Positions 1 through 35,350 of a stretch of 35,350 bases of DNA are shown piece after piece. The stretch comes from Betaproteobacteria bacterium SCGC AG-212-J23 (GTDB lineage: Bacteria; Pseudomonadota; Gammaproteobacteria; Burkholderiales; SG8-39). The stretch spans positions 1-35,350 of the forward strand of contig LSTF01000035.1 of assembly GCA_001644455.1 (NCBI GenBank). The letters are read 5' to 3'. Each line of letters opens with the position of its first letter. Positions within the stretch are counted from its first letter, which is position 1. The notes beneath the pieces are model-generated. The model made no database searches. It was given only the letters and a program-made list of their open reading frames with translations, and was not told the DNA's origin. A program made the translations under genes and the position numbers.

Positions 1-1
1 C

Positions 2-343
2 GGCTACGGCCTGGCCCTCTCCGCCGGCTCGTTCGGCGGCGACCCCTACGTGAACGGCATTGCCAGCTTCTCGTTCTTCAAGGACTGGTCGGTCATCCAC
101 ACCAATCTCGGTTACCTCAAGGACCGGGCGACGTGGGGGATCGGTCTCGAGCAGCTGGTCTACGCGCCGCGCATCTATGCCATCCTGGAGACATTCGGCG
201 AGCGCGGCGACATGCCGACGCAGCACGCCGGCATCCGCTTCTGGGTGATCCCGAACCGCTTCCAGATCGACTCGACCGTCGGCCGGCAGAGCGGCGAGCC
301 TGCGCAGCGCTTCTACAGCGTCGGGCTACGGTTCCTCTTCTAG
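2..343 (+). CDS. Outer-membrane beta-barrel protein, C-terminal part (5' end outside window)
   Basis: The reading frame is open from base 2 and ends at a TAG at 341-343, so only the last 113 residues are visible. Alternating polar and hydrophobic or aromatic residues, strands such as FSFFKDW and HAGIRFWVIP, and a final YSVGLRFLF with C-terminal Phe are the usual signature of an outer-membrane barrel whose last strand is recognised by the Bam machinery. It may be a channel or an assembly-related barrel; the substrate cannot be told. The GTG at 50 is internal and not a credible start because the frame continues upstream with the same composition. Its last 18 bases overlap the convergent VOC gene. 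Confidence 0.6.
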   Translation, partial: GYGLALSAGSFGGDPYVNGIASFSFFKDWSVIHTNLGYLKDRATWGIGLEQLVYAPRIYAILETFGERGDMPTQHAGIRFWVIPNRFQIDSTVGRQSGEPAQRFYSVGLRFLF

Positions 344-859
344 GGTCCGCAGTTCCCGGCGCAGCTCCTCGTCCGTCTGCCGGTTGCACTTCAGCACCTG
401 CTGATCGTCGCCGTCCGCCGGCTGGCAGGCGAACTCGAGCCGGATGCCGTTCGGATCGAGGAAGTAGATACCGACCAGGCCGGGAAGCTGCGGGATCGGT
501 CCGATGTACTCGATGCCGCGACTCTTCAGGCGCTGCTCGATCTCGGCGAGGCGCTGCGGCGTGACGACGAACGCGCAGTGCTGCATGCCGCCGATGGCAT
601 TGCGGTTGGCCCGCGGTTCCTTCCCCTTCGGGATCTCGAAGAAGGCGAGCAGGCTGTCGTTGCCCATGTCGAAGAAGTAGTGGCGGATGTTCTCGTACGG
701 CGGATTGCCGCGGTTCTTCGGCCCGCTGCCGAGGCCCGGCGGCACCTTCATCGCGTGCACCAGCGGCATGCCGAGCACGCCGACGTAGAAGTCGACGGTC
801 TTTTTCATGTCGTCGGTACAGAGTGCGAGGTGGTGCACCCCGCGCGTGAAGGCTTGCAT
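326..859 (-). CDS. VOC-superfamily (glyoxalase/extradiol dioxygenase fold) protein
   Basis: A 177-residue protein with the two beta-alpha-beta-beta-beta modules of the vicinal-oxygen-chelate fold. Likely metal ligands are His9 or His10 in GVHHLAL, His94 in MQHCAF and Glu142 in IRLEFAC, the H/H/E set used by glyoxalases and extradiol dioxygenases. The C-terminal 30 residues are charged and probably disordered. The start ATG at 859 shares one base with the stop of the HbpS-like gene (TAATG), so it is probably translationally coupled as last gene of the operon that begins at 8643. The context suggests a ring-cleavage or isomerase-type step on an aromatic catabolite. The exact reaction is unknown, and a resistance or lyase role is also possible. 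Confidence 0.82.
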   Translation of the reverse strand: MQAFTRGVHHLALCTDDMKKTVDFYVGVLGMPLVHAMKVPPGLGSGPKNRGNPPYENIRHYFFDMGNDSLLAFFEIPKGKEPRANRNAIGGMQHCAFVVTPQRLAEIEQRLKSRGIEYIGPIPQLPGLVGIYFLDPNGIRLEFACQPADGDDQQVLKCNRQTDEELRRELRTLEEEP

Positions 860-1257
860 TACGGGCCGAGGGCGGCGATGCCGGCGTTGCAGACCTGCTC
901 GTCCTCGTGGGACTGCACGCCGGAGACCCCGACCCCGCCGACGCAGTGACCCTCGTGCATGATCGGCACGCCGCCCTGCACCGGCAGCACCGGCATCTTG
1001 ATCAGCGCCGGGCGCGAAGCGATGCGCTCCTCGGCGAGCTTCGTCGAGCGCCGCGCGACCGCCGCGCCGTGCGCCTTCATCGTCGCGATCTCCGCGGTGA
1101 CCGGCGACGCGCCGTCGCCGCGAACCAGGGACAGCAGGTGGCCGCCATCGTCGACGATGGCGATGGTCACGTTCCACTTGTTCCTGACCGCTTCGGCGCG
1201 AGCGGCGGCCTGGATCTTTTCGCAGTCCTGCATGCTGAGGATGGGCTTGGTTTTCAT
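859..1257 (-). CDS. HbpS/GlcG-family (DUF336) protein
   Basis: A 132-residue protein. The AIVDDGGHLLSLVRGDGASP stretch near residues 34-53, the central helix with AAVARRSTKLAEER, and the glycine-rich GGVPI...GGVGVSGVQSHEDEQV segment are characteristic of the HbpS/GlcG fold (haem-degrading HbpS, GlcG of glycolate clusters, PduO C-terminal domain). Members bind haem, cobalamin or small metabolites, and in catabolic clusters their role is mostly unproven. Length is normal for a single-domain member. The start ATG at 1257 overlaps the stop of the upstream gene in an ATGA (1254-1257), and its stop overlaps the next start. No signal peptide is visible, so it is probably cytoplasmic. The function in this operon is unknown. 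Confidence 0.82.
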   Translation of the reverse strand: MKTKPILSMQDCEKIQAAARAEAVRNKWNVTIAIVDDGGHLLSLVRGDGASPVTAEIATMKAHGAAVARRSTKLAEERIASRPALIKMPVLPVQGGVPIMHEGHCVGGVGVSGVQSHEDEQVCNAGIAALGP

Positions 1258-2147
1258 CGGAGGTAGTTGGTGTCGAGATATTTCTGGGGATCGTACAGCT
1301 TCACCTTGCCGAACTTCGAGCGCAGGGCGAGCACCGTTTCCATGCCGGCCGGGTCGAGGCGGGCGTCGCGGAAGAAGCCGGAGCGCTCATCGAGCAGGAC
1401 AGCGAGGGTCTGCTTCGCCAGCGCCGGGGTCATGGCGCGAACGTTGGCGACGAGCAGAGCCTCGGCGATCTCGCGATTCGCGTGGAGGAACTCCACGCCG
1501 GCGCGGTAGGCGCGGACGAAGCCGGCGAGCGCCGCTCCGTTCTGCGCGGCCCACGAGCGCCGCGCTGCCGCGACCACGCCCTGGTAAGCGCCGAGCTGCT
1601 CGTGCGCGACGGCAAGGCGGATGTGGCCCTGTTGCATCGCCAGCAGGTCGAACGGCGTGACGAGCACGGTGCCGGCGTGAGTGCCCTTCAGGAGCTCCTG
1701 GAACCGGCTCAGCGCCCCGCCGGCGCGATCGAAACTCACATCGCTGACCCCATTTCGCTCGAGAAGCTCGCGCAGGACGAACGCGTAGCCCGTGGTCATC
1801 GCATCCACGGAAAGCTTCCGGCCTTTCAAGTCCGCGAAGCTCTTCACGCCCTTGCCGCCGATCACCGACAGGAAACCCTGGTCGCTGCCCATGAAGGCGA
1901 ACAGGTCGGGGTTCGGCGGGATTTCCGCTTCGCCCTGCCCCTCCTGGTAGGCGACGACGTTGTCGAACGCCGTCATGGCGACGTCGAAGCGCCCCTCGGC
2001 GAGCCCCTGCATCTGGAAGGTCGAGCTCGGCGTCGGCGTCAGCACGACGCGCACGCCCTGCTCGTCGAAAAGTCCCTGCCGCTCCGCCGCCCAGATGGGC
2101 AGGTTGAAGCCGCCGGGAAAGACGATGACCCGCAGGTCTGTCGTCAA
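1254..2147 (-). CDS. NMT1/SsuA-type periplasmic-binding-protein-fold protein without signal peptide
   Basis: A 297-residue protein that opens directly with the first strand of the type 2 binding-protein fold (LRVIVFPGGFNLPIWAAERQ). It continues with GLFDEQGVRVVLTPTP, the FDVAMTAFDNV lobe and the SFADLKGRKLSVDAMTTGYA motif, as in NMT1/THI5 and SsuA binding proteins. No signal peptide precedes the fold. The chosen start is TTG at 2147, which overlaps the upstream TGA in a TTGA (2144-2147), matching the ATGA and GTGA couplings of neighbouring genes. No permease or ATPase of the SsuBC type is nearby. It may therefore be a cytoplasmic sensor or an enzyme, as 4,5-dihydroxyphthalate decarboxylase has this fold. 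A binding protein whose signal peptide was lost is the alternative. Confidence 0.75.
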   Translation of the reverse strand: MTTDLRVIVFPGGFNLPIWAAERQGLFDEQGVRVVLTPTPSSTFQMQGLAEGRFDVAMTAFDNVVAYQEGQGEAEIPPNPDLFAFMGSDQGFLSVIGGKGVKSFADLKGRKLSVDAMTTGYAFVLRELLERNGVSDVSFDRAGGALSRFQELLKGTHAGTVLVTPFDLLAMQQGHIRLAVAHEQLGAYQGVVAAARRSWAAQNGAALAGFVRAYRAGVEFLHANREIAEALLVANVRAMTPALAKQTLAVLLDERSGFFRDARLDPAGMETVLALRSKFGKVKLYDPQKYLDTNYLR

Positions 2148-2647
2148 GTCTTGAGCCGGTAGAGCGGATCGTCGAGGCCGTGCTTCTGCACCGTGAATTC
2201 CGGGGGGAACTTCGGCGGCTCGGCCATCGCCTCGGAGACCATGTCGCCGAAGACCAGCGTGCGATGCGCGACGCGCCAGGCGCCGTTTCTTTCCTCGAAC
2301 CGGTCCAGGTAGCGCGCCGACGCCGTCACGCGCCGGTCGCCGAAGCGCTGCAGCACCAGCACGTAGGTCTCGACGAAGGCGCGGTCCTTCGCCTGGAACT
2401 CGATCAGCACGTTGGTGTTGAAGTGCATCGAGTGGTCCTGCTGCGCGTGCAGCTTGGCGATGTGCGCGAGGAACGCGTCCGGCGGCCCCTTGAAGAAGCC
2501 GTGGTCGTCGAACGCGCCGTCGTGATAGGCCGCCCGCGCCGCCTTCCAGTCCTGCCGGTCGACGGCGCGCGCGAAGCGCTTCAGGCAATCCTCGATTGCC
2601 GTGCGCGCCTCGAGCTCCTCCAGGAAGCTCCGGAAATGACGGCTCAC
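2144..2647 (-). CDS. SnoaL-like / NTF2-fold protein (nuclear transport factor 2 family)
   Basis: A 167-residue protein with an N-terminal helix pair (EARTAIEDCLKRFARAVDRQ), the DWKAARAAYHDGAFDDHGFF segment, and later strands with RYLDRFEERNGAWRVAHRTL. This is the classic layout of SnoaL_4 / ring-hydroxylating-dioxygenase-beta-like cone folds. Such proteins act as small-subunit partners of Rieske dioxygenases, as cyclases or as dehydratases. The start is GTG at 2647, overlapping the upstream TGA as GTGA; no Shine-Dalgarno is evident, so translation is probably coupled. The neighbouring reductase gene makes an oxygenase-associated role plausible, but no alpha subunit lies in this operon. The function is otherwise unassigned. 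Confidence 0.8.
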   Translation of the reverse strand: MSRHFRSFLEELEARTAIEDCLKRFARAVDRQDWKAARAAYHDGAFDDHGFFKGPPDAFLAHIAKLHAQQDHSMHFNTNVLIEFQAKDRAFVETYVLVLQRFGDRRVTASARYLDRFEERNGAWRVAHRTLVFGDMVSEAMAEPPKFPPEFTVQKHGLDDPLYRLKT

Positions 2648-3186
2648 GCCGTCGTCTTGATGCTGAGCTCCTTCAGCTCGCCGACTTCCGCGCCGTCGTC
2701 CATCGAGAAGCGGTCGCCGAAGTCGAACAGGTCCTCGTTCTGGAAGCCGGGGTAGTACTGCACTTCCCACCAGTTGTGGTCGAGATCCTCCATGTAGAAG
2801 GAGTAGACGCCGTGCTGGTCCACCACCGGCAGCACCTGGCGGATCTTGTACTTGTCCTTGTTCCGGGTCGCCTCCTTGTGGACGCGATCGACCTCTGCCT
2901 TGGAGCCGACGTCCAGGCCCCAGTGGTTGAGCACGTTCTGCGGATGCACGGCGGCGCCGACTTCGACGGCGACGATGTGGAACTTGAGGCCGCAGCGCAC
3001 CACCATCGCCGGCTTGGCGTGGCGCACGCACTCGAGGCCGAGGAACTCCTCGTAGAACTTGCGCGACTCCTTCAGGCTGTAGCACTCCATCGTGCCGTGC
3101 GACATCACGTAGGGCTTGACGACGGACTTCGCGTTGTCCGTGTCGGCGATGCCATCCTGGATCTTCTCTCGCGTCAGTGCAGCCAT
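2644..3186 (-). CDS. VOC-superfamily protein, putative extradiol-type dioxygenase
   Basis: A 180-residue protein. His30 (MSHGTME), His88 (LNHWGLDV) and Glu141 (NWWEVQYYP) form the expected H/H/E metal site of the vicinal-oxygen-chelate fold, and the SFYMEDLDHNWWEVQ block is a familiar C-terminal signature. The start ATG at 3186 has a strong Shine-Dalgarno (AGGAGG) that also contains the TAG stop of the upstream reductase gene. It is related in fold, but not closely in sequence, to the other VOC protein at 326-859, so one operon carries two. Ring cleavage or another metal-dependent step on a catabolite is likely; the substrate is unknown. Confidence 0.82.
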   Translation of the reverse strand: MAALTREKIQDGIADTDNAKSVVKPYVMSHGTMECYSLKESRKFYEEFLGLECVRHAKPAMVVRCGLKFHIVAVEVGAAVHPQNVLNHWGLDVGSKAEVDRVHKEATRNKDKYKIRQVLPVVDQHGVYSFYMEDLDHNWWEVQYYPGFQNEDLFDFGDRFSMDDGAEVGELKELSIKTTA

Positions 3187-3194
3187 GTCTCCTC

Positions 3195-4193
3195 CTATGC
3201 GGTAGCGGCCTTGTCGGCCTCGGTCAGGAACGAATCGGCGTAGAACTCGTCGGCCGGCAGCCTGCATTGCGCGCTGAAATCGCGCCGCGCCGACTCGACC
3301 ACGATCGGTGCACCGCAAGCATATACCTGGTGCCCCGACAGATCGGGAAAATCCTCCATCACCGCGCGGTGCACGAAGCCCGTGCGGCCCTGCCATTTCT
3401 CGTCGGAGAGAACGGGGACGAACTTGACGTGCGGCCAGCCCTGCGCCGCCTCGAACTGGTAGAGATCGCGCTTCAGGCGGCCGCCCCAGTAGAGCGTGAT
3501 CGGCCGGGAGATCTTCTTCTCCGCGGCGTATTCGCACATCGCCCGGATCGGCGCGAAGCCGGTGCCGCTCGCCAGCATGACGATCGGCTTGCTGGAATCC
3601 TCCCTCAGGTAAAAACTTCCCAAGGGACCCTCGAAGCGCAAGAGATCCCTCACCTTGAGCTTGTCGAACACGTGGTCGGTGAACAGGCCCCCGGGCGTAT
3701 GACGCACGTGGATCTCCAGCGCCGTGACGCCGGCGGGATCGGGACGCGTGGCGAGCGAATAACTCCTTCTTTTCCCGTCTTTCAATAGGAAGTCGATGTA
3801 CTGCCCGGCGAGGAAACGGAAGTTCTCGTTCATCGGCAGGCGCAGGCCGATCACCGCGACGTCGGGCGCGGGCTTGTCGAGCTTCTCGACGCGGCACGGA
3901 ATCGTGCGCGGGCGGACGCCCTGCACTTCGCGCACCTCGATCACGACATCGGTCAGGGGCTTCGCCTGGCAGAGCAACGCCAGCCCCTTCGCCTTGTCGC
4001 TCTCCGGCAGGTAAGTCTCGTGCACCATGCCGTAGTCGACCTTGCCCTCGAGGACGGTGCCGCGGCAGGTCCGGCAGACACCCGCGCGGCAGCTGTAAGG
4101 CAGCATGAAGCCCGCCGCCAATCCTGCCTGGACGATGTTCTGCCCCTCGGGCACCTCGAAGGTATGGCCGCTGGGCTGCAAAGTGACTTTCAT
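3195..4193 (-). CDS. 2Fe-2S / FAD / NAD(P)H oxidoreductase (electron-transfer reductase)
   Basis: A 332-residue three-domain reductase. The N-terminal plant-type ferredoxin has Cys35, Cys40, Cys43 and Cys75 (C-x4-C-x2-C-x31-C). The FAD domain has RRSYSLA at 142-148. The nucleotide-binding domain has ASGTGFAPI near 208-216 and a late CGAP motif. This order (ferredoxin, FAD, NAD) is that of reductases serving benzoate-type dioxygenases, phenol hydroxylase and similar oxygenases. Phthalate dioxygenase reductases differ, carrying FMN and a C-terminal ferredoxin. The start ATG at 4193 overlaps the livF stop (ATGA). It is the only such reductase in the window, so it may feed electrons to the Rieske oxygenase at 11797-13080 or to an oxygenase elsewhere; that link is inference. 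Confidence 0.88.
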   Translation of the reverse strand: MKVTLQPSGHTFEVPEGQNIVQAGLAAGFMLPYSCRAGVCRTCRGTVLEGKVDYGMVHETYLPESDKAKGLALLCQAKPLTDVVIEVREVQGVRPRTIPCRVEKLDKPAPDVAVIGLRLPMNENFRFLAGQYIDFLLKDGKRRSYSLATRPDPAGVTALEIHVRHTPGGLFTDHVFDKLKVRDLLRFEGPLGSFYLREDSSKPIVMLASGTGFAPIRAMCEYAAEKKISRPITLYWGGRLKRDLYQFEAAQGWPHVKFVPVLSDEKWQGRTGFVHRAVMEDFPDLSGHQVYACGAPIVVESARRDFSAQCRLPADEFYADSFLTEADKAATA

Positions 4194-4897
4194 TGCGTTC
4201 CTAAGTATGCCTTCTTGATTTGAGGCTGCGACATCAGTTGCGCCGGGTCTCCCTCGGCGACGATCCTGCCCTCGTCGAGCACGTAGCCGCGGCGGGCCAT
4301 CTGCAGGGCCATGGCGACATTTTGCTCCACCAGCAGCACCGCCACGCCCGCCTGGTTCACCTCGCGGATCGCGCGGAACATGTCCTGCACGATGAGCGGC
4401 GAGAGGCCGAGCGACGGCTCGTCGAGCAGGAGGAACCTCGGCTGCGCCATCAGCGCCCGGCCGATCGCCACCATCTGCTGCTGGCCGCCCGATAGCGCGC
4501 CGGCGGGCACGTCGAGCCGCTCGGCGAGCACTGGGAAAAGCGCGCACACGCGCGCCATCGACTCCGCGCGACCGCCGCGCGCCGCGCGCCGGTAGCTGCC
4601 AAGCTCGAGGTTCTCGCGCACCGTCAGGTTCACGAACAGGCGCCGTCCTTCGGGAACGATGGCGATGCCCCGGTCGCAGAAGCGATGCGGCGGCTCGCGC
4701 GTGATGTCCTGGCCGTCGACCACCAGCCGGCCGTCCGCCACCGCGTGCACGCCCGCCATGGCGCTGATCAGCGTCGACTTGCCCGCGCCGTTCGGCCCGA
4801 CGACGACCACCAGCTCGCCGGGATCGATCCGCAGGTGCACGCCCGAGACCGCGGCGGCGGCGCCGTAGTGGACCGCGACGTTGCTCACCTCATACAT
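4190..4897 (-). CDS. livF: Branched-chain-amino-acid-type ABC transporter ATP-binding protein LivF (system 1)
   Basis: A 235-residue ATPase of the LivF family. It has Walker A GPNGAGKST (about 34-42), the signature LSGGQQQMVAIGRAL, Walker B FLLLDEPSLGLSP and a LVEQNV switch region. With the LivG half of the preceding fusion protein it would form the nucleotide-binding dimer energising import. The start ATG at 4897 lies within the last codons of livMG (8-base overlap), and its own stop overlaps the reductase start. Liv systems of this kind in aromatic-degradation clusters often import aromatic acids rather than amino acids; the ligand here is not evident. Confidence 0.93.
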   Translation of the reverse strand: MYEVSNVAVHYGAAAAVSGVHLRIDPGELVVVVGPNGAGKSTLISAMAGVHAVADGRLVVDGQDITREPPHRFCDRGIAIVPEGRRLFVNLTVRENLELGSYRRAARGGRAESMARVCALFPVLAERLDVPAGALSGGQQQMVAIGRALMAQPRFLLLDEPSLGLSPLIVQDMFRAIREVNQAGVAVLLVEQNVAMALQMARRGYVLDEGRIVAEGDPAQLMSQPQIKKAYLGTQ

Positions 4898-6593
4898 GGG
4901 CGGTCCCCAGGTACGCCGAGACGACGTCGGGATGGCGCATCACCTCGGCGGGCTGGCCGGCGGCGATCGCCTTGCCATAGGTCAGCACGACGATGCGGTC
5001 GGTGAGCTCCATCACCGCGCGCATCACGTGCTCGACGAAGACGATCGTCGCGCCCTGCTCGCGGATGGCGCGGATCAGGCGCAGCGCGCCGTCCATCTCG
5101 ACCGGCGTCAGGCCGGAGAGCACTTCGTCGAGGAACAGCAGCTTCGGCCGCGACGCCAGCGCGCGGGCGAGCTCGAGGAATTTCCTTTCATGCAGGTTCA
5201 GATCCGGGGGAAAGCGATGCGCCTTCGCCTCCAGCCCGGTGAATTCGAGCCAGCGCCAGGCTTCCCGCTCGGCCGCGGCGCGGTCCATCGCCACCTGGCC
5301 GAACATCGGCGGCAGCGCGATGTTCTGCAGGACGGTCAGCTGCGGAAACGGCCGCGGGATCTGGTAGGTGCGCGCGATTCCCGCGCGCGCGATGCGATGC
5401 GCGGCCACCCCGATCAGCTCCGCGCCCTCGAAGCGGATCGAGCCGCTGTCCGCGGTGTAATGACCGCTCACCACGTTGATCAGCGTCGACTTGCCGGAAC
5501 CGTTCGGACCGACCAGGCCGAGGATTTCTCCGCCGCGGACGTCGAGATCGACGCCCGCGAGCGCCTGCACGCCCTTGAATGCCTTGGATGCCCCCCGCAC
5601 CTCCAGGATCGTCCCGGTCTTCGCTTTCATCGCAGGGCGCGCCGATTCAACCGGCGGCTTCCGGACAGGCTCCTTTTTCCGGAACCGCTTGAGGAGCTGG
5701 CCGAGGATCCCTTCCGGCATCGCGACGATGACCACGATGAGAATCAGGCCGGTCAGGGCACGGCCGAGCACCGCCGCCTGACCGCTGGTGAACGCATAGA
5801 GCAGCACGGTGATCGCCACCGCGCCCACCGCCGGCCCGAGCCAGTGGCGCGTGCCGCCGAGCGCGGCCATCAGGACCACGTTGACCGCCAGCGCGATGGA
5901 GAACGTCTCTGCCACGGTGACATAGGAGACGAAGACGGCATGGATGCCGCCGGCAAGCCCCGCGAGCGCGCAAGAGATGGCGAAAGCAGCCAGCTTGAAG
6001 CGATAGGTCGGCACGCCCATCACCTCGGCGACGTCCTCGTCGTCGTGGATCGCCAGCAGCCCGGTACCGAAGCGCGAGTGATAGATCGCGTAGGCGATCC
6101 AGAGGGTGAGCGCCGCGGCCGCGAGCATGAGCAGGTAGAGGAATCCGGACGCGGTCGGTGTGAGCTTCGGCGTGTCGACCATGAACTGGATGCCCGGCCC
6201 GCCGTCGACGGTATTGAGCGCGATGGTCGCGAGAACGAAGGTGATCGCGAGCGTGAGCAGTGCGAAAAGCTCGCCGCGCAGCGCTCGCACGCGAAACACC
6301 ACCGCGCCGAGCGCGACGCCGAGCACCGCGGCGGCGAGCGCGGCGAGCGGCAACGTCCAGAGAAAAGGCCAGTCGAGCTTGCCGGCGAGCCCCGCGGTCG
6401 TGTAGACGCCGACGCCGAAGAAGGCGCCGTGCCCGAAGGAGAAGTATCCGGAGTAGCCGCTGAGGATGTTCCAAGAAGTGGCGAGCACGATCGCGCTCAG
6501 GAGCAGGTACGAGAACGACTCGTAGAACGCCGGCAGCCCGACGTAGGGCAGCGCGAGCAGCGCCACGGCGAAGATGCCCAGGCCGGCCTTCAT
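4890..6593 (-). CDS. LivM-LivG fusion: ABC transporter permease fused to ATP-binding domain (system 1)
   Basis: A 567-residue protein. Residues about 1-310 are a LivM permease: many hydrophobic helices, WNILSGYSGYFSFGHGAFFGVG near 41-62 and a GGTRHWLGPAVGA loop near 246-258. After a basic, Pro-rich linker (about 303-325) comes a LivG ATPase with Walker A GPNGSGKST at 362-370 and Walker B LLFLDEVLSGL. The signature is degenerate (LHERKFLELARAL) and Walker B has Val where Pro is usual. LivM-LivG fusions are known in proteobacteria. The frame is continuous, and an internal ATG at 5630 could in principle also yield free LivG. The start ATG at 6593 shares one base with the livH stop (TGATG). Confidence 0.92.
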   Translation of the reverse strand: MKAGLGIFAVALLALPYVGLPAFYESFSYLLLSAIVLATSWNILSGYSGYFSFGHGAFFGVGVYTTAGLAGKLDWPFLWTLPLAALAAAVLGVALGAVVFRVRALRGELFALLTLAITFVLATIALNTVDGGPGIQFMVDTPKLTPTASGFLYLLMLAAAALTLWIAYAIYHSRFGTGLLAIHDDEDVAEVMGVPTYRFKLAAFAISCALAGLAGGIHAVFVSYVTVAETFSIALAVNVVLMAALGGTRHWLGPAVGAVAITVLLYAFTSGQAAVLGRALTGLILIVVIVAMPEGILGQLLKRFRKKEPVRKPPVESARPAMKAKTGTILEVRGASKAFKGVQALAGVDLDVRGGEILGLVGPNGSGKSTLINVVSGHYTADSGSIRFEGAELIGVAAHRIARAGIARTYQIPRPFPQLTVLQNIALPPMFGQVAMDRAAAEREAWRWLEFTGLEAKAHRFPPDLNLHERKFLELARALASRPKLLFLDEVLSGLTPVEMDGALRLIRAIREQGATIVFVEHVMRAVMELTDRIVVLTYGKAIAAGQPAEVMRHPDVVSAYLGTAHV

Positions 6594-7444
6594 CAGAATC
6601 GCGACGGCCGGAAAAGCAGAATGGCGATCAGCAGCGAGAACGACACCAGCGGCGCCCAGGTCGGCGCCGTGACCGCCATGGTGAGCGCCTCGCTCACGCC
6701 GATGACGATGCCGGCGACGAGCGGCCCGAGCGGCCGGCCGAGCCCGCCCATCATCACCGCGGCGAACACCACGCCCATCCAGGCGTAGATCTGCACCGGC
6801 GCGAGCGTGTGGTCGAGCGCGAGGCAGACGCCGGCGACCGCGGCGAACGCGCCGGCCACCCCCGACACGAGATAGCCGAGCCTCTTCTCGTCGACGCCGA
6901 ACGCCGCGGCGATCGGCGCGTCCTCGGTCATCGCGCGGATCGCCTTGCCGAGATCCGTGAAGCGCAGCACCGCCCACGTGCCGAAGCAGAGCGCCAGGGC
7001 AAGACCGAGCGTGATCACGTCGGGCAGCGAGAGATACAGCGGCCCGATCTTCCAGCGCACCTGCGCGTACGCGCTCTCCATGCGCTGGAAATCCGCCGTC
7101 CAGTACCACTGGATGCCCGCCTCGATGATGCTGGTGAGGCCGAAGGTGACGAGCAGCGTGTTGAGCAGCGTCACCTTGAAGCGGGTGAAGAACCCGTGCA
7201 GCGCCACCCCGAGGCCGAAGAAAAGCGGCACCGTGACGGCAAGGCTGACGAAGGGATCGACCTTCGCCACCGCGGCGAGCTGGAAGGTGAGATAGCCGCC
7301 GAGGAAAGCGAGCGCGAAATGCGTCAGGTTGACCTGGCGCAGCATGCCCCAGGAAAGGCTCAGGCCCAGTCCGAGCAGGCCGTACAGCGCGCCGATGAAA
7401 ACGCCGGACAGGACCGACTGCCCGAGCAGCGTCGCGCTCGGCAC
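6593..7444 (-). CDS. livH: Branched-chain-amino-acid-type ABC transporter permease LivH (system 1)
   Basis: A 283-residue integral membrane protein of the LivH family. The N-terminal GALYGLLGLGLSLSWGMLRQ leads into VNLTHFALAFLGGYL, and near the C-terminus there is the family glycine-rich segment MMGGLGRPLGPLVAG. About eight transmembrane segments are apparent. The start is taken as GTG at 7444, two bases after the TGA of the binding-protein gene, because the frame upstream runs only through antisense-like, Pro/Gly/Arg-rich sequence. It pairs with the LivM half of the fusion protein to form the translocation pore. Confidence 0.9.
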   Translation of the reverse strand: MPSATLLGQSVLSGVFIGALYGLLGLGLSLSWGMLRQVNLTHFALAFLGGYLTFQLAAVAKVDPFVSLAVTVPLFFGLGVALHGFFTRFKVTLLNTLLVTFGLTSIIEAGIQWYWTADFQRMESAYAQVRWKIGPLYLSLPDVITLGLALALCFGTWAVLRFTDLGKAIRAMTEDAPIAAAFGVDEKRLGYLVSGVAGAFAAVAGVCLALDHTLAPVQIYAWMGVVFAAVMMGGLGRPLGPLVAGIVIGVSEALTMAVTAPTWAPLVSFSLLIAILLFRPSRF

Positions 7445-7446
7445 GG

Positions 7447-8643
7447 TCAGACGATCTTCGCTCCCGGGGCCGCCCATGGGTCGGGATGCACCACCAGCCA
7501 GCGGCCCTGCTGCAGCTGCTTCACCTTGTACAGGTCGGCGCCCTCGACGTAGTTCTGCGGCCCATTCCACTTGAGCGTGCCGAACAGGCACTTGACCTCG
7601 CTCTTGCGCAACCAGGCGGCGAGCGTCTTGTCGTCGAGGCTCTTGGTGGCATTCACTGCCGCCTCGAGCACCTGCCAGGCCGCGTACATGATCGCGGATT
7701 GCAGGTCGACCGCGGTGTACGGGATGCCGGCTTCCTTGGCGCGCTCAGCATAGGTCTTCACGAACTGCGCGATCGCCGGGTCGTCGGTGAACGGCGGGTG
7801 CGACTCGAACGTGGTGAGCGCGAGCGAGCCTTGCGCCTCCGGAACCTTCAGCATCGGACCGGGCGCCGGGAAGAGGTGCACCTGCGCAGGCGGCCGGTAG
7901 TCGATCTTCTTCATCGCCTCGAGCATCAGCACCGGATCGATGCCGTTGGTGCCGCCCCAGAGGAAGTCCGGGTTCGCGTCCTTGACGCGGGCCGCGATCG
8001 GACCGAAGTCGCGATTGCCGAACTCGTATTCGAGGTGCAGCACTTCCTGCAGGCCGCGCTTCTTCAGGACTTCGCGCGCGCCAACCGAGATGGCGTGCAC
8101 CGAGGGGAACTTGCTGGTGACGATGGCGATGGTCTTCGGCGGCTTGGGCAGCTTCGCCGCCGCGTCGAAGATGTGGTTCGGCCAGACGACCTCCGGGTCG
8201 AAGGGCGAGCCCGCGGTCTGGAACTGCATGTCGTACTTGGCGAGCCGGGGAATGCCGAACGAGGTGTGCAGCAGCATCTTGTTATAGCGCTGCGCCACGC
8301 CCATCGCGGCGAGGATCGACGCCGTGGCGTACGGGCTCTGGATCAGGTCGACCTTGTCGGCGGTGATGAGCTGCTCGTAGATCGTGCGCGTCAGCTCCGG
8401 CTTCGACTGGTCGTCGCGCAGCACCCATTCCACCGGCCGGCCGAGCAGGCCGCCGCGCTTGTTCAGGTTGTCGACGCAGATCTCGGCCGTGACCTTGTGG
8501 ATGATGGCGAGGGAGGCGAGCGGCCCGGTGAGCGGCAGCGTGCTGCCGATCCGGATGGGCTTGCCTTGCGCGCGTGCCGGCAGGATGAAGCTGGACAGGA
8601 CCGCGCTTCCCGCGGCCAGCGCCTGACGTCTGGTGATTTTCAT
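7447..8643 (-). CDS. ABC transporter substrate-binding protein, Peripla_BP_6 type (system 1)
   Basis: A 398-residue periplasmic binding protein. Its N-terminus MKITRRQALAAG followed by a hydrophobic run and LPARAQ looks like a Tat-type signal with cleavage near residue 26. The mature part begins KPIRIGSTLPLTGPLA, typical of LivJ-like type 1 binding proteins, and includes ICVDNLNKRGGLLGRPVEW. It is the first gene of the operon and has a strong Shine-Dalgarno (GAGGAGGAG) before ATG 8643. The divergent IclR gene and the palindrome between them suggest ligand-responsive control. The ligand is unknown; an aromatic or other carboxylate fits the neighbourhood. Confidence 0.92.
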   Translation of the reverse strand: MKITRRQALAAGSAVLSSFILPARAQGKPIRIGSTLPLTGPLASLAIIHKVTAEICVDNLNKRGGLLGRPVEWVLRDDQSKPELTRTIYEQLITADKVDLIQSPYATASILAAMGVAQRYNKMLLHTSFGIPRLAKYDMQFQTAGSPFDPEVVWPNHIFDAAAKLPKPPKTIAIVTSKFPSVHAISVGAREVLKKRGLQEVLHLEYEFGNRDFGPIAARVKDANPDFLWGGTNGIDPVLMLEAMKKIDYRPPAQVHLFPAPGPMLKVPEAQGSLALTTFESHPPFTDDPAIAQFVKTYAERAKEAGIPYTAVDLQSAIMYAAWQVLEAAVNATKSLDDKTLAAWLRKSEVKCLFGTLKWNGPQNYVEGADLYKVKQLQQGRWLVVHPDPWAAPGAKIV

Positions 8644-8664
8644 TGCTCCTCCTCAGGATGCGCG

Positions 8665-8696
8665 AGTATATTGTTCATAGGACAACGCATTGTCAA
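8665..8696 (-). promoter_or_regulatory. Candidate promoter of the system-1 transporter operon
   Basis: On the minus strand a perfect TTGACA (8696-8691) is followed after 20 bases by TATACT (8670-8665), five of six matches to the -10 consensus. The spacer is longer than the usual 17 and is filled by the palindrome at 8671-8685. A leader of roughly 15 bases plus the Shine-Dalgarno then reaches ATG 8643. The long spacer suggests a regulated promoter. It has not been tested here. Confidence 0.45.
8671..8685. promoter_or_regulatory. Imperfect palindrome, candidate IclR operator
   Basis: TTGTTC, three bases (ATA), then GGACAA: five of six positions pair, giving a 15-bp near-palindrome. It lies in the 52-bp gap between the divergent binding-protein operon and the iclR-type gene, between the candidate -35 and -10 of the former. 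IclR-family proteins typically bind short palindromes next to their own gene, so this is the best operator candidate. Direct binding is inference. Confidence 0.5.
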
Positions 8697-9457
8697 TGGT
8701 GAAACGTCGCCGCGGAATCCAGTCGATCGATACCGGCATCCGTCTTCTCGAGGTGCTGGAGAAAGCTCGCGGCCCACTGGCGCTGAAAGAGCTTAGCGCA
8801 CGCGCCGACATGGATCCCAGCGGCGCGCACCGTTATCTCGCGAGCTTCGTGAGATGCGGCCTGGTGATCCAGAGCGCGGATTCCCGCTACGACTTCGGCC
8901 CGCTGGCGCTGCGCCTGGGCCTCGCCGCGTTGCAGCGGCTCGATCCGATCCAGGCGACCGAGCGCGCCCTGCCCGCCCTGGTCGAGGCAACCGGCTTTAC
9001 CGCGCTGCTCGCGGTGTGGAGCAACCGCGGGCCGACGGTAGTGCACTGGCAGCGTACCGGCGATCTCGTCACCTCGCTGAATCTCGGCTCCGTGCTGCCG
9101 GTGGCGCGCTCGTCGCTCGGCCGCATGCTGCTCGCTTTCCTGCCTTCGGGCGTCACTGCGGAAGCGCTGGCCCTCGAGGCGAAGAAGGAAAAGCTCGATC
9201 GGGAGGCGCTGGAGCGAGAGCTCGAACGCTCGCGCAAGTCGCGCCTCGCCTACGCCGACAAGACCGTGATTCCAGGCCTGTACGCCACCGCGAGCGTAGT
9301 GCGCGGCTGGAACGGCGAAGCGCTCTGCGCCGCGGCGCTGATCGGCTCGGACGCCGAGCTCGCCCGGCAGAACAATCCCGCCGCGTTGAAGCTGCGCGCG
9401 CTGTGCGACCGGCTTTCGCGCGAGGCGGGCGCAACGGATCTCAAGATCGCAGCCTGA
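8696..9457 (+). CDS. IclR-family transcriptional regulator
   Basis: A 253-residue regulator. The N-terminal winged helix-turn-helix covers about residues 6-65 (GIQSIDTGIRLLEVLEK...LALKELSARADMDPSGAHRYLASFVRCGLV). The C-terminal effector domain includes LNLGSVLPVARSSLGRMLLAFLP and the late GWNGEALCAAALIG strand. ATG 8696 is preferred over the upstream TTG at 8690. It is divergent from the system-1 transporter operon and followed after nine bases by the FAH-family gene, so it probably controls both directions in response to a carboxylate metabolite. The candidate promoter and operator of the divergent operon lie immediately upstream. Confidence 0.9.
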   Translation: MVKRRRGIQSIDTGIRLLEVLEKARGPLALKELSARADMDPSGAHRYLASFVRCGLVIQSADSRYDFGPLALRLGLAALQRLDPIQATERALPALVEATGFTALLAVWSNRGPTVVHWQRTGDLVTSLNLGSVLPVARSSLGRMLLAFLPSGVTAEALALEAKKEKLDREALERELERSRKSRLAYADKTVIPGLYATASVVRGWNGEALCAAALIGSDAELARQNNPAALKLRALCDRLSREAGATDLKIAA

Positions 9458-9466
9458 GGAGGACAG

Positions 9467-10354
9467 ATGCACCTGGTCATGTTCGTCAAAGACAAGCAGC
9501 CCCGCGCCGGCGTGATCGACGGCGACGATATCGTCGACATCAACGCCAATGATCGCTCGCTGCCGACGACGCTCAAGGGGATCCTCGAAGCGAATGCGCT
9601 TTCCTCGGTCAAGAAACTCCTGAAGAGCAAGAAGCACCGCTCCCCCTTCAAGAAGGCGAAGCTCCTGCCGCCGATCTCGAATCCCGGCCTGCTCCTCTCG
9701 GTCGGCATGAACTATCACGAGCACCTGAAGGAGATGAAGACGCCGGTGCCGGAGAAGCCGGCCGCGTTCACCAAGAGCGTCGCCAGCATCATCGCCTCGG
9801 GCGAGCCGATCCTGCTGCCCCCCTCCCACCCGAGCATGGTGGATTGGGAGGGCGAGTTCACCGTGGTGATCGGCAAGGGCGGCCACCGCATCCCGGCAGC
9901 GAAGGCGCTCGACCACGTCGCTGGCTACACCCTCGCGAACGACGTCTCGGCGCGCGACTGGGTGACGGCGATCTTCCAGTCGCAGGGAATCATGGGGCCG
10001 ATCCATGCCTGGGAGCACAACCTGCTGGGCAAGATGATGCCGACCTTCTGCCCGATGGGACCGTGCATCGCCACCCGGGACGAGATTCCCGACCCGGCGA
10101 ACGTGAAGATCCAGACGCGGCTGAACGGCCAGGTGATGCAGGACGCAAACACCGACGACCTCGTGTTCAGCGTCGTCAAGCTGATCGAGTACTACTCGCA
10201 GTTCTACCGCTTCATGCCGGGCGACTGCATCACCACCGGCTCGCCGAGCGGCGTCGGCTTCGGGCGCAACCCGAAAGTATTCATGAAGGCCGGCGACGTC
10301 GTCGAAGTCGAGGTGAAGGAAATCGGCGTGCTCAGGAATCCGATAAAGGGTTGA
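9467..10354 (+). CDS. Fumarylacetoacetate hydrolase (FAH) family protein (1)
   Basis: A 295-residue enzyme of the FAH superfamily, which contains C-C bond hydrolases, decarboxylases and isomerases acting on ring-cleavage products. Metal-site residues appear as Glu128 and Glu130 in VDWEGEFTVVIG and Asp159 in ANDVSARDW. GITTG-like CITTGSPSGVGFG and a GDVVEVEVKEIG tail are family hallmarks. The N-terminal region has a Lys-rich segment (about 49-65) that is probably surface exposed. The Shine-Dalgarno GAGGAGG overlaps the iclR stop. It is the first enzyme gene of a plus-strand unit with the LLM oxidoreductase. The specific substrate cannot be deduced. Confidence 0.9.
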   Translation: MHLVMFVKDKQPRAGVIDGDDIVDINANDRSLPTTLKGILEANALSSVKKLLKSKKHRSPFKKAKLLPPISNPGLLLSVGMNYHEHLKEMKTPVPEKPAAFTKSVASIIASGEPILLPPSHPSMVDWEGEFTVVIGKGGHRIPAAKALDHVAGYTLANDVSARDWVTAIFQSQGIMGPIHAWEHNLLGKMMPTFCPMGPCIATRDEIPDPANVKIQTRLNGQVMQDANTDDLVFSVVKLIEYYSQFYRFMPGDCITTGSPSGVGFGRNPKVFMKAGDVVEVEVKEIGVLRNPIKG

Positions 10355-10356
10355 CC

Positions 10357-11439
10357 ATGGAATTCGGCTATTTCACCCTCAGCGACAACCACTACCCGAA
10401 CAACCCGCGCTCGGCGAACCAGTTCGTGCTCGACATCCGCGAGCAGGCGCTGCTCGCCGACAAGATCGGCATGCATTCGGCGTGGATCGGCGAGCACCAC
10501 TTCGACTCGCTCGGGGTGAATTCTCGTCCCGACCTGCTGCTGGCAAATATTGCGTCGCAGACGAAAAACATCCGCCTCGCGCCGGCCGTCACCGTGCTGC
10601 CGCTGCACCATCCGGTGCACGTGGCCGAGATGTGGGCCACTTTGGACCTCTTGTCCGGCGGAAGAGTGGACTTCGCCACCGGCCGCGGCTACGACCGCAA
10701 GGAGTACGCGCCCTTCGGCGCCGACTTCTTCGCTTCCGCCGAGATCTTCGAGGAAGGCATCGAGGTGCTGCTCAAGGCCTGGAACTCCCCCGGCAAGTGG
10801 TCGCACAAGGGCAAGTTCTACGACATCCCGGAGATGAGCATCACACCCAAGCCGGTGCAGAAGCCGATCCCGTTCTACGTCGCGTCGTTCTCGAAAACGA
10901 GCCTGGAGATGGCGGCGAAGCGCGGCCTGAACATCATCTATGCGCCGTTCGCCGCCGGCATGGTGTTCGGCGGCCTCGACCAGGCCGTGAATTCGTATCG
11001 CGAAGCCTGCGTCAAGGCGGGACAGAAGCCCGGCCGCGCGATGTGCAGCTACTTCATCTACATCGCCGACGACGCGAAGCAGGAGGACTACGGGCGCGAG
11101 AAGCAGATGGACTACTTCAACCACTGCGTGCTGCAGGCCTTTCCGCAGAAGAAGGAGGACGCGCCGCCGACGATGCAGTACTTCCTCAAGATCGTCGACA
11201 TCCTGAAGAACCTGAAGAAGGAGGACCTTTCCGACAAGTCGATCCTGCTCGGCTCGCCGGCAAAAATCATCGAGACCTTGAAGAAGGTCGAGGCGAGCGG
11301 CGTCGCGGAGGTGATCCTCTACTTCAACGTCGGCAACAAGCCGCACGCCATGGTGAAAGAGCAGATGCACCGCTTCATGGAGGAGATCGCGCCCCATTTC
11401 CAGGGCAAGCACATCCAGCGCATGACGGCGGCCGCGTAG
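10357..11439 (+). CDS. LLM-class (luciferase-like) flavin-dependent oxidoreductase
   Basis: A 360-residue protein with the bacterial-luciferase TIM-barrel pattern. It opens MEFGYFTLSDNHY, then ALLADKIGMHSAWIGEHHFD, RLAPAVTVLPLHHPVHVAEMWATLDLLSGGRVDFATGRGYD, and ends with an ILLGSPAKIIETLKK segment and VAEVILYFN. Such enzymes are FMN/F420-type monooxygenases or reductases and usually need a separate flavin reductase. ATG 10357 follows the FAH stop by two bases. A monooxygenase step next to an FAH hydrolase fits breakdown of an aromatic or cyclic acid, but the substrate is unknown. Length is normal. Confidence 0.9.
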   Translation: MEFGYFTLSDNHYPNNPRSANQFVLDIREQALLADKIGMHSAWIGEHHFDSLGVNSRPDLLLANIASQTKNIRLAPAVTVLPLHHPVHVAEMWATLDLLSGGRVDFATGRGYDRKEYAPFGADFFASAEIFEEGIEVLLKAWNSPGKWSHKGKFYDIPEMSITPKPVQKPIPFYVASFSKTSLEMAAKRGLNIIYAPFAAGMVFGGLDQAVNSYREACVKAGQKPGRAMCSYFIYIADDAKQEDYGREKQMDYFNHCVLQAFPQKKEDAPPTMQYFLKIVDILKNLKKEDLSDKSILLGSPAKIIETLKKVEASGVAEVILYFNVGNKPHAMVKEQMHRFMEEIAPHFQGKHIQRMTAAA

Positions 11440-11441
11440 GA

Positions 11442-11810
11442 ATGGGGTTGGACGATGCCGGCCGCGTCATCCTCGGTGGCTACTTTCTGATCGCGGGGAT
11501 CGTCAACCTCGTCACGCCGGGCAGCATCCGCGACCACGTCGATCGCATGCGCGGCTTCGGCACGCCGTTACCGGAAGCCGCCTTCTGGTCCGGGATCGTG
11601 TTGCAGTTCGTCGGCGCCGGGCTGGTGCTCGCCGGCGTCCGGGTCGATGTCGGCGCCTGGTGCCTGATCGCCTTCACCGTGCTCGCCACGGCGATCTTCC
11701 ACCGCTTCTGGCAGCGGGCCGATCCGGTGCAGAAGCGCATCGCGCGGCTGTTCTTCATGGCCAACGCCGCGGTGGTCGGCGGACTGCTGCTGCTGACTAC
11801 TTGGCGGTGA
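11442..11810 (+). CDS. Small four-helix membrane protein, DoxX-like
   Basis: A 122-residue protein with four hydrophobic segments (about 8-25, 47-66, 70-87 and 103-119). The N-terminal ILGGYFLIAGIVNL is followed by a helix ending in a conserved-looking PLPEAAFWSG, as in the DoxX/DoxD-like family. The function of most members is unknown; some associate with quinone or thiol redox enzymes. It begins two bases after the LLM stop and its last 14 bases overlap the convergent Rieske gene. Family assignment is moderately secure; the role is not. Confidence 0.72.
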   Translation: MGLDDAGRVILGGYFLIAGIVNLVTPGSIRDHVDRMRGFGTPLPEAAFWSGIVLQFVGAGLVLAGVRVDVGAWCLIAFTVLATAIFHRFWQRADPVQKRIARLFFMANAAVVGGLLLLTTWR

Positions 11811-13080
11811 CCGGCTGCTCGACGCCGAGCGTTCGCCAGTCGGTGCTCTTCGACACCACTCCCTCGAACGACGACAGGCTCGCGTAGGGCATTTCCTTCT
11901 GCTCGCCGATCGCCGGTCCGCCGTCGCGGAATGTCTTCGCCGCGGCGACCATCATGCGGCGGAACTGCGCCACCGCGAGGTCGCTCGCGCCCGGGTTGTC
12001 CTGGCTGCGGTCGGTGATCGGTCCCATCGATTCCCACATCGCCATGTCCTGGGTCGGGATGCCGCTGATGCCGGTGAAGTCGCCGCGCTTCATCAGGTCG
12101 CGGTCCTGCCGGTAGTTGTTCTCGAAATTTCTTTTCTTTCTAAAGGAAGTGTCCAGATCGACGCCGACTTCGGCCGCGCAGAACTTCCGCCACGCATCCT
12201 GAGCGATGCCCTTCTTCGGATCCGGATGCCAGGCCACCCAGTAGAACATGGTGTTCACGTCGTCGATCGGCACCAGCATCTGCGAGAGCTTGTACTGGTC
12301 ATTGGGCGGAATCAGCACCGTAAAGGGCGCAAGGAACAACGTCGTCCTTACATACTGGTTCGTTTCCGGGCTCTTGATCGGCTTGCGCAGCGCCGCGTAG
12401 CGGAACCCGTAGGACGTCGGCTCGAATTGCATCTTCGGCGCCTTGTCGGTCGACGGCCGCACCCAGGCGTCGCCGGTCGCGGTCGAGCCTTCGACCTCGC
12501 CCGCCGGCATGTTGCTCGAATGCAGGCTCGAGCTGTGCGCCGAATCGATCGAGCCTTCCAGGACCTGTGCCCAGTTGCACGCGGCGTGCATCTTCACCAC
12601 GGCGTACTTGATGCCGGGAACCGGCGCCCACGCAGGCGGCTCGAACTCCCGCATCTGATCTCGCGGACCCATCCACGCCCACACGAAGCCGCCGCCTTCG
12701 CGCGCGGGATACGAGGTGGTCTTCTTGCCCAGGCGCTGCGCCGCGCCCGGCGCTTCGGAGGGCATGTCGACGACATTGCCGTCGACGTCGAATTTCCAGC
12801 CGTGATAGAGGCAGCGCAGGCCGCATTCTTCATTGCGGCCAAAGACCAGCGAAGCGCGGCGGTGCAGGCAGTACTCGCTCAGCACGCCGAGCTTGCCATT
12901 TGAATCTCTGAAGACGACCAGGTCCTCGCCGAGAAGCCTCGACCGGACCGGCGCGCCGTCCTTCTCGGCCACCTCGTCGGCGAGGCAGACCGGCAGCCAG
13001 TGGCGGCGCATGATGCCGCCCATCGGCGCGTCGCCCTCGACGCGGCACAGCAGGTCGTTCTCTTCCCGGCTGAGCTTCAC
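11797..13080 (-). CDS. Rieske non-haem iron oxygenase, phthalate 4,5-dioxygenase-like oxygenase subunit
   Basis: A 427-residue oxygenase. The Rieske 2Fe-2S ligands are Cys71-x-His73 and Cys90-x2-His93 (YCLHRRASL, RCLYHGWKF). The mononuclear iron site shows Asp179-x2-His182-x4-His187 in VLEGSIDSAHSSSLHSS, preceded by Asn169-Trp. The flow MKLSREENDLLCRV...MGGIMRRHWLPVCL and MPSEAPGAAQ resembles phthalate 4,5-dioxygenase (Pht3) and related single-component-alpha oxygenases. The divergent Gfo/Idh and downstream Pht5-like genes support that reading. No reductase is adjacent. The start is GTG 13080, with its Shine-Dalgarno AGGAGG at the centre of the 13082-13103 palindrome. The substrate could be a different aromatic carboxylate. 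Confidence 0.9.
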   Translation of the reverse strand: MKLSREENDLLCRVEGDAPMGGIMRRHWLPVCLADEVAEKDGAPVRSRLLGEDLVVFRDSNGKLGVLSEYCLHRRASLVFGRNEECGLRCLYHGWKFDVDGNVVDMPSEAPGAAQRLGKKTTSYPAREGGGFVWAWMGPRDQMREFEPPAWAPVPGIKYAVVKMHAACNWAQVLEGSIDSAHSSSLHSSNMPAGEVEGSTATGDAWVRPSTDKAPKMQFEPTSYGFRYAALRKPIKSPETNQYVRTTLFLAPFTVLIPPNDQYKLSQMLVPIDDVNTMFYWVAWHPDPKKGIAQDAWRKFCAAEVGVDLDTSFRKKRNFENNYRQDRDLMKRGDFTGISGIPTQDMAMWESMGPITDRSQDNPGASDLAVAQFRRMMVAAAKTFRDGGPAIGEQKEMPYASLSSFEGVVSKSTDWRTLGVEQPVTAK

Positions 13081-13081
13081 G

Positions 13082-13103
13082 TTTACTTAGCCTCCTAAGT
13101 AAA
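13082..13103. promoter_or_regulatory. Perfect 9-bp inverted repeat, candidate MarR operator overlapping an RBS
   Basis: TTTACTTAG (13082-13090), spacer CCTC, then its exact reverse complement CTAAGTAAA (13095-13103). It sits in the 38-bp gap between the Rieske gene (start 13080, minus) and the Gfo/Idh gene (start 13119, plus). A MarR gene lies downstream on the plus strand, and MarR dimers bind palindromes of about this size. On the minus strand the centre reads TAGGAGGCTA, so the Shine-Dalgarno of the Rieske gene is at the centre. The transcript could fold into a hairpin with GAGG in the loop. Confidence 0.6.
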
Positions 13104-13118
13104 TCATACTCCTGCCTC

Positions 13119-14237
13119 GTGAAGAAGCTCAAGCTCGGCGTGGCGGGACTCGGGCGCGCCTTCGCCCTGACGGCGCCGACGCTCGCCGCCGACAAGCGCG
13201 TCGAACTGGTGGCGGCTACCGATCCTCGCCCCGAAGCTCTTGGAAAGATTGCGCGAGATTTTGGCGCGGAAGGATTGGCTTCCTTCCAGGACCTCCTGAA
13301 AAGCAGCGCCGAAGCGATCTATATCGCGACGCCGCACCGCTTCCACGCCGAGCAGGCGATCGCCGCCGCGAAGGCCGGCAAGCACGTGCTGGTCGAGAAA
13401 CCGATGGCGCTGTCCCTCAGGGAATGCAGCGCCATGGCCGCGGCGGCGAAGAAGCATCGTGTCCACATGATCGTCGGTCCAAGCCACAGCTTCGACGCGC
13501 CCGTCCGAAGAACCCGGCAGCTCATCCCGCAATTCGGGCGAGTGCGCATGATCACCGCGTTCAACTACACCGACTTCCTCTACCGGCCGCGCATGCCCGA
13601 AGAGCGGAAACATGCTCTGCTCAATCAGTCGGCCCACCACGTCGACATCGTGCGGCTGCTCTCCGGCAGCGCGCTGATGTCGGTTCGCGCGCATACCGCG
13701 GGTCAGGGTGCCTACGCCGCCCTGCTCCGTTTCAAGGAAGGCTTCGCGACCATCGTCTATAGCGGCCATGCGCATTTCGATTCGGACGAATTCGCCGGCT
13801 GGATCGGCGAGCTCGGCCAGAAGAAGGACCCGTCGCAGTATGGTTCCGCACGCAGGGCGCTCGCAGGCCGCGATGAGTTGAAGTTCAAAGCCGCGAGAAA
13901 TTACGGTGGTCCCGAATTCAAGTCGAGCGAGGCGCAGTTCCATGAGCACTTCGGTCCGATCATCGTCTCCTGCGACAAGGCCGATCTGCGGCCGCTGCCG
14001 GACGGCGTCATGGTCTACGCGGATGGCGAGCGGCGCCTCGAGCCGCTCGCGCCGACCGACACCCCGCGGGCAGGCGTGATCGACGAGCTGTACGACGCGG
14101 TGGTGAACGGCAAGGCGCCGCTGCACGACGCCGCCTGGGGCCTCGCCACCACGGAGGCCTGCCTGGCGATCCTGAAATCCGCGAAGAGCGGCAAGGAGAT
14201 CCCGTTAAAGCATCAGACGAGCGCCTCGCGCACCTGA
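13119..14237 (+). CDS. Gfo/Idh/MocA-family dehydrogenase (Pht4-like)
   Basis: A 372-residue oxidoreductase. The N-terminal Rossmann fold has GVAGLGRAF at 7-15 and the family EKP motif (Glu93-Lys94-Pro95 in VLVEKPMAL). A later NQSAHHVDIVRLL carries the likely catalytic His/Asp helix. Phthalate 4,5-pathways use a Gfo/Idh enzyme (Pht4) to oxidise the cis-dihydrodiol to 4,5-dihydroxyphthalate, and its position between a Pht3-like oxygenase and a Pht5-like decarboxylase gene fits that role. The start GTG 13119 has no clear Shine-Dalgarno. The final codons overlap the MarR gene. The step is inferred from context, not from substrate residues. Confidence 0.87.
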   Translation: MKKLKLGVAGLGRAFALTAPTLAADKRVELVAATDPRPEALGKIARDFGAEGLASFQDLLKSSAEAIYIATPHRFHAEQAIAAAKAGKHVLVEKPMALSLRECSAMAAAAKKHRVHMIVGPSHSFDAPVRRTRQLIPQFGRVRMITAFNYTDFLYRPRMPEERKHALLNQSAHHVDIVRLLSGSALMSVRAHTAGQGAYAALLRFKEGFATIVYSGHAHFDSDEFAGWIGELGQKKDPSQYGSARRALAGRDELKFKAARNYGGPEFKSSEAQFHEHFGPIIVSCDKADLRPLPDGVMVYADGERRLEPLAPTDTPRAGVIDELYDAVVNGKAPLHDAAWGLATTEACLAILKSAKSGKEIPLKHQTSASRT

Positions 14238-14635
14238 CCAAGGAGGCATGGCGGGGCTTCACGCGCGCGCTCCAGGCCGAGCTCGCCGCGCACGGCGTGC
14301 CGTTCGGCCACTGGACGTTCCTGCGCATCCTCTGGCAGCGCGACGGCCTGACGCAGCGCGAGCTTTCCGCCGAGGCCGGCGTCACCGAGCCCAGCACCTT
14401 CGCCGCGATCCGCGCGATGGAGAAGCAGGGTTACGTGACGCGGCGCCAGACCGCCGGCAACCGCAAGAACGTCTACCTGCACCTTACGGCGAAAGGCCGG
14501 GCGCTCGAAACCCGGCTGGTCCCGCTCGCGGAACGGGTCAACAAGCTGGCGGTCAAGGGTGTAACTTCCGCAGACGTACAAGCCGCGCGGCGCGTGCTGC
14601 TCGCCGTGATCGAGAACTTTTCCAGGGAACCATGA
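14234..14635 (+). CDS. MarR-family transcriptional regulator (start uncertain, probably non-ATG)
   Basis: The core is clear: GHWTFLRILWQRDGLTQRELSAEAGVTEPSTFAAIRAMEKQGYVTRR is a MarR winged helix-turn-helix, followed by NRKNVYLHLTAKGRALE (wing). The first canonical start is GTG 14297, which would give 112 residues and lose helix 1. The frame is open upstream and encodes TKEAWRGFTRALQAELAAHG, a normal MarR helix 1. The best start there is CTG 14234, overlapping the preceding TGA in a CTGA, which gives 133 residues. The stop overlaps the next start (ATGA, 14632-14635). It probably controls the divergent oxygenase and dehydrogenase genes through the 13082-13103 repeat. Confidence 0.8.
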   Translation: MTKEAWRGFTRALQAELAAHGVPFGHWTFLRILWQRDGLTQRELSAEAGVTEPSTFAAIRAMEKQGYVTRRQTAGNRKNVYLHLTAKGRALETRLVPLAERVNKLAVKGVTSADVQAARRVLLAVIENFSREP

Positions 14636-15624
14636 AGAGACTCCGCCTGACCCTCGCCTGCTGGCCCTACGACCGCACGCGCGCGCTCGCCGACGGCAGC
14701 GTGCGCATGGAAGGCATCGACCTCGTCTACCTGCCGCTGGAAGTCGAGGAGACGTTCTGGCGCCAGGCCCGCTTCCAGGAATTCGACGCCTCGGAGATGT
14801 CGCTCTCGTCGTACGTGAAGACGCTCAATTCCGACAAGCCGCCGTTCATCGCCATCCCGGTGTTCCCGTCGCGCTCGTTCCGCCACTCCTGCATCTTCGT
14901 TTCGGCAAAAAGCGGCATCCGCAAGCCGGAGGATCTCAAGGGCAAGCGCGTTGCGGCGCCGGAATACCAAATGACCGCGCCAGTGTGGATCCGCGGCATC
15001 CTCGCCGACGATTTCGGCGTGAAGGTCACTGACGTCCAGCATTTCTCGGGTGGTGAGGAAGAGCCGGGGCGCGTCGAGAAGTTGAAGCTGGATCTGCCCT
15101 CCCATATCCGCTATGCGCCGATTCCAGAAGGCAAAACCATTTCGCGCATGCTTGCCGACGGCGAGCTGGATGCGTTCGTCACCGCCCGCGCGCCATCGAC
15201 TTTCTATTCAGAGCCGGACAAGGTGAAGCGTCTCTTCCCCGACTACGTCGAGCGCGAGAAGGACTTCTACCGCCGCACGAAGATCTTCCCGATCATGCAT
15301 ACCGTGGTGATCAAGCGCGAGATCTACGACGCGAATCCGTGGATCGCCCAGGCGCTCTACAAGGGTTTCGAGACCGCAAAGAAAAGAACCCTCCACCAGC
15401 TCGCCGAAACTCACGTCCTGGCGAACATGCTCCCTTGGCTGGTCTCGCACGTCGAGGAAGCGCAAAAACTGATCGGCGAAGACTGGTGGCCCTACGGCCT
15501 GGAGGCGAACCGCCACGTGCTGGAGACGTTCCTCCGCCACCATCACGAGCAGGGGCTGTCGAAGCGCCGCTTCAAGCCCGAAGAGATCTTCGCGCGCGAA
15601 ACGCTCGTCTCGTTCAAGGTATAG
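14632..15624 (+). CDS. 4,5-dihydroxyphthalate decarboxylase-like protein (Pht5-like, binding-protein fold)
   Basis: A 330-residue protein opening LRLTLACWPYDRTRALADGSV with MEGIDLVYLPLEVEETFWRQ, the recognisable start of the 4,5-dihydroxyphthalate decarboxylase family. It then has FDASEMSLSSYV, VFPSRSFRHSCIFV and GIRKPEDLKGKRVAAPEYQMTAPVWIRGIL. These enzymes share the type 2 periplasmic-binding-protein fold but are cytoplasmic, and no signal peptide is present here. In the phthalate pathway Pht5 yields protocatechuate. ATG 14632 overlaps the MarR stop. Some relatives are annotated as ABC binding proteins, so enzymatic activity is inferred from family and context. Confidence 0.87.
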   Translation: MKRLRLTLACWPYDRTRALADGSVRMEGIDLVYLPLEVEETFWRQARFQEFDASEMSLSSYVKTLNSDKPPFIAIPVFPSRSFRHSCIFVSAKSGIRKPEDLKGKRVAAPEYQMTAPVWIRGILADDFGVKVTDVQHFSGGEEEPGRVEKLKLDLPSHIRYAPIPEGKTISRMLADGELDAFVTARAPSTFYSEPDKVKRLFPDYVEREKDFYRRTKIFPIMHTVVIKREIYDANPWIAQALYKGFETAKKRTLHQLAETHVLANMLPWLVSHVEEAQKLIGEDWWPYGLEANRHVLETFLRHHHEQGLSKRRFKPEEIFARETLVSFKV

Positions 15625-16717
15625 GCTCGAGCCGGGCGAGCACGCCCGGGTTTTCGTCGGTCAGCAGATAGATCAGGCCGTCCGGCCCGGCGCGCACATC
15701 GCGGATCCGCCCGAGCACGCCCTGCAGCATCCGCTCCTCCTTCACCACCTTCTCGCCGTCGAGCTTCAGGCGCACCAGCAGCTGGAACTTGAGCGAGCCG
15801 ACGAACAGGTCGCCTTTCCACTTCGGGAACTTGTCGCCCGTATAGAACGCCATGCCTGAAGGCGCGATCGACGGCACCCAGTAGTAGAGCGGCTGCGTCA
15901 TGCCTTCCTTGTGCGTGCCTTCGCCGATCCTGGTGCCGATCACGTAGTTCACGCCGTAGGTGATCACCGGCCAGCCGTGGTTCAGCCCGGGACGGATGAC
16001 GTTGATCTCGTCGCCGCCCTGCGGCCCGTGCTCGTGCGTCCAGAGGAGGCCGGTCGTCGGATGCAGCGCCGCACCTTGCTGGTTGCGATGCCCGAGGTCG
16101 AACTTCTCGGGCTTCCAGCCCGTCCTGCCGACGAACGGGTTGTCCGCCGGCACGCGACCATCGTCATGCAGGCGGATCACCGAGCCGGCGTGGTCGTTCG
16201 GGCGCTGCGCCCGATCCCGGTCGCCGCGCTCGCCGAGGGTGAGATAGAGGTAGCCGGCGCGGTCGAAGACGATGCGGCCGCCGAAATGGTTTCCGCCCCG
16301 GCCTTTCGGGTCCTGGGCGAAGAGTCGCTGCACGTTCTCCAGGCGCTGACCGACGAGCCTGCCGCGCGCGAGCTCGGTACCCGTGCCGCCTGACCCACGT
16401 CCGTCGTACGCGAAATAGACGAGCGAGTTCTCGGCGAAGCGGGGGTGCAGCACCACGTCGAACAGGCCGCCCTGGCCTTCCGCCACGATGTCGGGCAGGC
16501 CGCTCACCGGCTGCGGATCGAGCTTTCCCTTGGAAACGATCCTCAGCCTGCCGGGTCTCTCGGTGACGAGCATCCGGCCGTCGGGAAGGAACGCGAGCGA
16601 CCACGGATGGTCCAGGCCCTCGACCAGCTTGACGACGCGAAACGAGTGTTCCTCGGTGCGAACCTCCTGCGCCACGGCGAAAAGCGGCAGGAGTAACACG
16701 ATCAGTGCAAAGCGCAT
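15614..16717 (-). CDS. PQQ-dependent sugar dehydrogenase (soluble aldose dehydrogenase, YliI/Asd-like)
   Basis: A 367-residue secreted protein. The signal peptide MRFALIVLLLPLFAVAQ is followed by the six-bladed propeller pattern of the glucose/sorbosone dehydrogenase family: GLDHPWSLAFLPDGRMLVTERPGRL, GGLFDVVLHPRFAEN, GNHFGGRIVFDRAGYLYLTLGERGDRD, GHRNQQGAALHPTTGLLWTHEHGPQGGDEIN and PSIAPSGMAFYTGDKFP. Members oxidise aldoses with PQQ in the periplasm. PQQ biosynthesis genes are not in view. It is convergent with the Pht5-like gene (11-base overlap), and its start lies only 17 bases from the divergent MipA-like start, so the promoters must lie within coding DNA. It has no obvious link to the aromatic pathway. 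Confidence 0.92.
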   Translation of the reverse strand: MRFALIVLLLPLFAVAQEVRTEEHSFRVVKLVEGLDHPWSLAFLPDGRMLVTERPGRLRIVSKGKLDPQPVSGLPDIVAEGQGGLFDVVLHPRFAENSLVYFAYDGRGSGGTGTELARGRLVGQRLENVQRLFAQDPKGRGGNHFGGRIVFDRAGYLYLTLGERGDRDRAQRPNDHAGSVIRLHDDGRVPADNPFVGRTGWKPEKFDLGHRNQQGAALHPTTGLLWTHEHGPQGGDEINVIRPGLNHGWPVITYGVNYVIGTRIGEGTHKEGMTQPLYYWVPSIAPSGMAFYTGDKFPKWKGDLFVGSLKFQLLVRLKLDGEKVVKEERMLQGVLGRIRDVRAGPDGLIYLLTDENPGVLARLEPIP

Positions 16718-16734
16718 GCAGCTACTATAAGGCC

Positions 16735-17412
16735 GTGAAAGCGATCCTGTTCGCGCTCGCCCTGCTCCCGCTCGCAGCCGTCGCCGACGACGACTACACG
16801 CTGATCGGCATCGGCGTGCGCACGCGCCCGGAGTTCGACGGCTCGAACTCCCGGACCGTGGACGTCGTTCCCTACCTGCGCTACTACGGCAAGACGCTCT
16901 TCGCCCGAACGACGCAAGGCATCCTCGAGGGCGGCGCGCGCACGAACATCGGCAACGAGTTCTACGCCGGCGTGCAGCTCGCTTACGAAGCGGGACCGCG
17001 CAACGGCAATCCCGGCGCCTCGCTCGGCGCGAGCCTCGAGCGCGACGTGAAGCTCGGGCCGGTGCCGCTCTTCTTCCTTGGCCGCGTGCGGCAGCATCTC
17101 GACACCGACCATGGCACGCAGGCGGATTTCCGCGTCACCATGGGTATCTACGGCGAAGACCGCGTTCAGGCCGGCATCTACGGGCAGGCGACCTGGGCCA
17201 GCTCGAAGTTCACGCAGGCCTACTACGGGATCGACGAGGCCGGCCTGCTCTACACCGCGCTCGGCTTTCTCGGCTCGTACGACTTGAGCAGGTCCTGGAG
17301 CCTGGTCGGCGGGATCGACGCGCGCTGGCTCTCGAGCGACATGATGCGCAGCCCGTTCGTCGAGCGGCGCACCGGTTACTACGCCAACGCCGGCGTCGGC
17401 TACCGCTTCTAG
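16735..17412 (+). CDS. MipA/OmpV-family outer-membrane protein
   Basis: A 225-residue protein. GTG 16735 gives a clean signal peptide (VKAILFALALLPLAAVADDDY). An upstream in-frame GTG at 16705 would prepend residues that spoil the signal and overlap the divergent gene's start. The barrel has GIGVRTRPEFDGSNSRTVDVVPYLRYYGKTLF, YEAGPRNGNPGASLGASLE, and ends TGYYANAGVGYRF with C-terminal Phe. The family is associated with murein-scaffold protein MipA or OmpV porin-like proteins; the role in this organism is unknown. It shares the CTAG at its end with the stop of the convergent CDGSH gene. Confidence 0.85.
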   Translation: MKAILFALALLPLAAVADDDYTLIGIGVRTRPEFDGSNSRTVDVVPYLRYYGKTLFARTTQGILEGGARTNIGNEFYAGVQLAYEAGPRNGNPGASLGASLERDVKLGPVPLFFLGRVRQHLDTDHGTQADFRVTMGIYGEDRVQAGIYGQATWASSKFTQAYYGIDEAGLLYTALGFLGSYDLSRSWSLVGGIDARWLSSDMMRSPFVERRTGYYANAGVGYRF

Positions 17413-17630
17413 AAGCTGCGGATGCCGGGATACTGCGCCGTCACTTCGTGGCGCTGGCCGGCGTCGTCGTACCAGTAGAGCTTCCCCGGATCCTCGGTCT
17501 TCGTCATCTTGTGCGAGCCGTCGCAGTACGGCTGGTTCTTCGACAGCCCGCACTTGCAGAACCAGTGCTCCTTGCCGTCGATGACGTACTTCGTCGGCTC
17601 GTTCGGGGTGCGTCTGACGATTCTGGCCAT
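17409..17630 (-). CDS. CDGSH iron-sulfur domain protein
   Basis: A 73-residue protein with one complete CDGSH motif: Cys25, Cys27, Cys36 and His40 in FCKCGLSKNQPYCDGSHK, the three-Cys/one-His ligand set for a 2Fe-2S cluster. Bacterial members are small soluble redox or cluster-transfer proteins. A good Shine-Dalgarno (GGAGG) lies ahead of ATG 17630. Its TAG and the TAG of the opposing MipA-like gene are the two strands of the same CTAG. The function is not known from context. Confidence 0.93.
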   Translation of the reverse strand: MARIVRRTPNEPTKYVIDGKEHWFCKCGLSKNQPYCDGSHKMTKTEDPGKLYWYDDAGQRHEVTAQYPGIRSF

Positions 17631-17677
17631 GGGTATTGCCTCCTGAATGCACTGTATAGTTTCAAGAGGAGGAATGC

Positions 17678-18559
17678 ATGCGCAAAGTCCGCGTCGCGCC
17701 CAAGGGTATGGGCCTAAACGATTTCGTCGCCGAGCAGGAAGGGTTCTTCGCCGCCGAGGGGATCGAGGTCGAATGGGACATCAAGACCTTCCGCGGCACC
17801 CAGTCGAGCTGGAAAGGCAGCAGCTACCTGCAGCGGCCCCAGGACAAGCCCTATACCGAGGCGAAGGACGGCAGCCTCATCCAGTGCGCCTGCCTGTGGG
17901 GCACGATTTCCAACGCCGGCGCCGGCATGGGCCGCTTCGTCGGCGACTGCTACGGCGTCTCGCCGTGGGCGATCTTCGTCCGGCCGGACTCGAAGATCCG
18001 CAAGCCCGAGGACCTCAAGGACGTGCCGATCTCGGTCGGCCTGCGCGCCGGCAGCCACTTCAACGTTCCCTTCCGGCTGGAGAAATACCTCCCGCTCGCG
18101 AACATCAAGACAGTCAACACCGGCGGCTTCGGCGCGCGCCTCAAGGCGCTGCTCGACGGCGAGGTCGAGGCGGCGAGCCTGCTGCCGCCGCAGATCGACA
18201 TGGCGCGCCAACTCGGCCTGCGCGCGGTCATCGAGGACGAATTCAAGACGCTCTGGTGGGTGCCGGAGTCCGCGGCGCAGGAGGACCTGAAGGCCTACCT
18301 GAGGGGCCTCGATCGCGCAGAAAAGGTATTGGCTGCTTCTTTGGAAAAGTTTCTTCCCTTGTGGGAAAAGTGCATCCCGCCTGAATTCAAGCAGGGCTAT
18401 GCCTGGGATTACTCGAAGTTCACGCGCGGCGAGCGGTTCGTCTACCGCCCGCTGCCGCGCGAGGACTTCGACATGACCATGGAGCAGGTCGAGCGCTGGA
18501 AGCTCGACGACTACCTGAAGGAACGGAGCTTCGAAAAGCTCGTCTTCAGAAGCGCGTAG
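17678..18559 (+). CDS. Binding-protein-fold protein without signal peptide (NMT1/decarboxylase-like)
   Basis: A 293-residue protein starting MRKVRVAPKGMGLNDFVAEQEGFFAAEGIEVEWD, that is, directly with the first strand and helix of the type 2 binding-protein fold and with no signal peptide. Further features are IFVRPDSKIRKPEDLKDVPISVGLRAGSHF and LKALLDGEVEAASLLPPQIDMAR. The layout matches binding proteins and 4,5-dihydroxyphthalate-decarboxylase-like proteins, as in the Pht5-like gene upstream, but sequence similarity to that gene is low. A strong Shine-Dalgarno (GAGGAGGA) precedes ATG 17678. No transporter genes flank it, so an enzyme or intracellular binding role is as likely as transport. 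A possible -10 (TATAGT) lies at 17655-17660. Confidence 0.72.
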   Translation: MRKVRVAPKGMGLNDFVAEQEGFFAAEGIEVEWDIKTFRGTQSSWKGSSYLQRPQDKPYTEAKDGSLIQCACLWGTISNAGAGMGRFVGDCYGVSPWAIFVRPDSKIRKPEDLKDVPISVGLRAGSHFNVPFRLEKYLPLANIKTVNTGGFGARLKALLDGEVEAASLLPPQIDMARQLGLRAVIEDEFKTLWWVPESAAQEDLKAYLRGLDRAEKVLAASLEKFLPLWEKCIPPEFKQGYAWDYSKFTRGERFVYRPLPREDFDMTMEQVERWKLDDYLKERSFEKLVFRSA

Positions 18560-19046
18560 CCAGCCGCAGGCCGATGATGTGGCCGTTCAGCTTGTCGCCG
18601 CTGAGCGTGGTCAGGTAGCTGAAGTACGGATCGACCGAGGTCGAGTCGGTGACCATGTAGGACGCGCCGATGCCGATCCGCAAACCCAGGTCGTTGCCGT
18701 TGAAGTCGAACAAGCCGAGCGCGCCCTCGATGTACGGCACGAAGCTGCCCTGCTTGACGTTGCCCATGGAGAACTTGCCGCCGACCTCGAGGATGTCGAA
18801 GTCCTTGCCGCCCATCTGGCTGAGCTTCGAGTAGCCGACGATCACCGCGATGTTCTCGGTGAAATAGCGGCCGTAGTTGAGCTGCAGGTAGCGCATGTCC
18901 CAGTCGTGGTCGCGCGTGCCGCCGTCGCCGGAGAGCGAGTTCCAGGTGCCAAAGGCCGAGACTTCGTTGCGCTGCGCCTGCGCCATCACCTGGCCGGCGA
19001 AGAGCGCGAGGACGAGTCCCAGGGCAAGTGAAATTTTTCTCATCAT
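18546..19046 (-). CDS. Small outer-membrane beta-barrel protein
   Basis: A 166-residue protein. MMRKISLALGLVLALFAGQVMAQAQ is a standard signal peptide. The mature part has strands such as MRYLQLNYGRYFTENIAVIVGYS, FVPYIEGALGLFDFNG, LGLRIGIGASYMV and a terminal GHIIGLRLATRF with C-terminal Phe, indicating an eight-stranded OmpW- or OmpA-like barrel. Two adjacent ATGs (19046, 19043) can serve as start; GGGAG lies upstream. It follows the SDR operon after 35 bases and may be read with it, perhaps as an uptake pore for a hydrophobic or aromatic substrate. Its end overlaps the convergent gene by 14 bases. Confidence 0.75.
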   Translation of the reverse strand: MMRKISLALGLVLALFAGQVMAQAQRNEVSAFGTWNSLSGDGGTRDHDWDMRYLQLNYGRYFTENIAVIVGYSKLSQMGGKDFDILEVGGKFSMGNVKQGSFVPYIEGALGLFDFNGNDLGLRIGIGASYMVTDSTSVDPYFSYLTTLSGDKLNGHIIGLRLATRF

Positions 19047-19081
19047 GTTGAACTCCCGATGTTGTGGCCCGATTGTAAAAC

Positions 19082-19819
19082 TCACGGGCCGAAATATAGA
19101 CCACCGTTGACGTCGATGGTTGCGCCGCTCACATAGCCGCCCGCCTCCGAGCACAGCATGGCCACCACGCCGGCGATGTCCTCCGGCGTGCCGGCCCGCC
19201 TGAGCGGTAGCGAATCGATGAAGGCCTGTGTTGCATTTCCCCAGTTCGCCTCGGCGATGCGCGGGGTGCGGATGAACCCGGGCGCGATCGCGTTGACGGT
19301 GATGCCGAACGGGCCCAGCTCCAGCGCCAGCGTCTTGGTCAGCGCGATGATTCCGCCCTTCGCTGCGGCATAGTGCACACCGACGCGATCGGAGCCGCGG
19401 CGCGCGGCGATCGAGGCAAAGTTCACGATCCGGCCGCTCTTTCGTGCCTTCATGCGCGGCGCGAACTGTTTGCAGACCAGGAACGCGCTGGTCAGGTTGG
19501 CGGCGATCACCGCGGCCCACTGCAGTTCGTCGATGTCTTCCAATACAAGATTGCTTGCTGGCAGAGCAGGAAGTGTTTTGCTGCGCGTGGGCGCTACCGG
19601 ACCGCCGGCGACGTTGATGACGAAGTCCGGCGTGCCGACTTTCGCGGCCAGCTTCTCGATGTGGTCTGCGTCGGTGAGATCGGCGACGATCAGGTCGCCG
19701 GTCTGGTGGATATCGGTTGCGAAGACCTGCACGCCCTCGCCTTCCAGCCTTTTGCGCACCGCATTGCCGATTCCACTCGCCGCGCCCGTCACCAAGGCTT
19801 TTTTCCCTTCAAGCCGCAT
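19082..19819 (-). CDS. Short-chain dehydrogenase/reductase (SDR) 1
   Basis: A 245-residue classical SDR. The cofactor motif TGAASGIG is at 11-18, Asp36 after the second strand (VFATDIH) suggests NAD, NVAGG is at 69-73, and the catalytic set is Asn108, Ser136, Tyr150 and Lys154 (YAAAK). The C-terminus GATIDVNGGLYFGP is typical. The start ATG 19819 lies 11 bases inside the end of SDR 2. As third gene of an FAH-SDR-SDR unit it probably oxidises or reduces a hydroxy/keto acid in the same pathway. The substrate is unknown. Confidence 0.92.
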   Translation of the reverse strand: MRLEGKKALVTGAASGIGNAVRKRLEGEGVQVFATDIHQTGDLIVADLTDADHIEKLAAKVGTPDFVINVAGGPVAPTRSKTLPALPASNLVLEDIDELQWAAVIAANLTSAFLVCKQFAPRMKARKSGRIVNFASIAARRGSDRVGVHYAAAKGGIIALTKTLALELGPFGITVNAIAPGFIRTPRIAEANWGNATQAFIDSLPLRRAGTPEDIAGVVAMLCSEAGGYVSGATIDVNGGLYFGP

Positions 19820-20573
19820 ACGAGGCCCCGTTGACGTCGATCGTCACGCCGGTCAAGTACGAGGTGTCGTCGCCGCAGAGCGCCACGATCAGCGCGGCGG
19901 TTTCGGCTACGGTGCCGACTCTCCCCATGGGGATTTGCTTCAAAGGACCTTCTGGTCCCTGGTCACCGCTGAATTTCAAGACCTTCTTCAATCTCCCGCT
20001 CGCAATGACTCCTGGCGCGACGCAGTTCACCCGCACGCCGAATTCGCCGAGTTCGAGCGCAAGCTGGCGCGTCAGTCCCATCACCCCCGCCTTGGCCACC
20101 GCGTAAGGTCCGCTCGATCCTTCCGCGCCCGGCGGAATTCCCTTGCGCGCCGCGACCGACGAGACGTTGACCACCGCCCCGCCCTGCTTCTTCAGGAGCG
20201 GCGCCGCCGCGCGACAGCAGTAGAAGACCGAATCGAGGTTCGCGCCGCGGATCGCGTTCCAGTCCTCGAGCGAGCAGTTGGTGAGGCCGCGGAATCCGCG
20301 GCGCGGCCCGGCGCGCAGGTCGTCCTTCGTGATCTCCCAGCTTCCGCCAACGCAGTTCACCAGGACATCGATTTGCCTGATCGAGCCGAATGCTTTTTCC
20401 ACTTCGGCAGGATCGGAAACATCGCACTTGATGCACTTCGCGCCGGGAAGCGATGAAAAACCTTCCTCGAACAGGTCCAGGACCACCACATCCATTTCGC
20501 GCTGGAGACGAATCGCCACCTCGTGACCGATGCTCTCCGGCTTGGCTGCGCCGGTGACGACCGCGGTCTTCAC
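19809..20573 (-). CDS. Short-chain dehydrogenase/reductase (SDR) 2 with atypical cofactor loop
   Basis: A 254-residue SDR. The nucleotide-binding motif is TGAAKPESIGHEVA rather than TGxxxGIG, two residues longer and ending in SIG, reminiscent of divergent or enoyl-reductase-like SDRs. Asp33 follows the second strand, and the catalytic motif is YAVAK after NVSSVAARKG. An acidic-basic insertion (about 92-104, DDLRAGPRRGFRG) precedes the central helix. GTG 20573 overlaps the FAH stop as GTGA, and the C-terminus GVTIDVNGASYAA resembles that of SDR 1, so the pair may be ancient duplicates. The reaction is unknown. Confidence 0.9.
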   Translation of the reverse strand: MKTAVVTGAAKPESIGHEVAIRLQREMDVVVLDLFEEGFSSLPGAKCIKCDVSDPAEVEKAFGSIRQIDVLVNCVGGSWEITKDDLRAGPRRGFRGLTNCSLEDWNAIRGANLDSVFYCCRAAAPLLKKQGGAVVNVSSVAARKGIPPGAEGSSGPYAVAKAGVMGLTRQLALELGEFGVRVNCVAPGVIASGRLKKVLKFSGDQGPEGPLKQIPMGRVGTVAETAALIVALCGDDTSYLTGVTIDVNGASYAA

Positions 20574-21487
20574 TTCACGACGCGGTTGCGCAGGATGCCG
20601 ATCCCTTCCACTTCCAGTTCCACGACATCGCCCGACTTCAGGAATTTGCCCTGTTCCAGACCGCAGCCGTTGCCGACGGTGCCCGAGCCGAAGAACTCGC
20701 CGGGATGCAGCGTCTCGGAGCGCGAAGCATGGGCGATGCAGTCCTCGAACTTCCAGTGCATGTCGCGCGAGTTGCCGCGGCCCCATTCCTCGCCGTTGAC
20801 GCGCACCTTCATCTCCAGGCGATAGGGGTCGCCGATCTCGTCGGCGGTGACGAGGCATGGCCCCATGGCGTTGCCGTTGTCGAAGTCCTTGCCCTTGCCC
20901 GGTCCGAGCTGGCCGGCCATTTCCTTCGACTGCTCGTCGCGAGCGGAGAAGTCGTTGAAGATCGTGTAGCCGAAGATGTGCTCGCGCGCCCGCTCCTTCG
21001 GGATGTCCTTGCCGGGCTTGCCGATATAGCAGCCGAACTCGAGCTCGAAGTCGAGCTTCTCGCAGTACCCCGGCCAGGGAACGTCGGTTTCGGTGCCGCA
21101 CACCGAGAAGCGGCTCGGGTGATAGAAGATCGGCCGCTCGTACCAGGCCTGCGGCGGGGTCCGGCCGATCGCCTTGAAGGCCTGGACCAGGTGCTTCTCG
21201 AAGCAGAGGAAATCGCGCATCTGCGGCGGCACCGGGACCGGCGCCAGGAATCTGGCTTCTTCTTTTGAAAAACAGACAGAAGGATGCGATGCCTCGATCA
21301 GCTGGCCGATCGTGTCCAGCGCCTCGTCGCCCGCCGTGACGATGTCGAGCATGGTTTCGAGCAGCGGCGAGCTGCCGTGGTAGGTGCGGCCGAAGGCTGC
21401 CTGCAGGTCCAGAACCTTGCGCCCGCCCTCCACCAGCGCTCCTGTCCGCTGCGGGGTGTTTCCCACTGTGAAAGTCACGAGTCGCAT
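20570..21487 (-). CDS. Fumarylacetoacetate hydrolase (FAH) family protein (2)
   Basis: A 305-residue FAH-superfamily enzyme. The metal site is Glu148 and Glu150 in LDFELEFGCYIG and Asp179 in IFNDFSARD. Other marks are FYHPSRFSVCGTETDV, MGPCLVTADEIGDPY and a SGDVVELEVEGIGILRN tail. It is clearly distinct from the FAH enzyme at 9467 (different N-terminal domain, and no LLM partner). It is first gene of the minus-strand FAH-SDR-SDR unit and divergent from the intradiol dioxygenase, 48 bases away. It probably hydrolyses or decarboxylates a ring-cleavage-derived keto or fumaryl acid; the exact substrate is unclear. Confidence 0.9.
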   Translation of the reverse strand: MRLVTFTVGNTPQRTGALVEGGRKVLDLQAAFGRTYHGSSPLLETMLDIVTAGDEALDTIGQLIEASHPSVCFSKEEARFLAPVPVPPQMRDFLCFEKHLVQAFKAIGRTPPQAWYERPIFYHPSRFSVCGTETDVPWPGYCEKLDFELEFGCYIGKPGKDIPKERAREHIFGYTIFNDFSARDEQSKEMAGQLGPGKGKDFDNGNAMGPCLVTADEIGDPYRLEMKVRVNGEEWGRGNSRDMHWKFEDCIAHASRSETLHPGEFFGSGTVGNGCGLEQGKFLKSGDVVELEVEGIGILRNRVVK

Positions 21488-21535
21488 CTGCTTTTTTGAT
21501 AATACACTTGGCCGTCGACAAGCAAGGAGGAGTCC

Positions 21536-22456
21536 ATGGGTCGCCAATTCAACGAAGACAACCTCACCGCCGAGGTGGTCAAGCGCCTCGGCAAGACGAA
21601 GAACGCGCGCCAGCGCCAGATCATGGCGAGCGCCGTGAAGCACCTGCACGCGTTCGCGCGCGACGTGCACCTCACCGAGGAGGAATGGTTCGAGGGCATC
21701 AAGTTCCTCACCGCCGTCGGCCAGAAGTGCGACGACAAGCGCCAGGAATTCATCCTGCTCTCCGACGTGCTCGGCCTGTCCATGATGATCGTCGCGCTGA
21801 ACCACAAGACCGCCCCCGGCGCGACCGAGGCGACGGTGCTCGGGCCGTTCTTCGCGCACGGCGCGAAGGAATACGGCTACGGCGGCGACCTGCGGGTCGG
21901 CTGCACGATGAAGGGCGAGGACGTGTGGGTCAGCGGCCGCGTGCTCGGCACCGACGGCAAGCCCGTGCCGAATGCCGTGCTCGACATCTGGCAGGCCAAG
22001 GCGGATGGCATCTACGACGTGCAGGAGGCCGATGCCGAATTCGAGCTGCGCGGCCGCGTCAAGGCGAACGCGAAGGGCGAGTACGCCTTCGCCAGCTACA
22101 AGCCGAAGTTCTACTCGATCCCGATGGATGGCCCGGTGGGCGAGCTGACCAAGGCCACCACCGGCAACCACATGCGCCCGGCGCACATGCACGCCATCGT
22201 CTCGGCGCCCGGCTACCAGCAGGTCATCACGCACGTCTTCGTCGAGGGTGACCCGTATCTCGACGGCGACGCGGTGTTCGCGGTGAAGAACTCGCTCGTC
22301 GCGAAGTACAAGAAGGTGAACAACGCCGCCGAGGCGAAGAAGCTCGGCATGCCGAACCCCTTTCTCAAGCTCGAGTTCGACTTCCACCTCTCGCCGGCCG
22401 GCAAAGCGAAGACCAAGGCGCGCAAGGCGATCGCCCCGAGCGACGCGCTGGCATGA
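21536..22456 (+). CDS. Intradiol ring-cleavage dioxygenase (catechol/hydroxyquinol 1,2-dioxygenase type)
   Basis: A 306-residue enzyme. The N-terminal helical linker domain (1-105) typical of catechol and hydroxyquinol 1,2-dioxygenases is present. The Fe(III) ligands are Tyr160 (DGIYDVQ), Tyr193 (KFYSIPMDGPVG), His217 and His219 (RPAHMHAIV), with near-canonical spacing. GRVLGTDGKPVPNAVLDIWQA is a family hallmark. These features place it with the aryl-1,2-dioxygenases and closer to hydroxyquinol than protocatechuate enzymes. The Lys-rich tail (about 288-306) is unusual but short. ATG 21536 has a GGAGGAG Shine-Dalgarno. It overlaps the cupin gene in an ATGA. Substrate choice between catechol and hydroxyquinol is inference. 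Confidence 0.93.
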   Translation: MGRQFNEDNLTAEVVKRLGKTKNARQRQIMASAVKHLHAFARDVHLTEEEWFEGIKFLTAVGQKCDDKRQEFILLSDVLGLSMMIVALNHKTAPGATEATVLGPFFAHGAKEYGYGGDLRVGCTMKGEDVWVSGRVLGTDGKPVPNAVLDIWQAKADGIYDVQEADAEFELRGRVKANAKGEYAFASYKPKFYSIPMDGPVGELTKATTGNHMRPAHMHAIVSAPGYQQVITHVFVEGDPYLDGDAVFAVKNSLVAKYKKVNNAAEAKKLGMPNPFLKLEFDFHLSPAGKAKTKARKAIAPSDALA

Positions 22457-23037
22457 TCTGGCGCGTACGCAGGGTGCTGACCGGCCACGACGCCGACGGG
22501 CGCTCGACCTTCATTGCCGACGGCCTTGCGCCGAACGTCAAGGAGATGACGCCGACCTTCCCCGGGCTGGCGCTCACCGATCTTTGGGAAACGAAAGGCG
22601 CGCCGGCGTCGAACGCGGGCGACGCCGACGCCGCCGACCGGCCGGTCCACCTCGAGCCGCCGAAGAACGGCACCGTCGTGCGCATCGTCGAGTTTCCGCC
22701 CGACAGCTCGCGGCCCGCGCAGGCCGACGCCCGCGCCGGCTTCAAGGCGATCGGCGCCGGCCACGCGCCGGACCGCAAGTCCACCGATCCGATGATGCAT
22801 CGCACGCAGACGGTGGACTACATCATCGTCCTCAAGGGCGAGATCTACGCGATCATGGATACCGGCGAGAAGCTGCTGAAGGCGGGCGACGTGCTGATCC
22901 AGCGAGGCACCAACCATTCCTGGAGCGTGCGCACCAGCGAGCCGTGCATCGTCGCCGCGATCCTGGTGAATGCAAAAGCATTGGGCTCTTCGAAGAAGAC
23001 TTCGAAAAAGAAATCGGCGAAGAAGAAAAAGAAATGA
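22453..23037 (+). CDS. Cupin-domain protein with lysine-rich tail (1)
   Basis: A 194-residue protein. After an N-terminal strand-rich region (IWRVRRVLTGHDADGRSTF), the cupin barrel spans about 105-172 with MMHRTQTVDYIIVLKGEIYAIMDTGE, AGDVLIQRGTNHSW and PCIVAAILVN. The second His (TNHSW) is clear; the first motif is reduced to H-x-T-x2-V-D-Y. Residues 178-194 are almost all Lys and Ser. Proteins of this type accompany ring-cleavage genes and are annotated as cupins of unknown activity. It is coupled to the dioxygenase by ATGA. The tail could bind nucleic acid or the membrane surface, or be simple low-complexity drift. Confidence 0.85.
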   Translation: MIWRVRRVLTGHDADGRSTFIADGLAPNVKEMTPTFPGLALTDLWETKGAPASNAGDADAADRPVHLEPPKNGTVVRIVEFPPDSSRPAQADARAGFKAIGAGHAPDRKSTDPMMHRTQTVDYIIVLKGEIYAIMDTGEKLLKAGDVLIQRGTNHSWSVRTSEPCIVAAILVNAKALGSSKKTSKKKSAKKKKK

Positions 23038-23068
23038 GGGAGGTTTCCGTTTTCGCCTCCTTCGTTCG

Positions 23069-23962
23069 ATGAAGACCAGAAAAAGAACCCCCCGCTCGCG
23101 TTCCGCTCGCGACCCCCTTGTCAGGGGGTCGAAGCGGTCCATCGGCGTCATCGGCCTGGGCATCATGGGTTCGGCCATGGCGGCAAACCTCGCCAAGGCC
23201 GGCTTCCAGGTCCAGGGCTACGACGTCGTGCCCAACCGGCGCAACGTCGACGCCATTTCGGAGATCGACGCCCCGGTCGTCATCACCTCCCTGCCCAGCG
23301 CCCAGGCGTTGCATGCGGTTGCCCGCGCGCTGCAGCACAAGTGCGTCGTGGTCGAGACGAGCACCCTGCCCATCGAAGAAAAGGAAAAGGCCAGGGCTTT
23401 CTTGAAAAGCAAAGGCGTCGTGCTGCTCGACTGCCCGCTTTCGGGCACCGGCGCGCAGGCGCGCGTCAAGGACCTCGTCGTCTACGCGAGCGGGGACAGG
23501 AAGGGTTTCCTGAAGGCGAAGCCCTACTTTCCCGGCTTCAGCCGCGCGCACTACTACCTCGGCGAGTTCGGCAACGGCTCGAAGATGAAATTCGTCGCCA
23601 ACCTGATGGTGGCGATCCACAACGTCTCCGCCGCGGAGGCATTCGCGCTCGGCATGAAGGCCGGGCTCTCCCCCCAGGCCATCTTCGACGTGCAGGCGAA
23701 CAGCGCCGGCGCCTCGCGCATGTTCCAGGTGCGCGGGCCGATGATGGTCAAGGGCAACTACGACGACGCGACGATGAAGAACGAGGTCTGGCAGAAGGAC
23801 ATGAAGATCATCGGCGAATTCGCCGCCCGGCTGGGCGTGCCGACGCCGTTGTTCGACGCCTCGGCCGAGATCTACAAGGCGGCGATGGCGCAGGGCTACG
23901 CGCTCAAGGACACGGGCGCGGTCTGCGCGGTGATGGAGAAGCTCGCCGGCGTACGGCGCTAG
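23069..23962 (+). CDS. 3-hydroxyisobutyrate dehydrogenase-like NAD(P)-binding enzyme with unusual N-terminus
   Basis: A beta-hydroxyacid dehydrogenase (HIBADH/tartronate-semialdehyde-reductase family). The Rossmann motif GVIGLGIMGSAMAANLAKAGF is followed by VVETSTLPIEEKEKA, the substrate-binding DCPLSGTGAQA, the catalytic-Lys helix GNGSKMKFVANLMVAIHNVSAAEAF (Lys at KFVAN) and a C-terminal KDMKIIGEFAA. Most relatives start within a few residues of the Rossmann strand. Here about 24 basic residues (MKTRKRTPRSRSARDPLVRG...) precede it, encoded by DNA with a perfect palindrome. ATG 23069 is the only canonical start near and has no Shine-Dalgarno. The frame is intact to TAG 23962. Probably functional; the start is uncertain. 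Confidence 0.85.
   Translation: MKTRKRTPRSRSARDPLVRGSKRSIGVIGLGIMGSAMAANLAKAGFQVQGYDVVPNRRNVDAISEIDAPVVITSLPSAQALHAVARALQHKCVVVETSTLPIEEKEKARAFLKSKGVVLLDCPLSGTGAQARVKDLVVYASGDRKGFLKAKPYFPGFSRAHYYLGEFGNGSKMKFVANLMVAIHNVSAAEAFALGMKAGLSPQAIFDVQANSAGASRMFQVRGPMMVKGNYDDATMKNEVWQKDMKIIGEFAARLGVPTPLFDASAEIYKAAMAQGYALKDTGAVCAVMEKLAGVRR
23111..23130. repeat. Perfect GC-rich palindrome (REP-like) inside the 5' end of a gene
   Basis: GACCCCCT, four bases, AGGGGGTC: an 8-bp perfect inverted repeat, preceded by two near-identical copies of CCGCTCGCG (from 23091). It is read in frame as part of the N-terminal extension of the HIBADH-like enzyme. No T-run follows, so it is not an intrinsic terminator. It resembles an intergenic palindromic repeat element that has been absorbed into a coding region; only one copy is seen in this window. 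Confidence 0.5.
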
Positions 23963-24339
23963 AAGCTTTTCAGGACTTTCAGCAGGTCGCCGATCTCGAA
24001 CGGCTTCTGCAGGGTCGCGTCGACGCCCATCAGCTCCGCGCTGGAGAGATAGTCTCGCTTCAGCTTCTGGCCGCCGCCCGACATGACGATGATCCGGGTT
24101 GCCGGGAACTCGCGCTTCACGGTGCCGATCAGCTCGAAACCGTCGCTGTCGGGCATGAAGATGTCGGTGATGACCACGTGCGCGGGGTTCTGCCGCTGCC
24201 GCGCGAGCGCCTCCGTGCCGGTCGTGGCGATCTCCGCCGCATAGCCCTCGAGCTCGAGCGCCAGCTTCAGCGTCAGCCCCAGATCCGGATTGTCGTCGAC
24301 GACCAGAATGTTCGTCGCCATCTGCTCAAAGTTCCGCAT
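23959..24339 (-). CDS. Single-domain response regulator (receiver domain only)
   Basis: A 126-residue receiver domain and nothing else. The acidic pair is Asp15-Asp16 (ILVVDDNPD), the phospho-acceptor Asp59 (VVITDIFMPDSDG), the switch Ser87 (IIVMSGGG) and Lys112 (LQKPFE). No output domain or histidine kinase is nearby, so it is an orphan CheY/Spo0F-like protein whose partner lies elsewhere. ATG 24339 is used because AGAGG lies upstream; ATG 24321 (MATNILVV) is possible. Its stop shares a CTAG with the convergent HIBADH-like gene. It has no visible connection to catabolism. Confidence 0.9.
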   Translation of the reverse strand: MRNFEQMATNILVVDDNPDLGLTLKLALELEGYAAEIATTGTEALARQRQNPAHVVITDIFMPDSDGFELIGTVKREFPATRIIVMSGGGQKLKRDYLSSAELMGVDATLQKPFEIGDLLKVLKSF

Positions 24340-24397
24340 GTAACGAAACCTCTAACCCCCCGGGCTGAATATAACATTCCCCCACCGGAGGACAAAG

Positions 24398-25069
24398 ATG
24401 AATGACTGGCGTGACATCAGGAACTGGAGCCGCGAAGCGATGCTGAAACGGGTGGCGCGTTTCAGAAAACTGAAAGGCTCCGACGGCGGCCTGCCGGACA
24501 GCCCGCTGCCGGAATGCAAACGAAAACTGTTCGCCGTTATCGGCTTCCAGCCGCCCATGAGCGACAGCGACGCGGTGACGTCTCCGGTCGGAGACGACGC
24601 ATCGTCCAAGCCGGCGATCGCGATCGCCGAGGGCTTCAACCTGGGCTACTGTAAGGCGAAACCCGGCAAGGGGCCGCTGATGCACAACCACGACACCAAC
24701 GAGACATTTATCGCAATGACCGGTCGCTGGCGCTGCGAGTGGAACGAGGGCGAGGCGATGGAATACGTCGACCTCGACCCGTACGACGTCATTTCCTTTC
24801 CGGTCGGCGTGGCGCGGCGCTTCATGAACGTCACCTACGACGAGCCCGGCAAGGAGCACCTGCTGATGTTCATTATCGGCGGCGACCAGCCGCAGGCCGA
24901 GTTCACGCCCGCGGCGATGCAGCGCTGCGAAGCGTTCTCCAGAGGACGAGCAGCACGACCAGCGCGGCGAGCAGCAGCGTCGCCGCGCACACCGCGCGCC
25001 ACAGCGGCGCCGGGTGGTCCTGGGCGTAGCGCGAAGCGGCGTACGCGAGCGCGTCCAGCGGGAAGGTAA
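24398..25069 (+). CDS. Cupin-domain protein (2) with read-through C-terminal tail
   Basis: A 223-residue frame. Residues 1-180 look real: a helical N-terminus (WRDIRNWSREAMLKRVARFRKLKG) and a cupin barrel with MHNHDTNETFIAMTGRWRCEWN (metal-type HxH...E motif) and DVISFPVGVARRFMNVTY. After about residue 181 the sequence becomes Arg/Ala/Pro-rich (RGRAARPARRAAASPRTP), typical of an antisense frame, and indeed lies opposite the 3' end of the TDT transporter gene for 167 bases. The ancestral stop was probably lost just past 24940. Shine-Dalgarno GGAGG precedes ATG 24398. Relatives occur near aromatic-degradation genes; the activity is unknown. Confidence 0.78.
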   Translation: MNDWRDIRNWSREAMLKRVARFRKLKGSDGGLPDSPLPECKRKLFAVIGFQPPMSDSDAVTSPVGDDASSKPAIAIAEGFNLGYCKAKPGKGPLMHNHDTNETFIAMTGRWRCEWNEGEAMEYVDLDPYDVISFPVGVARRFMNVTYDEPGKEHLLMFIIGGDQPQAEFTPAAMQRCEAFSRGRAARPARRAAASPRTPRATAAPGGPGRSAKRRTRARPAGR

Positions 25070-25823
25070 AGGCCCACCAGGGCGCACCGAACGGCCAGCG
25101 CAGGAAGCCTCGCGAGATCGCGAGCAGCGCCGCGGCCAGGACAAGCGCGAAGTAGAAAAGGTTCTCCAGAAAGACCATTTCTGGAAACAGCGCGAGCCCG
25201 TTCACGTAGATCAGCGAAGGGGGCACGAGCAGGATGAACCAGGTCGGCCGCAACGCGTCCGGAAGCGGCGGCCCGACGATCGCGCGGTAGAAAAGCAGCG
25301 CCATCAGGATCGGCGCCACCGTCGCCGACACGCCGAACGTGAAGTGCGACGCCTCGCTCAGGCCGAGCAGCAGTCCCGGCCCTGGCAGGACGATGCCGCC
25401 GACGAGGATGATCAGCCAGCCGGGGTTGATCTGCCCGAGCTCGACGCCGCCCGAGAGGAGCCGCAGCAGCGCCCATCCCTGGAGCAGCGTGAGGAGAACG
25501 AACGAGAGCCACCACAGCCACACCCCGGCGTCGTGCCAGTACGAGCCGATGCCGCCGGCGACGAGCGACATGCCGACCGGCAGCGCGCCGCAGAAGCCCA
25601 TCGTCAGGGGATTGGCGAAATCTGCCTTTATCTCTTCGACGCCCTTCAGGAAATACAGGATGAGGAGAACCACCAGCGCGATCGCGCCGAGGAAGATCCA
25701 GGGCTCGGTCAGGTAGGCCGGCGCGCGAACCACGCCCGGCCAGACCGTCGCCACGCTGCGCGCCGTGAGACCGAGGCCGGCCAAGCCCATTACAGCGCCA
25801 TAGAAGCCGACATGGATCTTCAT
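24903..25823 (-). CDS. TDT-family (SLAC1/TehA-like) membrane transporter
   Basis: A 306-residue membrane protein with about nine or ten hydrophobic helices. FANPLTMGFCGALPVGMSLVAGGIG near 69-93 matches the tellurite-resistance/dicarboxylate (TDT) family signature, and helices continue with FTFGVSATVAPILMALLFYRAI and PPSLIYVNGLALF. The family includes anion channels, malate and sulfite permeases and TehA. ATG 25823 overlaps the livF stop as ATGA, so it is part of the transporter operon. It may pass an organic acid or inorganic anion linked to the imported compound. Family assignment is fairly secure; the transported ion is unknown. The 3' end overlaps the cupin frame. Confidence 0.8.
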   Translation of the reverse strand: MKIHVGFYGAVMGLAGLGLTARSVATVWPGVVRAPAYLTEPWIFLGAIALVVLLILYFLKGVEEIKADFANPLTMGFCGALPVGMSLVAGGIGSYWHDAGVWLWWLSFVLLTLLQGWALLRLLSGGVELGQINPGWLIILVGGIVLPGPGLLLGLSEASHFTFGVSATVAPILMALLFYRAIVGPPLPDALRPTWFILLVPPSLIYVNGLALFPEMVFLENLFYFALVLAAALLAISRGFLRWPFGAPWWAFTFPLDALAYAASRYAQDHPAPLWRAVCAATLLLAALVVLLVLWRTLRSAASPRA

Positions 25824-26536
25824 GTGCCTAGGTAGTAGCTCTTGACCAGCTCGTTCTGCTCGAGCGCTTTCACGTCGCCCTGGAAGCGGATCTCGCCGTG
25901 GACGATGATGTAGCCGCGGTCGGCGATGCGGATCGCCTGGTGGAAGTTCTGCTCCGCCATCAGCACCGTCAGGCCGTACTTTTCCTTGAGCTCCTTGATC
26001 TTGGTGATGGTGTGCGATACCAGGATCGGCGCAAGGCCCACCGAAGGCTCGTCGACCAGCAGCAGCTTCGGCGCCGACATCAGCGCGCGGGCGATGGCGA
26101 GCATCTGCTGCTGCCCGCCCGACATCGAGCCGGCGAGCTGGCGCCGCCGCTCCTTCAGCACCGGGAACGCCTCGTAGGAGAAGTCGAGGTTGCTCTTGAT
26201 CTCCTTCCGGGCGAGCGGCCGAAACGCGCCCAGGAGAAGGTTTTCCTCGACCGTGAGCTTCGGGAAAAGACGACGACCCTCGGGGACCATGGCGACACCG
26301 AGGTTCACGATCTCCTCCGTCGACAGCTTCGTCAGGTCGACCCCGGAGAGCGTAATGCTGCCCTGTGTGGGACGAACCATTCCCATGACGCACTTCATGA
26401 GCGTGCTCTTGCCGTTGCCGTTGGTGCCGAGCAGCGCGACCGTTTCCTTTTCGTTGATGGAAAGAGAAATCCCGTGCAGCGCCCGGACCGCGCCGTAGCC
26501 GGCGTCGATTCCCTCGATCTTCAGCTCAAGCGCCAA
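25820..26536 (-). CDS. livF: ABC transporter ATP-binding protein LivF (system 2)
   Basis: A 238-residue LivF-type ATPase. Walker A GTNGNGKST is at 37-45, the signature is MSGGQQQMLAIARALM, Walker B KLLLVDEPSVGLAP, and the switch MAEQNFHQA. The start is TTG 26536 (LALELKIEGIDAGYG), within the TACCTTGGC that encodes the final Tyr-Leu-Gly of LivG, with AGAAGG upstream; no ATG or GTG lies close by. The overlap with livG is 11 bases. It forms the second ATPase of the transporter encoded by 26526-29043. Confidence 0.92.
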   Translation of the reverse strand: MALELKIEGIDAGYGAVRALHGISLSINEKETVALLGTNGNGKSTLMKCVMGMVRPTQGSITLSGVDLTKLSTEEIVNLGVAMVPEGRRLFPKLTVEENLLLGAFRPLARKEIKSNLDFSYEAFPVLKERRRQLAGSMSGGQQQMLAIARALMSAPKLLLVDEPSVGLAPILVSHTITKIKELKEKYGLTVLMAEQNFHQAIRIADRGYIIVHGEIRFQGDVKALEQNELVKSYYLGT

Positions 26537-27245
26537 GGTAGGCCTTCTGCACGTCGGGGTTCTCGACGATCGACGCCGGCGTGCCCTCGCAGATGATCTT
26601 GCCGGCATCGAGGCAGACGACGCGCTGCGAGAAGCGCATCACCGCCTGCATGATGTGCTCGATCATGATGATCGTTATGCCTTTTGCATTCAATTCAAAA
26701 AGTATTTCCAATACTTCGTCGACCTCGTTCCCGGCCAGTCCAGCCATCGCCTCGTCGGAGATGAGCAGGCGCGGCTTCGCCGCCATCGCGCGCGCCAGCT
26801 CCAGCTTGCGCAGCTCGACCTGCGAGAGCTGGCTCGCCCGCACCTGCGCCTTGTCGGCGAGCCCCATGCTCTTCAGGATTTCCATCGCCATCGTCTCGCC
26901 CTCGCTGTCCTTGAGGTGCAGCACGTAGGCCGAAGGCACCAGCAGGTTCTCCAGCACCGACATGGTGGTGAACGGTCGCGGCACCTGGAAGCTGCGCGCG
27001 ATGCCGAGCCGCGTCCGCTGGTAGGCCGCCAGCCCGCTGATCTCTTTCTGAGCGAAGACTATTTTTCCGGATTCGTTGCGCAGCAGGCCGGAGATGCAGT
27101 TGATCAGCGTCGTCTTGCCCGAGCCGTTCGGCCCGATCAGGCCGAAGCGCTCGCCCTGGGCGATGTCGAGGCTCACCCCGGCCAGCGCAGTGAAGCCGCC
27201 GAAGTGCTTCGAGACGCCGCTTACCTGGAGGAGCTTTTCAGCCAT
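26526..27245 (-). CDS. livG: ABC transporter ATP-binding protein LivG (system 2)
   Basis: A 239-residue LivG-type ATPase. Walker A GPNGSGKTT is at 38-46, then Q-loop RSFQVPRPF and Walker B RLLISDEAMAGL. The signature is degenerate (SQVELRKLELARAM instead of LSYGxQRxLEIARAL), and DEA replaces DEP, as in the LivG half of the system-1 fusion; catalytic Glu is kept. ATG 27245 overlaps livM by 25 bases. The C-terminal KAYLGA is the conserved LivG ending and contains the start codon of livF. Confidence 0.92.
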   Translation of the reverse strand: MAEKLLQVSGVSKHFGGFTALAGVSLDIAQGERFGLIGPNGSGKTTLINCISGLLRNESGKIVFAQKEISGLAAYQRTRLGIARSFQVPRPFTTMSVLENLLVPSAYVLHLKDSEGETMAMEILKSMGLADKAQVRASQLSQVELRKLELARAMAAKPRLLISDEAMAGLAGNEVDEVLEILFELNAKGITIIMIEHIMQAVMRFSQRVVCLDAGKIICEGTPASIVENPDVQKAYLGA

Positions 27246-28156
27246 CGCTTGAACAGTCCGAGGATGCCGTCGGGCGCGAGCACGACGAAGAGCACGAGCA
27301 GCACGCCGACCACCAGCACGTTCATCTCGCCGGAGATGGTCACCGTCACGATCTGCTGCAGGGAGGCGAGCACGATGGCGCCGATCACCGGCCCCAGCCA
27401 GTGGATGGTGCCGCCGATCATCGGTGCGGCGAGCGCGCCGATGGCGTAGTTCAGGCTGAAGGTCGACGCCGGCTCGATGAAGCTGAGGTACATCGGCATC
27501 GGCGCGCCGGCCGCGCCCATCAGGCCGCCCGAGACGACGCAGGCGATCAGCTTCAGCTTCAGGGTCGGCACGCCGTTCGCCTCGGCCGCCTCCTCCGAGT
27601 CGCGCACCGCGCGCAGGCCGCGGCCGACCCACGAGGTCTGGATGTAGCGCGCGATGCCGACCGCGGCGATCGCCATGACGGTCATGACGAAGAACAGCAT
27701 GCGCGCGTAGGTCGCGAACGGCGCCATCACCTCCGGCCGCTGCAGCTGCAGGCCGGTCGCGCCGCCGACGTAGCGCCAGTTGATCATCAGCGTTTCCATG
27801 ATGAACACCACGGCGACGGTGGCGATGGCGAAGAAGATGCCGCGCAGGCGCAAGGTCATGACGCCGACGCCGAAGCCGAGCGCCGCGCCCATCGCCGTGC
27901 CGGCGGCGATCTGCACCACCAGCGGCGCGCCCAGCGCCTGGAAGAGCACCACCGCGGCGTAGGCGCCGGAGCCAAAGAACGCCGGTGTGCCGAAGTTCAC
28001 GTAGCCCGCGTAGCCGCCGAGGATGTTCCACGCCGTCGCCAGCACGATGTAGGTGATGACGACGTACGCCGCGAAAAAGAAGTACTCGTTGACGCCGCTC
28101 ACGGCCAGTGCGCCGGCGGCGATGGCGAGCAGCAGCGCGCCGATCCAGAATCTCAT
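27221..28156 (-). CDS. livM: ABC transporter permease LivM (system 2)
   Basis: A 311-residue permease of the LivM family with roughly nine to ten hydrophobic helices. YIVLATAWNILGGYAGYVNFGTPAFFGSGAYAA near 36-68 and GGTIHWLGPVIGAIVLASLQQ are family hallmarks, and APDGILGLFKRWLKSS is the usual basic C-terminus. ATG 28156 overlaps the livH stop as ATGA. It partners LivH at 28153-29043. Confidence 0.93.
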   Translation of the reverse strand: MRFWIGALLLAIAAGALAVSGVNEYFFFAAYVVITYIVLATAWNILGGYAGYVNFGTPAFFGSGAYAAVVLFQALGAPLVVQIAAGTAMGAALGFGVGVMTLRLRGIFFAIATVAVVFIMETLMINWRYVGGATGLQLQRPEVMAPFATYARMLFFVMTVMAIAAVGIARYIQTSWVGRGLRAVRDSEEAAEANGVPTLKLKLIACVVSGGLMGAAGAPMPMYLSFIEPASTFSLNYAIGALAAPMIGGTIHWLGPVIGAIVLASLQQIVTVTISGEMNVLVVGVLLVLFVVLAPDGILGLFKRWLKSSSR

Positions 28157-29043
28157 CGGCCGAACAGGCCTTGCGGCCTCACACTGAGCACGATCAGCAG
28201 CAGGCTGAAGGCCACTGCCGGCGCCCACGAGGCGCCGAGGTCGGGATGCATGAGCACGATGGATTCGGCGATTCCCAGGATCAGGCCCGCTGCGAGCGTG
28301 CCCGTCATGCTCCCGAGCCCGGCCAGCACCACCACGCAGAACGTGCGGCCGATGTAGACCCTGTCCATCGCCGGCTCGACCGGGCCGACGATGATCAGCA
28401 TCGCGCCGGCCAGCGCGGAGACGCCGGTGGCGATGCCGAAGGCCCACTGCTTGATGCGCACCGGGTTCGCGCCCATCAGGCGCAGCGCCGCCTCGTCCTG
28501 GGCCACGGCCTTGATCGCCCGGCCGGTAAAGGTCTTCGACAGGTACAAGGTGAGCGCAAAGGTCAGGACCAGTGCGACGCCGAACGCAACCAGCATCCGG
28601 TACGGGAAGCGATATTCGCCGAGCTCGAGGCTGCTGCCGATGTACTCGGCCTGCACCGAGCGCTGGTCGACGCCGAAGATGAGGATCAGGCCGACCTCGA
28701 TGATGAAGGCGACGCCGAAGAAGAACGCCAGGCCGCGCACGCCCGCCTCCGTCCCTCGTTTCTCGAACGACGCATGGTAGAAGCGGTAGAGCAGCACGCC
28801 GACGACAAAGAACAGGGGCATCAGCAGCACGCCGGCGACGATCGGATCGAGTCCCCGGTCCCAGAGCGCCCAGGTGCAGTAGGAGCCGACGATCATCACC
28901 GCGGGGTGGGCGACGTTCGGCACGTCGAGCAGGCCGAAGGAAACCGACAGGCCAATGCTCACCGCGGCATAGAAGCAGCCCAGCAGGATGCCGAACATCA
29001 CCGCCTCAAACCACAGCTCCGAAGGAAGCCCCAGGATCGTCAT
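28153..29043 (-). CDS. livH: ABC transporter permease LivH (system 2)
   Basis: A 296-residue LivH-type permease. ILLGCFYAAVSIGLSVSFGLLDVPNVAHPAVMIVGSY (about 19-55) and VVLAGLGSMTGTLAAGLILG mark the family. The start ATG 29043 follows directly on a T-rich run with no Shine-Dalgarno, because the preceding 30 bases form an intrinsic terminator-like hairpin. Expression of livH and everything downstream therefore probably depends on read-through. System 2 comprises this gene, livM, livG, livF and the binding protein at 29097. Confidence 0.92.
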   Translation of the reverse strand: MTILGLPSELWFEAVMFGILLGCFYAAVSIGLSVSFGLLDVPNVAHPAVMIVGSYCTWALWDRGLDPIVAGVLLMPLFFVVGVLLYRFYHASFEKRGTEAGVRGLAFFFGVAFIIEVGLILIFGVDQRSVQAEYIGSSLELGEYRFPYRMLVAFGVALVLTFALTLYLSKTFTGRAIKAVAQDEAALRLMGANPVRIKQWAFGIATGVSALAGAMLIIVGPVEPAMDRVYIGRTFCVVVLAGLGSMTGTLAAGLILGIAESIVLMHPDLGASWAPAVAFSLLLIVLSVRPQGLFGR

Positions 29044-29047
29044 GTTC

Positions 29048-29077
29048 AAAAAAACGGCGCGGGGGTTCCGCGCCGTT
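29048..29077 (-). terminator. Intrinsic terminator/attenuator between binding-protein gene and livH
   Basis: On the minus strand a perfect 10-bp stem (AACGGCGCGG pairing with CCGCGCCGTT, five-base loop) is followed by seven T residues (29054-29048), five bases before the livH ATG. It lies after the binding-protein stop at 29097. This is a textbook rho-independent terminator located inside an operon, which would give more binding protein than permease. Confidence 0.85.
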
Positions 29078-29096
29078 GGTTTGGGTTGATGAGCGC

Positions 29097-30350
29097 CTAT
29101 TTCGCCTTGCGCGCCTTGTCGTAGGGCGTGATCACGTCGCCCGTCTTGTACGCGTCCGGATAGACCACGACCTGCTTGCCGATCTGCCGGAACTGCTCGA
29201 CGTCCTTGTCGGCGATGCCGCGGAACTGCGCCTGCACCACGCGCGCCTGCGCCCACTCGCCGTCCTTGCCGAACTTGATCGGGCCGACGATGGTGCGCAT
29301 CTCGCTCTTGCGCAGGTAGGCGGCGATCTTCGCGTCCTCGATGCTGTTCGCGCCGTTCACCGCCTGCTCGAGCATCTGGCCGATGGCGTAGTTGAACGGC
29401 GGCAGGTAGAAGCCCAGCGGGTCGACCTTGGCTTCCTTGGCGCGCGCGCTGTAGCGCTTGAGGAAGTCCTCGATGCCCGGGTACTTGATGCCCGGCACGT
29501 AGGAGTTGTAGTTCATCACGCCGTTCAGCAGGCTGCCGAGCGAAGCCATGATCGGCGTGAACTGCAGGCCGACCATGCCGCCGCCGAAGATCTGCACCTG
29601 CGGGCCGAGGCCGATCTCGTTCACCGCGCGCACGATGGCGACCGAGTCGTTCGGGTAGGACATGACGAACACCATCTCCGGCTTGGCGGCGCGGATGGCG
29701 CGGATCAGCGACGAGAAGTCGGTGGTCGTCGGCGGGTAGTTCTGGTCGTATACCGACTTGATGCCGGCCTTCTTCGCCAGGGTGCGCGCGCCGTTCGCCA
29801 GGTTCTGCGCGAAGTCGTTGTCGGCGGCGAGGATGGCGACGCTCTTCGCGCCCGCCTTCTGCCCGGCGCGGAAGAAGCCGTCGGACCAGCTCGAGGCGTC
29901 GTTCCACGGCGAGTTGTTGAACCACATGTCGTGCTGCACCTTCGCGTTCACCTGGAACGAGAAGTTGCCCATCAGGAGCTTCTTGCGCTCCTTGACGAGC
30001 GGCATGATCGGCGCGGTCGGCACGGTGCCGTAGGGCGCGATCAGCAGGTCGACCTTGTCGACGTCGAGCAGCTTGGTGTAGATCCCCGGGGTGTTGGCCG
30101 GGTTGGTCTGGTCGTCGTAGACGATGAACTCGACGCGCTTGCCGAGCAGGCCGCCGCGCACGTTCACCTCGTCGACCCACATGCGCAGCGCGAGCAGCGC
30201 CGCCTGGCCGCCGGCGCCGAGCGCGCCGGTCTGCGGCATGCTCATGCCGATCTTCACCGTGCCGGCTTGCGCGATCGCAAACCGCGGCAGCGCCGAAGCG
30301 GCGGCAATCGCTGCGCCGGCCTTCAATGCATTGCGTCTGGACTGCTTCAT
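29097..30350 (-). CDS. ABC transporter substrate-binding protein, Peripla_BP_6 type (system 2)
   Basis: A 417-residue periplasmic binding protein. MKQSRRNALKAGAAIAAASALPRFAIAQ is a Tat-like signal (SRRNALK). The mature part begins TVKIGMSMPQTGALGAGG, and VNVRGGLLGKRVEFIVYDDQTNP is the LivJ-like signature. Shine-Dalgarno GGAGGAGGAAA lies within the end of the amidohydrolase gene, where it encodes the Arg-Arg-Arg-Lys of that protein's tail; ATG 30350 overlaps its stop (ATGA). An intrinsic terminator follows. The ligand is unknown; its amidohydrolase neighbour suggests a carboxylated aromatic compound. Confidence 0.92.
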   Translation of the reverse strand: MKQSRRNALKAGAAIAAASALPRFAIAQAGTVKIGMSMPQTGALGAGGQAALLALRMWVDEVNVRGGLLGKRVEFIVYDDQTNPANTPGIYTKLLDVDKVDLLIAPYGTVPTAPIMPLVKERKKLLMGNFSFQVNAKVQHDMWFNNSPWNDASSWSDGFFRAGQKAGAKSVAILAADNDFAQNLANGARTLAKKAGIKSVYDQNYPPTTTDFSSLIRAIRAAKPEMVFVMSYPNDSVAIVRAVNEIGLGPQVQIFGGGMVGLQFTPIMASLGSLLNGVMNYNSYVPGIKYPGIEDFLKRYSARAKEAKVDPLGFYLPPFNYAIGQMLEQAVNGANSIEDAKIAAYLRKSEMRTIVGPIKFGKDGEWAQARVVQAQFRGIADKDVEQFRQIGKQVVVYPDAYKTGDVITPYDKARKAK

Positions 30351-31438
30351 GTTTTCCTCCTCCTGGAATCTTTATTGTAATCAATCTTTAGCAGGCGGGC
30401 CGCGTTGTTGCCCATGATCTTCCCCTTGTCAGCCGCTGAAATCCCGGGGGTTCCGCCGATGAAATCGACCGGGTGCTCCATGCCCATATCGTAGGGATAG
30501 TCGGTCCCCAACAGCACGTGGTCCGCCCCATAGCGCTGCACCATCTGGCGCAGCATGGTGCGGTCGAAGGTGATGGTGTCGAAGTAGAACTTCTCCAGCG
30601 ACTCGGTGGGCTTCTTCTTCAGCACCGTGCGGCAGTCGGGCCGCGCCCGCCAGGCGTGGTCCATGCGCGCCCAATAGTGAGCGAGGTAGCCGCCGGCATG
30701 CGGCAGCACGATCTTCAGCTTCGGATGCCGCTCCATCACGCCGTCGAAGATGAGGTGGCTCGCGGCCACCGTGGTCTCGAGCGGATTGCCGATGACGTTG
30801 TTGAAATAGTGGTCCAGCAGCCGCTCGCCCTGGGTGAAGCCGATCGGGTGCATGAAGATGACGATGTCCAGCTCCTCCGCCCTGGCGAAGAACTTTTCCA
30901 GCATCAATCGCTTGTCGGTGAGGTCCATGCCGTTGACGCTGGGATTGATTTCGACACCGCGCAAACCAAGGGTCTTCACGGCGTGGTTCAGTTCCGAGAC
31001 CGCAAGGTCCGGGTCCTGGAGTGGGACGGTGCCCAAGCCGACGAAGCGCTCGGGCCACTTGGCGACGATCTCGGCGATGCGCTCGTTCACCTGCCGGGCG
31101 AGCTGCGCGCCCTCGCCCGGCTCGGTCCAGTAGTAGGTCTGCTGCGGCGCCGGCGACACCGCCTGGATGTCGATGCCCATCTTGTCCATGTCCTTCAGGC
31201 GCACCTCGATGCTGGAGAGCTTCGCCGCGCGGTCGCGCATCTGCTTGACGTTGGTCTCGCGCGTCAGCGCGTTGGCGAACTTCACCGACGGCTCGTACTG
31301 CGCGGGATTGCGGTCGGCAACCTTCGCCGCTACGTCCGGGTTGGCGTAGTGGCAGTGGATGTCGATGCGCAGAGACTTGCCCTTCCTTTTTACGGTCTTC
31401 ACCGAACCGCCCGAAGCGGGTGCGCAGCTGTACATCAT
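30347..31438 (-). CDS. Amidohydrolase 2 family protein (ACMSD/resorcylate-decarboxylase type)
   Basis: A 363-residue TIM-barrel protein. Metal ligands are His28 and His30 (RIDIHCHY), His197 (VIFMHPIG) and Asp313 (LLGTDYPYDMG), with a further His247 (VLPHAGGYLAHY). This set is typical of the ACMSD-like group, which includes non-oxidative aromatic acid decarboxylases (gamma-resorcylate, 5-carboxyvanillate) and aminocarboxymuconate-semialdehyde decarboxylase. Starts ATG 31438/31435 follow the livF stop directly, with GGGAG upstream. The first 20 residues are basic and not conserved-looking. It links the two Liv systems; decarboxylation of an imported aromatic acid is a reasonable guess. Confidence 0.88.
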   Translation of the reverse strand: MMYSCAPASGGSVKTVKRKGKSLRIDIHCHYANPDVAAKVADRNPAQYEPSVKFANALTRETNVKQMRDRAAKLSSIEVRLKDMDKMGIDIQAVSPAPQQTYYWTEPGEGAQLARQVNERIAEIVAKWPERFVGLGTVPLQDPDLAVSELNHAVKTLGLRGVEINPSVNGMDLTDKRLMLEKFFARAEELDIVIFMHPIGFTQGERLLDHYFNNVIGNPLETTVAASHLIFDGVMERHPKLKIVLPHAGGYLAHYWARMDHAWRARPDCRTVLKKKPTESLEKFYFDTITFDRTMLRQMVQRYGADHVLLGTDYPYDMGMEHPVDFIGGTPGISAADKGKIMGNNAARLLKIDYNKDSRRRKT

Positions 31439-32137
31439 CTAGAAAACTCCCAGGTGTTGAGTGATCAGCGATTCGTTGTCGCGCGCAGCGCTGGCCGGTC
31501 CGGCGAAGGCGACGCGCCCGGTATTGAGGATCGCGACCTCGTCGGCGAGGTCGAAGGCGAGCTTCACGTTCTGCTCGACCAGCACGATCGACTGCCCTTC
31601 GGCCTTGAGCCGGGCGATGGTGCGCCCGACCTCGGCGACGATCAGCGGCGCGAGGCCTTCCGAGGGCTCGTCCATGAGCAGCACGCGGGGGTTGCCCATC
31701 AGCGCGCGGCCGATGGCGAGCATCTGCTGCTCGCCGCCCGAAAGCGAGCCGGCGTGCTGCTCGGTCCGCTCCTTGAGGCGCGGGAACAGTTCGAACACGT
31801 GATCCAGCTGGTTCTTGCCTCGCGCAGCGACGATCAGGTTTTCCTTCACAGTGAGGGTCGGGAAGACCCGCCGGCCCTGCGGCACGAGGCCGACGCCCTT
31901 GCGCGCGATCGCCTCCGGCGACAGACGGCCGACGCGCTCGCCGAAGACGCGGATCTCGCCCTTGCGCGCCGGCAGGAAGCCGATGATCGCGTTCATGCAG
32001 GTGGTCTTGCCCGCGCCGTTCCTGCCCAGCAGGGCCAGGACATGGCCCTCCTGCAGGGAAAAGGTCACCGAATGGAGAACGTGCGAATCCCCGTAGAGGG
32101 CATCTATGCCGTCGAGGGCGAGCGCCTCAGTGGCCAA
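31439..32137 (-). CDS. livF: ABC transporter ATP-binding protein LivF (system 3)
   Basis: A 232-residue LivF-type ATPase. Walker A GRNGAGKTT is at 38-46, the signature LSGGEQQMLAIGRALM, Walker B RVLLMDEPSEGLAPL, and the switch LVEQNVKLAF. TTG 32137 is the start, again inside the TACCTTGGC encoding the end of LivG, with GAGG six bases further upstream. The overlap with livG is 11 bases, exactly as in system 2. The stop codon abuts the amidohydrolase start. Confidence 0.92.
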   Translation of the reverse strand: MATEALALDGIDALYGDSHVLHSVTFSLQEGHVLALLGRNGAGKTTCMNAIIGFLPARKGEIRVFGERVGRLSPEAIARKGVGLVPQGRRVFPTLTVKENLIVAARGKNQLDHVFELFPRLKERTEQHAGSLSGGEQQMLAIGRALMGNPRVLLMDEPSEGLAPLIVAEVGRTIARLKAEGQSIVLVEQNVKLAFDLADEVAILNTGRVAFAGPASAARDNESLITQHLGVF

Positions 32138-32852
32138 GGTAGACCTCGCGCGTCTTCGGATCGGCGACCACTTGTTGGCGCGTGCCCTCGACGATCACGC
32201 GCCCGTAGTGCAGCACGGTGATCGTCTCGGCCATATCGAGCGCGGTGTCCATGTCGTGCTCGATCATCACCACCGTGGTCTCGCGCGGGATCTTCGAGAT
32301 GAGCTGCTTGACGGCGCCCCGCTCCTCGCGCGAAAGGCCGGCGAGCGGCTCGTCGAGCAGCAGCACGCGCGGCTTCTGCGCGAGGGCCATGGCGATTTCC
32401 AGTCTTCGCTTTTCCCCATAGGCCACTTCCGACACCGGCCGCTGCCCCAGGTGCTCCAGGCCGACCATGGCGAGCACGGCCTTCGCGTCTTCCGGGGAAT
32501 GGTTCCTGCCGAAGGTGTTCCACCGCTCCTTGGACAACCCGAGCAGCGAAAGCGCGATGTTGTGCTCGAGGGTGTCCTTGGAAAAGAGCGTGATGATCTG
32601 GTAGGTGCGCGCCAACCCGAGGTGCACGCGGCGGTGCGTGGCTCTCCTGGTTATTTCAGTATCGAAAAGAAAAATCCGTCCTGAATCGCTGTTCAGGTCA
32701 CCCGTCACCAGGTTGAAGAGCGTCGTCTTCCCGGCGCCGTTCGGGCCGATGATCAGGCGCCGCTCGCCCTCCTCGACCTTGAGCGAGACGTCGTTGATGG
32801 CGGGCAGACCGCCGAAGGCCTTCTTCAGGCTCTGGATATGTAGCGCCGCCAC
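32127..32852 (-). CDS. livG: ABC transporter ATP-binding protein LivG (system 3)
   Basis: A 241-residue LivG-type ATPase. Walker A GPNGAGKTT is at 36-44, the Q-loop region ARTYQIITLF, the signature VAYGEKRRLEIAMAL, Walker B RVLLLDEPLAGLS, and the H-loop MIEHDMD. Unlike systems 1 and 2 it keeps a standard signature and DEP. The start is GTG 32852, 28 bases inside the end of livM. It ends in VYLGH. A short AT-rich tract (about 32641-32690) interrupts otherwise GC-rich codon use. Confidence 0.91.
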   Translation of the reverse strand: MAALHIQSLKKAFGGLPAINDVSLKVEEGERRLIIGPNGAGKTTLFNLVTGDLNSDSGRIFLFDTEITRRATHRRVHLGLARTYQIITLFSKDTLEHNIALSLLGLSKERWNTFGRNHSPEDAKAVLAMVGLEHLGQRPVSEVAYGEKRRLEIAMALAQKPRVLLLDEPLAGLSREERGAVKQLISKIPRETTVVMIEHDMDTALDMAETITVLHYGRVIVEGTRQQVVADPKTREVYLGH

Positions 32853-33748
32853 AGCCTCTTCACTCCCGGAACGACTCCGTCCGGCATGAACACGACGATG
32901 ACCACGAAGACGAAGCCGAGCAGCATGTTCCAGCGCTCGACGTACGCGGAGACGTAGTTCTTGAGCAGCATGACGATCGCCGCGCCGACCAGCGGCCCGG
33001 CGAGCGTGCCCGAGCCGCCGGCGATGACCGCCAGCAGCCCTTCGGCGGAATTGGCGAGCGAGAGCGAAACCGGGTGGATGTACTTGTGGTAGTAGACGAA
33101 CAGCAGGCCCGAGACCCCGCCCCAGAAGCCGGCGTAGATGAAGGTGATCCAGCGCACCATCCAGACGTTGTGCCCGAGCGCGCTCATGCGCCGTGCCTGG
33201 TCGCGCGTGCCCGCAAGCGCCGCGCCGAAGGACGAGGTCACGAAGCGAGCCATCATCCAGAGCGAAAACACGGTGACAGCGAGGGTGAAGTAGTAGAACG
33301 ACTTCGCGTCGTCCATGCCGAAGGGGCGCGTCAGACCGCGCAGGCCGTTGTCGCCGTCGGTCATCGCTACCCAGCGCAGCGCCGTGCCCCACAGCACCTG
33401 CGACAGCGCGAGCGTCAGCATCAGGAAGCCGAGGCCGGTGGCGCGCAGCGCGATCAGGCCGAACGCCGCCGCCATCAGCGTCGTGCCGACCAGCGCGGCG
33501 GGCGCCGCGGCGAGATGTCCCCAGCCAAGCTTCAGCGCGCAGAGCGCCGCAAGATAGGCCGCGACACCGAGATACGCGGCGTGGCCGAGCGTCGGCAGGC
33601 CGCCGTAGCCGAGCAGCAGGTTGATGCTCGCGGCGAACACCGCGAAGATGAAGATCTGGCTGCCGAGGTTGACGTAGTACTCGCCGCCCACCATTGGAAA
33701 TAGAGAAGAAACAATGACCAGGGCAAGCCAGCCCCAATTCTTCCTCAT
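32825..33748 (-). CDS. livM: ABC transporter permease LivM (system 3)
   Basis: A 307-residue LivM-type permease with about ten hydrophobic helices. ASINLLLGYGGLPTLGHAAYLGVAAYLAAL (about 40-69) and AVIAGGSGTLAGPLVGAAIVMLLKNY are family signatures. Its C-terminal MPDGVVPGVKRLWRRY is basic. ATG 33748 overlaps the livH stop as ATGA. The sequence is quite different from LivM of systems 1 and 2, so the three transporters are separate acquisitions or old duplicates. Confidence 0.92.
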   Translation of the reverse strand: MRKNWGWLALVIVSSLFPMVGGEYYVNLGSQIFIFAVFAASINLLLGYGGLPTLGHAAYLGVAAYLAALCALKLGWGHLAAAPAALVGTTLMAAAFGLIALRATGLGFLMLTLALSQVLWGTALRWVAMTDGDNGLRGLTRPFGMDDAKSFYYFTLAVTVFSLWMMARFVTSSFGAALAGTRDQARRMSALGHNVWMVRWITFIYAGFWGGVSGLLFVYYHKYIHPVSLSLANSAEGLLAVIAGGSGTLAGPLVGAAIVMLLKNYVSAYVERWNMLLGFVFVVIVVFMPDGVVPGVKRLWRRYISRA

Positions 33749-34605
33749 GCCGCGAACTTCCCGAACAGCCCGCGCGGCCGGAAGGCGATCACCAGGATCA
33801 TCGGCAGGAAGAGGATGACGTAGGCGAGGTCGGGCAGCAGCGCGACGCCGAAGGTGTAGACGAAGCCGGTGATGAAGCTGCCGACGAAGGCGCCGACCAG
33901 GCTGCCGACCCCGCCGAGGATGACGACGATCAGCGCGAGCGGCAGCATGTCCGCATCGAGGCCCGGGTACGCCGACATGATCGGCCCGCCGATCACGCCG
34001 CCCGCGCCGGCGAGCGCCGCGCCGAGGCAGAACACCGTGGTGAACAGCCGCGAGACGGGGATGCCCACGGCGCGAGCCATGTCGCGGTCGTCGACCCCGG
34101 CCCGGATCATGGCGCCCAATCGGGTTTTTTCAACAAACAAAAACAAGCCAATCCCGACGGCGATGGCGATGATCACGACGGCGAGGCGATAGGCCGGGAA
34201 CGCCAGGCCGGCGATGCGCACCGGCCGCTGCAGGAACGCCGGCGTCGGCACCGGGATCGGGTCGCCGCCCCAGACCACGAGGCAGAAGTCGGCGAGGATG
34301 AAGGCGATGCCGAGCGTGACCAGGACCTGGCCCAGCACGTTGCCACCCAGCCGTCTAAGGATCAGTTTCTCCAGCAGACCCCCAAAAACCGCGACGACCA
34401 GGCCTGAGAGGATCGCGGCCACCCAGAGGTTCGGCACGGTCTTGAGGATGCTCACGCCGATGTAGGCACCGAGCATGTAGAGCGCGCCGTGCGTCAGGTT
34501 CGCGATCCTCATCAGGCCGAAGATCAGCGAAAAGCCGGCGGCCAGGAGGAACAGCAATCCTCCCAGCGCCAGGCTATTCAGCGTCTGGATCGCCCAATAC
34601 TGCAG
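33745..34605 (-). CDS. livH: ABC transporter permease LivH (system 3), probable CTG start
   Basis: A LivH-type permease, with AGFSLIFGLMRIANLTHGALYMLGAYIG and VILGGVGSLVGAFVGSF as signatures. The first canonical start is TTG 34557 (270 residues), but that removes half of the first helix. The frame continues upstream as LQYWAIQTLNSLALGGLL, a normal LivH N-terminus, beginning with CTG 34605. A GGAGG Shine-Dalgarno sits exactly eight bases before it, and the binding-protein stop ends at 34609. CTG initiation (286 residues) is therefore the best model; a base error or mutation from ATG would look the same. Confidence 0.85.
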   Translation of the reverse strand: MQYWAIQTLNSLALGGLLFLLAAGFSLIFGLMRIANLTHGALYMLGAYIGVSILKTVPNLWVAAILSGLVVAVFGGLLEKLILRRLGGNVLGQVLVTLGIAFILADFCLVVWGGDPIPVPTPAFLQRPVRIAGLAFPAYRLAVVIIAIAVGIGLFLFVEKTRLGAMIRAGVDDRDMARAVGIPVSRLFTTVFCLGAALAGAGGVIGGPIMSAYPGLDADMLPLALIVVILGGVGSLVGAFVGSFITGFVYTFGVALLPDLAYVILFLPMILVIAFRPRGLFGKFAA

Positions 34606-34608
34606 GAC

Positions 34609-35350
34609 CTATCCCTCCAGGTTCTTGTACGGCGGGAAATCCCTCGAGTACACCGGATTCTTCAGGAATTCCTCCGGCTTGTAGGTCCAGAACTGGCTCA
34701 CGTTCGGGTAGGTGTGGATCACCCGGTTCACGAGGCGCCCGTCCTTGCGCTCCACCTTGCGGATGTAGATGTTGCCGACCACGTTGCCGTATTCGTCGAA
34801 GCGCACCGGGCCGCGGCAGGTGTCGACCTTGATCGAGCGCACGGCCTTCATGAAGGCCTGCTTGTCCTCGATGTTGCCCTTGACCCGCTGCAGCGTCGCA
34901 TCGAGCACCGCCGCCTCGGTGTAGGTCGCCGCGGCGTAGAAGCCCGGGTCGTACTTCCACTCCTTGCGGAACGCCTCGACGAACTTCCGGTTGATCGGGT
35001 TCTCGATCTCCGCCGAATACCAGCAGGAGGTGACGATGCCGAGCGCTTCGTCGCCCATGTTGCGCAGCACCGCTTCGTCGAGCGCGGTCATGCCGCCCAC
35101 CGGGGTGACCTTCTTGATCAGGCCGAACTCGTTCATCTGCCGCGTGAAGCGGAAGCCGTTCGAGCCGGCGAAACCGAGGAACAGGCCATCCACGTCGGTC
35201 TTCAGCTGCGCCAGGTACGTCCCGTAGTCCGGAACGGTCAACGGCGAGAACAAACGCTGTACCACCTTGCCGCCGTTTTCCTCGAAGACGCGCATGAAGC
35301 CGGCACACATCTCGTGGCCGTAGGCGATGTCGTCGGCGATCACCGCCATG
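34609..35350 (-). CDS. ABC transporter substrate-binding protein, Peripla_BP_6 type (system 3), N-terminus outside window
   Basis: The C-terminal 246 residues of a LivJ-like binding protein; the frame runs to the window edge. The visible part begins at the second Rossmann lobe (VIADDIAYGHEMCAGFMRVFEENGGKV), with LKTDVDGLFLGFAGSNGFRFTRQMNEFG and a C-terminal RGPVRFDEYGNVVGNIYIRKVE, all typical of this family. The ATG at 35349 is internal: the signal peptide and first lobe must lie beyond 35350. It is followed four bases later by livH. It is the first visible gene of the twelve-gene minus-strand run. Confidence 0.9.
   Translation of the reverse strand, partial: MAVIADDIAYGHEMCAGFMRVFEENGGKVVQRLFSPLTVPDYGTYLAQLKTDVDGLFLGFAGSNGFRFTRQMNEFGLIKKVTPVGGMTALDEAVLRNMGDEALGIVTSCWYSAEIENPINRKFVEAFRKEWKYDPGFYAAATYTEAAVLDATLQRVKGNIEDKQAFMKAVRSIKVDTCRGPVRFDEYGNVVGNIYIRKVERKDGRLVNRVIHTYPNVSQFWTYKPEEFLKNPVYSRDFPPYKNLEG
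34613..34618 (-). promoter_or_regulatory. Shine-Dalgarno supporting the CTG start of livH (system 3)
   Basis: GGAGGG on the minus strand (34618-34613), within the last codons of the binding-protein gene. The GGAGG core is eight bases from CTG 34605. For the alternative TTG at 34557 the nearest purine-rich GGGAGG is only one base away, too close for good initiation. Confidence 0.6.

Follow-up and report, generated by a model that had tools for sequence, protein, structure and literature searches.

The 4,5-dioxygenase pathway for phthalate, the plasticiser acid, is already known. Growth on phthalate esters was reported for Sphingobium yanoikuyae SHJ, and its pht cluster, phtAaAcAdBCDR, is reported to lack a PDR-type reductase gene (PMC6051330). 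The window analysed here (the whole stretch of 35,350 nucleotides from Betaproteobacteria bacterium SCGC AG-212-J23) resembles that cluster in containing MarR, Pht5, Pht4 and a divergent Pht3 with no PDR reported, but differs in that separate ferredoxin, ferredoxin reductase and nadC genes lie beside Pht3 in SHJ (PMC6051330), none of which was found in the window by tblastn. The S. yanoikuyae ferredoxin and ferredoxin reductase were not found by tblastn in loci L049, L051 and L053 either, and TctC genes, which like nadC are common in such clusters, were not found in the window. The SHJ MarR was about 41% identical to the window MarR, and the core of the palindrome described below differs in SHJ.

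Clusters from Polaromonas JS666 (L199), Limnohabitans (L178), Variovorax WDL1 (L014) and Polaromonas CJ2 (L015) contain Pht3, Pht4, Pht5 and usually MarR, as the window does, and share its palindrome core, with one mismatch in Limnohabitans. These Burkholderiales clusters differ from the window in gene order and in carrying a PDR gene at most 3.7 kb from Pht3, often together with TctC. What is new at the present locus is a variant of the cluster, with a function predicted from sequence, whose oxygenase lacks the usual reductase gene.

The gene calls and coordinates of a Pht3-type Rieske oxygenase, pht4, marR and pht5 at 11797–15624 agreed with an earlier sequence-only reading of this DNA, except that the oxygenase gene does not face the Gfo/Idh gene as had been stated; the two are divergent, back to back. 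The features are as follows.

3195–4193, minus strand: BenC-type Fer2-FAD-NAD reductase gene, candidate electron donor of Pht3, with relatives near Pht3 in genomes G001 and G009
11797–13080, minus strand: pht3-like gene with GTG start for a Rieske oxygenase (terminal oxygenase of phthalate 4,5-dioxygenase), Rieske and LigXa_C domains, match to 7fjl
13082–13103, no strand: 22-base perfect palindrome between pht3 and pht4, predicted MarR operator
13103–13132, minus strand: sigma-70-like promoter of pht3 (TTGAGC, 18 bases, TATGAT)
13119–14237, plus strand: pht4-like Gfo/Idh gene, 374 bits to 7wzd
14234–14635, plus strand: marR, MarR 44.8 bits, start at CTG 14234 or GTG 14297
14632–15624, plus strand: pht5-like 4,5-dihydroxyphthalate decarboxylase gene, 308 bits to 9jp7, placed by tree

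The overlap between marR and pht5 is 4 bases. The start codon of marR is uncertain, because the frame is open 5′ of the first ATG/GTG/TTG (14297), extending beyond 14207, and because a CTG overlapping the pht4 stop (CTGA) is present in all four genus members. Among ten other genomes of the same genus, some of them incomplete, Pht3 was found in three (G001, G003 and G009), and all three have kept the pht3/pht4/marR/pht5 cluster.

Homology was observed for all parts of the cluster, and the enzyme assignments are based on depositors' names for solved structures or on matching residue numbers. Pht3 scored 74.8 bits for Rieske and 449 bits for LigXa_C in Pfam and carries the C-x-H / C-x-x-H motif in the alignment. 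Its best solved match was PDB 7fjl (566 bits, 57.9% identity), which we take to be the phthalate dioxygenase of Comamonas testosteroni KF1. All four named residues of 7fjl, D178, S182, R207 and R244, are retained in the aligned window Pht3; PMC12445078 gives S182, R207 and R244 as substrate residues and D178 as bridging, and its residue numbers agree with 7fjl being the KF1 enzyme. The set was kept in 51 of 51 locus rows with at least 50% identity and in none of 24 rows at 35–38% identity. In a quick tree Pht3 fell on a 52-row branch containing 7fjl (SH-aLRT 96) and thus groups with a characterised phthalate dioxygenase; within it the Pht3s of sphingomonads and of the window genus formed one clade, whereas 7fjl sits in the PDR-bearing sister set.

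The Gfo/Idh protein (GFO_IDH_MocA, 90 bits) had its best solved match in 7wzd, deposited as 4,5-dihydroxyphthalate dehydrogenase, with 374 bits vs. 251 for the next chain. The Pht5-like protein gave only Phosphonate-bd in Pfam (23.8 bits, under the cut-off), but was closest to PDB 9jp7, named 4,5-dihydroxyphthalate decarboxylase (308 bits vs. 17.9 for the next chain). In a tree without 9jp7 it belonged to a 110-row set separate from a 12-row set of Comamonadaceae plasmid Pht5 proteins, and both sets were found in PDR-bearing clusters. The Pht5 clade also occurs apart from Pht3, as 48 of 80 named loci, some of them short, showed none at 50% identity or more. Quick trees placed Pht3 as sphingomonad-like and Pht4 as Burkholderiales-like. 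A mosaic origin of the cluster is not claimed, as AU tests rejected no alternative (Pht3 genus with canonical, p = 0.393; Pht4 genus with alphaproteobacteria, p = 0.175; Pht4 genus with canonical, p = 0.103).

The solved homologues of all three enzymes, the kept substrate residues and the conserved clusters support the phthalate 4,5-pathway proposed in the sequence-only reading, and the cluster probably encodes this pathway, including MarR control through a single palindrome. We infer that Pht3 would convert phthalate and O2 to the cis-4,5-dihydrodiol, which Pht4 would oxidise with NAD(P)+ to 4,5-dihydroxyphthalate; Pht5 would then remove one carboxyl group to give protocatechuate, to be cleaved by enzymes encoded elsewhere.

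The failure to find a PDR gene in the genome counts against this pathway reading. The oxygenase had been noted to lack an adjoining reductase, and indeed none is next to it; the BenC-type reductase lies 7.6 kb away. No PDR motif was detected in the window, and the genus's four genomes with Pht3 (G000, the window's own assembly, G001, G003 and G009) yielded no orthologue of PDR. The available sequence around the 17 Pht3s of the clade formed by the genus and alphaproteobacteria, which for 11 of them extends 4 kb or more to either side, showed no gene for a PDR-type reductase, while in all 32 sister loci a PDR gene lies within 3.7 kb of pht3. Besides, 17 near-fixed positions distinguish the PDR-less clade from the set containing 7fjl, and docking changes for an exchanged reductase may be among them. 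It is possible, though doubtful, that this phthalate dioxygenase clade of an uncultured betaproteobacterial genus and alphaproteobacteria gave up its dedicated PDR, that the Pht3 of the genus takes its electrons from a borrowed partner, perhaps the BenC-type FAD reductase, so that one Rieske family would have exchanged its reductase in nature, and that the palindrome serves as operator for a phthalate regulon under MarR control.

It seems rather unlikely that the BenC-type reductase now serves Pht3 of this genus as its dedicated donor in place of PDR. It was the sole PF00175 protein found in G000, a search of its own genome showed no Rieske oxygenase in the window other than Pht3, and Pht3 has a relative of the reductase at a distance of 0.7 kb in G001 and of about 3 kb in G009. 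However, the frame in G009 appears broken, the relative in G003 is on a different contig from Pht3, and relatives at E ≤ 1e-60 were present in 94 of 101 genomes. In seven genomes of the same family (L229–L235) the reductase gene and a VOC gene form a pair, and five of the seven have a Pht3 with its own PDR elsewhere; it was rejected as a proven donor on these grounds and is kept as a candidate. If the PDR-less clade holds, it would offer matched oxygenases, some having a PDR and others not, in which to study how Rieske enzymes choose their electron donor.

The lack of a reductase and of a ring-cleavage enzyme had led the sequence-only reading to suggest a related aromatic carboxylate as substrate. 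This part was not supported, in contrast to the phthalate 4,5-pathway and MarR control, and both facts have other explanations. The lack of PDR is common to the Pht3 clade, including sphingomonads. It is nevertheless conceivable, if improbable, that the module performs the same three steps on a related aromatic dicarboxylate such as 4-hydroxyphthalate or a heteroaromatic vicinal dicarboxylate: the window Pht5 clade stands apart from the Comamonadaceae plasmid proteins (44–46% identity) and is also found beside Rieske genes of 36% identity without the phthalate residue set, and the near-fixed differences from the 7fjl-containing set point the same way. Against this, Pht3 retains all the named substrate residues, and the same Pht5 clade is present in complete PDR-bearing clusters, e.g., in Polaromonas JS666, and in sphingomonad clusters resembling the cluster of the phthalate-ester-degrading strain. 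Phthalate is the likeliest substrate, as judged from the sequence comparisons.

The predicted control of the phthalate cluster centres on the 38-base gap between pht3 and pht4, which contains the palindrome TTTACTTAGCCTCCTAAGTAAA (13082–13103), a perfect inverted repeat of the form TTTACTTAG-CCTC-CTAAGTAAA. The sigma-70-like pht3 promoter TTGAGC-18-TATGAT showed 9 of 12 matches (mean of 0.0 in 50 shuffles). The palindrome core, CTTAG-N4-CTAAG, was exact 5′ of pht3 in all four genus loci; in sister clusters it was exact in 17 of 32 and had at most one mismatch in 26 of 32, against a background of 4 sites in 514 kb and none near 23 Rieske genes of 36% identity. At two mismatches the whole-genome pattern was no commoner than its backward control, and nothing useful came from searching with a fixed pattern for the palindrome of alphaproteobacteria, which differs. 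The core is present in L133, L194, L202 and L215, where the available sequence shows no MarR match, and absent in L128, where MarR is present. With marR in the cluster and a conserved palindrome at the first promoter, the arrangement is as expected for a MarR-controlled phthalate regulon and supports the module's own MarR switch as predicted earlier; a regulon of this kind with such a palindromic operator was not found in the published literature.

An RNA hairpin governing pht3 translation is a very improbable alternative to an operator, for although the palindrome loop includes part of the pht3 Shine-Dalgarno sequence, with AGGAGG (minus strand, 13096–13091) overlapping the loop and lying 10 bases 5′ of the GTG, relatives carry the core at distances of about 5 to 211 bases from Pht3; in L015, L139 and L137 it precedes another upstream cluster gene, and it is missing from L129, where a LysR gene but no MarR match is present. 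The palindrome is likely the MarR operator. MarR, produced from the pht4-marR-pht5 operon, would most likely bind this single site, block the pht3 start region as well as the upstream flank of pht4, hence also its own gene, and be released by a pathway compound. The plausible but doubted pathway call can now be tested, with both its operator site and its missing part named, and, if the PDR-less clade holds, the locus would supply MarR and its operator as a compact pair for sensing phthalate.

As had been noted, no PcaGH or LigAB for protocatechuate cleavage was detected in the window in genome-wide LigB, LigA and PcaH searches, and its sole intradiol enzyme (21536–22456) matched catechol 1,2-dioxygenase best, though under the cut-off (161 vs. 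392 bits). PcaH was not above cut-off in G000 or G003; the absent dioxygenase is uninformative because the window's own assembly is 60% complete, and PcaH was above cut-off in G001 and G009. LigAB on contig C69 was rejected as a protocatechuate 4,5-dioxygenase (LigA 70 bits vs. a cut-off of 108.6; LigM/DesA-type neighbours), a gallate or methylgallate role being as likely.

The four genes of the cluster very probably encode a phthalate-to-protocatechuate pathway of known kind:

11797–13080 (−), pht3, Rieske oxygenase
13119–14237 (+), pht4, Gfo/Idh protein
up to 14635 (+), marR
14632–15624 (+), pht5, Pht5-like protein

The oxygenase contains Rieske and LigXa_C domains. Its top solved relative was 7fjl (566 bits; 57.9% identity across 416 aligned residues), which we take to be the phthalate dioxygenase of Comamonas testosteroni KF1, followed by 7fhr (231 bits). 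The Gfo/Idh protein gave 374 bits to 7wzd and 251 bits to the next chain, and the Pht5-like protein 308 bits to 9jp7 and 17.9 bits to the next chain. The gene assignments of the sequence-only reading were found to be correct. In PMC12445078, with which the 7fjl chain agrees in numbering at 182, 207 and 244, S182 and R207 are described as key for phthalate and R244 as binding a carboxylate, and the isophthalate enzyme is described as having V178 and L198 in place of S182 and R207. In a 77-sequence alignment, D178, S182, R207 and R244 were all present in the window Pht3 and in 51/51 locus rows with at least 50% identity. The 24 locus rows with 35–38% identity (the 36% group) showed D-V-gap-R (22), D-S-gap-R (1) and D-T-gap-V (1), and 7fhr showed D-A-R-R. 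The retained residues lend no support to the earlier suggestion that the substrate may be a related aromatic carboxylate.

The cluster has a well-supported predicted operator, and no dedicated reductase was found for it. The window is one entire contig of an assembly (G000; 2.06 Mb, 123 contigs) with an estimated completeness of 60%, and gene absence from either is therefore weak evidence; better tests are the same-genus genomes G001 (96%) and G009 (92%). A query with PDR, the reductase usually serving Pht3, gave a 51–57% match adjoining Pht3 in seven related genomes (G015, G021, G040, G044, G055, G062 and G097). No PDR orthologue was found genome-wide in G000, G001, G003 or G009 (best E-values 3.7e-6, 7.1e-9, 1.1e-6 and 5.5e-7, respectively). 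In the related genome G027, the two closest Pht3-like genes were 52–54% identical, and PDR matches of just 33–39% lay on other contigs.

A quick Pht3 tree of 77 rows, with SH-aLRT support only, joined the genus to 13 rows from alphaproteobacteria, giving a clade of 17 rows (support 98) whose sister set of 33 contains 7fjl. All 32 sister loci had a PDR-type motif gene within 3.7 kb of Pht3; none was found near Pht3 in the 17 clade loci, of which 11 had at least 4 kb on each side and six had less; within this clade, the genome-wide PDR search covered the genus only. A grouping of the genus and the sister set was not rejected (AU test, p 0.393). Seventeen Pht3 positions separate the two sets, each at least 80% within both, such as position 282 (W in 17/17 clade rows vs. 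F in 33/33 sister rows); at positions 8, 34 and 366 the window carries the sister-set residue. On plasmid pANTQ-1 (65.5% Pht3), a ‘PDR/VanB family’ gene lies close to Pht5 and 15 kb from Pht3. PDR loss is not new in sphingomonads, since S. yanoikuyae SHJ, as reported in PMC6051330, has a ferredoxin and a ferredoxin reductase and no PDR.

A candidate electron donor for Pht3 is the product of 3195–4193, a Fer2-FAD-NAD reductase and the sole PF00175 protein found in G000. BenC is nearest (165 bits, far under the 430-bit cut-off). G001 and G009 each carry a relative close to Pht3, the frame of the G009 copy being apparently broken, and in G003 the relative and Pht3 are on different contigs; paired with a VOC gene, this reductase type also occurs away from Pht3 in seven same-family genomes.

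The palindrome TTTACTTAG-CCTC-CTAAGTAAA at 13082–13103, inside the 38 bases separating the pht3 and pht4 start codons, is a well-supported predicted MarR operator. Its match was unique in the window at up to three mismatches (0 in 100 shuffles), and a predicted sigma-70-like pht3 promoter ends at its first base. The core CTTAG-N4-CTAAG, counted up to 300 bases upstream of Pht3, was exact in 4/4 genus loci, in 17/32 sister loci (26/32 at one mismatch, 27/32 at two) and in 1/13 alphaproteobacterial loci (4/13 at two); at two mismatches it was found upstream of the Rieske gene in 0/23 loci of the 36% group and 0/2 in G027. Background in the rest of the loci, at one mismatch, was 0 in 86 kb (genus), 4 in 514 kb (sister), 9 in 212 kb (alphaproteobacterial) and 9 in 384 kb (36% group). 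The core also lies 5′ of another upstream cluster gene in L015 (Polaromonas CJ2), L139 and L137, an additional copy lies 5′ of PDR in L014 (Variovorax WDL1), and none was found in L129, which has a LysR gene and no MarR match. Against the operator reading, L128 has MarR without the core, and L133, L194, L202 and L215 have the core without a MarR match in the available stretch. In searches of whole genomes allowing up to two mismatches, TACTTAG-N4-CTAAGTA occurred once each in G000, G001, G003 and G044, twice in G009 and three times in G021; set against the backward control (2, 3, 1, 11, 0 and 21 sites, respectively), these counts are uninformative. Of the sites, five are exact and the one in G001 has a single mismatch, and all six of these sit at pht3. 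Such an operator was not found in the accessible open literature, including PMC13040137 and PMC6051330, a coverage with few subscription journals.

A search of ten other genomes of the genus found the window Pht3 at E ≤ 1e-90 in three (G001, G003 and G009). There, pht3 is divergent from pht4-marR, followed by a TctC-type gene on the opposite strand and then pht5; no TctC gene was found in the window, where marR and pht5 overlap by 4 bases. In G004, marR is immediately 5′ of pht5 and the contig starts inside marR. A MarR gene is ordinary in such clusters (Variovorax WDL1, Polaromonas CJ2, Comamonadaceae OTU4NAUVB1, Sphingobium plasmids). A CTG at 14234–14236, overlapping the pht4 stop (CTGA) and kept in 4/4 genus members, may be the marR start codon.

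For ring cleavage, two of the nine genomes searched, G001 and G009, have a PcaH above cut-off (357 vs. 296.4 bits) next to a second intradiol gene; the seven in which none reached the cut-off include G000 and G003. The protocatechuate cut-off for LigA was exceeded in four genomes (G044, G021, G040 and G055); the LigA of G000 fell short of it. Elsewhere in G000, contig C69 (5281–10346) carries LigM-like and DesA-like O-demethylases above cut-offs beside a LigA/LigB pair, by its gene content a lignin-aromatic cluster. The window also contains an intradiol dioxygenase, FAA hydrolases, an amidohydrolase and, from ORF translations only, three branched-chain-type ABC uptake systems (4190–8643, 25820–30350 and 31439–35349 (−)).

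The closest named relatives of the window Pht5 are MAGs titled ‘Betaproteobacteria bacterium’. A quick tree (126 rows) placed it within a 110-row set, separate from a 12-row set to which the proteins of Polaromonas CJ2, Variovorax WDL1 and Acidovorax belong. Members of the 110-row set were found in sphingomonads and in the complete PDR-bearing clusters of Polaromonas JS666, Limnohabitans and Rhodoferax. The set also occurs without Pht3: 32 of 80 named loci, some of them short, have a Pht3 at least 50% identical to any of three queries, so that this Pht5 alone does not fix the substrate; its neighbors do. A second kind of locus combines a window-clade Pht5 with a 36% Rieske oxygenase without the phthalate residue set (L012, L165, L182, L187, L198, L205, L210 and others), and several of these also carry a 26–31% reductase. 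Pht5-like proteins are abundant in the family, with at least one in 40/101 genomes and up to 16 (G021) at E ≤ 1e-30; relatives rich in them include G021, G044 and G013. A possible further cytoplasmic enzyme of Pht5 type is the binding-protein-like product of 17678–18559 (+), which showed neither an obvious signal peptide nor a Pfam match (E ≤ 1e-5); in G006, a 79% relative is encoded close to Pht5.
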